Below are positions 1 to 64,000 of a stretch of DNA of 64,000 nucleotides, piece by piece (position 1 is the stretch's first letter; each line of letters opens with the position of its first letter). The notes beneath the pieces were generated by a model. The model searched no databases, was not told where the DNA came from, and worked only from the letters and a program-made list of their open reading frames with translations. The DNA is taken from positions 186,001-250,000 of the forward strand of contig JAFATB010000006.1 in the NCBI GenBank assembly GCA_019244185.1, written 5' to 3'. This DNA is from Acidobacteriota bacterium. Lineage in GTDB: Bacteria > Acidobacteriota > Thermoanaerobaculia > Gp7-AA8. The position numbers were made by a program, and so were the translations under genes.

Positions 1-531
1 GTCATAGGTTTGCAGGGCGAGGAATCCGCAGGTGTTCTCGTTGTGGTCGAAGGTGTTCTGCGCAACTTCGGAGATGACGGTCACCACGTCGTAGGCATCG
101 TTCTTACGGTAGCGGAGGCGTGTCCGTAGTAGGCCAACGATCCGGTCGAGGAGTGTCGGCAGTTCTGCACCATTCGTGATCTTCGTGACTTCGAGCAGGA
201 GTGGGTTGGAGCCGTGCAAATGATCGAAGCGATGTTGCGAAGCGTCGTCGTACTCGGGCTCGATCGTGGCGATGCCCTCGATCGCCGCGAGGAAACCAGA
301 CCTGACCAGGTAGGTGCGCACACTTTCGTCTTCAACGCACAATTTGAGCGAGGTACCGCTCTTCCTAACCGCGTGCGCAGCGGCGACAAGTTGCACTAGC
401 GCAGCCGGCGAGATGAAGCGAGCTTCACGTAGATCGAAGGTGTACTCGCCGCCTGCGAAGGGATTGCATCGCGCGAGGAGTTGATCGAAAGAGATCGCCG
501 TGAGAGACCGAATGGAATTGTCGGTGCTCAT
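1..531 (-). CDS. STAS-like + GHKL-type ATP-binding protein (3' end truncated by window edge)
   Basis: Not in the ORF track because no stop lies inside the window. Manual reverse translation from ATG at 531 reads MSTDNSIRSLTAISFDQLLARCNPFAGGEYTFDLREARFISPAALVQLVAAAHAVRKSGTSLKLCVEDESVRTYLVRSGFLAAIEG...VVTVISEVAQNTFDHNENTCGFLALQTYD. N-terminal STAS-like pattern, then a GHKL N-box-like SEVAQNTFDHNE. Starts 6 nt after the ImmA/IrrE stop. Confidence 0.7.
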   Translation of the reverse strand, partial: MSTDNSIRSLTAISFDQLLARCNPFAGGEYTFDLREARFISPAALVQLVAAAHAVRKSGTSLKLCVEDESVRTYLVRSGFLAAIEGIATIEPEYDDASQHRFDHLHGSNPLLLEVTKITNGAELPTLLDRIVGLLRTRLRYRKNDAYDVVTVISEVAQNTFDHNENTCGFLALQTYD

Positions 532-537
532 ACGTTC

Positions 538-1656
538 CTAGGGTCGTGACCGGTTCTTGCGTCGGTCTGTTAATGAGACGACTTGTCCTGGGACTTCTGT
601 GCGGCGAGGCGCCGCTTGTGCGCTGAAGATACGGTTGATCCAGAACAGCGGCAGATGGGCATCGTCGGCAAGCGCACGGTGACTGCGGTCGTCGCGGTAC
701 GCGAGGTCTGCCATGTAGTGCAGGGCGCGTGGCGCTTCGATCGGGATGTCAACGGGTTCGCACTTTGTCCATCCGCGTTTTCCCAAGTGCATGCGGAGGT
801 ACTTGTGCTGACGGTCCGAGACGATGTCGAGCTCTCGGGCGCGGTAGAGGATCGCCGACATCGAGACACCCCATCGTGCCTTGAGTTCGGCGAGCTTTGC
901 GAGTGTCACGGGTCGATGGAGTTCGGCGCGGAATGACTCCTCAGGAAAAAGAAACTCCGCACCGAAAAGATATGCCTCGCGTTCGATATCTTGTTCAGCG
1001 TGAAAGGGATAGTGAAGGACGAGATGCCCAAGCTCGTGTGCGAGGGTCAGGCGGATGCGGTCGCCTGGTCTGCTTCCGTTGACGGCGATGACGGGTTTTG
1101 CGCCTTCGACCCAGATCGAGAATCCGTCAACGTTCTCGATCTCTGTTCTGCTTTCGTGGTCTGGGTCTTCGATGACTTCGGGAAGAAAGAAAACGCGGAT
1201 GCCGCTGCGCTCCAGTCGCGAGACGAGACCGCGTACTGGCCCGGTCGCGCTCAGGCCGAGGAGAGTCCGCGTGAGTCGCGCCGCCTCCTGCGGCTGTTCG
1301 GTGGGCATCTTGCCCAACGCGACGCGTGGGGTCTTGAGGCGTGCGGCGAGGAACTCGTAGAGCTCAAAACTTTGCTGCGCGAGCCGGTGTGATTTGGTGC
1401 GTTCGGCCGCGCGGAGCTTGCTAAATTTGCGATACGAGAGCGAACCAAGCGGGAACTCCCAATCCGGTGCGTTCATGAAGAACTCCGCGGGGAAACTCGT
1501 TGCGCGCGTCAGTCGGCGAAGAAAGTCCGGAGAGGGCATGAGCGCGTCGCGCTCGATCATCGCGACCGTCGCTTGCGCGACGTCGCATTTTTCGGCGAGC
1601 TCGCCTTGCGTCAACCCGGAGAGCTCCCGCGCGTGTCGTACACGATCTCCGATCAC
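538..1656 (-). CDS. XRE-family HTH + ImmA/IrrE-type metallopeptidase
   Basis: 372 aa; N-terminal HTH (VRHARELSGLTQGELAEKCDVAQATVAMIER) and zinc-protease motif TLAHELGHLVLH. Confidence 0.92.
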   Translation of the reverse strand: MIGDRVRHARELSGLTQGELAEKCDVAQATVAMIERDALMPSPDFLRRLTRATSFPAEFFMNAPDWEFPLGSLSYRKFSKLRAAERTKSHRLAQQSFELYEFLAARLKTPRVALGKMPTEQPQEAARLTRTLLGLSATGPVRGLVSRLERSGIRVFFLPEVIEDPDHESRTEIENVDGFSIWVEGAKPVIAVNGSRPGDRIRLTLAHELGHLVLHYPFHAEQDIEREAYLFGAEFLFPEESFRAELHRPVTLAKLAELKARWGVSMSAILYRARELDIVSDRQHKYLRMHLGKRGWTKCEPVDIPIEAPRALHYMADLAYRDDRSHRALADDAHLPLFWINRIFSAQAAPRRTEVPGQVVSLTDRRKNRSRP

Positions 1657-2336
1657 TCCTCGGTTTCCTCGACATCGGCGTCAGGTTCGATTCTGCCGAA
1701 GTCATTGGCGTAGTCTTGGTCTGCAGCATCCGGCACTACTGCTGCCGACGTGCGCACGAGTGTGGCGGCATCAGGAACGCTGATGGCCCACAGCTGTGGA
1801 TACTTCCAGTCGTCGACGTCATCACGATCGTAATCGCTCGGCATCGGGCAGACGAGTTCGAGGGAAACGTCACCGGTGCCATCGACGTCCCAGAGGAGCA
1901 CGAGATTGTGGGCGTTGAAGAACTCCTCCGTGTTGGCGTCGAAGAGGATGCGGTTCTCTTCCAAGAAAGCCTTGCGTGATCCGGATCGGCCAGGCAGTGG
2001 TATGCCGCCTTTTCTGCTCTTCCAGAGCTTGAGTTTTCGCCCGCGATAGAGGATTTCGACGCCGCTCATTGCCATCATGCGTATGCTCGGCGCGGTGTCA
2101 TCATCGGTTACCTCGGTGAGCGTCGCGTCGTACTCTGCTTGACGGAGCAGTCGACAGACATGCCAGCGGACGAGATGGGGAAATAGGTGCGGGTCGAGTG
2201 TGGGGTCACCGTTTTGTTTCTTAGGCGCCCACTCGTCGAAGTGCTGTAGCGCAATCGGTACTGCCTCTTGAAGGAAGCCGTGAATCTTGGAGGGAAGCGG
2301 CTGCAGGTCGTCGAGTGCCCGGATCGCGTCGCTCAT
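1653..2336 (-). CDS. hypothetical protein, translationally coupled to the ImmA/IrrE gene
   Basis: 227 aa; ATGA-type overlap at 1653-1656 with the next gene; acidic C-terminus. Confidence 0.8.
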   Translation of the reverse strand: MSDAIRALDDLQPLPSKIHGFLQEAVPIALQHFDEWAPKKQNGDPTLDPHLFPHLVRWHVCRLLRQAEYDATLTEVTDDDTAPSIRMMAMSGVEILYRGRKLKLWKSRKGGIPLPGRSGSRKAFLEENRILFDANTEEFFNAHNLVLLWDVDGTGDVSLELVCPMPSDYDRDDVDDWKYPQLWAISVPDAATLVRTSAAVVPDAADQDYANDFGRIEPDADVEETEE

Positions 2337-3303
2337 GAGGTGTGTTCTCCGGAAGCTGATAATATCAGCTCAAAAGGACACGCGCAAGGACTTCGTGGAC
2401 CAGAGATATCGCGTGATTCGCGCGATCCAGGCCGGTTACCATGCCCAGCTCATGGATCTCGCGGAGGTTCGCCGCATCGCCATCATCGCCATGTTCGCCG
2501 ATGACTATCTTCTCGACCGCGTCGTGCTCAAGGGTGGCAACGCGCTCAGCCTGGTGTACCGCATCGGCACGCGTACGTCTCTCGACCTGGACTTCTCAAT
2601 CGAAGCTGACTTCCCCGATTCCGACGAAGCGCGAGAAAGGATTTTCCGAGCATTGCGGGCACGCTTCGATTCCGCGGGATACGTTGTCTTCGACGAGACC
2701 TTTGGGCCCCGACCGGCTGTCCAACGGCCGGGTCAGTCGCCGCGCTGGGGCGGCTACTCTGTCGAATTCAAGCTGATTGACCGAGGGCGGTTCGATGAAC
2801 TTCATCGCGACGTCGACGCTCTTCGTCGCCAGTCACTCGTTGTCGGCCCCGCACAAGTGCGCATCTTCACGATTGATCTCAGTCGGTATGAGTACTGCGA
2901 GCCGAAGCGAGAAATGGAGCTGGATAACTTCATCATCTACGTCTACACGCCGGAGATGATCGCGATCGAGAAGGTGCGGGCGATCTGCCAGCAAATGCCG
3001 GAGTATCCGCTCATCGTTCATCATCGTCCGCGTGCACGCGACTTCTACGACATCGCTCTCATCGTGAAAGAATGCAAGGTCTCATTCGCGACACAAGAGA
3101 ATCAACAACTCGTGCGCGACATCTTCGCGGCGAAAGAGGTACCGCTGTCGCTCATCGGCCAAATTGCGTCATACCGGGAGTTTCATCGCGCCGACTGGCC
3201 GAAAGTGGAACAGGCAGTCGCGGAGCAACTCCTTCCGTTCGACGACTACTTCGATTTCGTGCTCGCAGAGACTGCGAAGCTACAACCCCTTTGGAAAGAA
3301 TAA
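2335..3303 (+). CDS. AbiEii/AbiGii-like nucleotidyltransferase toxin
   Basis: LLDRVVLKGGNALSLVYRIGTRTSLDLDFSIE is the AbiEii-like nucleotidyltransferase signature. The track start 2287 lies inside the divergent gene, so the internal ATG at 2335 is preferred. Confidence 0.85.
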   Translation: MRCVLRKLIISAQKDTRKDFVDQRYRVIRAIQAGYHAQLMDLAEVRRIAIIAMFADDYLLDRVVLKGGNALSLVYRIGTRTSLDLDFSIEADFPDSDEARERIFRALRARFDSAGYVVFDETFGPRPAVQRPGQSPRWGGYSVEFKLIDRGRFDELHRDVDALRRQSLVVGPAQVRIFTIDLSRYEYCEPKREMELDNFIIYVYTPEMIAIEKVRAICQQMPEYPLIVHHRPRARDFYDIALIVKECKVSFATQENQQLVRDIFAAKEVPLSLIGQIASYREFHRADWPKVEQAVAEQLLPFDDYFDFVLAETAKLQPLWKE

Positions 3304-4152
3304 CCGCCACTCAGCGTCATACTCGGGGTCGCGCAGACCATGCGCCAAGTAGAAGTCAAACTTCAGCCCGAGATCCTTCAGTCGCCGCCACCGACTCTCC
3401 TCGTATCCAGCGCGCTGCAGGTAGAACCCAATCGCCTGATGGTACGGATACGCGTACTCGAGACGCTTCAGTGTTGCGAGCAGGACATTCACCGAGAGCA
3501 CTGACTTCGCGGCGGCAAAGGCCTCCAAGACGTGAAAGACACCGCCGGCATATGCCGGCCGCACCGTGCTGTCGATGAGCGTCCGCTCCAGCTTCGTGAC
3601 AGCGAGCTTCTCGCCCGTCGGCCCGTCAAGCTCTCCTACCTCCAACCCTCCGGTGTTCTTGCCGGCGATGACGACAATCTGAAAGTCACTGTACGTGTAC
3701 GCGAGATTCGAGACTCGCTGCTGGTTCCGAAAGGCCCGATCGATCCCCTCCTGCGTCAAGCCCCCCCGCGGCGCTGGCTTGGGCGACTGCTCCTGGTTCA
3801 CGTAGATCGTGCGTGGAAGCTCATTCGTGAGGTTGTGGAGAAAGATCGCCGTACCATGCGAGAGGTACGATCCCGGCTTGATAGAGAGCGCAACCTCGTA
3901 CGGACTGGCCGCTCGCCAGATGTACCGCACGACCGGGGCATACGCGTGGGACTCAAGGCGCACCTCCTGCAGCCCGTGCAAACTCAAGAACCGAATGAAG
4001 TCAGCCGTGGTGGTATTCTGGGCGAGTCGCCAGAAACCCCGTTGCTCACGAAGGATGTCCGCGATCTGCCGAGACGAAAGAGCGCGCAAAGGCTGCTTAT
4101 CGAGCTCAGCAAGAATGTCGCGCTTTGCGATCTGAAGCCGGGTGGCCATCAA
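3280..4152 (-). CDS. AbiEi-like type IV antitoxin / transcriptional regulator
   Basis: 290 aa; N-terminal winged-helix-like region, then SYLSHGTAIFLHNLTNELPRTIYVNQEQSPK and KLERTLIDSTVRPAYAGG, typical of AbiEi-type proteins. Its 3' end overlaps AbiEii by 24 nt. Confidence 0.82.
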   Translation of the reverse strand: MMATRLQIAKRDILAELDKQPLRALSSRQIADILREQRGFWRLAQNTTTADFIRFLSLHGLQEVRLESHAYAPVVRYIWRAASPYEVALSIKPGSYLSHGTAIFLHNLTNELPRTIYVNQEQSPKPAPRGGLTQEGIDRAFRNQQRVSNLAYTYSDFQIVVIAGKNTGGLEVGELDGPTGEKLAVTKLERTLIDSTVRPAYAGGVFHVLEAFAAAKSVLSVNVLLATLKRLEYAYPYHQAIGFYLQRAGYEESRWRRLKDLGLKFDFYLAHGLRDPEYDAEWRLFFPKGL

Positions 4153-4168
4153 CCCAAGAGTATACCGC

Positions 4169-4198
4169 GTCGCGCTAGGTATATATACCTAGCGCGAC
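4169..4198. promoter_or_regulatory. perfect 30-bp palindrome (candidate AbiEi operator 1)
   Basis: GTCGCGCTAGGTATATATACCTAGCGCGAC equals its own reverse complement; 16 nt upstream of the AbiEi start. Confidence 0.8.
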
Positions 4199-4272
4199 AG
4201 GCAATCCGCTCCTCGCTCCGCCGCTCATGAGTTCATCATTCCTCGGCGACTGCTGAGCCCCATGCAGGTCTG

Positions 4273-4302
4273 GTGCTCCTAGGTATATATACCTAGGAGC
4301 AC
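4273..4302. promoter_or_regulatory. perfect 30-bp palindrome (candidate AbiEi operator 2)
   Basis: GTGCTCCTAGGTATATATACCTAGGAGCAC equals its own reverse complement; shares the 18-bp core CTAGGTATATATACCTAG with operator 1; centres 104 bp apart. Confidence 0.8.
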
Positions 4303-4532
4303 ACCCATCTTCCACATCATCTCTCACCAGTGTACGACGCTGCCTTCGCCTGTCCGAGAACTGTCCGAATCACCCGCGCGAACGTGCGCCGTTCGCGCTG
4401 GCCGACTGTCCGAGTTCTGTGCGAGAACCCATCCCGACCCACCCCTAAGCTGCCCGAACCCTAAACTACGCAACATGCTGAGATCGTTGGTGTTAGGTGA
4501 AATCAGCCGGTATGGGAAGGCGGCTTGAACGC

Positions 4533-4579
<47 letters not shown>

Positions 4580-4597
4580 TTGAATACAAAGAACTTA

Positions 4598-4625
4598 GCC
4601 CGCCGAAAGGCGGGCTATTTTGTTG
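4598..4625 (+). terminator. intrinsic terminator
   Basis: AGCCCGCC-GAAA-GGCGGGCT followed by ATTTTGTT: perfect 8-bp stem, GAAA loop, T-rich tail. Confidence 0.85.
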
Positions 4626-4754
4626 CTGAAAAGGGCGGTTTGCCAACGTTTTGCCACCGAGTTTTTTCGGGCTCTGAAGGGCACAGTTATTCTTGCCACC
4701 GGATCGCGCGTTTCGGTGGCAAGGTTGAACGCGGCAGTGCGGTCACGCAGTTGG

Positions 4755-7700
4755 TCAGCGGCTGAACTGTTTCAGCGCGTCTTCATCGCGCTCATTGATC
4801 TTCTTCAGCTGCGCAGCCGTCTTGCGTTCCGCGTAGGCGATCATCGCGCGCGGCTGATCCGTCAAGGCACGTCCTAGCCAGAGCGGATCGCCGCGACGGG
4901 TGAGAAGAAGCGGGGCGCCAGAGTTGATGAGCACCTCCAAAAGCGCCCAAGCCTCTGTACCGCGCGAGGTCGCGAGGTCGTCGAGCAACTGCTTCACGCG
5001 TCGATGATGGACCTGGAACCAAACGGCTGACTGCGCGAACCTCCGGACCATCGGATCCACATCTTCAATCGAAAGCCTCGCGACCATCTCCGAAGCGAAG
5101 TCGTCGAACCACCCGGCGACCTGCGCTCCGGCTGCTCGAACAAACGCGTCGTCGCCCATGAGCATTTTTCCGATGCGCGTGGTGACCTTCGGTTCCTGCT
5201 GGAGCCTACGTAGCGCACGACAGATGTACGGGCGAATCAACGAACTGCGCTCGTGCGGCAAATGTCCCAAAAGCACTTCCGCTCCACGCAGCGCGTCGAT
5301 ATCGATCAGCAAGTCTGGATACGGCGTCCGATCGCCGGTGCTCGACAGAGCAGCGTAAGCCATCTCGAACGCCACCGTCGGCTGCCGATGAATCAGTCCA
5401 CGGATTGCGCCGCAGCGGCCATCGGAGCGTGGGTTTGCTGCGTCGACGAGCAGCACGTCCGTCGCCTCCTCGTTGTCGAGATAGCCGATGGCGTCGTAGA
5501 ACGCGGCCGTCGAACGCCAGAAGTAGCGGTGCTCGCGTTGTGCGAATCGCCACACCACCTCGGCCAGCCGAGTGCGGCCCGACTTGATCACCATCCGCGC
5601 TACAATCCACGCCAGATCGTCGGAGATCCGGAGTGGATCGAGCGCGAGAAGCAACTGCTCGAGCTCATCGAGTGCTTCATCCGTTCCGATCGCGCGCAGA
5701 GCATACGCTACGGACACCGCCTCACGAAGGAAATCGAGCCGGCGGATCGTTGCTACGGGGGTGCTTTCGTCAGTGAGCATCCGGACTGCTGTCAGCACGG
5801 CGCCTTCATCCTCGTAGGGAATACTGCTCAGTGCGAGATCGACGAGCATTTCCACCAGATCCGAGCGTCCGGATACAGCCAGGATTTGGCTCACGCGCGA
5901 ACGCGCTTCAGGATCCTTCAACGCTGCGACCATCGGAGCGATCTCGTCATCTGTCGCCGGAGGTAAATCGACGAGAAGTTCCGCGAGCTCGTCATCGACC
6001 CACAATCGCGAGTCTTCGAACAGCAGTGACCGCACCCGCGAGCGCTCGCCCATCGCCGCGAGCGCACGCAGCGCAGCCATCCGACGCGTCGTGTGCTCGT
6101 CGTCATCTTCACCGGCGCGAGCAATCGCAGCCAATCGTTCGACGGCATCGGACGAAGGCGTGGTAACCATGCTACGGATCTCCGTGCCGCACCACGATTG
6201 GCAGGCGTCGAGTTGATGCAGGAGAAACCGTTCCAGTTCGGCCCCGCCGATGCTCAGAAGCAGCCGGTGCACCTGCCGCACGAAGTGCCGGTCGAGCGTG
6301 TTCGAGCCATGCGGCGTAAACATCACGGCCACCTCGTGCAGCTTCCGCGGCAGCGCTGCGTCTCGCTGCTCGCGCAGTATGCGCAGGCCGTCCCTTGAAT
6401 CGATGGATGCAAGAAGTTCGATCAAGTGCTCCAGATCCGGCGGTGGACGGTCCGGGCGGTCACTGCTCAGCGTACTGTCGATCATTGCCTCCAGACGCTC
6501 GAGCGCGGCATCGATCGTCTGTTCATCGATCTCACGCTCGCCGCCGAAAGCCCCGTGAAGTGCAGCGCAGCTGTATTGGCCCGACTGAAACTTGTCGCGG
6601 ATCGCGGTTCGAGTCCGGTCTGGAATGGTCAGGAGAAGCGGCGACAACCACCAGTCCTCGTAAAAGGACATGCGCTCGACTTCAGACCGTTCGAAGATTC
6701 CGATTGCCACCTCCGGCTTAAGGCGGCATAGGGCGGCGAATGCTTCCTGAGTCACCCAATCGGCTTCGCTGTGAGTCCACTGAATGAGGTAGTCAACCGC
6801 ATCCGAATCGCGATAACGATCAATACAGTCGATTGCCCCGCGGAACCCGTCGTTTCGGAATGCATCGAGAAAGATCGGTTTCAAATCGAACCAGAGTCGT
6901 CGTCCGTCCTCATTCGCCAGGACGGCAACGAGCCACCCAAGGGTCCTCAGCTCTTCACGATCCGTCTTTGCGGTGGTCGCCGTACGGATCCATTCAGGAT
7001 CGACGCGGCAGCATGCTACGAGCGCGTGCTGCGCAAGCTGCTCTCGGTGATAACCCTCTCCGTCTTTCCCAGCGAGCTTACGCTCCCGATACAGCCGCCA
7101 AATGACGTTGAGAAGACCACCGGACGGTTGCAGTCGCGCAAGTTCAAGGCCGGCGTCCTGCACCTCGGCATTCGCGTCCTGCAGCAACGTCAGAACAAAC
7201 GCGGGACCGACTGCAAACCGAGCCGCGACCTCCTTCATGCACAGCCGAGCCTCACGCACGCGATGCCATGGCGCTTCAGGAACGCGCATGCGACTCAGAA
7301 GCGCTGGTAGCAATCCGGGCCCGATCGTGGGGAGCAGCTCTTCATATAGTTTCTGACTGGGAGCATCTTCGAGTGCCTGAAGAACCTCGACGATCTCCTC
7401 AACCGAGCGGCGGTACTGGACCAGCAACCAGACCACGTCCATCGCCACGTATCCAAGATGCCGCTCCCCTTTCTGCCGAGTCCGTCCAAACAGGTCTGCC
7501 ACCACCTCCGCTACCTTCGTTGAACTCCATTTGCCGCGTTCAAGTTGCGCAAGAACGGCACGTGCGACAGCCCAGTTCAGAAATCGATCGTGCGCGAACT
7601 CCACGCCACCGTCGACGTGAACACGCAGCCACCCGAGGCGCTGCAGCCGTAACTGCATCTCGGACGGGATGTGCAGGCCAAGCAGCACGTCTGCAGGCCA

Positions 7701-7952
7701 CGGATACGACTCCGGGCTGTCCAGAAATGCGTTTGCCAAGGTGACGAGTACGCCGACATCCTGCGGATGCTGCGCCTGTCCTTTGGCGGTAGAGACCTGA
7801 CGCCAGAATCGATCGTACAGCTCATATTCATTCGTCGGCTGCCAATTCGCGTCCTCCGACAGCCTGCAATACAAATCGGCCAGAATGGCGCGGCGCAGAA
7901 GTTCGAGGACGTCCTGTGGCACCCCGGCCATGCTCCGACCACGCAGCTGCAA
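4755..7952 (-). CDS. HEAT/Armadillo-like helical-repeat C-terminal part of a STAND-like NTPase (frame-shifted from the upstream part)
   Basis: 1065 aa, repetitive amphipathic helices (e.g. DAVDYLIQWTHSEADWVTQEAFAALCRLKPEVAIGIF). Begins at a TTG exactly where the upstream NTPase frame becomes low-quality. Confidence 0.75.
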   Translation of the reverse strand: MQLRGRSMAGVPQDVLELLRRAILADLYCRLSEDANWQPTNEYELYDRFWRQVSTAKGQAQHPQDVGVLVTLANAFLDSPESYPWPADVLLGLHIPSEMQLRLQRLGWLRVHVDGGVEFAHDRFLNWAVARAVLAQLERGKWSSTKVAEVVADLFGRTRQKGERHLGYVAMDVVWLLVQYRRSVEEIVEVLQALEDAPSQKLYEELLPTIGPGLLPALLSRMRVPEAPWHRVREARLCMKEVAARFAVGPAFVLTLLQDANAEVQDAGLELARLQPSGGLLNVIWRLYRERKLAGKDGEGYHREQLAQHALVACCRVDPEWIRTATTAKTDREELRTLGWLVAVLANEDGRRLWFDLKPIFLDAFRNDGFRGAIDCIDRYRDSDAVDYLIQWTHSEADWVTQEAFAALCRLKPEVAIGIFERSEVERMSFYEDWWLSPLLLTIPDRTRTAIRDKFQSGQYSCAALHGAFGGEREIDEQTIDAALERLEAMIDSTLSSDRPDRPPPDLEHLIELLASIDSRDGLRILREQRDAALPRKLHEVAVMFTPHGSNTLDRHFVRQVHRLLLSIGGAELERFLLHQLDACQSWCGTEIRSMVTTPSSDAVERLAAIARAGEDDDEHTTRRMAALRALAAMGERSRVRSLLFEDSRLWVDDELAELLVDLPPATDDEIAPMVAALKDPEARSRVSQILAVSGRSDLVEMLVDLALSSIPYEDEGAVLTAVRMLTDESTPVATIRRLDFLREAVSVAYALRAIGTDEALDELEQLLLALDPLRISDDLAWIVARMVIKSGRTRLAEVVWRFAQREHRYFWRSTAAFYDAIGYLDNEEATDVLLVDAANPRSDGRCGAIRGLIHRQPTVAFEMAYAALSSTGDRTPYPDLLIDIDALRGAEVLLGHLPHERSSLIRPYICRALRRLQQEPKVTTRIGKMLMGDDAFVRAAGAQVAGWFDDFASEMVARLSIEDVDPMVRRFAQSAVWFQVHHRRVKQLLDDLATSRGTEAWALLEVLINSGAPLLLTRRGDPLWLGRALTDQPRAMIAYAERKTAAQLKKINERDEDALKQFSR

Positions 7953-8914
7953 CAGCTGCGCAATTCGGACAGGCGCATCTCGCCTACCGCTTGAAGAACT
8001 ACGCGCTCCCGGACCTCGGCGTCCTCGCGGATGCGCTGGGCTGCGTTCTCGTCAGCGGTGAAGGCAACGCGAACGCCCCACTCCCTCCACGGCAGCGCGA
8101 TCAGCGCGAGCGCTTCGTCCACAGATGCCGTCAGGTCGAAGCAGACGGTCAACCAAGGCATCTCGGAGGCGATCGCCGCCTTCGCCCGCCTAACGAGCGA
8201 TTCCCAGTCGAGCGGACGATCGTGGCCTACAATGCGCTTCCAGACTTCGTCGGAGGCACGTTGCAGCGCATCCTCAATCCCCTGCCGAGTTGCAACGAAG
8301 ACGACATTCCCCGCTGCCGCGTTCTCGATGGCGACTTGCGCGAGAAGCGTTGTCTTTCCCATACCGCTTCCACCGGCGAGACAAAGAACCGTCTCGGCCG
8401 ACGGCCAGCTCACGACGCGGCGAACCGTGACCGTCACGTCGTACCGGATTTCTCCCAATCGCCGGTTCAGTTGCGCCAGCGTGGTTTCTCGGAGACCCGG
8501 GAAGCGAGCGAGCGAGATCGTCGGCAGATCCAAGCGGCGCAACAATGTCTCGAGCGTGAAGCGACGCTCCCCGCGGCTCCCGAATTGAAGCAGTAGCCCG
8601 TACAGCTCGCGGGCAACATGCGGAACATCTTCGGCGTGATCGACGTACCCGAGCAGTAACGAGCTCACTCGATCATGCGCATCGTCCGCAGACTGCCGTC
8701 GGATCTCAAACCGGGACAGAAGCGCCCACGTGCGTCGGTATGCGACGTTGTCCGGGGGATCCTCCGATTTCGAAAGACGCGCCGCCACATCGCGGAAGAA
8801 GGTCTCGTACGTGTCATCGACAAAGATGGAATCGGCTACCTCTACGATCCGGCGCGTTTCGCGGAGATCCTCGATGACGGCACGGTCGGCCTGAGACTCG
8901 CGGGAGGATGTCAA
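7953..8914 (-). CDS. STAND-like P-loop NTPase N-terminal part
   Basis: Track ORF 7577..9007 contains VLCLAGGSGMGKTTLLAQVA (Walker A) and PWLTVCFDLTA (Walker B-like). A TTG at 8914 is a plausible start; residues beyond ~7953 are out of frame with the coding continuation. Confidence 0.72.
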
Positions 8915-8984
8915 AGCACGCCTCCGCGAACAGTTTGTCGATGCCGACGAGCACCTGCCCGAGCAACCGCCGCGCGAGTGGCAC

Positions 8985-9185
8985 ATGACGACCTCGGGCA
9001 AATTCATCTTCCCTGACTACGAGCCGGTCGATGTCGTCGGGCGAGCGCTGTACTGGCAGGACATTGCGCAGCAACTCGCGCGTCAGCTGCGCCGGCTCGG
9101 TAAGGCAATCAACGCGACGAGTGCCGAGCAACCCGACACCATCGTCGAGCGCGCAATCGTTCGACTTCGAGGTACGTCCGAATGA
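8985..9185 (+). CDS. small conserved-looking protein
   Basis: MTTSGKFIFPDYEPVDVVGRALYWQDIAQQLARQLRRLGKAI... Protein-like in-frame sequence extends upstream to ~8900 without a canonical start, so the 5' end is uncertain. Confidence 0.5.
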   Translation: MTTSGKFIFPDYEPVDVVGRALYWQDIAQQLARQLRRLGKAINATSAEQPDTIVERAIVRLRGTSE

Positions 9186-9616
9186 ACAGGAAGGAAGTAG
9201 AAGTGCAGGCGCAGGAACGACGCTACAAGAGCATCACGAGGGTTGACTCATCCCGTGTGCACGGATGGTTCGTCCGCGTCGTGCACAACGGAGACACGCA
9301 TCCCAAACTCTTCAGCGACGGCAAGCACGGTGGCCGCGCTGCTGCATTGGCGGCAGCCGTTCGCTGGAGGAACAAGACTGAGCGCGCCATCGGCAAACCG
9401 CGTACCGAACGGATCGTCGTGGCGCGTAAGGCGGGTGCCGGAGTTCGTCGCAAGATCAAAGACGGCAGGCCAGTGTACGAAGTCACCTGGAGTCCGCGGC
9501 CGAAGAAAGTCAGCCGCACCACGTTTTCGATCGCGCTTTACGGCGAACGCGGCGCGCGCGATCTCGCGCACGCTCTGCGTGCCGAAATGGAGCGCCGCTA
9601 CTACGGATATCGATAG
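9182..9616 (+). CDS. AP2-like DNA-binding-domain protein
   Basis: 144 aa; ITRVDSSRVHGWFVRVVHNGDTHPKLFSDGKHGGRAAALAAAVRWRNKT resembles bacterial/phage AP2-like domains; ATGA overlap with the preceding gene. Confidence 0.6.
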   Translation: MNRKEVEVQAQERRYKSITRVDSSRVHGWFVRVVHNGDTHPKLFSDGKHGGRAAALAAAVRWRNKTERAIGKPRTERIVVARKAGAGVRRKIKDGRPVYEVTWSPRPKKVSRTTFSIALYGERGARDLAHALRAEMERRYYGYR

Positions 9617-9618
9617 AG

Positions 9619-9924
9619 ATGAACGATACGAACTTCCTGGATCTCGTCGAGAGCATTCGCCAAGCGGGAAAGATTCATCGCGCGATGCGCCGTCATCACA
9701 AGACCCGCAGCATCGCGGCGGCACGTCGTCTGGCCGAGCGGTGGAGCCGGCCGATCGATCGATGGCCGAATGAACGCGTGCGCAAGGCATGGGTTGAACG
9801 CACGGCGCGCCTCCTCGCCGATACACCGCACCAGTGCTCATCCACCATTCATGGCTGCGGACACAAACGCCAGCTTCTCGGCAGGACGATTCAGGAACGA
9901 AGAGCTGATGAGCGGGACGATTGA
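9619..9924 (+). CDS. small hypothetical protein
   Basis: 101 aa, begins 2 nt after the AP2-like gene; basic helical N-terminus. Confidence 0.5.
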   Translation: MNDTNFLDLVESIRQAGKIHRAMRRHHKTRSIAAARRLAERWSRPIDRWPNERVRKAWVERTARLLADTPHQCSSTIHGCGHKRQLLGRTIQERRADERDD

Positions 9925-10435
9925 GAAGGCGCGAGCGGTCCTCGCGCAACTGGAACAGACCACCGACGTTCCACGCGACGAGACTGCAGCTGCCTTGCGC
10001 GAGCTCATCGCGCTTGCCGAGGGTGTCTTCGAAGACCTCGACGACTGCAACACCAGAATCGCTCGTGCGGCGAAGGCAATCGGCGCGACGGGTTGTCCGG
10101 TGGATCAGCTGAACGCCGTGGTGCGCTACACCGAGCGCGTGGCACCGCACTTTCGCTACATCGCGGCTTCCGGTGAGCTGATTCACCGGCAGCGTGACGA
10201 GAACGGACTTCTGTCAAGCGAGTTTGTCGGGCCTATCGAGATCCGCCGTAATCGCGACGGTTCGCTGGATGAAGTCGTCGCGCAGAACGTGTTCGTCCAC
10301 CTGGAGCAGATGGCCGACAACTCGTGCTGGATGGGCGTCAGCACGTCCGACAACGCACATCTCATCCACGTCAACTTCTACTCGGATCGAGCAATCGAAG
10401 CGGAAGCTGAGGATCAGCATGCGGAGGAAGAGTGA
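9908..10435 (+). CDS. hypothetical protein
   Basis: 175 aa from ATG 9908 (preferred over 9770): MSGTIEKARAVLAQLEQTTDVPRDETAAALRELIAL...HLEQMADNSCWMGVSTSDNAHLIHVNFYS. Confidence 0.65.
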   Translation: MSGTIEKARAVLAQLEQTTDVPRDETAAALRELIALAEGVFEDLDDCNTRIARAAKAIGATGCPVDQLNAVVRYTERVAPHFRYIAASGELIHRQRDENGLLSSEFVGPIEIRRNRDGSLDEVVAQNVFVHLEQMADNSCWMGVSTSDNAHLIHVNFYSDRAIEAEAEDQHAEEE

Positions 10436-10443
10436 TTGCCTTT

Positions 10444-11394
10444 TTACTTCTTCTTCGGAATCGTGCAGTCGAGAACAACCGGCGTGATGAAGAAGCCCTG
10501 CGGCCGGAAGTCCTCGGCCTGACGGGAGAGATGCGCCTCCATCTCCTCACGCGACCAGGAGTGGCACTGCTTCTTTCGTCCGTCCCCATCCGTCCAAGCT
10601 GAGGCACCGAACCAGGCCACGAGATAGATTCCGAATGGCGACGTCGAACTGCGCAGGTATTTCTCAACGAGCTGCGTTTCCATCGCGGTCGGCAAGTCGG
10701 TGTTCCAGCACCCCTTGACCTCGATCGTAACCACCAGCTTCGGATCGAGGTCGCGTCGCACGCCGCGCCCCACGGCTTCGATCTTGATGTCGGTGAAGAA
10801 ACGGTCGAAGACCTCCACTTCCTTGTTGGTGACCAAGTGCGGAAGCGCCAAATCGTCGTTCAGGAACCTGCGAATCCAGTCTCGAACTGCTCCCTCGTCC
10901 TTGGGTTGATCGTCATCCCACAGATACTTGGCCGTCGGGTCCTCGCTGTGTAGCTGCGCCTGCAGCCGCTGAAGCGACTCGATCACGACCTCCACGAGTC
11001 GCTCCGCATTCTGCACAACGCGGTTTCTTCGATCTGTCGCCAGCGCGAACAGCTCTTCCGGAGCGGGCGGAGTCCACGAATGCGTCTGTCGTTCCTCCTC
11101 CGCCATCATGATGAACTGGTCGTGAATGCGGTTCGGAAACGCGGCTTGGATGCGCCGCAGTTCGTCGACCCTTCCACGCTTGCGGAGAACGTTCAGCACC
11201 TCACTGATCGCGAGGCCGACCTGAGACTCCAGGCCCAGCTCCTCCTGCGCGCGACGCGTGTACAACCAGATCACGAGGTCAGCGATCTCGGAGTCTTTCA
11301 GCCTCGCGATGAATTCGCTGATTTGATCGGGGCCGAGGAGCGATTCGATGAGCTCCTGGCCGGTGTCACCGGCGATACGAACAAACGGCCACAC
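10444..11394 (-). CDS. PD-(D/E)XK nuclease-like protein
   Basis: 316 aa; FFTDIKIEAVGRG...PKLVVTIEVKGCWN...METQLVEKYL...FGIYLVAWF matches a D...ExK nuclease pattern after an ~190-aa helical N-terminus; GTG start. Confidence 0.6.
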   Translation of the reverse strand: MWPFVRIAGDTGQELIESLLGPDQISEFIARLKDSEIADLVIWLYTRRAQEELGLESQVGLAISEVLNVLRKRGRVDELRRIQAAFPNRIHDQFIMMAEEERQTHSWTPPAPEELFALATDRRNRVVQNAERLVEVVIESLQRLQAQLHSEDPTAKYLWDDDQPKDEGAVRDWIRRFLNDDLALPHLVTNKEVEVFDRFFTDIKIEAVGRGVRRDLDPKLVVTIEVKGCWNTDLPTAMETQLVEKYLRSSTSPFGIYLVAWFGASAWTDGDGRKKQCHSWSREEMEAHLSRQAEDFRPQGFFITPVVLDCTIPKKK

Positions 11395-11773
11395 CGACGG
11401 GTGGTGGTTTACTTTGAACCTTTACTTGTAACAGGCCACGCGCCAGTTACAACCTACATTGAAACGTGGGTGGTGCCACCGTGGGAGTAACCCAGACATG
11501 CAGATGGGAACGTGGAGGTTTGGCTTCACCTGCGCTCGGCTCAAGACCGAGCCGCACCAGACCCCACCACACAACCCGTCCGCTCTTGCAATCGGTGGCA
11601 CCGCCCAACCTTGAGACCTACATTGGAGATGGGGAGCGTGCGCATGAGTTAACCAGACTCAGACACTGAGCGGAGCGAGAGGTTGGGCACGCACCGGATT
11701 CCAGACCCGGCAGCACCCAGCGCTCGCATTACCCGTGTTTTGGCAATGCGCACGTTCCCCGACCTCAACCTGT

Positions 11774-11947
11774 TTACTTTCTGGATGGGTCCGGTTTGGT
11801 ACGTCGCTTGCTCTTTGGGAGGGCAGCGCGTTGACGTAGCACATCCCGGTCGGACACCGGTTTCGGACCAGTTTCGGTGTGTTCGATTACTACATCCAGA
11901 ACAGCGCGTGCTGCCTTGATCGGATCACCCCGTGATTTCGACTTCAT
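11774..11947 (-). CDS. small basic hypothetical protein
   Basis: MKSKSRGDPIKAARAVLDVVIEHTETGPKPVSDRDVLRQRAALPKSKRR...; overlaps the end of the next upstream gene. Confidence 0.4.
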   Translation of the reverse strand: MKSKSRGDPIKAARAVLDVVIEHTETGPKPVSDRDVLRQRAALPKSKRRTKPDPSRK

Positions 11948-12248
11948 TGGTTCCTCGCTCACAGTCTGTAATTCTGTCTTCGAGCACGCTCAACCAGTCT
12001 TCCAAATCGTTCAACCTTGCTCCCAGACTGCTAAGCCGGGCTTCCAAACGGTACTGTTCTTGTTGTTTGTCCGCTGACTGGATCGATGCATGTTCTACCC
12101 ATAACCAAGCAAGCCACAACATCACGCCGGTTGTCAGCATGAACAGCGAGGCCAGCTTGCCTAGATAGATCAACTGCCTGCGACTGGCAGCAAACACCAC
12201 AACCGCCACCACACCGCACAGCACGTACACCCACCAGCGCGCCCTCAT
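11925..12248 (-). CDS. small membrane protein with C-terminal coiled coil
   Basis: Two hydrophobic segments (VYVLCGVVAVVVFAAS; LASLFMLTTGVMLWLAWLW), then RLEARLSSLGARLNDLEDWLSVLEDRI. ATG at 12248 overlaps the lipoprotein stop. Confidence 0.6.
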   Translation of the reverse strand: MRARWWVYVLCGVVAVVVFAASRRQLIYLGKLASLFMLTTGVMLWLAWLWVEHASIQSADKQQEQYRLEARLSSLGARLNDLEDWLSVLEDRITDCERGTNEVEITG

Positions 12249-12547
12249 GGCGTCGCCGCCACACACCTGAACTGCACCTCCGCCTTTGGATAGTTGCCGA
12301 ACATGTACGGTGAATGACCGGTGAGAGTGTTCACCACCTGTAACATCTTCCCGTGTTCCGCGCAGAACCGACTCGCTTGCAAGGTGATGTCGGCAGTAAT
12401 CGAGTCTGAACCGATAAACCCTGTGGCTCCACGCTTATAAATCCTGTACATGTCCGTGCCGGGCAGCGCAACCACGCCCGTGGTTGAGCCGCATCCCGCG
12501 AGCATCAGCACGGCCTTTGCCACCATACGACGAAAGTGACGGTTCAT
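12245..12547 (-). CDS. small lipoprotein-like protein
   Basis: 100 aa from ATG 12547: MNRHFRRMVAKAVLMLAGCGSTTG (LAGC lipobox) ... GNYPKAEVQFRCVAATP. Confidence 0.6.
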   Translation of the reverse strand: MNRHFRRMVAKAVLMLAGCGSTTGVVALPGTDMYRIYKRGATGFIGSDSITADITLQASRFCAEHGKMLQVVNTLTGHSPYMFGNYPKAEVQFRCVAATP

Positions 12548-12636
12548 GCGGTTTGCCTCCATTCGCTCTGATACCCATAGAATGGATACCGAAAGCATGG
12601 AAAGCAAGCGCTTAACACGAACAACACTTTCGCCGA

Positions 12637-12882
12637 ATGGCGGCGCGGAGCCCAGCGGTACAGTTAGTTGGAGCACGATTGAGGGAGTTGCGGAAGTCTC
12701 GCGGACTCTCACAGGAACAACTCGGCCATCTATGCGGACTCGACCGTAACTACGTCGGTCAAATCGAGCGAGGCAACCGCAACCCTTGTTTGGACAACAT
12801 CGTGAAACTGGCAAAGGCGCTCGGCGTAACACCCGCAGACCTGTTCAGCCGGTTCGACCTCGACACGATGAGGGATGTATAA
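12637..12882 (+). CDS. XRE-family HTH regulator
   Basis: 81 aa; LRELRKSRGLSQEQLGHLCGLDRNYVGQIERGNRNPCLDNIVKLAKALGVTPADLF. Confidence 0.9.
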   Translation: MAARSPAVQLVGARLRELRKSRGLSQEQLGHLCGLDRNYVGQIERGNRNPCLDNIVKLAKALGVTPADLFSRFDLDTMRDV

Positions 12883-13008
12883 GGGGAATGGGGGTAACTG
12901 GGGCGCGTCCGAACCGCGCTGATGGGAACCGAAGTAGGCGTCAGTTTGTGGAACTGACCAGCCACGCCTCTCAGTACCTGTGACACCAGTTGCCCCCATT
13001 CCCCTTAT
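12879..13008. repeat. IR-bounded 130-bp element (23-bp arms, 1 mismatch)
   Basis: Arms ATAAGGGGAATGGGGGTAACTGG (12879-12901) and CCAGTTGCCCCCATTCCCCTTAT (12986-13008); 84-nt spacer with internal hairpins (AGGCGT...ACGCCT, GTCAGTT...AACTGAC, GCGCG...CGCGC). Confidence 0.75.
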
Positions 13009-13152
13009 CGTTTGAATCCCACCTCGGCGCGTGTATGCCCACGGCAACAGCGCCATCAACCACTACATTCCTGTGGAATACCACCGATCCGGCCATCCGA
13101 CCGGTGTCAAGTCTGGCGTATCCACGTTACGACTCACATTGTAGGTAAGCAT

Positions 13153-13963
13153 ATGAGGAGACTGCCTAAATCCACCCGCACCAGAATTCTTGCTGCTCTC
13201 GTCGAAGGTAATTCCATTGCATCCACCTGCCGACTGGTGGGTGTGGCCAAGCTCACCGTACTGCGGCTACTGGAGGAAGTCGGTGAAGCGTGTACGGCAT
13301 TCAGCGACCGGTTCATTACCGGCATTGAATCGCCGCACGTACAGGTGGACGAGATGTGGGGGTTCTGTCAGCAGAAACAGAAGAACGTATCCCCGGAGAA
13401 TGCGGGCGTTCTGGGGTATGGCAACGTCTGGACCTACATCGCAATAGACTCACGGTCCAAACTGGTAATCACGTGGCGTGTGCGGGCATCGTAACGAGCA
13501 GACCACACGTGACTTCCTGCATGACTTGGCGTCCCGGCTGACTGGACCCGTTACGCTCTCTACTGACGGGTTCATGGGATACGTCAATGCGATACCGGAA
13601 GCGTTTGACGGAACGCTGAACTACGGGGCTGTGGAGAAACTGTACGAGCGTAACCGGTACGTCGGTGCGAACTACACGAACCGAGTGGGAAACCCGTCGA
13701 AGATATCCACGTCCCTCATCGAGCGCCAGAACCTCACGGTGAGAATGTCAAACCGGCGCATGACGCGCAAGACGAACGGTTTCTCGAAGAAACTGTCCAA
13801 CCACATCTACCAGCTGGCAATCAACTTCGTCTACTACAACTTCGTCCGCACTCACGCCACCATCAAGACGACACCAGCGCTTGCAGCCGGGATCATCGAC
13901 TACCAGTTGTCGCTTGCCGATATGACCGAGTTGGCAATCTGGAGCGATGTGCAGGCGGCGTAA
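13153..13963 (+). mobile_element. IS1-like DDE transposase, apparently frame-shifted
   Basis: Frame 1 (to 13494): MRRLPKSTRTRILAALVEGNSIASTCRLVGVAKLTVLRLLEEVG...VQVDEMWGFCQQKQKNVSPENAG...NVWTYIAIDSRSKLVITWRV. Frame 2 (13478-13963): GHRNEQTTRDFLHDLASRL...LSTDGFMGYVNAI...STSLIERQNLTVRMSNRRMTRKTNGFSKK...YYNFVRTHATIKTTPALAAG. The two halves are continuous if one base near 13486-13490 is removed. Confidence 0.85.
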
Positions 13964-14084
13964 ACAGGCACAATTACGCAGGCTGTCCCAATGGTCGGTA
14001 CCGTTGCGGGATTTACACTCCCGGTAGGCTCGCTGCCGTTGCCAGCGATGGGGTTCAACTCCCACAGCCTCCGCAAACCCAGTC

Positions 14085-14231
14085 TAACAGGTGGGGTGAG
14101 TGGAACCATCCAAACTCGCGGTGACGACTACTGCTTGCGGGACGACTTTCCGAACGTCGGCGGCAGTTGTACGTCTGTGACACTTTGGCGAACGGATTTG
14201 GTTTGGATGGTTCCACTCACCCCACCTGTTA
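14085..14231. repeat. IR-bounded 147-bp element (31-bp perfect arms), MITE-like
   Basis: TAACAGGTGGGGTGAGTGGAACCATCCAAAC (14085-14115) and its exact reverse complement (14201-14231); 85-nt spacer. Confidence 0.85.
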
Positions 14232-14267
14232 TGTGCAGACTGCGTTATTTGCTATACTCTCAACCCC

Positions 14268-14594
14268 ATGACGGTCGAAGAGATACGCGTACAGAAAGCA
14301 CTGGCGATGTTGGAAGTGGAAGAGGCCGAGACCGCCCACGCTGCTGCCAGTGAGCACGCCCACGAGTTGCAAGTGGCAACTAGTGAGGCGATCAGTACTG
14401 CCCTCGATATTGCCCGTCGTTTGCCTGTGCAGGTGGATCGACTGCGCGAGACGTTGGCAGGGATTGATCTGGACGGGCTGTCAGAGGCACAGACGCAGGC
14501 CGAACGGTTTCTTGGTGCCGCTGCGGCCGCCCGAGTGAAACTGCGCGAGTTTCAACTACCCGGACGACCTGTTACAAGTGGATGGGGAAAGTAA
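14268..14594 (+). CDS. small coiled-coil protein
   Basis: 108 aa, Ala/Glu-rich heptads (KALAMLEVEEAETAHAAASEHAHELQVATSEAISTALDIARRLPVQVDRLRETL). Confidence 0.5.
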   Translation: MTVEEIRVQKALAMLEVEEAETAHAAASEHAHELQVATSEAISTALDIARRLPVQVDRLRETLAGIDLDGLSEAQTQAERFLGAAAAARVKLREFQLPGRPVTSGWGK

Positions 14595-14642
14595 ACCAGT
14601 ACCCGATAACCTGCACCGGTGTGAGTTGGCCGCGTTCGGCCG

Positions 14643-14978
14643 CAACGTGCATTGTAGCGACGGCAATCTCTCGCGTTTTCAGATACCAAACCCAGGTCTA
14701 TCGGTGAAGATCATCAAGGATGATGACCGTCGAACGCCCACCGGTATTCATGAAACTGCCAAACTTCTTTTTCGCCCACCCCAGCGCCGATCCCGCAAAC
14801 GCTTTGAAATACCGAGCGTCGTGTTCTGGCACTGCTCGCCGACCGGATCGCGGCCATTAACCGGGTCGCCGCCCGCAAATGTGTAAGGCGTTGAAGAGTC
14901 TTGATAATTCGGATCCGGCGGCACGAATGTGCCGGTCAAGGAATCCAGCCACCGCTCCCTTGCAGACACGCTAGCCAC
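14643..14978 (-). pseudogene. orphan RHS core end + tip remnant
   Basis: RERWLDSLTGTFVPPDPNYQDSSTPYTFAGGDPVNGRDPVG parallels RERWFDAGRGAFLSPDPLGYVDASNLYTFAGGDPVNDRDPSG of the main RHS. After a frame change it reads YFKAFAGSALGWAKKKFGSFMNTGGRSTVIILDD, similar to GEGAWQWAKGAFVGFMNFGGDQTVKLIDT of the main gene. Confidence 0.75.
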
Positions 14979-15003
14979 TTGACTGCATACAATCGCGGCT
15001 CCG

Positions 15004-15540
15004 CTAAAATCGACTACTTCGGCGGTTGCGTTGCATTATTTTGCGGTTCCGCGCTGCGGTGTAGTCTTTACCGTGGTCAACAGAAGGCGAATCTGAAATA
15101 TCCGAATATGGGCCGTCGGCAGCCATCTCAGGGAAGGCACGCACCGGCACTTCTACGCCTCGGACCTGTGTTACGGGCTCATATTCCACAGGTGCAAACA
15201 TCATCGGTATAAAGTCCGTGGCGAAGAATGTTCCCACTGCTATGGCGCGACTGCGATCCGCAGCCGTGATGGTCGTGAAGCCCTGGCCAGGAACGTACAG
15301 GATCTCGCCGTCTGCATCAGCGCGTGCAACCGCCGCTTCGAACGTCGCGATGTCGTTGACCATCGTCCGCTTCGCGAGTTCGTAATATTCTGTCGTGACG
15401 GTCAAATCGGCCATCTGCGTTTCGTAATCGCCGCCAATCGCGCCGCTCGTGTCGTACCACTTCCGCGCTACTGGCACACGAAGCGGCTGCCTGAACGACC
15501 TACGTTCGGTTCTCGTGAAATCGTCATAGACCTTCTTACC
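15004..15540 (-). pseudogene. hypothetical cassette between RHS fragments
   Basis: Protein-like LTVTTEYYELAKRTMVNDIATFEAAVARADADGEILYVPGQGFTTITAADRSRAIAVGTFFATDFIPMMFAPVEYEPV; no independent start. Confidence 0.35.
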
Positions 15541-15564
15541 GCGCCCTTTCAGCATCGCGAACCG

Positions 15565-16733
15565 CTCGCGTTTGCGTGGCGTCGACTTTCGTCTGCGCCG
15601 CGTCATGCGGCCGTTCGCCGTGTAGCTCGCCTGCGCGACTCGCCGATGAGCGTGCCGACCGCGCGTAGGTCTTGACGCTCTTCGGGTTGCCCCAGTCGTC
15701 GAAGTCGGTGACGGTCTTCACGCCGTTCGGAGCGAGCGACGACGTCGCGCGGCCGTGGACGTCGTACGCGACGGCGCTCGCGCTGTGGTTGTCGGCCGAG
15801 TAGACGAGGTTGCCCGCGAGGTCGTACGCGTACTGTTCGACGATCGGCGTGCCGCCGGTGGTCGTGGTGCGCTTCGCGATTCGTCCGAGCCCATCCAGTT
15901 CTTCCGTGACCACCGCGCCGCCGGGCAGCATGCGCACGATCTTGCGATTGGTGAGGTCGTAGTCGGTGGTCGTGGTGACGGAGGTGAGGCCCTCGCCCAC
16001 CGCGACGTTGTTCGTCGTCGACTGCTTCACGCGACCGAGCGGGTCGTACGCGAGCGACGTGGTCACGCTGTGGCCGTCCTGCTTGTGCGTGGTCTCGGTG
16101 AGGCGTCCGTTGAGGTCGTACTTGGACGACTCCTCGAGCGAGAGCGACGGGCCGGTGGTGACGCTCGACACCGGACGGCGCCAGCCGTCGAGGTTCGTGA
16201 GCGTCGAGACGCCGCGCTCCTCGTCGACCTTGATCTGATCGGGCCCCGGATACGCGAACTTCGTCTGCAGGCCGGAGGCATCGACGAGCTCCGGCATCGC
16301 GCGCGCGTACTCCGGCGCGGTGGCGTCGCGGAACTTGTAGCTGACTGACGCGTTGCCGCCGGCGTCGGTGCCGCCCGTGCTCGTGACGGTTTTCGGCTGG
16401 CCGTACGCGTCGACTTCGACCGTCGTCGTGATGGCGTCGTTCGTGGCCGCGACGCTCTTCTTCATCGCGCTCGGCTCGGAGGTATGGATCGTGTCGCTGC
16501 CGATGCTGACGCTCTCGAGATACGCGGGACGCGGATTCGACGATGCGTCGTCGTAGCCGAAGGTCCGCTTGATCGGCGTCGCGCCGCTGCCGCTCGTTTC
16601 GCTGGTGAAGAGCACGAAGCCGGGCGCGCCGGGCTCGATCGATTTGTAGGTGTTCGTCGTCGTGCGGATCGTGCTCGTGGCGCCGATGCCGAGAGCTCGC
16701 TTCGTCGTTTGTCGTCCTTTGAGCATGCGCCGC
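15565..16733 (-). pseudogene. duplicated RHS-repeat fragment
   Basis: Track ORF 15536..16726 is near-identical to residues encoded at ~22190-23376 of the giant RHS gene, with small indels and point differences. Confidence 0.9.
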
Positions 16734-16740
16734 GGCCTTC

Positions 16741-17271
16741 CTAATTCAAGTCGTACTCTGCGCCCGAACGAACGCTCGCTGTAAATCGGACGCCGCTTTC
16801 CATTAACTCTTTGCTGATGGTCCGACGTAATAGGATTTCACCTTTGAAAAGCGGCGTTTGATTTCTCGCTCGAACGATTTTGAAGGGCGCCAAAGCGTTC
16901 GCGTCGTCAGTTGCGGTACCGACTTGACCCTGATGACGGCAACGTCGCCGAACCGACCGCCTGACTGATGACCACCGTTGCCGGATTCTGCATTTGATCG
17001 ATTGCACACTTCACTCCGCCACGCCGCTGCGGCACTTCACGGATATTGATCCGCTGGGTCGCAGCCGCGACGAGGTAACTCCGCTCCTGTGCTTGATCAC
17101 CTTTCTGCGCGACTCCGAATGACTCGATAGTTCGACGGAGTTCGCGGTAAACAGTTCCGGCTTATCGAACAACCCGGTAAGAACATACTGCAGTCGTTGC
17201 TCGGCTTCGATCGCAGCCGCTGCCGTTTTCAAGTCTTCATTCACCGCGAAGAACACGATCGATTTGCTCAT
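16741..17271 (-). pseudogene. degenerate immunity-protein-like gene
   Basis: MSKSIVFFAVNEDLKTAAAAIEAEQRLQYVLTGLFDKPELFTANSVELSS; with frame changes continues ...VPQRRGGVKCAIDQMQNPATVVIS...IKRRFSKVKSYYVGPSA...KELMESGVRFTASVRSGAEYDLN. Confidence 0.6.
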
Positions 17272-17280
17272 CTCACCTCA

Positions 17281-17484
17281 CTACTGTTTCGGCTTCGGAA
17301 TCAACACCAGGTGATCACCCGGCTTTGCTGGCGAATGCGCGTCGCGCTTGGTGGCTTCGCGTGTTGTTGGCGTGATCCCATCCGCACGCGTATCCACGGT
17401 GTTGATCCGGAGCGTCCGACCGTTCTTCGTGGCCGTGATGTCACGCCATGACGAACCGCGTCGCGCTCCTCCGGGTCCAGGCAA
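17281..17484 (-). pseudogene. displaced RHS toxin-tip C-terminal remnant
   Basis: WRDITATKNGRTLRINTVDTRADGITPTTREATKRDAHSPAKPGDHLVLIPKPKQ; lies directly upstream, in the minus orientation, of the immunity-like remnant. Confidence 0.5.
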
Positions 17485-18050
17485 ATACTCCTCTGGCGCA
17501 CGTCCGCCACCGTACGTTACCGTCCACCCTCTTGCTTACAGCTCGTTAGTAATCTGCGCGATCTGCTCGCGCGTCTCAGGGCTGCCAAGACCGCAAGTCG
17601 AGCAAAGATCCCCGCTAAGAACGCTTGCGCTGTAAATTCTCCAGCCTCGCGCTCTTGCTGTTCGGGGCTGATATTGCCGGCGATAGCATGCACGCAAAAA
17701 CTTGTTGTACCCCGATGCAGTCGTTGAGCGCGATGAGAGAGACCATCGCGGTACTGCGATCCTGGCCGAGCAATTCGCTTTGCGCCGTCCGAGTCAGTCT
17801 CGTCGATAGTTCGCGGAGTCAGGTCGATGCCGCGCTCTGCTTTTACTTACCCAGCAAAATCCCTTCGGGCAGCTCGCGGCGGCTGATGGCACGGCTTAAG
17901 TGGTCGTAAGAGGCCATCTAGGGCCTTATGTTGTCACAATGTACGGCACTTCGATCCAATCATACTTTGGCGACGTCGCGCTATACCGACCCGGGGCAGG
18001 CAGATACGCATATGCCGTGGTTGGCCCAACGTAGTGGGTGCCGAGGAGCT

Positions 18051-18521
18051 TTACTTAACGGTATTTTCGTCCCAGGCCGCGTTGAAAGCGCGATGCAGCA
18101 AAGGATCATCCGGCCCAGTAGGCAACCATCCGTCCCTGACGTCCGATGAATTGAACCACTGCCATACACGATGGCATTGCTCCTCATAATACTCGCCGAC
18201 AAGGGTCATCCAATCTGAAAATGCTTGGACTCGGGCGTACTCGGCGCTTGAGTCACCGCGCCAACCATCGGGCAGGTACTCGCGCAGAAACCTAGACAAG
18301 GTATCGACTGCGAATGCCCGCATGTCGTCTGACATTTCCGCTTCCTCTTTCAAGAGGAGCTTCAACTGAATCGGCGCCACGGAACTTGAGAGAACCTCAA
18401 TCATCTGATCGAAGGTTTCAGTTCGATGCGACCGAGCAAATTCTGTCGCGCTGCGGTATCCAAGTGCACGCACCCTCGACCGCAATCGTTCGTGCCAGTC
18501 GCCATCCCAAACGTTTGTCAT
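18051..18521 (-). CDS. cognate immunity protein of the RHS toxin
   Basis: 156 aa; ATG (18521) overlaps the RHS stop TGA (18518-18520) as ATGA; acidic, soluble, immediately after a polymorphic toxin tip. Confidence 0.8.
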   Translation of the reverse strand: MTNVWDGDWHERLRSRVRALGYRSATEFARSHRTETFDQMIEVLSSSVAPIQLKLLLKEEAEMSDDMRAFAVDTLSRFLREYLPDGWRGDSSAEYARVQAFSDWMTLVGEYYEEQCHRVWQWFNSSDVRDGWLPTGPDDPLLHRAFNAAWDENTVK

Positions 18522-18880
18522 TGTCGAAATGGGACAAACGAGCCTGAAAGGCCATAGTCCCTCATCATTTGCTTGCCAACATCGAAAACTTCAGCAAACG
18601 TCAATGCCCGCCCAAGAAGCTTTTCGCGCTGCGAGATGCGGGACATGATCTGTCGATTCCATTCGCCTTCCCATTTGCGACCAAGGCGATAGTTCCCGCC
18701 TCCGTGAATGGCTTGATGAATCGCTTCGTCCAACTCCAGAGTAAACTGATCAATATCGCGACCCCCTGTGAAACCACGGACCTCAAAGAACGCTCGAAAT
18801 TCTTGAGGAAAAACATGGTGACGAGGATTGCGGACCACGCCGGCACCGCGCGCGCCAGTCTCAGTCACCGCATCCGATTC
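18518..18880 (-). other. RHS C-terminal toxin tip (HH-type, DUF2380-like nuclease-like domain)
   Basis: RHHVFPQEFRAFF...DQFTLELDEAIHQAIHGGGNYRLGRKWEGEWN; His-rich pattern of AHH/DUF2380-type proteins. Confidence 0.6.
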
Positions 18881-21800
18881 TGGGCCCTCCCCCAAGGAAT
18901 CGTGCACTGAACTCGCGAGCACAATCGTCGAGACCATCGGGCCACTTCGTGCGCTACGCGCGATCACTCCCGCCGTGGGCAATACTACTCCCGAGCTTGT
19001 CGCAAGTGCCGGTGCAGGAGTTGTCGGCGTGTTCATCGCGGACACTGTCCCGCGCACAGCTGTATAGCCATCAAGCAACGCTGGTGCAGCCGCGCGTGCT
19101 ATGTCTTCTTTGCATCCACTGCTCGAAGCGGCGTCGATTGCCTTTACTCGCTTGTCAACCGCGCCTCCAATAACATATACTGGCGTACCTTCGCCACGTT
19201 CGACAGCCGCGATGGCAAGTGACAGGCTGCGTCGTTCCTGACGACGAGCGTCTGCGGCATTCTCATGCACCCATCCCCCATACCCGAATGTTAGGGTATC
19301 GATGAGTTTCACAGTTTGATCCCCACCAAAGTTCATGAATCCGACGAATGCACCCTTAGCCCATTGCCAAGCGCCCTCCCCTGCCGCTTGTAATGATGCA
19401 AGCGTTGTGTTCTTGCATGGCTTCTGCAGCCCTGAAGGGTCTCGATCATTTACGGGGTCGCCCCCAGCGAAGGTATAAAGGTTTGAAGCGTCGACGTACC
19501 CCAGCGGATCCGGCGACAGGAACGCCCCCCGCCCCGCATCAAACCAGCGCTCCCTCGCGAACACGAGTCCCGTCCCTACCTCCTCGAACGGCAAGGCCTG
19601 GAACGACGACATGAGGATGCTGCGACCCACTGCCGGCTCCGCTGGTGAGCCCAAGGCGGCGAGGGAGGGGGCGGCGTAGGGGGTGGTGGTGGGGTCGGGG
19701 GCGGCGAGGAAGGACGTGAGCGTCGCGAGGGACGCGCGGTATTCGACGGGGAGGGTGGGGGAGGTGTGGATGGGGTGGGCGGTGGTGGCCCAGGTCGGGG
19801 GCGGGAGGATGGGGGTGGCGGTGGACCACGCTTTGGCGCGGAGGGTGTTGGTGACGGCAATCGAGAGCGATTGGACGTCGCCGGTGGGGGACGTGAGCGC
19901 GGTCCACTGGGTGGGGGTGAGGGTCCAGTGGATGGTGTTGGGGTCGGAGAGCGTGGAGGTGACCGTCGCGGTGCGGACGACGTTGCCGCTCGCGGTCACG
20001 GCGGCGAGGCGGGTGCCGGTGGCGAGGGTGGCCTCGTCGAGGGCTTCGGTCGAGCGGATCGAGACCTCCACGGCCGTGAGGTTACCACTCGCGTCTTTGG
20101 TCTTGCTCAGCGTGATGCGATCGATGGCGGCGCCGGCGAGGCTGCTTTCTTCTTCGCCGTAGGCGCCGTCGACGACGGTGCGGGAGATGACTTTGCCGTC
20201 GTCGCCGAGGATGAGCTGGAGGTTGCCGTTGCCGGCTTCGTCGAAGACGGGGTAGAAGTGATGCACGTCGGGCGTCACGCCGTCGGTCACGGTCACCTCG
20301 AGCGGATCGTCGTAGGCGGCGTCGCCGTGGATGAGTTGGCGGAGAAGACCTCCGTTGGCGTCGACGGACGGGTTCGCGCTCGCGCCGGCTTTGTAGACGG
20401 AGACGAGACGGTCGGAGATCGGGTCCCACACGAACGTCGTCTCGGCGGGCAGGCCGTCGGCGAAGAGGACGGCGTCGCGGTTCTCGAGCTTCCAGTCGCT
20501 GTCGAGCGGCGGCATGGAGATGGAGCTCAGCTGCGCATACTCGACGCGGCGGCCGACGATGCGGTTGCTCGCGGCGTAGTCGTAGCGGAAGCGGCGGATG
20601 GTGAGTGACGGCGTCGGGATTTCGGTCGCGGTGATGATGCGGCCGCGGTCGTCGAACTCGTACTGATAGCGGCCATCACCCGTGCGCTCGGCGCCGATGT
20701 AGGTGAACGTGTGCGACTCGCCGTTCGCGGCCACGGTGCCGATGCGGTGTCCGGACAGCTCGTCGAAGTTGAGCGTCGGCGGCGCGGCCGGTTCGACGGA
20801 CGGCGACGGACGCTCGAGCTGCGTGCGGAAGCCGGCGTCGGTGACGTGCTCGATCGACGGATTGCTGCTGTCGTCGTGCGCGGTGACGGTCGTGAGCAGA
20901 CGGCTGCGCGCGTCGTAGGAGTACTCGTTGAAGCGTGTATCGGCGGAGATGCCGAGGAGCTGCTCGCGTTTGATCTGCACGCCGTCGTACGTGATGGCGG
21001 AGCCGCCGACGACGTTGCCGCCGGCGACGATGCGCAGCTCGGAGAGCTGTCCCGCGTTCGCGGTGTCGTAGGTGTACTGACGCTCGATGACGGCCGACGC
21101 GCTCGTCGTCAGCGTACGCACGTTGGGGCGGCCGGCATTGCGGTAGTCGGCGGTGAGCAGCGGCATCGGCGACGGCGCACCGATGAGCGTGCGCGTCATC
21201 GCGCTCACGTTGCCGGCGGCGTCGTGGCTCTCCCCTACCTTCTGCGTCCATTGCGTCGCGCTGGTGGGAAAGCCGCTGTAGGACGGCATCGTCCACGACT
21301 CGCGTTCGCCGTGCACGTTCCAGGTGTGATCCTGCTCATAGGAATCGAGCACGGTCGCCGAGCCGAAGCCGGAGTGATCCTTGAAGCGCGTCTGCTTCGT
21401 GCGGCGCGGGCGATCCTCGAAGTCGTAGTCCTCGAAGACGAGCGCGGCGTCGCGCGTGCGCCATGTGGTGATGCGGCCGGCGGCGTCGTAGTCGAGCTTC
21501 TCGATGAGCTCTCCGCCGTTGCGGCGGATCTCGGTGAGCTGGTTCTTGTCGTCGTAGGTGTAGTTGAAGAGGCGGCCTTGGCGGTCCTTCATCGACGCGA
21601 GGCGCGAGCCGTCGTAGGTCCAGGTCTCCTGCGTGCCGTCGGGATAACGGCGGACGCTCGGACGGCCGAGGAGATCGGACTCGGTCGTTTCGGTGAGGCC
21701 GGTGCCGGTGCCGCCGTCGGACTCGTCGCGATACGACGTGTCGGTGCCGGCGGCGTGATAGCCGTACTTCACTTCGGGGGCGCCCGGCTCGCGTTTCGAG

Positions 21801-24800
21801 AGCAGGTTGCCGCGCGCGTCGAAGTGCTGCCTCGTCGACTCGCGCGCGGGCGGCGCGTCGGCGGTGACGTTGCCGTCCTCGTCGTAGCTACGCTTCCACT
21901 CGAGCGCGCCGGCCTGGTTCCGCGTCGGATTGCCGAGCGTGTCGTAGTCGTACTGCATGTCGATCGGCGAGGTCGCGCCGCGCTCGGTGAGCGTGCCGTT
22001 CTTGACCATGCCGCCGGTGTAGTCGGAGGCGAGGTACTTCGAGAACTCGGTCGTGATGGTCGACGTCGTGCCGGCGCCGGCGATCGAGGACTTGAGGCGT
22101 CCCGCGTCGTCGAAGGCCTGCTTCGCGGCGCGTCCGCTGACGGCGGTCGACGTGATGCGGCCGGCGCCGTCCCACTTCATCTCGCTCTCGCGCGTTTGCG
22201 TCGCGTCGACTCTCGTCTGCGCCGACGTCATGCGGCCGTTCGGCGTGTAGCTCGCCTGCGACTCGCCGATGAGCGTGCCGACCGCGTCGTAGGTCTTGAT
22301 GCTCTTCGGGTTGCCCCAGTCGTCGTAGTCGGTGACGGTCTTCACGCCGTTCGGCGCGAGCGACGCGGTGGCGCGGCCGTGGACGTCGTAGGCGACGGCA
22401 CTCGCGCTGTGGTTGTCGGCCGAGTAGACGAGGTTGCCCGCGAGGTCGTACGCGTACTGTTCGACGATCGGCGTGCCGCCGGTGGTCGTGGTGCGCTTCG
22501 CGACGCGTCCGAGTCCGTCGAGTTCTTCGGTGACGACGGCGCCGCCGGGCAGCATGCGCACGATCTTGCGATTGGTGAGGTCGTAGTCGGTCGTGGTGGT
22601 GACGGAGGTGAGGCTCTCGCCCACCGCGACGTTGTTCGTCGTCGACTGCTTCACGCGACCGAGCGGGTCGTACGCGAGCGACGTGGTCACGGTGTGGGCG
22701 TCCTGCTTGTGCGTGGTCTCGGTGAGGCGTCCGTTGAGGTCGTACTTGGACGACTCTTCGAGCGAGAGCGACGGGCCGGTCGTCACGCTCGACACCGGAC
22801 GGCGCCAGCCGTCGAGGTTCGTGAGCGTCGAGACGCCGCGCTCCTCGTCGACCTTGATCTGATCCGGCCCCGGATACGCGAACTTCGTCTGCAGGCCGGA
22901 GGCATCGACGAGCTCCGGCATCGCGCGCGCGTACTCCGGCGCGGTGGCGTCGCGGAACTTGTAGCTGACCGATGCGTTGCCGCCGGCGTCGGTGCCGCCC
23001 GTGCTCGTGACGGTTTTCGGCTGGCCGTACGCGTCGACTTCGACCGTCGTCGTGATGGCGTCGTTCGTGGCCGCGACGCTCTTCTTCATCGCACTCGGCT
23101 CGGAGGTATGGATCGTGTCGCTGCCGATGCTGACGCTCTCGAGATACGCGGGACGCGGATTCGACGACGCGTCGTCGTAGCCGAAGGTCCGCTTGATCGG
23201 CGTCGCGCCGCTGCCGCTCGTTTCGCTGGTGAAGAGCACGAAGCCGGGCGCGCCAGGCTCAATCGATTTGTAGGTGTTCGTGGTCGTGCGGATCGTCGCG
23301 CTCGTGGCGCCAATGCCGGAAAGCGTCGCCGTCTCCAGCATGCCGTCGGGCACATACGTGAAGAGCATGCGCCGCGTCAGCGACTCGGTCGGCGCGCCGG
23401 ACGGCGTGACCGCGGCCGGCAACGTGCCGAACGGCGTCGTCACCGCGGCGACGTTCGTCTCATCGAGCTGCCTCACGTGCGCGCGGTCGGTGGTGTAGTT
23501 GCCCGGCTGCGGCGTGAGCTCGTAGACGCGCTCCTGGCCGAGAACGTCTTTGGTCGTGGTGTGCGTCGCGTCCGTGTAGGTGAACGTGGCCGACTCGCCG
23601 GTCTTCCACGTCTGCGTCTTCACCTTGTCGCGATCGCTGGTGCTGTACGCGAACGCGACGCGCGGACCCTCGCCCATCGGATCGGTGATGGACGTGAGGT
23701 TCGGCGCGAGCTCGAGCTTGTCGTTGTACGTCGATGCGGGCGTGCCGTAGCCGTATTGCGTAGTCGGACGTCCGGTGCCGGTCTCCGGCAGCGTCGCGGT
23801 GATGAGGCGGCCCGCGTCGTCGTAGTCGTAGTCGACGCGCCCGAGCCAGCTTTCGATCGACTGCAGGCGTCCCGCTTTCAGTCCCGTGCCATCGGGGAAG
23901 TACATGAGGCGCGACACGCGGCCGACCGGATCGATGACCTGCGCGAGGCGGCCGCTGAGATCGTAGAGATAGCGGACGACGTTGCCGGCGTCGAGCGCGT
24001 ACGCGTTCGGCGCGAACTCGTCGGTCTCGTGCACGAGGCGTCCCATCGAATCGAACGCGCTGATGCGCGCCTTCTGATCGACGAGCACCCAACCACGATC
24101 GGTGCGCGAGAGCTTGAGGAAGAGTCCCTTCGGACGCTGGTAGAAGCCGGTGGCGTTGTCGAGCGTGAAGCGCCAGATCTCGCCGGCGCCGTCGCGATAT
24201 TCGACGTCGCCGTTCGGCAGCGCGCGCAGGCGGCGGAAGATCGACGACTCCCACCCCATACCGACCGTGCCGCCGATCGTGCGCGAGCGATACGTGCGAT
24301 CGAACAGGGCGTTCCAGCCGTTGCGGCCGCCCGCATCCATGTCGAGCGCGGAGGTCTCGACTTCGCCCGAATGGAGATACGTCGTCTCCTGCAATGCGCC
24401 GCCGGCTACGGGAGGCGCCTGCGCGGCGACGAGCACGCTCGGCGGACGCACGGTGTCGGCCATGATGGTGGCAAAGCGCGCGGTGAAACGGTTCTCGCGT
24501 CCGAGGTAGGCGTAGCTCGTGCCGGTGAAGACGTTTTGCGCGCAGTCGGTGCCGGCGATGCAGAGATCGGGGCGGATCGAAATCAATCGGCCGTTCGTGT
24601 AGAGCTCCCACACGCGATCCGCTTCGGTCTTGCCGGCGAGATGCGGCGGGCGCGCACACGACGAGCAGCCGCTCGCGGTCTGCAGCGCGGCGAGCGTGGT
24701 GCCCGCGGGCGGCGTCGGCCACTGATAGTTGATGCTGGCGCGCGGATCGGCGATCGCGACGATCCACGGCGAGACGAACTTGTTGAAGCCTTTCTGATGG

Positions 24801-27800
24801 CGCAGCTGCGCGGCCATCGAGTCGGGCACGACGCGCTCGAGATAGAAGTTCGCGTCGGCGCGCGGATCGGGCGCGCCGGAGCGATCTTTCAGACGCAGAT
24901 GCGCGCGCGGGAAGCCTTCCGGCATCTGCTCGGTCGTCGCGCCGAACACGCGCTCGCTCTCGATCGCCGCGACGAGCTTGTTCGCGCCGCCGCTCAGCGA
25001 CTGCGTCATCGCACCCGGCAGCGACACTTCGACGCGGAACGCGGCGAGCGAGCCCTCGGGACCTTTGATGACGCCCGCGGGCGGATCGACGCCGAGCGGC
25101 ACGAGGCCGCCGACTTCCGCGAGACCGTTGCCGTCGCCGACGTCGGCTTTCAGCTGCACGCGCGGATCGATGGCGGCGATGACGCTGGTGGTCTTCTCCA
25201 GCACTTTGCCGACGTAGACGTAGCCGGTGTCGGCGTCGACGACCGGCGCGAGCGTGCCCGACGTGACGCCGGGCGCGGACTTCCAGACGATGCGCGGATC
25301 GTCCGCGCCGACGCCGTACGTGCCGCTACCGTACGTTGCAGTGGACGCGAGCGACGCGGCCACGGTCTTGAAGAGCGCGTTCGCGGGCAGGAGATTGCCC
25401 GTCGAATCGAAGCGTTCGTCGATGCGCGAGAGATCGACGAGCAGCACGCGACCTTCGCCGTCGACGACGGTGGCGAGGTTCGTGCGCGGAATCGCGCGCA
25501 CTGCGGCGGCGCCGCCGGGGATCCAGATGATGTCGACGAGATGCGCGTTCGCAAGCGGGTCGTACGACGGCACCATCGTCGGCGGCGTGCCGCCGATCTC
25601 GACGACGAGCAAGCCGTACTCGTAGCCGGGGACGAGCATGTAGTCGCGCACGACGCGCGTGCCGGCGGTCGAGCCGCGCTGGCCGCGCGGCGGCGCGCCG
25701 GTGACGGACGTGCCGCTGAGCGCCTTGTTGTCCTGCGCCTCGAGCGTCCAGTGGTAGTACGCGGCGCCGGTGAAGCGCGGCGTGGGCTGGCGTCCCGCGG
25801 CTTCCGCGAACTTCGCGCGGAACGGCACGAGGCGCGGATGATCGTGGACATTCGTCGCGGGAGGATCGCCGGGCGTGAAGTAGGTGTTGCGCAGCACGAG
25901 ACCGAACTGCGCGCGCTCGCCGCACGTGTCGGCGTCGCTCGGCGCCGCGGCTTCCGCATCGTTCGCGGGCGGCGCGATCTTCAGATCGAGAATGCCGCGG
26001 CGCTGATCGACGGCGAAGATGTCGAGATCGGGCGAGCCGTCGCGCGTGATGATCGTGGCGTCGGGCGAGAGCGTGAGATCGGGGATGGCGTACGTGTCGA
26101 TCGGATCGCCGCACTCGCTGCGCAGCGCCGCGTTGGTCGCGCGGATCTGCTCGCGCAGCGGCTTGTAGTTCGCGGGCCGCGTCGGATCGTCGTTCGATTC
26201 GACGGCGTTCAAATCGAACACGGCGACGCCGTAGCCGAACAGCGAGATGACGCCGTACGTGCGCTGGTTGCGGATGACGTGGATGCGGTCGTTCTTCCGC
26301 GCGACGATGCCGTTGATCGCCGCGGGCACTCCCGGATGCGCGTCCGCCGACCAGCGCATGTCGAGCGTTTCGTTCTCGACCGTGATGCGCTGCAAGCGAT
26401 ACGGATAGCCTTCCGACATCGCCTGCTGGACGTTGAAGACGCTGAGGTCGTCCGCGTCCGCCGTGGGATCGAACGCGAGCGTCAGATCCTCCGTGTCGTC
26501 CTGCAACAGAATCTGCATCTTGCGCGGCAACGCTTCCGCGCGATCGCTGAGGATCGTCGCGCTGGCGAGATCGAGACCGACCGTCGAGCCGACGCGCCAG
26601 CTGACGATCGCGCCCGCTTTGCCGGTTACCGCGCGCGGGCCCGGCGTGCCGTTCGGCAGGAAGTCTTCGAGGCGGAACGAGCGGACGATGCCGAAGAGAC
26701 CCGAGAGCGCGGTCGCGTAGACGCGGCCGTGACGATCGCTGGCGAGCGCCCAGTATTCGTCGCCGCCGCCCGCCGCGACGCCGATCGGCTGCGTCGACGC
26801 GCCGAGCGACGCGGGGTCCGCGACGTCGTACGCGACGACGCCGCCGTCGAGCGCGGTCATGAGCAGCACGTTGCCGTTGAGCGCCTGATCGCGGATCGCG
26901 CCCTTCGTGAGATCGAACGACGAGACGAGGCCGCCCGGCTCGCGCACGCGGAAGTAGAGATAGACCGGCTCGGCGAGCGGCGCGGTGGGACCGCTCTCGC
27001 CGAGGATCTGACCGATGCGCAGACCGGACTGGTCTTCGACGGTGCTGGCGATGCCGAGGCGATAGCGCATGCCGCGTTGCAATGACGCGGGAAGATCGAC
27101 GAGCACGCGGCGTCCGCCGGAGTCGACGCGGAAGTGCGCCTGCTCGGTGACGGCGGTGTAGACCGGCGCGGCGGCGGCAGGCTCTTTCGCGATCTCGACG
27201 CTGAAGCGCGTGCGGAGGTACGCGTCGATCGCGTCGTCGGATGCGTCGGAGCCGACGGCGATCGGCTCGCTGAAGACGACGGAGAGCGAGGTGTACGGAT
27301 CGACTTCCTTTTCTTCGACGAGCAGCAGCACGCGATCGCCGAGCGCGCCCGCGACTTTCAGCCCGTCGCTGCGCTTGCGGTCGATTGCGCCGTTCGTGAC
27401 GTTGAAGAGCGTGACCTGCAGATCGGCCGGCAGCGGCGTCGACGAGTCGACGGCGGTGATCGAGTCGCCCTCGAGCTTGACGACGAAGTTGCGGATCGAG
27501 ACGGGCGTGTCGCTGGCGATGAGGTCGAGCGTTTCGACGCGGAACGGCGTGCCGTACACGGGATACGGACCTTCGCGATCGGGATTCGGATTCGGAAGGA
27601 TGGCGGCGGCGCCGGGATCGCCGTTCGGAATCGGATCGTAGACTTTCGCGAAGCCCTGCAGTCCGGTCGCGGCGTCGACGCCGACGACCTGGAAGGGCTT
27701 GTTCGTCAGGACCGGAATGGCGATCGTGCCGCGCCGCTCGGCGAGATAAAAGTGCGCGGCGTAGAGCGACTGGAGCGTGTCCCAGAAGAGGTCGTAGCCG

Positions 27801-30800
27801 GCCTGCAGGCCGGTCATCGCGCCCCACGCGACGGACGAGCCGTCGGGCACGCGGATGTCGAGGACGGAGTAGACGCCGCTGCGGTTGACGCCGAGCAGGT
27901 AGTTGCGCAACGCGGAGCCGGTGAGCACGGCGTTCGACGTCACGGCGCGTTTCTGCGTCGTCTGCTGCGTGCCGGACGTCGCGTCGGCGGTGACGAAGCG
28001 GCCGTTGTCGACGCGAACGCTGTCGACGATCATCACGCGCGGACCGCGCACGGAGAGTCCGAGGTAGCCGAGAAGGAAGTTGCGATTCGCGGTGTCGGTG
28101 CCGGCGGGAACCGGGAGCTCGACGTCGAGGCGCTTGTTGGCGACGCCGTCGAATTTCAGCTCGAGGCTGTTCGCGTAGCGCAGCTCGTCGTCGAAATGCG
28201 GCACCGCGGCGAACGCGGTCTGCTGACTCGGCGTCAGCGTGACCATCGTCGCTTTGTCGAACGCGCCCGCGGGAACGCTGACGGTGAGGCCATCGGGCGT
28301 CGTGTACTTCGTATCGAGATCGGCGGGCGCGAGGAAGCCGCGGCCGTCGTCGGTGATGAACGGCGTGAGGCGGAGGATCGCGATGATGGCGTGACTGACG
28401 GGATCGAGAACCTGCAGATCGATGATGTCGTCGACGCTGATGCGGTCGCGCGCATCGAGATGGCCGGCGTCGAACGCGAACGAGCCGTCGGCGGCGACGG
28501 TGGCGTCGTAGGTGACGACGAAGAAGTGATTGCGGCGCACGGCCACGGCCTGAGCGCCGCCGGGCAGCGCGCCGGCGGTACCGCTGATGCGCGACTTGCC
28601 GTTCGCGTCCGGAATGGTGATGTGAATGCGGTCGGCGTGAATCGTGGCGTTCGACGGCGTGGCGCGCGTCGAGAAGGTCGACGTGGAGGTCTGGCCGAAC
28701 GGCGTGCCGGTGGTCGAACGGATCGTCGGCAGCACCGCGATCGCGTACGTCGACGCCGCGCGCAGCGGATCGGTCGCGTTGAAGCGGACGCTGTTCGCGC
28801 CGCCGAGGGAGACCGTGCCGGCGAGCGGCGCATTCGTGGTGAGGTTCGTGACACGGATGCCGTTCGCGACGGACGCGGCGTCGATGGACGTGTCGAACGT
28901 CGCCTGGACGACGAGCGGCGCCGTGACGTCGAGCTCCGCGCCGTCGGCCGGAGCGATGGCGGTGAGATGCGGCGGCTGCGCGGAAAGCGTGAGCGCGCCG
29001 AAGTCGACGAAGGTGTCGGGATCGGGGCTGCCCGTGAAGGCGGATGCGGCGCCGTCGCCGAGCGCCGCGGTGCGCGCCACGAGCGAGAACGGCGCGGCCG
29101 GTTTCGCGGCGACGGGGATGACGAAGACGCCGTCGATGCGCGTGAGATCGCGCACGCCGAGAACGGAGGACATCGGCGCGCCGATGCCGGAGGTGACGCG
29201 CGCGTTCGCGACCGCGGCGCCGCCCGCGCTGCGCACGGTGCCGAAGGCGTATGCGATCGGCGCGTCGGCGACGAGGACGACGTAGCGGCCGTCCCGAACG
29301 ACGCCGTCGAGCGGCAGCTGCGTCGAGACGATCGGGCGCGAGACGAAGACGTTGGAGGTTGACGACGACGATGCCGACATCAGGGCCACGACGCGGAACA
29401 GCACGCCGAACGGCGTCGATGGGAGCACTTCCGCGACGATGACCTGCGCGTTCGCGCTCGCGGACGGCACGGCGATGGTGACGCGCGCGGGCGTGAGGAG
29501 CGCTGGCGCGTGGATCGCGACGCCGTCGGTGGGCGGCGGCTCGTTCGCGCGCGTGAGGCTGAAGGTGAAGCCGGCGGCGACGCGGAAGCCGGGCACGGCG
29601 CCGAGCGACGCGAGCTCGTTGTCGGAGAGCGAAGTCACGGAGGCGTGCAGCGGCTCGGGGGTGGCGGCGGCGGGGACGTCGAGGAGCACGTTGCCGTCGC
29701 CGGGGACGCGGCCGCCGTCCGCGCCCAGGAGCGTGCCGCGGTCGATGCGGCCGGGATAGTCGACGATGCGGATGTGATCGACGCCGTCGCGAAGGATCAC
29801 CGCCTGCGCCTGCGCGGTCGGCGCGAGGTGGAAGTCGGCGACGCCGTCGGTGCCGGCGAGATTGCGATAGATGAGGAGGTCGGTCGCGAACGGCGGATCG
29901 ACGAGCGTGCGGCCGTCGGCGAGGTTGAGCTGCTCGTCGATGAAGGCCTGCACCGCGGTGCCGCTCGGATACGGCTTCGCGCCGTCGGTGGTCAGCGTGG
30001 CGACGGTGCGGCCGCTCGGCAGCACGGCATTCGGATTCAGCGTGAACGAGCGGCCGGTGAGGCGGCAGGTATCGGGCGTGGTGAGGCACGGATTGGCGAC
30101 GCCGGTGAGCGCGGCGCCGGCGCGGGCGACGAGGCTCGAGTTCTTGTCGGCATAGACGAGCGCGTAGTTGCCGGCGGCGTCGATGTCGAAGGACGCGCGG
30201 CCGTCGGAGCCGACGTTTGCGGCGGGGACGACGACGCGCCATTCGTCGGCGCCGCTGTCGTAGTGCACGAGCGCGAGCGACTGCGCGGCGGCGGTGATCG
30301 CGTTCGCGTCGACGACGAAGGTGAGACGCGCGCCGGGCAATGCGATCGGTGACGACGCGTCGTCGATGGCGATCTCCGCGGACGCGAGCGGCGCCCAGCC
30401 GAGCGGCAGAAGACCCGCCAGCGACTGGCCGCCGACGGAGGTGAGGCGCACGCGGTGCGTGCCGGCGAGCGACGTCACGGCGAGCGCGAGCTCGACGCGT
30501 TTGGTGACGGCGGTGTCGGCGCCGTGTTGCAGCGTCAGCGCGGCGTTGTTCGCCTGTTTCTCGTCGCCGCCTTTGGTGAGGCGGATGTCGATCGGGACGA
30601 CGCCGGCGCCAGCGGGGACGACGACCTGGCGCCAGACGGTGGTGTAGCCGGGCGCGCCGGCGCGGACGGTGTAGGCGCCTTCAGGCAGCGCGTACGAGTA
30701 GCGTCCGCGATCGGAGGTGGTCAACGTATTGACTGCCGCGATCTCGAGCTGCGCGCCGGCGAGCGGGCGGCCGTTCGTGGCGTCGTAGACGGCGCCGGAG

Positions 30801-33800
30801 ACGTAGCCGTTGCCGCGTCCCGCGGTCGTGTCGGTGCTGTACGTGAACGTCTGCGTGTAGTCGGCGGTGAGCGAGGCGCCGCCCGCGTCCTTCACGCTCT
30901 TTTTGACGGTCAGGGTGATGTTCTTCGCGGGCAGCGAGGCGAAGGTGATGGTCGCAGTCTGGCCGCCGGTGTCGAGTGCAACGGTCCCGGTGAGCGCGCT
31001 CTCCCCTTCCGGCGTCACGAGCAGCGTGCCCGAGGGCGACGCGATCAGCGACGCGAGGTCCATCGGCTTCGAGAACTGGATGGCGAGCGTCTTCGCGTTG
31101 CGGTCGAGCGTGGCGCCGACGACCTGCAGCGTGGCGCAGCTGAGGCGATAGCAGAGCGCGCGCTCGGCGGAGAGGCTGCCGTCGGCGCCGAGCTCGCGCA
31201 CGCGCACGAGGTGATAGCCGGTCTGGCCAGAGAACGTAAGCGCGGCCTTGAACGCGCCGGTGTCGGAGGCCTGCGCGGTGAGCACGACGCCATCGACTTC
31301 GACGCGCGCCTGCGCGTTCGGCGAGACGCGGCCGGTGATCGTGGTGCCGCTGAAACAGCCGGTGGTCGTGGCCTCGTCGAGAATCGGCGCGTTCGACGGC
31401 GCGCTGCCGCCGGCGGTGAAGGCGAACGTGTACGGCGACGCGAGCGCGCCCCCGGCGACGTCGTGCAGCGATGAGGCGATGGTGGCGGTGTAGCGCACGC
31501 CGGCGCGCAGCGGCTGGTGCGGTGCGAACGTGATCGCGTCGCGATCGACGAAGACATCGCCGTCGACAGGGCCGTCGACGCTGCCGTCGGTGCTCGTCAG
31601 CTGGAACGCGTTCGCGGCGGTGGCGCCGTCGAGCGCGTGATTGAAGAGCACAACCAGCGCGACGCCGCGCTCGACGTCGGCGGCGTCGTTCGCGGGGAAC
31701 GACTCGCGCACGGCCAGCGGCTCGGCGAAGCGGATGACGCGCACGGCATCCGTCGCGTCGCGCGCGTCGGGCGCGGTGACGCGTGCAATCAGCGGGGTGA
31801 TGCCGGAGCTCGACGCCGAGAGCGTGACGTCGGCGGCGAAGGCGTTCGCCGTGAGGGTCGCGTTGACGCCGTTCACCTGCACGGCCGAGCCGGCGTCGCC
31901 GGTGAAGGTGCCGGCGACGCGCACGGCGCCGCTCTGCGTCGACGGCAGGTAGGTGTTGTCGCGCGGCGTGTCGATGGCGATCGACGGGCCGCCGGCGAGC
32001 TGGGTCACGTTCACGCGCGCGGTCGTCTGCGTGCCCGCGGCGTTGCGCGCGGTGGCTTCGATGACGGTGACGGCGGCGCTGGCGACCGGCACGCTCGCCG
32101 TGAACGTGCCGGTGGTGTCGGACTGCGGCGTCGCGGTGGCGGCGCGCGATGTGCCGCCGGCGCTGACCGTGATCGTCGCCGGCTCGACGTTCGCGTACGT
32201 GCCGGTGACGTCGATCGACGACGCCCCGCTGTCGCTGCCGGTGAGCGGCGCGGTGATGCTGAGTTGCGGCGCGGCGGTGAGCGCGCGCACGCGCGTGGTG
32301 GCGATGCCGACGCGCGCCGAGCGCGTCTTCGCGCGCACGGTGAGGACGCTGAGTCCTGGCGCGACGGGGACGTTCGGAACGCTGAACGAATGCGAATCCG
32401 CGCCGTCGTCGGCGACGGTGAATGCGATGCCGTTGACGTCACCGGAAACGACGCCCGCGCCGACGGTGCCGCTGACGGTGACGCTGCTGGTCGTCACGCT
32501 GCTGTTCGCGGCAGGCGACGCGATGGTCACGACCGGATCGTCGTAGCGATAGAGCACGAGCGTGACCGGCGCGTCCGTGGTCGGATTGCCCGACGCGTCG
32601 GCGCAGCGGATGGTGACTTCGTTGCGGCCCGGCGCGAGCGTGGCGTCGCCGCAGAACGAGCCGGCGGCGACGGCGGCCGCGAGGCCGTCGATCAGCACGC
32701 CCGCGGCGCCGCCGGAGCGGCCGCTGATGTGCACGTGCTCGCTGAAGACCGCGGCGCCGTCGGCGGGATCGAACTGCCCGAGGCCGCAGCCGGATACCGT
32801 GGCCGCATTGCCGATGAAGAAGACGCGATCGACGCGCGTCTCGTCGCCGGCCGCGTCGCGCGCGGTGGCGGTGAGCGCGTGGCCACCGTCGGCGAGCGGC
32901 GTGACGCCGGCGGCGACGAGGTCGCCGTCGACGCTGAGCGTGGTCACGAGGCCGTCGGGCTGGTTGTCGGTGACGTCGAGCGCGAGACTCGGCGAGGCGG
33001 CAAAATGCGCGCCGTCGGCGAGGTCGGCGCCGTTCGCGGTGACGCGCAGCACCGGCGGCGTGAAGTCGGCGGTGACGTGGACGGAGACGCTGCTCACCTG
33101 GCCGCGATCGTTCGTGAGCGACGCGGTGATCGTGTTTGCGCCTTCGACGAGCGGGAAATCATTCTTGCGGAACGCGCCGGCGGGATCGAGCGCGACGGTT
33201 GCGCCATTGATCGTGACGCCGCGCGCGGCGGCGGGCGTCAGCACCTGGCCGGCGACGAGCGTCGTCGGACGATTGGTCAACATCTTGTCGACCGGCGCGA
33301 AGAGCAGGAGCCCGTTGCCGCCGCTGTCGCGCACGACGTCGACGGAATCCGACGCGCTGTTGCCGGCAGCGTCGGCCGCGATAGCGACGATCGTGTTCGG
33401 ACCGGCGTCGAGCGGCACCGTCGCGCTGAACGCGCCGCCGGCCAGCGTCGCGGCGACGCCGTTCACGGTGACGCTGACGACGTCGTGGCCGCTGACCGTG
33501 CCCTGCACCTCGACGCGGTCGGCGTCGATCACCGCGTGATCGGCGGGAGTCGTGATGGTCACGACCGGCACGCTGCGATCGATGCGGAACGTGGCCGTGA
33601 CCGTCGCGGACTCGTGGCCGAACGCATCCTTCGCCTTCGCCGTCAGCGTGTAGTCGCCGTCGTTCGTCACTTCGCTTCCCGACGTGAACGGCGCGCCGTT
33701 CAGCGTGGCCGCGATCGTGGCCGCGGAATCGTTCGAACGAATGACGGGCGTGACCGCGCGGCGGTAGACCTGATGCGGCGGGATCGGCAATCCGTTCTCG

Positions 33801-36800
33801 ACGATCTCGACGGACGGCGCCGCGCCGCGGATGGTCAACGTGTAGACCATTCGCGACTGGTTGCCCGCCGCGTCGATCGCGAGGAGCGCGAGCGTGTTCA
33901 GCCCTTCCTGCAGCGCGACCGGCAGCGTGAAGTGCACGCCGTCGACCTGCGCGGTCTGGCCCGTCGATTCGATGACCACGGCGGCCGGCTCGCTCAGCGT
34001 GCCGGTCAGCGACGCCGGCTTCTCGCCGACGGTGGCGTTGTTCGCGGGATCGATCGACGTGATGAACGGCGGCGTGCGGTCGATCGTGAAGGCGACCACC
34101 TTCTCGTCGGAGACGTGGCCCGCGCAGTCGCGCGCCGTCGCGCGCAGCACGTGCGGCGCGGGGAGCTCGTTCGCGATCGCGGTGCCGGAGACGTACGGCT
34201 GGCCGTCGAGCGTGACCGTCAGCGCGGCGCCGGCTTCGTTCGCGCGGACGTCGAGCGCGATCGGCCGGTTCACCACCGGCGCGGCGAACGGCGCGCCGCC
34301 TTCACGCACTTCGACGACGGGCTTCGTGCGATCGATGGAGATCGCGACCGTGGCCGCGGCGGTGTGCCCGGCGAGGTCGACCGCCTCGACGCGGATCGTG
34401 AATTTTCCTTCGTCCGGCGCGGGAATCGTCGCCGTGAACGTGCGGTGGTCGTCGCCGACCGTCGCGTTGACGACCGCCGTTCCCATCGTCACCTTCACGC
34501 TCGCCAGCGACACCTCGGATACCTGCCCGCGCACTTCCACCGCGTTCGTATCGAGGCACGCGTTCGCGGACGGCGCCTCGATCGTCACCGCCGGCGCGAG
34601 CGTGTCGAGCGTCACCGGAATGGCGATGGTCGTGTTGTTGCCGGCGCGGTCGAAGCCGATGGCCTCGATCGTGTTCTCGCCTTCGAGCAGCTCGAGCTCG
34701 ACCGGCGTCGTGAACTTGCGATCGGCGATGGTGGCGTCGATGCCGTTGACTTCGATGCCGATCGCGTCGTCCGCGTCGCCGCTGACGAGGATGCGCGGCG
34801 TGGTGAGGCTCGTGTTCGCGAGCGGGCTCGTGATCGCGATCGCCGGCGGCGTCTTGTCGATGGTGAACGTCACCGGCGGCACATCCGTCGAGAGACCGAC
34901 GCGGTCGGTCACCCTCACTTTCAACGTGTACGTGCCTTCGGCCGTGACCGGCGTCTCCAGCGTGTACGGCTGATCGTTGAGCGTGGCCGTCGTCGTCGTA
35001 TCCGTGGTGTCGGTGATGACCGCGCGCGGCACGACGTCGCGGTTGAAGAACTGGCCGTCGGTCAGCTCCTTTTCGCCTTCCATGAGCGTGACCACCGGCG
35101 CGGTGCGATCGATGTAGAAGACGATCGCGGGGATGGTCGTACTCCACGCCAGCTCGTCGGTGACCGTCGCGGTGAGCGAGTACTTTCCTTCCGCGGTGAT
35201 GTCACCGCCGAACGTGAACGGCTGTTCGTTGAGCAGCGCGGTCGTGGTCGTCGGCGTCGTGTCGCTGACGGTGAGCTCGGGGTGGACGTTGCGGTTGAAC
35301 GCGCCGCCGGCGAACGGCTGGCCGTTCTCCGTCACCGTCACGACCGGCGCGGTCTTGTCGATGGTGAAGGTGATCGGCGGAACGACGGTTGCGTGCCCGA
35401 GGTGATCGGTGACGGTGATCGCGAGGACGTGATCCGCGAGCTCGGTGGAGATGGTGCTGTCGGGCGTCCACGGCGCGTTGTCAAGCGTCGCCGTCGTGGT
35501 CGTGGCGGTGAGGTCGTCGATGTCGAGCTTCGGCTCGACGTCGCGATTGAACTTGCCGCCGGTGAACGCCACGCCGTGCTCGAGCACGTGCACGACCGGC
35601 GCGGACTTGTCGATGATGAACGTGATCGGCGGGAGCGTGGTCGTCCAGTGCGCGGCGTCGGTCACCGAGACCGCGAGGACGTGCTCGCGCTCGTCCGCGA
35701 TCGGCGTCCCGCTCGTCCACGGCGCGCCGTCGAGCGTCGCTTCGACCGTCGTCGCGCTGATGTCGTCGACGGCGATGATCGGCGCGATCGTGTCGCCGAA
35801 CTCGTCGCTGGTCGCGAGCACGCGGTCGCCCACCTTCACGCTGACCGCGGGCGGCGTCGTGTCGACCACGAAGTGCACGGTGGGAACGGTCGTCGACCAG
35901 TTCGCGGCGTCCGTTACCTTGATATCCAACGAATGCGCGCCGTCGCCGGCGATGGGCGTGCCGAGGATGTAGGAGTTGCCGTCGAGCTTCGCGTCGATCG
36001 TGTACGCGGTGAGATCGGAGACCGCGACCTGCGGCAGCGCGGGATGCGCGAGCAGCGCGCCGCTCACGAACGGCGTACCGTTCTCCGTGAGCGTTACGAC
36101 CGGCGGCGTCTTGTCGACGGTGAAGACGATCGGCGGCACGTTCGTGACGAACCCGAGCTCGTCGGTGGCCTTGATGACGAGCACGTGGCGATCTTCGCGC
36201 GTGACCGTCGTCTCCGACGTGAACGGTGCGTCGTCCAGCGTGGCCTCGATCGTGACGTGCGTGGTGTCGTTCGACTCGATCTTCGGCGTAACGTCGCGGT
36301 TGAAGATCGTGTCCGACACGAGCGGCGCGCCTGACTCGGTCACGGTGACGACCGGCGCCGATTTGTCGATCGTGAACGCGATCGGCGGCACCACCGTCAC
36401 CCACCCCAGCTCATCCGTCACCGTCACATTCAGCGTGTAGACGCCCTCGGAGGAGATCTCCTGTCCCGAGGTCCACGGCGTTTCGTGCTGGCCGTCGCTG
36501 AGCGTGGCGTTGGTGATCGTCTCGGTGAGATCGTCGATGCGAACGAGCGGCGTGACGGAGCGCTTGAACTTGCCGCCGGTGAACGGCTGATCGGCGTCGT
36601 CGAGGTGCTCGACGACGTGCACGACCGGCGCGGTCTTGTCGATGACGAAGTGGATTGGCTCGAGCGCGCGCTCGTTGCCGACGTCGTCCTTCACGTGCAC
36701 GACGAGCGTGTAGCGCGCGTCGGCCTCGATGGCCGTGCCGCGCGTGTACGGCTGGTCGTTGAGCGTGAGCGTGTACGTGGTCTCGGTGAGGTCGTCGGCC

Positions 36801-39800
36801 GTGATCTCCGGCGTGATCGCGGCCTTGAACTTCGCGCCGTCCTCGAGGTCTTCGCCGTCGACGCGCACGTGCACGTCGGGCGCGGTCTTGTCGAGCACGA
36901 ACGTGAACGGACCGACGCTCTTGGTGAGCCCGCCCGCGTCCGTCGCCGTCGCGGAGATCGTGTGCACCTTCTCTTCGCTGACGACGCGGCCCGGCGGCAG
37001 CTCGTGATTGTCGAGCAGCACGACGACGTCCGGCGGCTTGCTGAGGTTGTCGTCGGCTTCCGTCGACGGCGTGATGTCGCCCGCGAACTTGAAGCTGTTG
37101 TCGACGAACTCTTTTCCGGGCGCGGCGAAGAGACGCAGCGTCGGCGGCGTGCGGTCGATCGTGAAGTCGGCTTCGACGGTCGTCGACAAACCGGCGAGGT
37201 TCGTGACGACGACTTTCAGGTGATGCTTACCTTCCGGCACGTACGGCGTGTCGAGCACGTACGCCTGGCCGTCGATGGTGGCGGTCTTCGTCGTCTCCGT
37301 TGCGGCGACGACGTGCACGCCGGCGACGACGTCGCGCGTGAACGTTTTGCCCACCGGGAACGGTTGCCCGCTCTCGAGCAGCGACACCTCGGGGGCGTTC
37401 TTGTCGAGATGGAACAGGATCTCGGGCGACGTGGACGTGTTGCCGGCCGCATCGCGCGCGTCGACGACGATCTTGTGGCTGCCGTTCGTCGTGTACAGCT
37501 GGCCGAGGACGTACGGGGCGCCGTCGATGTGCGCGGTGAGCTCGTACGGCGTGATGTCTTCCGCGCTCGCGTTGAGCGCGATATCGCGCGCGAACGACGC
37601 GCCTTCGAGGAGCGGCGTCGTGCCTTCGAACACGGAGATCTTCGGCGGCGTCTGGTCGACGATGAACGTCGCGGAGACGGTGGTCGTCCACTGCAGCTCG
37701 TCGGTCACTTTCACGACCAGCGTGTGCGTGCCTTCCGCGGACACCGGCAGCGACAGCGAGAACGGCCTGTCGTCGAGTGTGGCCTCGGTCGTCCACTGGC
37801 TCGTGTCGCTGACATTGGCGACGACGGTGACGTCGTGCGCGAAGATCGCGCCGGTCGCCGGCAGCGGCTGGCCGTTCGCGACGAGACCGACGACCGGCGG
37901 CTCGGTGTCGACGAGGAGATCGAGCTTCCCGTCGGTGGCGTTGCCGAGCGCGTCGACAGCGTGCACGGTGATGGAGTGCGCGCCTTGCGGCACCGGCGTC
38001 TTCGCCACGTACGGCTGCGTGCCGTCGAGCGTCGCCGTGAACGTGACGGCGGAGAGCGCGTCGGTGACCTGCAGGTCGATCGACGGGACGCGGTTGAAGT
38101 CGCGGCGCACGCTCGTGTCGAGCACGGCGTTGCTCTCGAGGAACTTCACCAGCGGCCCGGTCTTGTCGACGAGCACGCGCACTTCGGCGTCGGTCGTGTT
38201 GTCCGCGCGATCGGTCGCGTGCACGGCGACGACGTGCGGTCCGTCCGTCGCGATCGCGGCGCCGGACGTGTAGTCGGTGCCGTCGAGCTTCGCCGTGTAC
38301 GCGACGCCGGGCAGGTTGTCGGTGACGCTGATGACGACGTGCGCGTCGCGGCCGAACGGCGTCTGCACGTTCGTGTCGAGCGCGGTGCCCGACTCGGAGA
38401 ACGCGATCGCGGGCTTCGTCTTGTCGACGAGCAGAGTCAGCGTCGCGTCAGCGGTGTTGCCCGCGGCGTCAATCGCGTGCACCACGAGCGCGTGCTCGCC
38501 TTCCGCAACGATGTTCGTGTTCGTCGTGTACGGCGCGCCGTCGAGCGTGGCGGTGAAGGTCGCGGACGAGACGGCATCCGTCGCGCGCACGTCGATGGCG
38601 ACGTCGCGGCGGAACTTCTGCAGGTCGCGCGGATCGAGCTTCGTCGCGCCGTCGTAGAACGCGATCACCGGCGCGCTCTTGTCGACGAGTAGCGAGAGCG
38701 TGACGTCGGTGACGTTCCCCGCCTCGTCCGTCGCGTGTACTTTCAGCGCGTGCGTTCCCTCGGCCGTAATCGTCGCGAGCGAGGTGTACGCGGCGCCGTC
38801 GAGCGTGGCTGCCGACTGCACCTGTGTCGTCGCGTCGCTGGCGAGAATCTCGACCGCGGCATCGCGCGCGAACTTTGCCGTCTGCGCGGGATCGAGCGTC
38901 GTGCCCGACTCGCGCAGCACGACCACCGGCGCGACTTTGTCGACGAGCACGTCGAGCGTGGCCGTGGCCGGGTTGCCCGCCTCATCGACCGCATTGACGA
39001 CGATCTTGTGCCACCCCTCCGTCGGGATCGGATCGAGCGAGCGCCACGCGTGGCCGTCGAGCGTGGCCGTGTACGTCGGCGTCGACTGCGCGTCGGTGAG
39101 CCGCACCTCGATGGCCGGATCGATCTTGAACTTCGCGATCGGATCGAGCTTCACGCCCGCCGCGTAGAACGCGATCGTGGGCGCGCCGAGGTCGACGAGG
39201 ATCGTGGCCTGGACGGTGCGGCGGTTGCGCACGCCGTCGAGCGCGTCGACGACAAGGTAGTGCGTCCCTTCCTGCGCGATCGGCGTCTTCGCGACGTACG
39301 GGTGCCCGTCGAGCGTGGCGGTGTACGTCGTCGCGGTCCAGGCGTCCGTTACCTGGATATCAATCGATGGCGGCCGGTTGAATTTCGAATTCGGCAGCGG
39401 CAGCGGCGTGCCCGATTCCGTGAGCGTGACGACCGGCTGCGACTTGTCGACGAGCACCTTCACTTCGCTCTCGACGGCGTTGCCGGCGCGATCGACCGCG
39501 CGCGCGTGAATCGTGTGCAGCCCTTCCGCGGCGATCGGCGTGAGCGGCGTGTACGGAGCGCCGTCGACGGTGGCGGTCAGCGTGGCTACGCCCGACGCGT
39601 CGTCGGTTGCGCGCACGTCGACGCGCGCGTCGTGATCGAGCGCGGTGGTGGTGTTCGGCTGGAGCTGGACGCTTCCTTCGAAGAACGAGATCGCCGGCGC
39701 GGTGTGATCGACCGGCGACTTCGCGGAGAGGTCGTCGACGTACGCGTCGCCTTTCACCGCCGACCAGATGCCGATGCGGCCGCTCTTGAGGCGCGTTGCC

Positions 39801-40447
39801 GCGGCGTCGGTGGCGTCGATCGAGAACGTCGACGGCTCGGTCGTGCCGTCGGCCCAGAAGCGCGCGCGGATGTTCGTCGCGCTGCCGGTGTCGTCGACCT
39901 GGATGAAGAAGCGATACCACGTGTTCGTGGCGGGCGTGAACGCGCTGTCGGTGCGGTTCGCGAGCGTGCCCGCGCCGAAGCCGAAGAGCTGCATCGTCAG
40001 CGTCGGGCCGCCGTTCTGCGACCACAATCCGAGGAGGTAGTACGAGTCTTTCTCCGGATACGAGGAGAGGAACGTGAAGCCGATGCGCGTGTCGCTGCTC
40101 GTGCGGATGAAGCGGCCGCGGTATTCGAAGCGGCCGTTCGTGCTGAAGGTCCTGGTCTGGAGCGTGGAGAACGTGCCGATGCGCGGGTTGTTGCCTTCCG
40201 GTTTGCCGGACGACTGCTTCGTGCCGAAGACGATGTTCGAGCCGTGGTTGCCCTGCGTAGGATCGGGCCAGGTCTTGTACAAGCCGTTGGCCGACGGATG
40301 CGAGCTGCCGATCGACGTGTCGACCCAGCCGTCGGGATTGCGCGGCGAGCCGTAGCTCTGGAAATCGTCGGAGTACGAGACTTCCGTCTGCTGCGCGAAG
40401 AGCGCAGGACAGACGAGGAGAAACGCGAAGAGAACGAGCTTACGCAT
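18518..40447 (-). CDS. giant secreted RHS polymorphic toxin (7309 aa): signal peptide, N-terminal jelly-roll-like domain, Ig-like module array, carboxypeptidase-regulatory-like and Big_5-like domains, RHS repeats/core, HH-type nuclease-like tip
   Basis: Single uninterrupted ORF; signal peptide MRKLVLFAFLLVCPALFAQQ; repeated IDKTAPVVTVTENG... modules; RHS YDxxGRL repeats; core LYTFAGGDPVNDRDPSGLQ; tip NPRHHVFPQEFRAFFEVRG...DIDQFTLELDEAIHQAIHGGGNYRLGRKWEGEWN. Confidence 0.95.
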   Translation of the reverse strand: MRKLVLFAFLLVCPALFAQQTEVSYSDDFQSYGSPRNPDGWVDTSIGSSHPSANGLYKTWPDPTQGNHGSNIVFGTKQSSGKPEGNNPRIGTFSTLQTRTFSTNGRFEYRGRFIRTSSDTRIGFTFLSSYPEKDSYYLLGLWSQNGGPTLTMQLFGFGAGTLANRTDSAFTPATNTWYRFFIQVDDTGSATNIRARFWADGTTEPSTFSIDATDAAATRLKSGRIGIWSAVKGDAYVDDLSAKSPVDHTAPAISFFEGSVQLQPNTTTALDHDARVDVRATDDASGVATLTATVDGAPYTPLTPIAAEGLHTIHARAVDRAGNAVESEVKVLVDKSQPVVTLTESGTPLPLPNSKFNRPPSIDIQVTDAWTATTYTATLDGHPYVAKTPIAQEGTHYLVVDALDGVRNRRTVQATILVDLGAPTIAFYAAGVKLDPIAKFKIDPAIEVRLTDAQSTPTYTATLDGHAWRSLDPIPTEGWHKIVVNAVDEAGNPATATLDVLVDKVAPVVVLRESGTTLDPAQTAKFARDAAVEILASDATTQVQSAATLDGAAYTSLATITAEGTHALKVHATDEAGNVTDVTLSLLVDKSAPVIAFYDGATKLDPRDLQKFRRDVAIDVRATDAVSSATFTATLDGAPYTTNTNIVAEGEHALVVHAIDAAGNTADATLTLLVDKTKPAIAFSESGTALDTNVQTPFGRDAHVVISVTDNLPGVAYTAKLDGTDYTSGAAIATDGPHVVAVHATDRADNTTDAEVRVLVDKTGPLVKFLESNAVLDTSVRRDFNRVPSIDLQVTDALSAVTFTATLDGTQPYVAKTPVPQGAHSITVHAVDALGNATDGKLDLLVDTEPPVVGLVANGQPLPATGAIFAHDVTVVANVSDTSQWTTEATLDDRPFSLSLPVSAEGTHTLVVKVTDELQWTTTVSATFIVDQTPPKISVFEGTTPLLEGASFARDIALNASAEDITPYELTAHIDGAPYVLGQLYTTNGSHKIVVDARDAAGNTSTSPEILFHLDKNAPEVSLLESGQPFPVGKTFTRDVVAGVHVVAATETTKTATIDGQAYVLDTPYVPEGKHHLKVVVTNLAGLSTTVEADFTIDRTPPTLRLFAAPGKEFVDNSFKFAGDITPSTEADDNLSKPPDVVVLLDNHELPPGRVVSEEKVHTISATATDAGGLTKSVGPFTFVLDKTAPDVHVRVDGEDLEDGAKFKAAITPEITADDLTETTYTLTLNDQPYTRGTAIEADARYTLVVHVKDDVGNERALEPIHFVIDKTAPVVHVVEHLDDADQPFTGGKFKRSVTPLVRIDDLTETITNATLSDGQHETPWTSGQEISSEGVYTLNVTVTDELGWVTVVPPIAFTIDKSAPVVTVTESGAPLVSDTIFNRDVTPKIESNDTTHVTIEATLDDAPFTSETTVTREDRHVLVIKATDELGFVTNVPPIVFTVDKTPPVVTLTENGTPFVSGALLAHPALPQVAVSDLTAYTIDAKLDGNSYILGTPIAGDGAHSLDIKVTDAANWSTTVPTVHFVVDTTPPAVSVKVGDRVLATSDEFGDTIAPIIAVDDISATTVEATLDGAPWTSGTPIADEREHVLAVSVTDAAHWTTTLPPITFIIDKSAPVVHVLEHGVAFTGGKFNRDVEPKLDIDDLTATTTTATLDNAPWTPDSTISTELADHVLAITVTDHLGHATVVPPITFTIDKTAPVVTVTENGQPFAGGAFNRNVHPELTVSDTTPTTTTALLNEQPFTFGGDITAEGKYSLTATVTDELAWSTTIPAIVFYIDRTAPVVTLMEGEKELTDGQFFNRDVVPRAVITDTTDTTTTATLNDQPYTLETPVTAEGTYTLKVRVTDRVGLSTDVPPVTFTIDKTPPAIAITSPLANTSLTTPRILVSGDADDAIGIEVNGIDATIADRKFTTPVELELLEGENTIEAIGFDRAGNNTTIAIPVTLDTLAPAVTIEAPSANACLDTNAVEVRGQVSEVSLASVKVTMGTAVVNATVGDDHRTFTATIPAPDEGKFTIRVEAVDLAGHTAAATVAISIDRTKPVVEVREGGAPFAAPVVNRPIALDVRANEAGAALTVTLDGQPYVSGTAIANELPAPHVLRATARDCAGHVSDEKVVAFTIDRTPPFITSIDPANNATVGEKPASLTGTLSEPAAVVIESTGQTAQVDGVHFTLPVALQEGLNTLALLAIDAAGNQSRMVYTLTIRGAAPSVEIVENGLPIPPHQVYRRAVTPVIRSNDSAATIAATLNGAPFTSGSEVTNDGDYTLTAKAKDAFGHESATVTATFRIDRSVPVVTITTPADHAVIDADRVEVQGTVSGHDVVSVTVNGVAATLAGGAFSATVPLDAGPNTIVAIAADAAGNSASDSVDVVRDSGGNGLLLFAPVDKMLTNRPTTLVAGQVLTPAAARGVTINGATVALDPAGAFRKNDFPLVEGANTITASLTNDRGQVSSVSVHVTADFTPPVLRVTANGADLADGAHFAASPSLALDVTDNQPDGLVTTLSVDGDLVAAGVTPLADGGHALTATARDAAGDETRVDRVFFIGNAATVSGCGLGQFDPADGAAVFSEHVHISGRSGGAAGVLIDGLAAAVAAGSFCGDATLAPGRNEVTIRCADASGNPTTDAPVTLVLYRYDDPVVTIASPAANSSVTTSSVTVSGTVGAGVVSGDVNGIAFTVADDGADSHSFSVPNVPVAPGLSVLTVRAKTRSARVGIATTRVRALTAAPQLSITAPLTGSDSGASSIDVTGTYANVEPATITVSAGGTSRAATATPQSDTTGTFTASVPVASAAVTVIEATARNAAGTQTTARVNVTQLAGGPSIAIDTPRDNTYLPSTQSGAVRVAGTFTGDAGSAVQVNGVNATLTANAFAADVTLSASSSGITPLIARVTAPDARDATDAVRVIRFAEPLAVRESFPANDAADVERGVALVVLFNHALDGATAANAFQLTSTDGSVDGPVDGDVFVDRDAITFAPHQPLRAGVRYTATIASSLHDVAGGALASPYTFAFTAGGSAPSNAPILDEATTTGCFSGTTITGRVSPNAQARVEVDGVVLTAQASDTGAFKAALTFSGQTGYHLVRVRELGADGSLSAERALCYRLSCATLQVVGATLDRNAKTLAIQFSKPMDLASLIASPSGTLLVTPEGESALTGTVALDTGGQTATITFASLPAKNITLTVKKSVKDAGGASLTADYTQTFTYSTDTTAGRGNGYVSGAVYDATNGRPLAGAQLEIAAVNTLTTSDRGRYSYALPEGAYTVRAGAPGYTTVWRQVVVPAGAGVVPIDIRLTKGGDEKQANNAALTLQHGADTAVTKRVELALAVTSLAGTHRVRLTSVGGQSLAGLLPLGWAPLASAEIAIDDASSPIALPGARLTFVVDANAITAAAQSLALVHYDSGADEWRVVVPAANVGSDGRASFDIDAAGNYALVYADKNSSLVARAGAALTGVANPCLTTPDTCRLTGRSFTLNPNAVLPSGRTVATLTTDGAKPYPSGTAVQAFIDEQLNLADGRTLVDPPFATDLLIYRNLAGTDGVADFHLAPTAQAQAVILRDGVDHIRIVDYPGRIDRGTLLGADGGRVPGDGNVLLDVPAAATPEPLHASVTSLSDNELASLGAVPGFRVAAGFTFSLTRANEPPPTDGVAIHAPALLTPARVTIAVPSASANAQVIVAEVLPSTPFGVLFRVVALMSASSSSTSNVFVSRPIVSTQLPLDGVVRDGRYVVLVADAPIAYAFGTVRSAGGAAVANARVTSGIGAPMSSVLGVRDLTRIDGVFVIPVAAKPAAPFSLVARTAALGDGAASAFTGSPDPDTFVDFGALTLSAQPPHLTAIAPADGAELDVTAPLVVQATFDTSIDAASVANGIRVTNLTTNAPLAGTVSLGGANSVRFNATDPLRAASTYAIAVLPTIRSTTGTPFGQTSTSTFSTRATPSNATIHADRIHITIPDANGKSRISGTAGALPGGAQAVAVRRNHFFVVTYDATVAADGSFAFDAGHLDARDRISVDDIIDLQVLDPVSHAIIAILRLTPFITDDGRGFLAPADLDTKYTTPDGLTVSVPAGAFDKATMVTLTPSQQTAFAAVPHFDDELRYANSLELKFDGVANKRLDVELPVPAGTDTANRNFLLGYLGLSVRGPRVMIVDSVRVDNGRFVTADATSGTQQTTQKRAVTSNAVLTGSALRNYLLGVNRSGVYSVLDIRVPDGSSVAWGAMTGLQAGYDLFWDTLQSLYAAHFYLAERRGTIAIPVLTNKPFQVVGVDAATGLQGFAKVYDPIPNGDPGAAAILPNPNPDREGPYPVYGTPFRVETLDLIASDTPVSIRNFVVKLEGDSITAVDSSTPLPADLQVTLFNVTNGAIDRKRSDGLKVAGALGDRVLLLVEEKEVDPYTSLSVVFSEPIAVGSDASDDAIDAYLRTRFSVEIAKEPAAAAPVYTAVTEQAHFRVDSGGRRVLVDLPASLQRGMRYRLGIASTVEDQSGLRIGQILGESGPTAPLAEPVYLYFRVREPGGLVSSFDLTKGAIRDQALNGNVLLMTALDGGVVAYDVADPASLGASTQPIGVAAGGGDEYWALASDRHGRVYATALSGLFGIVRSFRLEDFLPNGTPGPRAVTGKAGAIVSWRVGSTVGLDLASATILSDRAEALPRKMQILLQDDTEDLTLAFDPTADADDLSVFNVQQAMSEGYPYRLQRITVENETLDMRWSADAHPGVPAAINGIVARKNDRIHVIRNQRTYGVISLFGYGVAVFDLNAVESNDDPTRPANYKPLREQIRATNAALRSECGDPIDTYAIPDLTLSPDATIITRDGSPDLDIFAVDQRRGILDLKIAPPANDAEAAAPSDADTCGERAQFGLVLRNTYFTPGDPPATNVHDHPRLVPFRAKFAEAAGRQPTPRFTGAAYYHWTLEAQDNKALSGTSVTGAPPRGQRGSTAGTRVVRDYMLVPGYEYGLLVVEIGGTPPTMVPSYDPLANAHLVDIIWIPGGAAAVRAIPRTNLATVVDGEGRVLLVDLSRIDERFDSTGNLLPANALFKTVAASLASTATYGSGTYGVGADDPRIVWKSAPGVTSGTLAPVVDADTGYVYVGKVLEKTTSVIAAIDPRVQLKADVGDGNGLAEVGGLVPLGVDPPAGVIKGPEGSLAAFRVEVSLPGAMTQSLSGGANKLVAAIESERVFGATTEQMPEGFPRAHLRLKDRSGAPDPRADANFYLERVVPDSMAAQLRHQKGFNKFVSPWIVAIADPRASINYQWPTPPAGTTLAALQTASGCSSCARPPHLAGKTEADRVWELYTNGRLISIRPDLCIAGTDCAQNVFTGTSYAYLGRENRFTARFATIMADTVRPPSVLVAAQAPPVAGGALQETTYLHSGEVETSALDMDAGGRNGWNALFDRTYRSRTIGGTVGMGWESSIFRRLRALPNGDVEYRDGAGEIWRFTLDNATGFYQRPKGLFLKLSRTDRGWVLVDQKARISAFDSMGRLVHETDEFAPNAYALDAGNVVRYLYDLSGRLAQVIDPVGRVSRLMYFPDGTGLKAGRLQSIESWLGRVDYDYDDAGRLITATLPETGTGRPTTQYGYGTPASTYNDKLELAPNLTSITDPMGEGPRVAFAYSTSDRDKVKTQTWKTGESATFTYTDATHTTTKDVLGQERVYELTPQPGNYTTDRAHVRQLDETNVAAVTTPFGTLPAAVTPSGAPTESLTRRMLFTYVPDGMLETATLSGIGATSATIRTTTNTYKSIEPGAPGFVLFTSETSGSGATPIKRTFGYDDASSNPRPAYLESVSIGSDTIHTSEPSAMKKSVAATNDAITTTVEVDAYGQPKTVTSTGGTDAGGNASVSYKFRDATAPEYARAMPELVDASGLQTKFAYPGPDQIKVDEERGVSTLTNLDGWRRPVSSVTTGPSLSLEESSKYDLNGRLTETTHKQDAHTVTTSLAYDPLGRVKQSTTNNVAVGESLTSVTTTTDYDLTNRKIVRMLPGGAVVTEELDGLGRVAKRTTTTGGTPIVEQYAYDLAGNLVYSADNHSASAVAYDVHGRATASLAPNGVKTVTDYDDWGNPKSIKTYDAVGTLIGESQASYTPNGRMTSAQTRVDATQTRESEMKWDGAGRITSTAVSGRAAKQAFDDAGRLKSSIAGAGTTSTITTEFSKYLASDYTGGMVKNGTLTERGATSPIDMQYDYDTLGNPTRNQAGALEWKRSYDEDGNVTADAPPARESTRQHFDARGNLLSKREPGAPEVKYGYHAAGTDTSYRDESDGGTGTGLTETTESDLLGRPSVRRYPDGTQETWTYDGSRLASMKDRQGRLFNYTYDDKNQLTEIRRNGGELIEKLDYDAAGRITTWRTRDAALVFEDYDFEDRPRRTKQTRFKDHSGFGSATVLDSYEQDHTWNVHGERESWTMPSYSGFPTSATQWTQKVGESHDAAGNVSAMTRTLIGAPSPMPLLTADYRNAGRPNVRTLTTSASAVIERQYTYDTANAGQLSELRIVAGGNVVGGSAITYDGVQIKREQLLGISADTRFNEYSYDARSRLLTTVTAHDDSSNPSIEHVTDAGFRTQLERPSPSVEPAAPPTLNFDELSGHRIGTVAANGESHTFTYIGAERTGDGRYQYEFDDRGRIITATEIPTPSLTIRRFRYDYAASNRIVGRRVEYAQLSSISMPPLDSDWKLENRDAVLFADGLPAETTFVWDPISDRLVSVYKAGASANPSVDANGGLLRQLIHGDAAYDDPLEVTVTDGVTPDVHHFYPVFDEAGNGNLQLILGDDGKVISRTVVDGAYGEEESSLAGAAIDRITLSKTKDASGNLTAVEVSIRSTEALDEATLATGTRLAAVTASGNVVRTATVTSTLSDPNTIHWTLTPTQWTALTSPTGDVQSLSIAVTNTLRAKAWSTATPILPPPTWATTAHPIHTSPTLPVEYRASLATLTSFLAAPDPTTTPYAAPSLAALGSPAEPAVGRSILMSSFQALPFEEVGTGLVFARERWFDAGRGAFLSPDPLGYVDASNLYTFAGGDPVNDRDPSGLQKPCKNTTLASLQAAGEGAWQWAKGAFVGFMNFGGDQTVKLIDTLTFGYGGWVHENAADARRQERRSLSLAIAAVERGEGTPVYVIGGAVDKRVKAIDAASSSGCKEDIARAAAPALLDGYTAVRGTVSAMNTPTTPAPALATSSGVVLPTAGVIARSARSGPMVSTIVLASSVHDSLGEGPESDAVTETGARGAGVVRNPRHHVFPQEFRAFFEVRGFTGGRDIDQFTLELDEAIHQAIHGGGNYRLGRKWEGEWNRQIMSRISQREKLLGRALTFAEVFDVGKQMMRDYGLSGSFVPFRQ
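34850..39715 (-). repeat. array of >=19 tandem Ig-like modules (~250-260 bp each) inside the RHS gene
   Basis: Recurrent (V/I/L)D(K/R/T)xxPxVxxxExGxxL...F.RDxxxxI...YTATLDGxPYxxxTPIxxEGxHxLxVxAxDxAGN, counted by eye from the translation. Confidence 0.85.
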
Positions 40448-40495
40448 GTGATTCCTGGTTGTGTTGGACCCGGACCTGACGATGGACCTGAACGA

Positions 40496-43400
40496 TTACC
40501 GCAACCCCGCCGCGCGTCCGTGCGCATTGCGCCGGTACGCGTTGGCGAAGTCGAAACGAGACTGCGTAGAAGTTGATGACGACGATGAACTCGACGACGA
40601 CAGCGCCGCCGCTTTCGGCGCCGACGGCGTCGCCAGCGCGCGCAGCGTCTGCAGCGACGACCACACCTGCACCTCGGCGAGGTTGATCGCGAACTGCGAG
40701 CTCGCCGTCATCTGCACGCGCACGTAACGCCCCGTGCGCCCGATCGGGAACGTCTTGCCGCCGATCAGCACCGGCGTGCCGTAGTAGTACGCGGCGACCT
40801 TCGGATCGGCGAGCGCCTCCGCGGTCGTGCTGCCCGCGATCGGCTCATCCGAAACGAAGATGTAGAAGTTCGTGAGGAAGTGCGGCGGCCAGTCGAGGCG
40901 ACCCCAGACGTCGATCGAGTCGATGGCCTGCACCGAGCAGAGGTCGACGCTCCACCACTCCTCGAGATTCGCGGTGGTGTGGTTGATCGAGTACTCGCTG
41001 CCGAGCACGCCGTTCGTGTTCGCGTTCACGGCGAGCCACGGACCGTAATCCTGATACGTCGACGACTGGGTCGCCTTGCGTCCCGCGGAGAGGTTCACGC
41101 GCTGCGGCGAGACCGGCGCCCACACCTGCACCTCGGCCGGATGCAGATACTCCTGACCGCTCAGCTGCACGCGGACGTAACGGCCGGTGCGGCGCACGTC
41201 GAACGTCGACGGGCGCTGCGCGTTCGGATAGTAGAAGTACGAGGTGACGCCGGACTGCGCGAGCGTCGCGTTGAGATCGCCGGACGTGAACGGCGTGTCG
41301 GAGACGTGGACCCAGAAGCGCGAGAGACGCTCCTGGCAGCACATGTTGAAGCCGCCGTTCCAGACGTCGATGGCGTCGATCGGCTGCACGGCGCCGAGGT
41401 CGACCTGCCACCACTCCTGCGGCGCGTTGCCGGTGTGCGCGTACGAGTACATGTCGCCGTCGACGGGGTACTCGGCGCAGTTGTACGGGCAGGGCGACGG
41501 TGCGGCGGCCTCGCGGCCGTTGACGCTGAGCCACGACGACATCGACGTCGGCTTGTGGTACGCGAGGTTGACGCGCGTGACTTTGGCAACGCGGTCGAAC
41601 CAGGCCTGGCCGTCGTAGATGACGAACGACATGCCGCGGAGGCTCATGCCGGCCATCTGCATCGACGACACGGGGATCTCCAGACGAACCCACTCACCGG
41701 CTTTCGGCATGGAGCCCATGCGGCGGCGCTCGACGGTTCCGTCGGTGCCGTAGGCCACGAGGTCGTCGCCCCAGTATACGCGGCGGCTCCAGCCGCCGTC
41801 GTTGAACTCGAGCATGAGCTCGCGCGGCGGCGCGCATGGATCGATGAGAGCGTAGACGACGATGACGTCGTCCATGCCCAGCGTCATCGTTGCGGACGCG
41901 GAATCGAAGTGGCTCTGATGGCTGCCGCCGCCGTTCGGAACGTTCATCGACAGCGTGCCGCTCGCGGCCTGCGCGGAGCTCCAGTCGAACGGCGTCCGCT
42001 CGACGCCGCCCGCGGGGAGCGCGTCGTCGAACCAGACGGTCTCGCCCGGCAGATACGACGGCTTCGCGGCCTTGCCGAGGACGCAGGCGGCGTCGCCGAT
42101 GGCATCGAACCACGCCTCACCGCCGTCGACGGAGATGGTCAAGCTGTTGACGTTCGTCGCGGACGTAATGCCGAGCGACGAGGCGAGGACTTCGAGACGC
42201 GTCCAGACGCCGCCCGCGGGCAGTGCGGCGAGCTGCACCTGCGTCGCGGCAGGCGTGAGGCGCGACTCGCCCCACGACGCGCGCCATTGCGTGGTGCCGT
42301 CGCTCCACGTGGCGAGGATCTGCCGCGGCGGATCGCACGGATTGACGAGCGCGTAGAGCACGAGGTTGTCGTCCGGCTGCACGCTCATCGGCGCGGCGTT
42401 CGCGAACGTCCACGAGCGCGCGCCGCTGCCGGCGGCGAAGTGCAGCGCAAGCGAGCCGGCGGCGACCTGCGTCGCGTCGAACGTGGCGTCGCCGCTCGCG
42501 TTCGCGCCGGAAGGCGGCGCGTCGTCGATCCACATCGTGGCCAGCGGCGTCGACGACGGACGCGCGACGCTGGCGAGCGTTGCGCACGCGTTCAACGTGA
42601 GCGAGGCGCTCTTCGAGGCGCCGTACGTCGCGAAGACGCTCGCGGTCGTGGCGGCGCCGACGCGGTCGGTGGTGACGGTGAAGGTGACCTGCGACGTGCC
42701 GGCCGGCACGAGCACCGCCGGCGGCACGTGCAGCTGCGTCGTGCTCGCGGCGAGCGACACGAGCGCGCCGCCGGCGGGCGCGGCGGAGCCGAGGGTGACG
42801 GTCGCATTGACGCTCGCGCCGCCTTCGACCGCGTTCGCGTCGAGCGCGAGCGATGCGAGCGCGCCGTTCGTGCCGGCGACGTTCAGCGCCGCGATCTTCG
42901 TCTGCTGATAGCGCGCGGTGATCGTGGCGGTGACGTTCGATGTGGACGCAGCCGTTGCGATCGAGAACTGCGCGGTGGTCTGGCCCGCGGCGATGGTGAT
43001 CGAGGGAGGCAGCGTCACGGAGCTCGCGGAGCTCGTGAGCGTGACGACGATGCCGCTGCTGCGCGCGGGCGTTGCGAGTCGCACGGTTCCGAACGTCGAC
43101 TCGCCGGCGTTGACGCTCGACGGTTCGATGGTCAGCGTCGAGAGCTGGTTGGCGTCGACGATGGCGCCGTTGACGGCGACGGTCGACGAGAGCGGCGCGA
43201 CGTGCGAGTCGGTGGCGGTGAGCGTGAACGCATCGCCGCCCTGCCCGCCCACGGAGATGCGGAACGAGCCGTCGGACGCGGCGGGGCCGCTGTAGATCGC
43301 GCCGGTGCGGACGTTCTTCGCCGCGAGATGAATGGGCGTGTCGGGATCGATGACGGCGCCCGCGGGGCCGGTGACGAAGTCGCCGCCGGCATCGCTGGTG

Positions 43401-46400
43401 ACGACGATCTGCGCGCGCTTCGACTGGGGGAACTGCGGCGCGCCGCTGTTGCCGGTGAAGGCGACGCCTTCGGGGATCGTGACGAGTCCCTGTTCGTTCG
43501 CGACGTAGAGCACGCCGTTCACCAGCGCGACGTCGAAGGCGTTGCCGCTCGTCTGCTGGCGCCCGAGGTAGCGCGGCGCGTTCGGATCGGTGATGTCGTA
43601 GAAGAGCGCGCCGAGCATGAGACCGCCGAAGACGGCGCGGTTGCCGCTCACGGCCACGCCCTGCGTCATCGCGCCGTTGGAGAAGACGCTCTTCACGACC
43701 GGCGATGCGGGATTCGATAGATCGACGACGGCGATCTTGTCGCCGTAGCCGGCGAGATAGAGCGTGTCGCCGGAGATCGCGCCGCGGAACGCGGAGAAGT
43801 TCGGGATGTCGACGTCGGCGAGCTTCACGAGGTTGTTGACGTCGCGGTGGTCGATGACGATGACGTCGTGCGACGGCGCCTGCGTGGCGACGAGGTAGTC
43901 GTCGCCGAACGCGAGCAGGCTCTCGAGCTGCGTGCCGGGCGTCGTGTCCTGCTCGTGCACGAGATGCGGCGACGCGGGATTGCTGACGTCGTAGACGCGG
44001 ATGCGGCCGTCGTTGTGCCCGAAGTTGACGGAGGTGAACGCATAGTTGCCGGCGACGGCGACGCCGAGATCGCCCGCGTCGAGGCCGACGCAATGGCGCG
44101 TCGACGTCGAGCTGGTGAGATCGATCGTGCAGAAGTCGTACGAGCCGACGTACGCCCAGCCGTCGCGCACGGCGAGGCCGTACGACGAGCCTTCCGCGGC
44201 GGCGAGCGTCCACTTGTAGACCGGCGCCGCGGGGTTGCTGATGTCGAAGACCGCGAGCTCGTTGTTCGAGCCGGAGATGCCTTCGTCGGCCCACTTCGCG
44301 ACGGCGAGCCAGTGGCCGTCGGTGCGTACGGTGCGCGCGCGATACGTGCCGCCGCCGAACGGGAAGTCGGTCATCGACGCGCCGAACGGCACGAAGCCGG
44401 CGTTCGTGGTGATGCTCGCGCGGCCGACGACGTCGTACGCGGTGACGTCGATGGCATCGCCGGACGATGCCGCGATCGACGCGTCGAAGCTGCCGTCGGC
44501 GCGCACGGCGAAGCCGGTGGCCGTCGCGCCGGTGGTGCGGTTCGTCACGGTGACGGTGAGCGGCGCGGCGCCGCTCACGGCGGTCGCGCGGCCATGCACC
44601 GCGGTGTCGCTCGCGCCGCGTGTCAGCGTGAGATCGACCGCGGAGACCTGCGGCGCGACGGGGAGCTTCGCGTAGGCGATGCCGAGGTCGTTCGCGACGT
44701 AGGCGTGGTTCGCGTAGAAGAGGACGTCGCGCGCGGTGCCGCCGAACGGAATGGTGCGCTCGAAGAACGGCGCCGCGGGCGAGGTGATGTCGTACTGCGC
44801 CAGGCCGTAGCTTCCCGCCGCGGGGAATGCTTCGGTGCCGACGATGGCGATGCCTTCGCTGCCGTCGTCGGTGTGAATGGCGCGGCTCAGCACGACCGGA
44901 TGCGCGGGGTCGCTCACGTCGACGGCCGCGGTCTGATATGCGTTGGTGAGATACAGCGTCTTGCCGTTGAGGCGTCCGCGTGACGTGCGGAAGTCGGGCA
45001 GGTCGAGGTCGGCGACGGTGACGATGTTGTTGACGTCGCGGACGTCGAAGATCATCAGATCGTGGCCGCTATAGCTGAGGCCCGCGAGGTAGCCGTTGCC
45101 GAGGTCGATGAGGCGCCAGAAGAACGAGCCGAAGCCGCTGCCCGGCACCATGGCCTGCTCTCGGATCAGGCGTGCATTCGCGGGATCGGCGACGTCGTAC
45201 ACGCGCAGGCGGTAGTCGCTGTTCGTCGCCACGTACATGTAGCGATTGACGAGCGCGAGGCTGAGCGCGCCGATCGAGCCGTAGCAGTTCTTCGTCGCGG
45301 ACGGGTTCGCGTAGTTGACGGTGCAGAAGTCGTACGACGCGATGTACGCCCAGCCGTCCACTGCTGCGACGTCGTAGATGGCGGTGTTGCCGGCGGAGAG
45401 CGAGCGCACGAACGCGGGGTGATCGGGATCGCTGACGTCGAGCAGCGCGATGCGGTCGCTGTCGCCGTTGCCCGCCCCACCGCCCGCGCCGGAGACGAGG
45501 AGCGTCGTGCCGTCGCGCACGACGTTGCGCGCGCGGAACGAGCCGTCGACGCCCCACGACGACTGGCTGAGCTGCGTGACGACGACGGACGAGTGCAGCA
45601 CGAGGTCGCCGACGTTGGTGATGCCGTCGGCCACGGGAGTCGTTGCGGCGGAGGCGCCGCTGAGCGTGGTGCCATCGGCGAGCGTCAGCGTCGCGTTGCA
45701 CGTGATCGCGCCGGTGGCCGGCATGTTCGCGATCGAGAAGAAGCCGCTCGCGTCGGTGGCGACGCTGGTCGTGTCGCAGGTGACGGCGGCGTTCGCGACG
45801 GCGTGCGCGCGCTCGTCGAGCACGCGGCCGGTGACGGTGGTGGTGTAGGTGCCGGTGGCGAGGACGTGCAGCGTGGCGGTCTTCGTCGTCGTGCCGAGCG
45901 TCGCGGTGATGGTGACGTTCGCGGCGTTCGGTGACGACGGCGTGGCGATCGTGAATTGCGCGGAGGTCGCGCCGCCGGCGATGGTGATCGTGGGCGGCAC
46001 GGTCGCGGCGCCCGACGAGCTCGCGAGCGCGACGACGACGCCGGCGCTGCGCGCGGGCTGGAGCAGTTGGACGGTGCCGGTGGCGCTCGTGCCCGCGACG
46101 ACGTTCGCCGGTGCGATGCCGAGCGCGCCGAGGCCGTTCTGCTCGACGATCGTGCCGGCGACGGGGATCGACGGCGACGCGAGCGGGAAGGCGTGCGTGT
46201 CGGTCGCGCGGACGGTGAAGGTGTCGCCGGCGCGCGCGACGAGCGGGATCGTGAACGAGCCGTCCGCCGCGGCGTCGACCGGCGTCGTCGCCTGACCGGT
46301 GCGCAGGTTCGTGGCCACGACGTGGATGGGCGTGTCGGGATCGACGACGGCGCCGGCCAGCGCGACGATCGCGTCGCCGTTCGACGTCGACGTGACGGCG

Positions 46401-49400
46401 ATCTGCGCGCGTTTCGCGGCGGGGAACTGCGGCGCGCCGCTGTTGTAGAGATGCGACGACGCGCCGTCTTCGCTGAGCGACGCGGTGTCGACGCGGTCCG
46501 CCGACTGCAGCCTCGCACCGAAGAGACGGACGGTGTCGAAGCGCTGCACGCCGTACCAGGCGTCGCCTGGTTGGATATCCATCGATTCGCCGGCGTTCGG
46601 CGCGAGCGTGAGGATGTTGCCGTTCGTGGCGGCGATGCGCCACACGCCCTTCACGCCGTTCGCGTTCGCGATCTCGACCCAGTGTCCGGCGAAGAACGGC
46701 AGGACGTTGAAATCCGTGACGAGCGTGGCGCCGTTCGAGCCGTTCTGCGCGACGCCGTTGCCGAGCGACGGCAGATCGGTGATCGCGCTCGTGGCTACGC
46801 CCGCGGCATCGATGGTGAGCTCGCCGTACGTCGACTGCGCGCGGTGGAGGAGGATGCTGCCGGGCGCGCCGGCCGCGGTGACGCACGCGCCGCCGGTGTG
46901 GCCCGCGCGGGCGAGGAGCGCCGGGAGCGCGCTCGCGCTGTCGGTGGTCTCGATGGCGATCGCACCGCCGCCGCCGCTGGCGCAGCCGTCTCCGCCAATC
47001 GTTTCGATGCTGCCGCTGCCGGTCACGCTGCCCGCGGTGATCCAGACCGAGCCGCCCGCGCCGGCGCCGAGAGTGCTCTGCCCCGTGTTCGCGCCGTTCG
47101 CGCGGATCGCGCCGTGCACGGTGACGCGCGCGGCGCGGATGCGCACCACGCCGCCGCCGGAGGCGATGCCGGTGTCGGTGCCCGCGCCGCCCGCTTCGCT
47201 CGGACGGTCGATGCTGCCGTAGGTCTTGAGCGACGCGACCTTGCCGCCGCGGCCGATGTGCGACGCGCCTTCTTCGCCGCCGACGCCGGCGACGCCGGGA
47301 TACGAGCCGCGCAGCGTGTAGCCGCGCGCGGTCGTGTCGATGGCGCCGCCCGCGTCGACGCGCACTTCGTTCGCGGCGTCGATGGTCAGCGAGCCGCCGG
47401 TCGGATGCGTGAGCGTCGACTGCGCGTGCACGACGACGCCGGTGGCGCTGACGCGCGTCGCGGCGACGGTGCCGAAGACGTCGTACGTCGTCGCCTCGAT
47501 CGGATCCCAGGAGACGATCGTGACGTCGCGCGCGGTGACGGTGTCGAAGCGATAGAGACCCTGCCACTGATCGCCGGCGACGATGTTGATCGACTCGCTG
47601 CCGTTCGGCGCGAGCGTCAGCGTGCGTGCGCTGATCGCTGTGATGCGCCACGTGCCCTTCACGGTGCCGTCGGGCGCGGTGATGCGAATCCAGTGGCCGG
47701 CAAAGTACGCGGGCACGTCCGTCGCGCGATCGGTGACGAGCGTCGCGCCGGTCGAGCCGGCGAGCGCGAGGCCGCTGCCGATACCTTCGAGCTCGACGCG
47801 GTCGTTCGCGCGGCCCTTCGCATCGAAGGTCACGTCGCCGAACGTCGCGCCGGAGCGTTTGATGAAGACGCTGCCCGCGCCGCCGGCCGCGCGCGTGCAG
47901 CCGGCGAACGCACCGGGACGCGCGTACGCCGCGGGGACGACGCTCGAGGGGTCGCTGTACTCGATGGCGATTGCGCCGCCGCCGCCGGTGCTGCAGGCGC
48001 CGCTGCCGCCGTCGGCTTCGATCGAGCCGCCGCCGGCGATCCTCGCCGTGGTGATCCAGACCGAGCCGCCGCCGCCGGAGCCGAGACCGCTGCCGGCATC
48101 GGTTGCGCCGTTCGCGCGGATCGCGCCGTCCACGACGACGTTCGTCGCGTTAACGCGGATCGCGCCGCCGCCCCAGCCGCCGCCGGTGTCGGTGCCGCCG
48201 GAACCGAATTCCTGCGGGCGATCCACACTGCCGTAGGTGCGGTGGTCGTCGGCTTCCCCGCCGCCGCGTCCGATGTGGCCGCCGCCTTCATCCCCGTTGA
48301 CGCCCGGCACGCCGGGGTACGAGCCGCGGTTCGTGTAGCCCTTCGCGGTGGCGTCGATCGACGCGCCGCAGGCGACGTAGAGCGTCGACACGCTGATGGC
48401 GAGCGGCTGCTCCTGCATCGGCGCGAGGACGGCGTTGCCGAGGAGCGCCACGCGATCGAAGGTGTGCGCGCCGGCGATCGTCAGCGTGACGCCGTCGAAG
48501 ACCGCGATGCTGCGGTGCTCGTACGCGCTGTCGGCCGCGGTGATGGTGCCGCTGGAGCGGATCTCGACCGCGCCCTTCATGACCGTGAAGGAGCCGTCGA
48601 CGGACGCGGTCGTGCCGGACGCGGTGGTGGCGACGACGTGCGTCGGCAGCTGCGTGCCGTCGGCGAGGTCGGGCACGGTGAACGTCGCTTCCCAGACGTC
48701 GTTGCCGAGCGGCGCAGCCTGTACGGTCGTACCGCTCACCGTGAGCTCGACCTTGCGAATGACGTTCGCGGGAGTCGGCGCCTTCGCGACGACGCGCAGC
48801 TTCGCGGCGTAGCCGGCCGGGAAGAGCGCGTCGCTGCCCGCGCACTGCCACGCGAGCGACGGCGCGTTCGCGTCGACGACCGGATGGATGACGAGCGGGA
48901 TCGCATTCGCGCTGCCGCTGTTGCCGTTGTTGTCTTCGGCGCTGACGACGAGATCGCGCGTCACATCCTGCGTGCCGTCGACGAACGGCACCGGCAGTTG
49001 CGCGCTGTACGTGTCGCCGCTGCCGTGCGCGAGCTCGTACGTGTTGCCGTCGAGCGTCGCGAAAACGCGCTTCACGCCGGAGTCGGTGTCGGTGACGGTT
49101 GCGGTGACGACGATCGGCGCGGACTGCCCTTCGGTGAACGCGGCGTTCGGCACCGGCGAGGTCACGGCGATCGACGGCGCGGTGTGATCCTTCACGATCT
49201 GCAGCGTGCCGGTGACGGAGACGCCGCCCCACGTCGCGGCGATCGGCGCCGAGACCGCGTTCGCGACGGGCGTCGTGGCGACGTTGAATGTCGCCGTCGT
49301 GGCGCCGCTCGGAATGACGACGCTGGACGGAATCGCGACGGCGCTGCTCGTCGTCGACAGCAGCACGAGCACGCCTTCGCTGCCCGCGGGAGCGCGCAGC

Positions 49401-52400
49401 GTGACGGTGCCGGTGGTCGAGCCGCCGCCGGTGACTTCGCCGGGGAACGTGACCGATGCGACGCCGAGGTTCGCCGGGATCGCGCCGATGGAGATCTCGC
49501 CGGTGGTGAGGCGGAAGACGTTGCGGTCGCGCGCGGCGATGGTGACGGCGTCGCCCGCGGCGCCGTCGAACGGAACGCGGAACGAGCCGTCGGCGGCGGA
49601 CGGACGCGTGCGCGTGCCGTACGCGGTCGAGTAGAACTCGACGTTGTCGAAGTACATCCAGTCGTCGCGGAAGCCGAAGGTGAATTTCGCCGACGGCGGG
49701 ACGACGGTCTTGAGCTCGTACACCAGCGCGTCGTTGACGTACCACTGCACCGAGTCGGGCGTCTTCTCGAGGCGGAAACGCGTCGACGCGTCGAGCGTGC
49801 CCTGCGTGAAGCCGGAGTTCGCCCACGCGCCGTTCGGCCAGACTTCCCAGCGGTTGCCGGTCGGGAAGTGGAAGTAGTGGTTGGCCACGCCGATGAATGC
49901 GAGGTTGTTGGGGCTCCGATCGTTGAAGGTGAGGTACGCGGAGTCGCCGACCTCCGGCGTCTCGATCGTTCCCGGCGCCTGATTGAAGTTCGGGATCTTC
50001 TGCAGGCGCAGTCCACCGCGGTTCGGCGCGAGCTCGATGAATGACGCGTTCTGCAGCAGCTCGGCCGTCGCCGGCAGCGCGGGACGCGCGGTGTTGCGCG
50101 CGAAGACGTCGACGCCCTCGGCATCGCGCACCGCGCCGGCGGCGCCGGCGAGCACCGGACCGGTGCGTCCCTGTTCGATCGTCACCTTCGACGCGTCGAT
50201 CGCCGGGCCGCTCGCGTTCGTGACGAGCGATGAATCGGCCGCGACCGCCGGCGCGTTGGCGGATTCGATCGTGTCGCGCGAGAGCACGTGCGCGCCGCCG
50301 CGCACCGTGACGTGATTGAAGCGATAGACGCCGCGCAGCTGATCGCCCGGCTGCATGACGACCGGGCTGCCGTCGGTGGACGCGAGCGTGATGCGCGGCG
50401 CGGTGCGGACGAGCGTCACGTTGCGCCAGTCGGTGTCGAACGCGAAGAGGAACTCGCTGAACTCGGTGTCGACGTAGCGCACGACGTTGCCGCTGTAGAT
50501 GCCGCCGTACGCGTTCGCGTAGACCGAACCGCCGACGAGTTCCGCGACGGCGATGCCGCCGATCGATCCGCACGTCGTGCCGCAGGTGAGGCGGCGCACG
50601 TCGTAGATGTGCGGGCTGTTCTTGCGGAAGCTCGCGAAGACGCGGTCGCTCGCGTCGGGCGTGAACGGCACGAACGGACGGCCGTCGTCGTTGTCGTACG
50701 ACCACTGACCGTTCTCGAATTTCGTCATGGCGATCTTCCGCCCTTCGACGAAGCCGCCCGGCCGATAAACGAGATAGCCGTCGTACGCGATCTGATCGTT
50801 GCCGAACCAGAACGAGGCGGACGGCGTGGCCGCCTGCGGATCGTTCTCGATCGACGCGATGCGATACGTCCCGCGAATCGTGCCGTCGGGCGCGACGACG
50901 CGCGCCCAGTTGCCGACCTGGAACGGCTGGATGTACGCGCGGTTCGCGAGCGTGGCCGTGCCGTTGCTGACGGAGGCGATCGTGTGCGCGCCGAGCCACG
51001 GGAGATCGGTCTCGACGCCGGTGCCGAAGCCGGCGTTGTCGATCACGAGATCGCCGAGCGCGGCGCCGTTCGCACGGATGAACACGGAGCCGGCGGCGCC
51101 GGGACGTCCGCTGTTCGTGCGCCCGCCGCGCGCGACGAGGTGATCGGCGATCGTGCCGCCGAGGGAGCCGTACTCGATGGCGATCGCGCCGCCGCCACCG
51201 CCGCCGCGGTTGTTGTTGTCGCCGCCGCCGCGCGCCTCGATCGAGCCGCCGCCGGCGAGGCGTCCGCGCGTGGTGAGGTAGACGGAGCCGCCGGCGCCGG
51301 GGCCCCACGTGTCGTTGTCGATGCCGTTCGCGCGGATCGCGCCGTCGACGGTGACGAACGTCTCGACGTCGAGACGCAGCACGCCGCCGCCGGTCGTGGC
51401 GTAGTTCGGATCGATGGTGTGGCCGCCGCCGCCCTTCTCGGCCGGATGCTCGATGCTGCCGTACGTGCCGCCGCCCGGAGGCGACCACTCGCCGCCGCGT
51501 CCGATGTGGCCGCCGCCCGACGAGTCGGTGGGCGTGGCGCTGCCGGGATACGCGGTGACGCCCGGATAGCCCTGCGCGCTGACGTCGATCGCGCCGCCGC
51601 AGGCGACGAAGAGGCGCTGCACGGAGACGACCGGCAGCGGAGTGCCGTCGGCGACCTGCTGCTGTTCGACCTTGCCGCCGTCGAGCACGATGAGGTTGCG
51701 CAGGTGCTGCTCGCCGGAGAGCACGAGATCGCCGCCGGCGCGCACGACGACGTCGCGGTTCTGATAGCCGGCGTCGAGCGGCGTGACGACCGAGCGCGTG
51801 CTGACGTCGATCGCGTTCGCGACGGCGGTGAAGCTGCCGAGGAGCACGGCCTGGTTGCCGCCGGCACTGGTGGCGGTGACGCGGACGTCGAAGGACGTGT
51901 CGTTCGCGGTGCCGCCCGGGATCGTGTAGCGGATCTCGTACTGATCGGAGCCGCCGATGCGGGAGGCGAGCACCGGCGTCGCGCCGTTGATCGAGAACTC
52001 CACGCGCTCGACGCCGTTCGACGGCGACGATGGCGTCGCGGTGACGCGCAGCGGGAACTCGTAGCCGAGCGGATAGCTCGCGTTCGGACTCGCGCAGACC
52101 CACGCCAGCGCGGCCGCGTTCGGATCGACCAGCGGCTTGATGTAGACCGTCAGCGTGCGCGACTCCGTGTTGCCGTCGTAGTCGATCGACGTGACGGTGA
52201 GCGTCTTCGCGATCGGCTCGCTGCCGTCGACGCTCGGCACGTTCAGCGTCCGCCGATAGACGTCGCCGCCGGCGTACGTCAGGTCGCTCGTGACGCCATC
52301 GAACGTGACCGTCACGCGCTGCACGGCCACCTCCGCATCGCTCGACGTCGCCTCGACGACGAACGTCGCGCCGGTGCCTTCCTGCAGTTGCGCGTTCGGC

Positions 52401-55400
52401 TGCGGCGTCGCGACCGCAAGCGACGGCGCGAGCGTGTCTTTCAGGATGTGAACGGTCTTCGTCTGCGTCGTGGCGATGCGGCCCGGCACGTCATCGAGCG
52501 CAGAGAGCGTGAGCGTGACGTCGCTGCCCGACGGCGCCGATGACGGGATGGCGACGCTGAACGTGCGCGTCATCGTCTGCGGCGTCGGACGCGTGGCGGT
52601 GCCGGACGTGACGCTGCCCTGCGACGACGCGAGCGCGAGCGAGGTGACGGCCACGTCGTCGGACGCGGCTGCGCTGACGTCGATGTTGTGATTCGCGTAC
52701 GTCTCGGTCGCGCTGACGTCGAACGCGTCGATGACCGGCGCGGCGTTGTGGATGATGTTGAACGCGAGCGGCGCGGACTCGGCGACGCGGCCGGCGCGAT
52801 CCGTTGCGTAAAGTTTCAGCGTCGTCGCGCCGAGCGGCGCGTCGTTCGGAATGGCGATGGTGAGCGTCGTGTCGCCGAGCGGTGAGACGAAGTTCGGATA
52901 CGCGAAGACGTCGACCGGCTGCACACCGAGCGTCGCGCGCAGCTGGCGGATGCCGGACGCGCTCTCCGCCGTGACGTGCACGGTGATGGTCGTGTTCTGC
53001 GCGACGCTGCTGCCGGCCGCGGGATCGCTCGAGACGAGCGTCAGCGCGAACGGATCGTTCGGACGCACGATCGACGCGGACGGATCGACGGTGAGCGTGC
53101 CGGACGGCTCGCTGTCGAAGCGCGCCAGCACGCGGGGACCGATGGTGATGCTGTCGAACGCGCCGCCGCCGATCGGCGTGGCCGCGGTGCGGTGCGCGGT
53201 CGCGGGAACGCGATCGTCGAACGAGGAGACGACGAGCTCGCCGAGCGTCGCACCCGGACGCACGAGGTAGATCGTGCCGGCGCCGCCGTCGACGTGCGCT
53301 TCGTTGTCCGCGCCGGTGTGACGTCCTCCGCGCGCCTGGATCGCGGAGAGCGCCACTTCGAAGCGGTCGCTTGCACGGAGCTCGATACGTCCGCCGCCCG
53401 CGCCGCGATCGAGGTTGTTCTCCGCGCCGCCGTCGGCGCCGTTCGCGCTGATGCGCGTCCACGGACCGGTGATGAGCGCGTGCGCGCGGAGCGAGATCGT
53501 GCCGCCCGAGCCGAGCATCCAGAACGTGGAGCCGGACGGCGGCTCGCCGTCGGCGAGCACGGGTCCCGCGAGCACGAAGCGCGCGAGTCCGCTGCCGCCG
53601 CGCAGGAGCACCGCGCCGCCGCCGTTCGAGCCGGGACGATCGCCGCCGCTCGGCTGCGCGCCGCCGCCGCTCCCGAAGTCGACAGGATCGGTGATCGAGC
53701 CGTAGGTCGCGTTGGTCGTGCCGACGTACGAGCCGCCGATGCCGCCGTACGAGGCGTCGGCATTCGCCGCACCGTTGCCGGAGCGCGTGCGGCCGAGGCG
53801 CGAGGCGTTGCCCGGCGTGCGGTCTTCGCGGCCGTGGAGGCCGCCGAGGTAGCCGCGGCCGGTCAGGTCGACGCGGGAGTCGGCGTCGACGAAGAGATGA
53901 TCGGCGATGGTGAGATCGAGCTTCGTCTCTTCGGGATTCGAGAGCACCGCGCCGTCGACGAGCACGAGGTCTTTCAGCGCGAGCGGAACGGAGACGTAGA
54001 CGCGCACGCCGCGCACGAGGACGCTGCGGTTCGCGTACTGATCGGCGGTGATGGACGAGATGTTGATGTTGGCGCTGATGACGCGATCGACGTCGACCGG
54101 ATCGATGGTGATGGGCAGCTCGACGCTGTGCGACGGATCGGCGTCGTCGACGATCGCCTTGACCGTGAACGGCGTGCGATCGGCGGGGAACGTGAACGCG
54201 ACGCGCGCCTCGAAGACATCCGACGTGCCAGCGCGCAGCGTGGCGTCGACCGGCGCGGCGAGCGCGGTCGACTCGAAGCGGACCGACGTGACCTTCACGT
54301 CGTCGGTCGCGCGCACGCGCAGCGTGGTCAGCCAATCGGATTGATTCGCCGGCAGCGCCGCGCCGTCGAGCGGCGTGATCCAGGCCGCGGTCGGGATCGT
54401 GGCGTCGTCGACGCGGTCGTAGATCACCTCGTGCGTGTCGGTGGTGACGTTGTCGCGCTGGTCGTAGACCGAGACGGCGACGGGCACGCGCGTGTCGGCG
54501 TTGCGCGGCGGCACGGTGACGCTCTTGCGGAACGTGGTGATGCCGGTCGCGGAGTCGAACGAGCTCGTGACGCCGCTCTGCGCGACGCCGCCGACGCTGA
54601 TCGTGGCGCGGGCGATGCCGGTCTCCGCGTCGCGCACCTGCAGCTCGATCGTGTAGCTGCCGCTCGCGGTGTTGTACTGGTAGTGCGTCTCCGCCTTCGG
54701 CGTGAAGGCGACGATCTCCGGCTTCGTCGTATCCGCGAGCACGGTCAGCGGCACTTCGGCGATGCCGGATTTGTTGACGGAATCCGTCGCGGTGACGACG
54801 AGCGTCGCGGCGCCGTCCTTCAGCGTCGCGGGCAGCGTCCAGTCGAAGCTCGCGTCGGGGAACGGCACGGCCGTCGAAGGACGGGTGATGTTCTGCGAGC
54901 CGACGATCTGGTGCAGCGCGTCGCCGTTCGTCGCGGTGCCGCGCAGCTCGAGCGCGAGCGTGACTTTCAGCCCCTCGTCGTGGAACGCGACGGTCGTGTG
55001 CACGGCGTGCGTGGGGTACGCGGCGTCGGGCGTGTTGGTGACGAGAATGTCGCGCGGCGGATCGTTCGGCAGCACGTTCCAGGTGTGGACGTCGGGCGCC
55101 GGACTGCTGTTGCCGGAGAGATCGGTGGCGACGGCCTGCAGCGTGAACGTCGAGCCGGTGGTCGTCGCGGCCGGCGCGGCGAAGCTGTACGCGAACGGCT
55201 TCGTGCGCACGCGGGCGATGGCCGTGCCGTTCGCATCGAGCCAGTCGACGTAGGCGATGTCGTTCGACTCGTCGTCGGTGCCGTCGTCCGTCACGCGGAC
55301 GCTGGCGGTGTAGAGCAGTTCGGAGACGAGGTTGTCGTCGCTGCTGGTGATCCTGGCGATCGGCTTCTTCGTGTCGAAGGAGAAGAACTCGAAGACGCGG

Positions 55401-58400
55401 TCGTCCTTCTGCACGTTCGGCGGCGTCTGCGTGTCGCGCGCGCCGCTGACGGTGAGGCGGTAGAACGACGACTCGGCGATGGCCACGCCCCGCGGCGCGA
55501 TGACGAACGTCGTCGCGTCGGCGGGATCGGGGAACGCGGAGATCGGCAGGACTTCGACGGCGTTGCCCTTGTACGCGTCGAGATTCTCGAGGCGCACCAC
55601 GCCGCCGATCTCGAACGAGTTCGCGGCGATGGCCTTGTTGAACTTCACGCGGAACGTGGCGCTGGCGGGGATCGGCTCGGTCTCCGCCGGATCGACCTTC
55701 AGCACCGCGGGCTCGGTGTAGTTGACGGTGGTGAAGCTCGAGCCGACCGCGGTGAGCATCGGGTTGCCGGTCGTGTCCTGAATACCGGCGGGGATGGCCA
55801 GTCGATAGAGCACGTTGCTCTTGAGCGGGAACTTCTGGCCCGCGCCCGGCGGCGGCGGGACGAGCTTGACGATGAACGTCCCATCGGGACGCACCGACGG
55901 CTCGACCGTGCACGCGACGAGCGAGCTGTCGTCGGTCGCGAGCAGTTGGAACCACGAGCCGTTGAGATACGCGGCCGCGAGTTGCTCGCTGAAGGTGATC
56001 GTGATCGGCGTCGACGGCGAGACGCTGGTGGCGTTCGCCGGCGGATCGATCGACAGTACGCGCGGCGGCGTGGCGTCGATGCGCACGCGCGGCACGACGA
56101 TCGTCCCGGTCGTTCCGTCCGCGACCGGCACCGTGCGCGTGGCACCGATGGTCGTGTCGTCGGGGCCGTAGAACGTGAACGCGAGCGTGGTGCCGCCGAC
56201 CGGAATGCCGGTGAAGCGGTACGCGCCGTTCGCATCGGTGAGCGTTTCGAGGCGCAGCGGCTGCGAGAGACGCGAGGTCACCAGCAGCAGCACGCGCGTG
56301 CCGGCGGACGGAGTTCCGTTGCCGATCTCCGCGTCGACGCCGCCTTCGACACTCGCGTTCGAGCCGAGGTTAAGCGTGAGCTGGAGCGGTTGCGAGCGGC
56401 TCACCAGCGAGCCGCCGCCGGACGCGGTGACGTTGCCCTTCGACGCCGACGCGGTGATCCAGCCGAACGGCACGCCGGGCAGCGTGACGCTGCCGGTTGA
56501 CGGCGTAAACATCGTGCGGTTCCCGATGCCCGGCGCGAAGAGGTCCACCTTCGCGTCCTCGACCGGATTGCCGCTGCCGTCGAGCACGTGCACCTCGACG
56601 GTTCCCGACGTCGGCAGCACGACGTCTTCCGTTTTCTCGAGCGCGCCGCCGAAGCCGCCGCCGCCTTTCACGACGCGCCCTTCGCCGCCGAGCTCGCGGA
56701 CCTCGAAGCCGTAGCCGGACGAGGCGAGCATCTTCCGGAAGATGGTCGGGTTGCCCTGCTGCCCGCGGTAATACGGCACCGGCCCCCAGATCAGATCGCC
56801 CTGCCACACCGTGACCTCGGCGAGCGGCGCGAGGTCGCCCGCCGCGCCGTTGTCGAGCGGCAGATGCACGCGCACGGTGAGCGTGGCCGTGCGCTCGAGC
56901 TCGAGGTGGATGTTCTTCTGCTCGGGCACGAGCGTGCTGATGAAGAGTCCGGACGGACCGACCGCGCGGCGCAGCGAGCCGATCTCGTACGCGATCAGCG
57001 AGAACGGACCTTCCGGCACGCCGTTGAAGACGAACGCGCCGTCGACGTCGGTCGACGCGGCGGCGCTGCTGCCGGTGGCCTGCAGCTGGACGGGCATGCC
57101 CTTCGACGGCAGCCCCGGCGTCGGCTCGCTTTCCGGATCGGTGAGCGTGCCGGAAACGAGTCCGCGGAACTCGAGCTGCACGGTGACGGGCACGGTGCTG
57201 CCCGCGGCGACGTCGAAGTCGACGGCGTGTCCCGCGCGTCCCGCGGACTTCGAGTACGCGACGATCGTGTAGCGGCCCACCGGCACGCCGTCGAAGAACG
57301 CGACGCCGTTGTCGTTGGTGCTCGTAAAGTCGAAGCGTCCGCTGCCGCGCAAGAGCGCGACTTCGGCATTGGCGACCTTCGCGAAGCCGAGGAGCGGATC
57401 GGTGACCGTGACGCTGACGGCACCGGTGCCCGCGCCGCCGATGCGCACTTGCACGCTGCGCTGCGTGGCGTCGCCCTCGTCGCTGAGATGTCCCTGGTAG
57501 TCGCCGCGCAGTTCCTGATTCGTGGGATCGACGGCGGTGATGCGGAAGTCACCGGTGAAGACGTTGCTGACCACGAAGCGGCCGTTGATGTCGGCCTGCA
57601 GCGGATCCTGCGGCGTGCCGATGGCGCGGTACGGCCAGGCCAGCTCGCGCAGCCAGTAGCGCGCCAGCGGCACCTTCACGCCGTTTTGGTCAAGCACTTG
57701 ACCTTCCACCGTCGACTGCGTGCGCATGACGATGACGAGGTTCGAGACGGGGCCGCCACCGCCCGGCGTCGCGCCGCCGACGATGCCGGTGCGATAGACG
57801 CCGTCGCGCTCGAGGTCCGCGACGATGGTGAACGGCGTGCCCGCGGCGACCGCGGCGAAGCGGAACGTGCCGTCGGGATTCGTGATCGCGGGCGCGTATG
57901 TCGCGCGGTCGGTGTAGAGGCGCACGGTCGCGCCGGACACCGGCGTCACGCCGTCGTGCGCGTAGACGCGGCCGGTGACGTCGCCGATCGTGGAGAGGCG
58001 CAGCGTCACGTTGCGGACGTCGCCGTCGTACGCGAGATACGCCTGGCCCGCCGCGAAGCCGGCCGGATTTCGCACCGTGGAGAGGCCGACGTTCTGCCGC
58101 GCCGGCACGTTGTGGAAGGTGACGAGGCCCGTTTCGGAGTCAGGCGTGCCTTCGAACGTCTTCGGACGGAAGCCCTGCTCGGCCTCGTCCCACACGCTGT
58201 ACGACATCGCGATCGGCCCGAGGACCTGCGCGTAGCACGGAGGCGTGGAGCACGGCTGCTCGATTTCCGTGCGCACGACGATCGTGCCGGAGCCGGGCAG
58301 GTGGAGATCGGTGACGCCGACCTGGCCGCCGAAGTCGACGCGCACGTTGCCGCTCGCGGCCTGATCGCCGTACGGCGAGTTGCCGCCGGACGGCACCGCC

Positions 58401-61400
58401 ACGACGTCGACCTGCTGCGGCACGCGCATGTCCGGCAGCTCGTAGACGCCGTCGCCGCGCGGCGTGAAGCTGGTCGCGGGGAAACCGGGCCAGATCACGC
58501 GGTAGCCGGTGACCGGCTCGCCCTGCGGCCCATAGAGACGGATGCGCATCGTGGCCGTGCCCGCGGGCTCGGTGCTGCGCAGCTTCATGTTGAAGTGATT
58601 CGAGCCGGCGACGAGCGTCGGCACGCTGAAGTAGCCGCGGCGTCCGGTCGCGGGATCGAAGACGCTGATGCGGCGCTCCGCCGCCGACAACGGCAGATCG
58701 GCGATCGTGTACGAGCCGTCGGGATTCGTGGTGACGGGCGAGACGCGGTCGATGGTGACGATGGCGCCGGCAGCCGGCGCATCCTTCGACGCATCGCCCG
58801 GCGCCGCCGGGTCATCGCGGATCACGACGCCTTCGAGCGTCGCCGTCTCGACGTTCGGCGCCGGCACGGAGAGGACGAGCGTCTGCTCGAGCGTCTGGTC
58901 GGGACGCAGCTCGACCTCGACGCCCGCGCCGTTGCGGCTGATGCCGAAGTCGGCCGCGAGCACCGACACGACGCCCGCGGGGATACCGCTGAAGAGGAAC
59001 GTGCCGTCGGCGTCCGTGCTGCCGTCGCGCAGCGCGTAGCCCTGCGCCCAGACGCCGACGAGCGCGCCGGCGACGGGCGCGTTCGTGTCGGAGCGGCGCA
59101 CGATGACGCGCACGCTGCCGAGTCCCGGCGCATCGCGTTTCACGATGACGAGGTCCTGCGTCACGACCTCGCCGGCGACGCGGATCTGGTTCGCGGCGAA
59201 CGTCGGACGCCCGTCGTTGTCGAAGACCGAGAACGTGAGCGGCCCCACCGGCAAGTCGCCGATGTCGTAGTTGCCCGCGGCGTCGGTCCGGCCGTGCCGC
59301 ACCTGATCGAACATCGTGCTGCCGATGGTGACGTCGACGTCCGCCACGACCTCGCCGTCGCTGTAGCGCACCTGTCCGCGCGCGCGGCCGCGGCCGAGGA
59401 ACTGGAGGTTGACAGTGTGAACCTCGCCGGGGAGACGCACCGCCCCTTCGAGCTTCGCGCTCTTCCCTTCCGCCTCGGCACTGAGCGCGTAGCCGCCGTA
59501 GATGCCGCTGTCGGCGTCGCGCGGAACGAACTCGTAGAGGAAACGTCCGTCGGCGCCGGTGACGTCGATCTGCTCGCCGCCGGTCTCGCCCGTCATCCGC
59601 ACGAGTACGTTCGGGATGACGCTGTTGTCGCCGCGCAGCACGAGGCCGGTGAGGATCGCGCCGGGACGATCGTTGTCGATCCGAGGCACGACGTCGCTCA
59701 CCGCGAACGTCACCGCCGGCGCCGAGATGTCGTGAATCGCGTCGACGGCGAGGAGGTACTGCGCATTGCGCGAGAGCGCTTTGTCGAAGGTGACGTTGAT
59801 GATCTTCGCGTCGTCCTGCAGCGCGGCGCCGGGGATCTGCAGCTGCGCGTTCGGATCGGACGGGACGTTCTTCCGCGTGACGTGGTAATTCGCCTTCGGC
59901 ACGTCGACCGTGAGCGCGAACTGATCGCGCAGCGTCGCCGCGTCGCTGATGCGGACCGGCCGGTTGAAGAGCAGCGAGACGATGTGCCCGCGGTCGTCGA
60001 GATGGAGGTCCTGCGCCGCGCCGATGACGCGCAGTGGCGTCTGCGGCACGACGTTGACGGTGGCAACGCCGACGGCGTTCTTCACCACCAGCGCGTGCGA
60101 GCCGCGCACGACGTCGACGTCGACCGCGACGCCGGGCGTGGCGCCGGTGATCGCGAGATCGGTGCGCAACTGCACGCCGTCGTTCGCGTCGGGATAAATG
60201 AGGTGCAGCGTGAACGACGCCGCCGCGGGAACGACGGACACGCGCAGCGTTTCGTTCGGCCAGCGTCCGACCAGCGCGAGCTCGCCCACATCGCCGCCGG
60301 CATTGAGTCGCGTGAGCTGCGCGTACGGCAGCGTGCGAATCCACCCCTCCGCCGCTTCCGCCGGAACGTCGGCGCGCGTGCCGGTCGCGAGCGCCGTCAC
60401 GGACACCGCGTATGGCCGCGCGGCGCCATCGACATTCGCGCCGTGCGCGTACGCGAAGAGGAACCCGGTGCGATGCGACGTCGCCGCGGCGAACTCGCTC
60501 ACGAATTGCTGCGGCGTCTCGCCGTTCGAGAACGCCTGTGTCTCGAGCTGCCGCGCCATCGCCGCTTCCGCGCGTCGCCCCGACTCCTCGGCACGGCGCA
60601 GGTCGTCCCACTCCCGCAGCTCCGGCGCCGTGTTCGCCTGATCGACGCGCTCCGCGTTGCCGAGCAGATCGAGCGCGAGCTGGAAGAACGGCTCGCGATT
60701 CTCGAGCGGATCGCTGGCGCTGAGATCGCGCCGCGCGACGAAGATCCGCTGCCCCGCGCGCGCGATCTGCTGCGCGCGCGTGAAGACGTCCGTCTTCAGC
60801 ACGCGCGGGAACTTGGCCGTCGCCTGCGTGAGCGGCGCCGTGGCCAGGCTGTAGCCGAGGCCGAGGAGCTGCATGTTCGCGTCGACGAAGTCGGAGGGCA
60901 GATAGCGCGCGTAGTACGGCAGCACGAGCGTCGCCGGCGACAGCGGAATGCCGGTCGCGCTCACGCCCATGGTCAGCTTCACGCTCGCGCCGACCGTCTC
61001 GTCGTTCGCCACGCCGGCGGCGGCGAACACTTTCCCCGTGATCTTCGAGTTGAGCTTGTACGGCACCGGCTTCATCTCGCCCGGCTGGAGGTCGAGCTCC
61101 GCGGTTGGCGCCGTGCCTTCCTCGCGGCAGATGTTCTCCGCCGCCGCGCCGGAGGTGCACGCCGGGATCTGCGAGAGGTCGAGGAGCACGTGCTGGAAGT
61201 TCGCGCTGAGGTTCGTGACGAAGGCGTACGCGGTGTACCTCTCGTCCTTGCGCACGGTGTCGGGGTGGGAGAAGTTGATCTGGAAGCGCGGGTCGCTGAC
61301 GACGAGCGTCGTCGAGACGTGGCCGCGCAGCGGGAAGTCGGGCTGGCCGGGCTGCTGGTACGTCGCGTTCACTTCGACGTTGACGCTGTGCGTGCCCGCC

Positions 61401-62428
61401 TTGAGCGCCTCGAGCGTCCATTCGGCGCTGCCGCGTCCCGCGGCGACGAGGAAGCTCGCGCCGGTGCTCTCGTCGACGATCGGCACCGGCTGCCCGAGGG
61501 AGACCGCGGGGACGACTTTCGACACGCGCAGCTGCGTCGGCGTGCCGATCGTCGCCGTGACCGAGTCGAGGCGGATGTTGCTGCCCGCGGGCGCGCCGTT
61601 GTCGACTTGCAGCACGACCGCGAAGAACTGGTGCAGCACGCCGAAGCCGGTCGGCACGACCAGCGCCGCCGGAATCGAAGGCCGCCCCGGCCGCCCTTCG
61701 TGATCGAGCCCGTCGCCGCCGTCAGGTGGTCCGCCATCGAGCTCGAACGTCGCCACCGAGGGCGGCTCGAAGCGCGGCGGACGCGCGTTCACCGGCACCG
61801 GCGGAATCGTGTACTGCGACTCGCGCGGCAGCGGCGTGACCTCGTGCGTGCGGCGGTCGATGATCACGGGATACGGGATCTCGACCGTGGTCTGGTCGAC
61901 GCCGAAGATGAACGTGTATTCGTAGACGTCGTAGTTGCGCGCGTCGACGACGATGCCGCGCTGGCGCAGCTCGTCGGGCGTCAGCTGTCGCACGCGCACG
62001 TGTGTCTCGAGCACGTCGCTGACGTTGATGATCGCGAACGACGGGACGGCCTGCTGGAGGAACGCGCCGTCCGCGCCGACGAGGCGGATGTTCTGCAGCT
62101 GATAATCCCCCTTCGCATGCAGCGCGGGGATCGCGAACGCGCGGCCGGGCGTCGTCGCGAGCGTGATCGGAGTGGTGATGCCGGGGCCGGTGAGCTCGCC
62201 GAGCGCGGAGAGCCCGTTCGCGGGCGGCGCCTCGTCGCCGGTCTTGCCGCCGAAGAGCGTCTGCACGTACGGCGGAACGTCGACGGCGGTGACGACCGGG
62301 TTGCGATCGACTTCCAGGCCGAGGCCGAGGATGTCGAGATCGGCTTTGGCGACCTCGCCGGCCGCGAGGGGGACGGCGAGGAGCGCGAGAAGACAAAAGA
62401 CTCCAATGCGTGTCTGACGGAGGCGCAT
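40496..62428 (-). CDS. giant secreted multidomain protein (7310 aa): carboxypeptidase-regulatory-like, Big_5-like, Gly-rich beta-helix-like, LVIVD-like propeller and discoidin (F5/8C)-like domains
   Basis: Uninterrupted ORF; signal peptide MRLRQTRIGVFCLLALLAVPLAAG; motifs GHIGRGG..., IALLDVSDPDHPAFVRSL...LRVYDVADPAN, HKPTSMSSW...EWWQVDLGAVQPIDAIDVWN. Confidence 0.95.
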   Translation of the reverse strand: MRLRQTRIGVFCLLALLAVPLAAGEVAKADLDILGLGLEVDRNPVVTAVDVPPYVQTLFGGKTGDEAPPANGLSALGELTGPGITTPITLATTPGRAFAIPALHAKGDYQLQNIRLVGADGAFLQQAVPSFAIINVSDVLETHVRVRQLTPDELRQRGIVVDARNYDVYEYTFIFGVDQTTVEIPYPVIIDRRTHEVTPLPRESQYTIPPVPVNARPPRFEPPSVATFELDGGPPDGGDGLDHEGRPGRPSIPAALVVPTGFGVLHQFFAVVLQVDNGAPAGSNIRLDSVTATIGTPTQLRVSKVVPAVSLGQPVPIVDESTGASFLVAAGRGSAEWTLEALKAGTHSVNVEVNATYQQPGQPDFPLRGHVSTTLVVSDPRFQINFSHPDTVRKDERYTAYAFVTNLSANFQHVLLDLSQIPACTSGAAAENICREEGTAPTAELDLQPGEMKPVPYKLNSKITGKVFAAAGVANDETVGASVKLTMGVSATGIPLSPATLVLPYYARYLPSDFVDANMQLLGLGYSLATAPLTQATAKFPRVLKTDVFTRAQQIARAGQRIFVARRDLSASDPLENREPFFQLALDLLGNAERVDQANTAPELREWDDLRRAEESGRRAEAAMARQLETQAFSNGETPQQFVSEFAAATSHRTGFLFAYAHGANVDGAARPYAVSVTALATGTRADVPAEAAEGWIRTLPYAQLTRLNAGGDVGELALVGRWPNETLRVSVVPAAASFTLHLIYPDANDGVQLRTDLAITGATPGVAVDVDVVRGSHALVVKNAVGVATVNVVPQTPLRVIGAAQDLHLDDRGHIVSLLFNRPVRISDAATLRDQFALTVDVPKANYHVTRKNVPSDPNAQLQIPGAALQDDAKIINVTFDKALSRNAQYLLAVDAIHDISAPAVTFAVSDVVPRIDNDRPGAILTGLVLRGDNSVIPNVLVRMTGETGGEQIDVTGADGRFLYEFVPRDADSGIYGGYALSAEAEGKSAKLEGAVRLPGEVHTVNLQFLGRGRARGQVRYSDGEVVADVDVTIGSTMFDQVRHGRTDAAGNYDIGDLPVGPLTFSVFDNDGRPTFAANQIRVAGEVVTQDLVIVKRDAPGLGSVRVIVRRSDTNAPVAGALVGVWAQGYALRDGSTDADGTFLFSGIPAGVVSVLAADFGISRNGAGVEVELRPDQTLEQTLVLSVPAPNVETATLEGVVIRDDPAAPGDASKDAPAAGAIVTIDRVSPVTTNPDGSYTIADLPLSAAERRISVFDPATGRRGYFSVPTLVAGSNHFNMKLRSTEPAGTATMRIRLYGPQGEPVTGYRVIWPGFPATSFTPRGDGVYELPDMRVPQQVDVVAVPSGGNSPYGDQAASGNVRVDFGGQVGVTDLHLPGSGTIVVRTEIEQPCSTPPCYAQVLGPIAMSYSVWDEAEQGFRPKTFEGTPDSETGLVTFHNVPARQNVGLSTVRNPAGFAAGQAYLAYDGDVRNVTLRLSTIGDVTGRVYAHDGVTPVSGATVRLYTDRATYAPAITNPDGTFRFAAVAAGTPFTIVADLERDGVYRTGIVGGATPGGGGPVSNLVIVMRTQSTVEGQVLDQNGVKVPLARYWLRELAWPYRAIGTPQDPLQADINGRFVVSNVFTGDFRITAVDPTNQELRGDYQGHLSDEGDATQRSVQVRIGGAGTGAVSVTVTDPLLGFAKVANAEVALLRGSGRFDFTSTNDNGVAFFDGVPVGRYTIVAYSKSAGRAGHAVDFDVAAGSTVPVTVQLEFRGLVSGTLTDPESEPTPGLPSKGMPVQLQATGSSAAASTDVDGAFVFNGVPEGPFSLIAYEIGSLRRAVGPSGLFISTLVPEQKNIHLELERTATLTVRVHLPLDNGAAGDLAPLAEVTVWQGDLIWGPVPYYRGQQGNPTIFRKMLASSGYGFEVRELGGEGRVVKGGGGFGGALEKTEDVVLPTSGTVEVHVLDGSGNPVEDAKVDLFAPGIGNRTMFTPSTGSVTLPGVPFGWITASASKGNVTASGGGSLVSRSQPLQLTLNLGSNASVEGGVDAEIGNGTPSAGTRVLLLVTSRLSQPLRLETLTDANGAYRFTGIPVGGTTLAFTFYGPDDTTIGATRTVPVADGTTGTIVVPRVRIDATPPRVLSIDPPANATSVSPSTPITITFSEQLAAAYLNGSWFQLLATDDSSLVACTVEPSVRPDGTFIVKLVPPPPGAGQKFPLKSNVLYRLAIPAGIQDTTGNPMLTAVGSSFTTVNYTEPAVLKVDPAETEPIPASATFRVKFNKAIAANSFEIGGVVRLENLDAYKGNAVEVLPISAFPDPADATTFVIAPRGVAIAESSFYRLTVSGARDTQTPPNVQKDDRVFEFFSFDTKKPIARITSSDDNLVSELLYTASVRVTDDGTDDESNDIAYVDWLDANGTAIARVRTKPFAYSFAAPAATTTGSTFTLQAVATDLSGNSSPAPDVHTWNVLPNDPPRDILVTNTPDAAYPTHAVHTTVAFHDEGLKVTLALELRGTATNGDALHQIVGSQNITRPSTAVPFPDASFDWTLPATLKDGAATLVVTATDSVNKSGIAEVPLTVLADTTKPEIVAFTPKAETHYQYNTASGSYTIELQVRDAETGIARATISVGGVAQSGVTSSFDSATGITTFRKSVTVPPRNADTRVPVAVSVYDQRDNVTTDTHEVIYDRVDDATIPTAAWITPLDGAALPANQSDWLTTLRVRATDDVKVTSVRFESTALAAPVDATLRAGTSDVFEARVAFTFPADRTPFTVKAIVDDADPSHSVELPITIDPVDVDRVISANINISSITADQYANRSVLVRGVRVYVSVPLALKDLVLVDGAVLSNPEETKLDLTIADHLFVDADSRVDLTGRGYLGGLHGREDRTPGNASRLGRTRSGNGAANADASYGGIGGSYVGTTNATYGSITDPVDFGSGGGAQPSGGDRPGSNGGGAVLLRGGSGLARFVLAGPVLADGEPPSGSTFWMLGSGGTISLRAHALITGPWTRISANGADGGAENNLDRGAGGGRIELRASDRFEVALSAIQARGGRHTGADNEAHVDGGAGTIYLVRPGATLGELVVSSFDDRVPATAHRTAATPIGGGAFDSITIGPRVLARFDSEPSGTLTVDPSASIVRPNDPFALTLVSSDPAAGSSVAQNTTITVHVTAESASGIRQLRATLGVQPVDVFAYPNFVSPLGDTTLTIAIPNDAPLGATTLKLYATDRAGRVAESAPLAFNIIHNAAPVIDAFDVSATETYANHNIDVSAAASDDVAVTSLALASSQGSVTSGTATRPTPQTMTRTFSVAIPSSAPSGSDVTLTLSALDDVPGRIATTQTKTVHILKDTLAPSLAVATPQPNAQLQEGTGATFVVEATSSDAEVAVQRVTVTFDGVTSDLTYAGGDVYRRTLNVPSVDGSEPIAKTLTVTSIDYDGNTESRTLTVYIKPLVDPNAAALAWVCASPNASYPLGYEFPLRVTATPSSPSNGVERVEFSINGATPVLASRIGGSDQYEIRYTIPGGTANDTSFDVRVTATSAGGNQAVLLGSFTAVANAIDVSTRSVVTPLDAGYQNRDVVVRAGGDLVLSGEQHLRNLIVLDGGKVEQQQVADGTPLPVVSVQRLFVACGGAIDVSAQGYPGVTAYPGSATPTDSSGGGHIGRGGEWSPPGGGTYGSIEHPAEKGGGGHTIDPNYATTGGGVLRLDVETFVTVDGAIRANGIDNDTWGPGAGGSVYLTTRGRLAGGGSIEARGGGDNNNRGGGGGGAIAIEYGSLGGTIADHLVARGGRTNSGRPGAAGSVFIRANGAALGDLVIDNAGFGTGVETDLPWLGAHTIASVSNGTATLANRAYIQPFQVGNWARVVAPDGTIRGTYRIASIENDPQAATPSASFWFGNDQIAYDGYLVYRPGGFVEGRKIAMTKFENGQWSYDNDDGRPFVPFTPDASDRVFASFRKNSPHIYDVRRLTCGTTCGSIGGIAVAELVGGSVYANAYGGIYSGNVVRYVDTEFSEFLFAFDTDWRNVTLVRTAPRITLASTDGSPVVMQPGDQLRGVYRFNHVTVRGGAHVLSRDTIESANAPAVAADSSLVTNASGPAIDASKVTIEQGRTGPVLAGAAGAVRDAEGVDVFARNTARPALPATAELLQNASFIELAPNRGGLRLQKIPNFNQAPGTIETPEVGDSAYLTFNDRSPNNLAFIGVANHYFHFPTGNRWEVWPNGAWANSGFTQGTLDASTRFRLEKTPDSVQWYVNDALVYELKTVVPPSAKFTFGFRDDWMYFDNVEFYSTAYGTRTRPSAADGSFRVPFDGAAGDAVTIAARDRNVFRLTTGEISIGAIPANLGVASVTFPGEVTGGGSTTGTVTLRAPAGSEGVLVLLSTTSSAVAIPSSVVIPSGATTATFNVATTPVANAVSAPIAATWGGVSVTGTLQIVKDHTAPSIAVTSPVPNAAFTEGQSAPIVVTATVTDTDSGVKRVFATLDGNTYELAHGSGDTYSAQLPVPFVDGTQDVTRDLVVSAEDNNGNSGSANAIPLVIHPVVDANAPSLAWQCAGSDALFPAGYAAKLRVVAKAPTPANVIRKVELTVSGTTVQAAPLGNDVWEATFTVPDLADGTQLPTHVVATTASGTTASVDGSFTVMKGAVEIRSSGTITAADSAYEHRSIAVFDGVTLTIAGAHTFDRVALLGNAVLAPMQEQPLAISVSTLYVACGASIDATAKGYTNRGSYPGVPGVNGDEGGGHIGRGGGEADDHRTYGSVDRPQEFGSGGTDTGGGWGGGAIRVNATNVVVDGAIRANGATDAGSGLGSGGGGSVWITTARIAGGGSIEADGGSGACSTGGGGAIAIEYSDPSSVVPAAYARPGAFAGCTRAAGGAGSVFIKRSGATFGDVTFDAKGRANDRVELEGIGSGLALAGSTGATLVTDRATDVPAYFAGHWIRITAPDGTVKGTWRITAISARTLTLAPNGSESINIVAGDQWQGLYRFDTVTARDVTIVSWDPIEATTYDVFGTVAATRVSATGVVVHAQSTLTHPTGGSLTIDAANEVRVDAGGAIDTTARGYTLRGSYPGVAGVGGEEGASHIGRGGKVASLKTYGSIDRPSEAGGAGTDTGIASGGGVVRIRAARVTVHGAIRANGANTGQSTLGAGAGGSVWITAGSVTGSGSIETIGGDGCASGGGGAIAIETTDSASALPALLARAGHTGGACVTAAGAPGSILLHRAQSTYGELTIDAAGVATSAITDLPSLGNGVAQNGSNGATLVTDFNVLPFFAGHWVEIANANGVKGVWRIAATNGNILTLAPNAGESMDIQPGDAWYGVQRFDTVRLFGARLQSADRVDTASLSEDGASSHLYNSGAPQFPAAKRAQIAVTSTSNGDAIVALAGAVVDPDTPIHVVATNLRTGQATTPVDAAADGSFTIPLVARAGDTFTVRATDTHAFPLASPSIPVAGTIVEQNGLGALGIAPANVVAGTSATGTVQLLQPARSAGVVVALASSSGAATVPPTITIAGGATSAQFTIATPSSPNAANVTITATLGTTTKTATLHVLATGTYTTTVTGRVLDERAHAVANAAVTCDTTSVATDASGFFSIANMPATGAITCNATLTLADGTTLSGASAATTPVADGITNVGDLVLHSSVVVTQLSQSSWGVDGSFRARNVVRDGTTLLVSGAGGGAGNGDSDRIALLDVSDPDHPAFVRSLSAGNTAIYDVAAVDGWAYIASYDFCTVNYANPSATKNCYGSIGALSLALVNRYMYVATNSDYRLRVYDVADPANARLIREQAMVPGSGFGSFFWRLIDLGNGYLAGLSYSGHDLMIFDVRDVNNIVTVADLDLPDFRTSRGRLNGKTLYLTNAYQTAAVDVSDPAHPVVLSRAIHTDDGSEGIAIVGTEAFPAAGSYGLAQYDITSPAAPFFERTIPFGGTARDVLFYANHAYVANDLGIAYAKLPVAPQVSAVDLTLTRGASDTAVHGRATAVSGAAPLTVTVTNRTTGATATGFAVRADGSFDASIAASSGDAIDVTAYDVVGRASITTNAGFVPFGASMTDFPFGGGTYRARTVRTDGHWLAVAKWADEGISGSNNELAVFDISNPAAPVYKWTLAAAEGSSYGLAVRDGWAYVGSYDFCTIDLTSSTSTRHCVGLDAGDLGVAVAGNYAFTSVNFGHNDGRIRVYDVSNPASPHLVHEQDTTPGTQLESLLAFGDDYLVATQAPSHDVIVIDHRDVNNLVKLADVDIPNFSAFRGAISGDTLYLAGYGDKIAVVDLSNPASPVVKSVFSNGAMTQGVAVSGNRAVFGGLMLGALFYDITDPNAPRYLGRQQTSGNAFDVALVNGVLYVANEQGLVTIPEGVAFTGNSGAPQFPQSKRAQIVVTSDAGGDFVTGPAGAVIDPDTPIHLAAKNVRTGAIYSGPAASDGSFRISVGGQGGDAFTLTATDSHVAPLSSTVAVNGAIVDANQLSTLTIEPSSVNAGESTFGTVRLATPARSSGIVVTLTSSASSVTLPPSITIAAGQTTAQFSIATAASTSNVTATITARYQQTKIAALNVAGTNGALASLALDANAVEGGASVNATVTLGSAAPAGGALVSLAASTTQLHVPPAVLVPAGTSQVTFTVTTDRVGAATTASVFATYGASKSASLTLNACATLASVARPSSTPLATMWIDDAPPSGANASGDATFDATQVAAGSLALHFAAGSGARSWTFANAAPMSVQPDDNLVLYALVNPCDPPRQILATWSDGTTQWRASWGESRLTPAATQVQLAALPAGGVWTRLEVLASSLGITSATNVNSLTISVDGGEAWFDAIGDAACVLGKAAKPSYLPGETVWFDDALPAGGVERTPFDWSSAQAASGTLSMNVPNGGGSHQSHFDSASATMTLGMDDVIVVYALIDPCAPPRELMLEFNDGGWSRRVYWGDDLVAYGTDGTVERRRMGSMPKAGEWVRLEIPVSSMQMAGMSLRGMSFVIYDGQAWFDRVAKVTRVNLAYHKPTSMSSWLSVNGREAAAPSPCPYNCAEYPVDGDMYSYAHTGNAPQEWWQVDLGAVQPIDAIDVWNGGFNMCCQERLSRFWVHVSDTPFTSGDLNATLAQSGVTSYFYYPNAQRPSTFDVRRTGRYVRVQLSGQEYLHPAEVQVWAPVSPQRVNLSAGRKATQSSTYQDYGPWLAVNANTNGVLGSEYSINHTTANLEEWWSVDLCSVQAIDSIDVWGRLDWPPHFLTNFYIFVSDEPIAGSTTAEALADPKVAAYYYGTPVLIGGKTFPIGRTGRYVRVQMTASSQFAINLAEVQVWSSLQTLRALATPSAPKAAALSSSSSSSSSTSTQSRFDFANAYRRNAHGRAAGLR
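40650..41575 (-). other. two tandem discoidin/F5-8C-like domains at the C-terminus of the first giant protein
   Basis: VNLAYHKPTSMSSWLSVNG...EWWQVDLGAVQPIDAIDVWN...GRYVRVQLSG...AEVQVWAP and VNLSAGRKATQSSTYQDYG...EWWSVDLCSVQAIDSIDVWG...GRYVRVQMTA...AEVQVWSS. Confidence 0.8.
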
Positions 62429-62449
62429 GCAGGTGCTCGGCGCGGGCGG

Positions 62450-63307
62450 CTAGTGGGATTCGGGTTGAATGCGGGAGGGAAGCTGATCGAGCTCGCGGAG
62501 CTCGCGCGCGACGCGGACCGCCGGCGACTCGACTTTCCGCGCGCCCGGCGGAATCAGCTTGAGCTCCTCGGGCGCGAGCTCGCTGCGCACATCCAGCACA
62601 CTGTTGCGCATCGTCACGCGGGAACCGGCCGCGTCGATGGTGATGCTCGTTTCGAACGGCAGCGCGTAGTCGTCCTGCGCGGCGATGCCGTTTGCGGATT
62701 TCGCGCGATGCGCCGGATCGCCGTTCGTGGCGACGCGCAGAATCGCGTCGTGCTCCTCGCGGCGCGGATTGGGATACGCCGCGCCGATGAGGACCTCGAG
62801 CGCCGCGCGCGAGAGACGCGTATTGCGGTCGACGCCGATGTCGAGGGTGAGCTTGTCCGCGCCGTCGCGCGAGAGCTCGAACGAGTCGAGCGAGCGGCCA
62901 TTGCGCGTGCCTATTGTGCCGCGCGGCGTCGCCGTCCACGCCGCCGCGGATTTCTGTTGGGTCGCCGCCGGCTGCGCTTTCGCCAATGCATCGAACGGCG
63001 TAATGCTGTAGGTCCCCGCGCCGCGATCGATTTCCGTCAGCTGCTGCCGCGCATAATCCGCAATGACCACGCGCGCGCCGTTGACGGTGACGACTTCATC
63101 GCCCGCACAATACTGCTCGAACGTCGTGACCGTCTTCGCAATGGGATCTTCGACGCGCCGCACAATGTGCAGCGGCCGCGGGAACAATGCCTCCGCCGCC
63201 CGCACACCCGGCACGAACGCAGACACCACCACTGCCGCGCCGGCGACGAGCCGCACGAACAGTCTCCCCCGCCACACCCCCGAAAACACGGGCGTTTTGG
63301 ATTCCAC
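62450..63307 (-). CDS. secreted/periplasmic hypothetical protein, first gene of the giant operon
   Basis: GTG start at 63307 preferred: (V)ESKTPVFSGVWRGRLFVRLVAGAAVVVSAFVPGVRAAEA (membrane/signal segment); stop lies 21 nt before the first giant ATG. Confidence 0.75.
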   Translation of the reverse strand: MESKTPVFSGVWRGRLFVRLVAGAAVVVSAFVPGVRAAEALFPRPLHIVRRVEDPIAKTVTTFEQYCAGDEVVTVNGARVVIADYARQQLTEIDRGAGTYSITPFDALAKAQPAATQQKSAAAWTATPRGTIGTRNGRSLDSFELSRDGADKLTLDIGVDRNTRLSRAALEVLIGAAYPNPRREEHDAILRVATNGDPAHRAKSANGIAAQDDYALPFETSITIDAAGSRVTMRNSVLDVRSELAPEELKLIPPGARKVESPAVRVARELRELDQLPSRIQPESH

Positions 63308-63555
63308 GGATTGTCTCTCTCTCTTGGTTGGACCCTTGTGAGCCGCGCAGGATAGACGATTCCCCGGAAGTCCGCAACGGCTTTTTTCGGTAAATGCAAC
63401 GATTGCCATTGTGCAAAACGCGACGCGTCCACAGTCAAACAGCAGCCGAAATCAGGCTTCTATCGCGTAAGACGCGTGACGACGATGCGGCGGCCGCGAC
63501 TCCAATCGTGACGCACCTCCTTGACCGCATCCCCGCGCGCTGCTAAAGAACAGCC

Positions 63556-64000
63556 ATGCGACAACTCGGTCTCGTTCTCCTCGCGCTCGCGATGGCTCTG
63601 CCTCTCTCCGCCACGGAGCCCAATCCTTCCACCGCGCAGCGCGCGGAGCTCGAGAAGCTGCTCGCGGCCATGGACATGGACAAGTCGATGCACGACACGA
63701 TCGACGCGATGTACAAGAGCATCGAGCAGCAGTACGCGCAATCGGCCGAGGCGAACGGGAACGATCCGGAGGACGTGGCGGAGGCGAAGGAACTGTTCGC
63801 GGCGTTCCGCGAGCGCGCGGCGAAGATCGACTTCGGCGGCGACCTGCACGAGGCGGTGGTCCGCCTCTATGCGAAGTATTTCAATGAGAAGGAAATCGCG
63901 GACCTCACCGCGTTCTATCAGTCGCCCACCGGCCACAAGGCGGTGACGCTCATGCCGCAGCTGATGACGGACGCCATGCAGATGGGCGGACAGCATCTCT
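63556..64000 (+). CDS. DUF2059-like secreted protein (truncated by window edge)
   Basis: Not in the ORF track because no stop lies inside the window. MRQLGLVLLALAMALPLSATEPNPSTAQRAELEKLLAAMDMDKSMHDTIDAMYKSIEQQY...AVVRLYAKYFNEKEIADLTAFYQSPTGHKAVTLMPQLMTDAMQMGGQHL; signal peptide plus the DUF2059-type FYxSPxGxKxxxxMP motif. Confidence 0.88.
   Translation, partial: MRQLGLVLLALAMALPLSATEPNPSTAQRAELEKLLAAMDMDKSMHDTIDAMYKSIEQQYAQSAEANGNDPEDVAEAKELFAAFRERAAKIDFGGDLHEAVVRLYAKYFNEKEIADLTAFYQSPTGHKAVTLMPQLMTDAMQMGGQHL

Follow-up and report, generated by a model that had tools for sequence, protein, structure and literature searches.

An intact gene for a giant RHS protein (RHS1) is followed, in the 64,000-nucleotide stretch of an Acidobacteriota contig that we analyzed (JAFATB010000006.1, positions 186,001 to 250,000; hereafter the window), by a string of broken RHS pieces. 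This raises the question of whether these pieces are ends that the gene once carried and lost by replacement, or whether they reached this place by another route. The initial annotation had recognized a displaced-tip architecture downstream of RHS1 and its immunity gene, with all pieces in a common orientation, and our analysis bears this out: the remnants at 14602-17592 are all RHS-related, and all lie on the minus strand, as RHS1 does (Table 1). When we aligned them with homologues, looking for a lack of RHS-tip or immunity homology, the homology was clear, and all array pieces scored above the tblastn baseline (27 bits, the highest score among 20 shuffled versions of the region). We consider it likely that the locus holds displaced RHS tips in a decayed array behind a giant RHS gene, a case of the known Rhs C-terminal displacement. 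This would extend a process known from other bacteria to the giant RHS genes of a little-studied group.

Table 1. Features of the RHS1 locus and of the related G009 cassettes. Positions refer to the window unless a locus is named.
Feature	Position	Strand	Remarks
RHS1, giant RHS protein	18518..40447	-	7309 aa, intact; Ig-like domains, RHS repeats, linker, DUF2380-type tip
RHS1 core segment matching the core fragment	22191..23318	-	
Putative immunity gene of the current RHS1 tip	18051..18521	-	156 aa; homologue adjoins homologous tip in G239
Stretch without recognizable homology, between current pair and first remnant	17593..18050	-	
Unit 1, toxin tip remnant	17281..17592	-	67% / 55% identity to RHS C-termini in L006 / L007
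Unit 1, immunity remnant	16741..17271	-	At least three reading-frame pieces; matches tip-adjacent gene in L006 and L007
Internal RHS-core fragment	15567..16734	-	Copy of RHS1 22191-23318, 96% DNA identity
Unit 2, RHS post-DPxG linker	15004..15566	-	Lacks its core end and tip
Unit 3, core-end stub with DPVG and RHS1-type linker	14602..14978	-	Frameshifted, no tip
ORF beyond unit 3	14268-14594	+	
MITE-like element	14085..14231	.	Perfect 31-bp terminal inverted repeats
IS1-family-like transposase	13153..13963	+	Broken into two frames; NCBIfam transpos_IS1 E 4e-8, below cut-off
YTCWTTGAAAAYC sites, G009 contig 61	L040 6082-6095, 7450-7463, 8776-8789; L041 7155-7168, 8450-8463		

The giant RHS gene and its putative current toxin/immunity pair

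The DPSG junction of RHS1 lies at residue 7003 (nucleotide about 19441), and the linker and DUF2380-type tip follow behind it. In a genome from another family of the same phylum (G239, locus L090), the homologue of 18051-18521 is found directly 3' of a homologous tip. This makes 18051-18521 a credible immunity gene, and the comparison supports a putative toxin/immunity pair formed with the current RHS1 tip. Between this pair and the first remnant, no tblastn match at E 1e-4 was obtained with the ORFs of the fetched loci. The base composition of the locus is uneven, with a GC content of 68% in the RHS1 core and the core fragment and of 53-62% in the other array pieces. Directly upstream of RHS1, a second giant ORF of 7310 aa (40496-62428, minus strand) carries Ig-like, carboxypeptidase-regulatory, and F5/8 type C domains and has no RHS repeat match.

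A tip remnant and its broken immunity gene

The toxin-tip remnant reported initially is present (128 bits in tblastn), with its extent corrected from 17281-17484 to 17281-17592, and it contains a single internal stop, an in-frame TAA at 17536-17538. Intact relatives of this tip sit on RHS proteins of Rhizobacter sp. OV335 (L006, 67%) and of an Acidobacteria MAG (L007, 55%). In these two loci, the gene after the tip (170 aa and 182 aa, respectively) matches 16741-17271 piecewise and in several frames (best E-values 1e-7 and 1e-12; the immunity pieces reach at most 54 bits). We therefore assign this stretch, which had been described as a frame-shifted immunity-like remnant and does fall into at least three frames, to the unit 1 tip as its own immunity partner. 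All comparisons used the tip and immunity pieces in their present, unmended frames. A profile of the tip run over 396 genomes of the phylum returned two further convincing occurrences (G336 and G189) and one marginal one. In G336, the tip relative is carried by an RHS-HINT protein and the adjacent gene encodes a different protein; in G189 (L074), a 204-aa frame beside a short tip piece resembles the unit 1 immunity family by eye.

Neither the tip nor the immunity remnant matched a Pfam or NCBIfam family above the cut-off, and a sequence search of solved structures gave nothing convincing for either. The predicted fold of the tip has modest confidence (pLDDT 65); its order of elements (helix-strand-strand-strand-helix-strand) is that of the PD-(D/E)XK core fold, and its best matches in the PDB are Hjc Holliday-junction resolvases (E about 0.01, TM 0.38-0.47), which suggests a predicted nuclease of the PD-(D/E)XK (restriction-endonuclease-like) class. 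No core fragment was found in front of the tip.

An internal fragment of the RHS1 core

The RHS-repeat fragment noted earlier at 15565-16733 is confirmed, with its borders moved to 15567-16734 (679 bits in tblastn against RHS1). It is 96.2% identical to the RHS1 core at the DNA level, and these two are the only copies in the genome. The homology begins 6 bp past the stop codon of the unit 1 immunity gene and ends abruptly at 15567, with three small indels near the 3' end of the fragment. Over 325 codons, fragment and RHS1 differ by 24 synonymous and 7 nonsynonymous changes (dS 0.106, dN 0.0096, omega about 0.09), while drift of the fragment since the split would give ~36 nonsynonymous changes (P about 4e-9 versus neutral). 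The 24 synonymous against 7 nonsynonymous differences indicate that the fragment was still a working allele, and no decaying copy, while it diverged, and that it broke late, unless gene conversion with RHS1 homogenized it. The old core allele would thus still bear the mark of selection on a working gene. For the seven amino-acid differences, the orthologue sites are too variable to assign the changed copy. A listed ORF at 15536-16726 was rejected as RHS coding because its frame differs from the true RHS frame.

Two further post-core units and the far end of the array

The 'unknown cassette' at 15004-15540 in the initial annotation is in fact an RHS linker. It shares 50-58% identity with the sequence that directly follows DPxG in three related genera (G009, G010, and G017), with different sequences coming behind, and on this homology (177 bits in tblastn) we identify it as an RHS post-core linker common to several RHS ends. 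The homology spans about 15142-15566 (local alignments up to 15615), which leaves a short tail at 15004-15141 without recognized homology. Neither a core end before the linker nor a tip behind it was found, no immunity gene was detected for this unit, no Pfam or NCBIfam family matched the linker above the cut-off, and plasmid records held no copy of it. Homologues of array ends on RHS proteins elsewhere are thus available for the unit 1 tip (L006, L007, and G336) as well as for the unit 2 linker.

For 14643-14978, where a core end with linker and tip had been described, the core end (14835-14978) and the linker, which extends to 14602, hold up, and the tip does not: tblastn with the ORFs of the fetched loci recognized none after 14602, and no immunity gene was detected. 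At the protein level, unit 3 is 54% identical to RHS1 residues 6962-7027 and 37% identical to residues 7020-7094. Its core end (69 bits against RHS1 and up to 60 bits against the core ends of relatives in tblastn) is closest, at 71%, to a shorter RHS-ended gene in G012. Core end and linker are joined at DPVG and frameshifted after it; the corresponding junctions of units 1 and 2 are lost. Beyond the mobile elements that follow (Table 1), a small helix-turn-helix regulator is encoded at 12637-12882 (plus strand), and behind it, at 12880-13008, comes another short element bounded by terminal inverted repeats. The array end of the window yielded neither an integrase nor a tRNA.

RHS ends in related genomes

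Long RHS genes in six relatives (G009, G010, G011, G014, G017, and G018) have cores with 31-43% identity to that of RHS1, and their similarity to RHS1 is lost at the DPxG region or immediately behind it, where the ends differ; with cores this dissimilar, the genes are too distant to show an end-replacement event. Three of them (G010, G011, and G018) carry a homologue of the window's upstream flank gene on the RHS contig, and this gene is absent from the only other genome examined from the window's genus. Downstream of RHS in G010, G014, G017, and G018, no second core end was found within 4.5-7 kb, a search in which decayed ones could be missed, and most contigs of the relatives end close to the RHS core ends.

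One contig of G009 holds five orphan stub-tip cassettes, intact counterparts of the array in the window. Their core stubs are about 86-93% identical to one another over about 100-190 bp and then continue into different tips, with a small same-strand frame behind four of the five. Each stub is preceded, 40-93 bp before its R-x-RW, by one copy of a boxA-like motif, YTCWTTGAAAAYC, which occurs five times in the 4.9-Mb genome (reversed control, 0). The motif resembles TTCTTTGACAAC, the likely boxA of G009's own 16S leader, and one may guess that it works as a boxA. At the array in the window the motif is absent, the one inexact match in the window being as expected by chance. Its other occurrences in relatives fall within unrelated loci and were set aside as chance. 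The same G009 contig also carries three tyrosine recombinases and a tRNA gene with a partial copy (L040 4698-14742, L041 8600-8770), like an integrated island.

Displacement and its alternatives

What can be seen directly is that three post-core units lie behind the current one, that the unit 1 immunity gene is broken, and that an allele of RHS1's own core sits between this immunity gene and the unit 2 linker, so that the order tip, immunity, old core allele, other end is kept here. We propose that the C-terminal toxin end of RHS1 and its immunity gene would be exchanged together by recombination in the core. The incoming core-tip-immunity piece would shove the old end downstream, and the latter would decay because it has neither a start nor a delivery part. 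Specifically, the core fragment and the unit 2 linker may represent an older RHS1 end that was displaced on the entry of unit 1, perhaps when a circle integrated through a single crossover. Integration of a circle by crossover in the core was proposed for enterobacterial rhs loci, in which dissociated ends have been described as lying in strings (Jackson et al., 2009; PMC2935791). On our reading of this model, a new tip should come first, then its immunity gene, then leftover core, and finally the old end, and the window shows this succession (unit 1 tip and immunity, core fragment, unit 2). The current pair stands ahead of unit 1, which implies one more replacement event: the current tip would later have displaced unit 1, and deletions and frameshifts would have eroded the remainder. 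It is unlikely that working proteins are made from the remnants. The initial estimate of at least three replacements is right as a count of displaced units, of which there are three. As a count of events it is plausible and not proven: the core fragment is the one piece that connects an event with a gene bearing the RHS1 core, and units 1 and 3 could be orphan cassettes.

Some features count against displacement. One is the result for G010, G014, G017, and G018, whose long RHS genes had no second core end in the downstream stretch covered. Moreover, unit 1 is not preceded by a core piece, the core end of unit 2 is missing, and that of unit 3 has just 54% protein identity to RHS1, whereas the cores within an enterobacterial locus are reported to be identical (Jackson et al., 2009; PMC2935791). 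Units 1 and 3 may accordingly never have been joined to RHS1, having arrived as ready-made orphan cassettes, for instance in the array of an integrating island, and decayed where they are. The island-like G009 contig, with its five orphan cassettes, three recombinases, and tRNA gene with partial copy, would fit such an arrival, as would the missing core of unit 1 and a unit 3 core end that is far from that of RHS1 and nearer to the G012 gene. We nevertheless regard it as the less likely course, given that the core fragment connects one or more units with a gene that has the RHS1 core and that the array end of the window lacks a detectable integrase or tRNA. More speculative, and in our view rather doubtful, is a wider scheme in which the RHS ends of this family travel as cassettes (boxA-like antitermination element, core stub of almost constant length at ~46 codons, tip, and immunity gene) in tyrosine-recombinase-island arrays from which the giant RHS genes draw their ends; the boxA-like element would then serve read-through of the stored cassettes by RNA polymerase, and the window would be a decayed supply.

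The core fragment itself could have been copied locally from RHS1 by a mobile element or by repair, as a stray duplication with no part in displacement. Its 96% identity to the one other copy in the genome and the mobile elements about 1.3 kb away would suit this, but a non-coding copy should drift, yet 24 of the 31 changed codons are synonymous, and the fragment, oriented like RHS1, is flanked by an immunity stop codon on one side and an RHS linker on the other. Even though repeated gene conversion could mimic the synonymous excess, such a duplication is highly improbable. It is also very unlikely that the array, in place of a series of displaced ends, is what decay has left of a second full-length RHS gene that stood in tandem and had its own tip. 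A paralogue would be a diverged coding allele, just as the core fragment is, but here a tip and immunity gene precede the fragment, two post-core units with two linker types come behind it, and no RHS N-terminal part was detected.

Comparison with known systems

Displacement of RHS1 ends, the reading that we favor, has its closest parallel in the Enterobacteriaceae (Jackson et al., 2009; PMC2935791). There, too, dissociated ends and core pieces are strung downstream of an intact rhs gene in the same direction, the GC content of the core exceeds that of the tips, and the ends are mutually unrelated. The present locus differs in the size of its host gene (about 7300 aa), in the decay of its array, in an internal core piece of about 1.2 kb that stops well short of DPxG and has lost its 3' side by deletion, and in one core end (unit 3) that is much diverged instead of identical. 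The orphan rhs module of Salmonella Typhimurium LT2 (Koskiniemi et al., 2014; PMC3967940) likewise has a toxin end with an immunity gene downstream of the main gene, together with an about 95% identical core stretch that is usable for recombination in Salmonella. That orphan is intact and can fuse to the main gene, whereas the array here is broken: a functional module has intact tip and immunity frames, and here the tip contains a TAA and the immunity gene is spread over at least three frames. With stops, frameshifts, and a deleted core end, no simple crossover would restore it. Polymorphic toxin systems in general (Zhang et al., 2012; PMC3482391) share the toxin-immunity order, cassettes that recombine with a constant 5' part, and immunity remnants behind the current pair; in contrast to these, neither the tip family nor the immunity family of unit 1 is recognized by a Pfam or NCBIfam model, and the cassettes are no longer intact. 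From the locus, a family of tips can be paired with its family of immunity proteins, and a linker used behind the RHS core can be recognized; Pfam and NCBIfam had no match for any of the three in our searches.

Other carriers of RHS ends

Orphan core stubs in four genera start at a similar point, immediately ahead of the core-end R-x-RW motif, and the sequences upstream of them are unrelated (L066 4241, L046 5807, the stubs of L040 and L041, and 14960 in the window); the L046 stub may be cut, as this locus reaches the contig end. We also observed a second, small vehicle for RHS ends, namely proteins of about 560-680 aa (L044 4688-6365, on contig 26 of the window's own genome, and L051 at about 10.7-12.8 kb) in which a hydrophobic N-terminus and about 250 aa of other sequence are followed by an RHS core end, linker, and tip only. 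Finally, an RHS core-end match on contig 3 of G059 (about 400617-400784) falls within an open frame that the search tool gives as 27,346 codons long.
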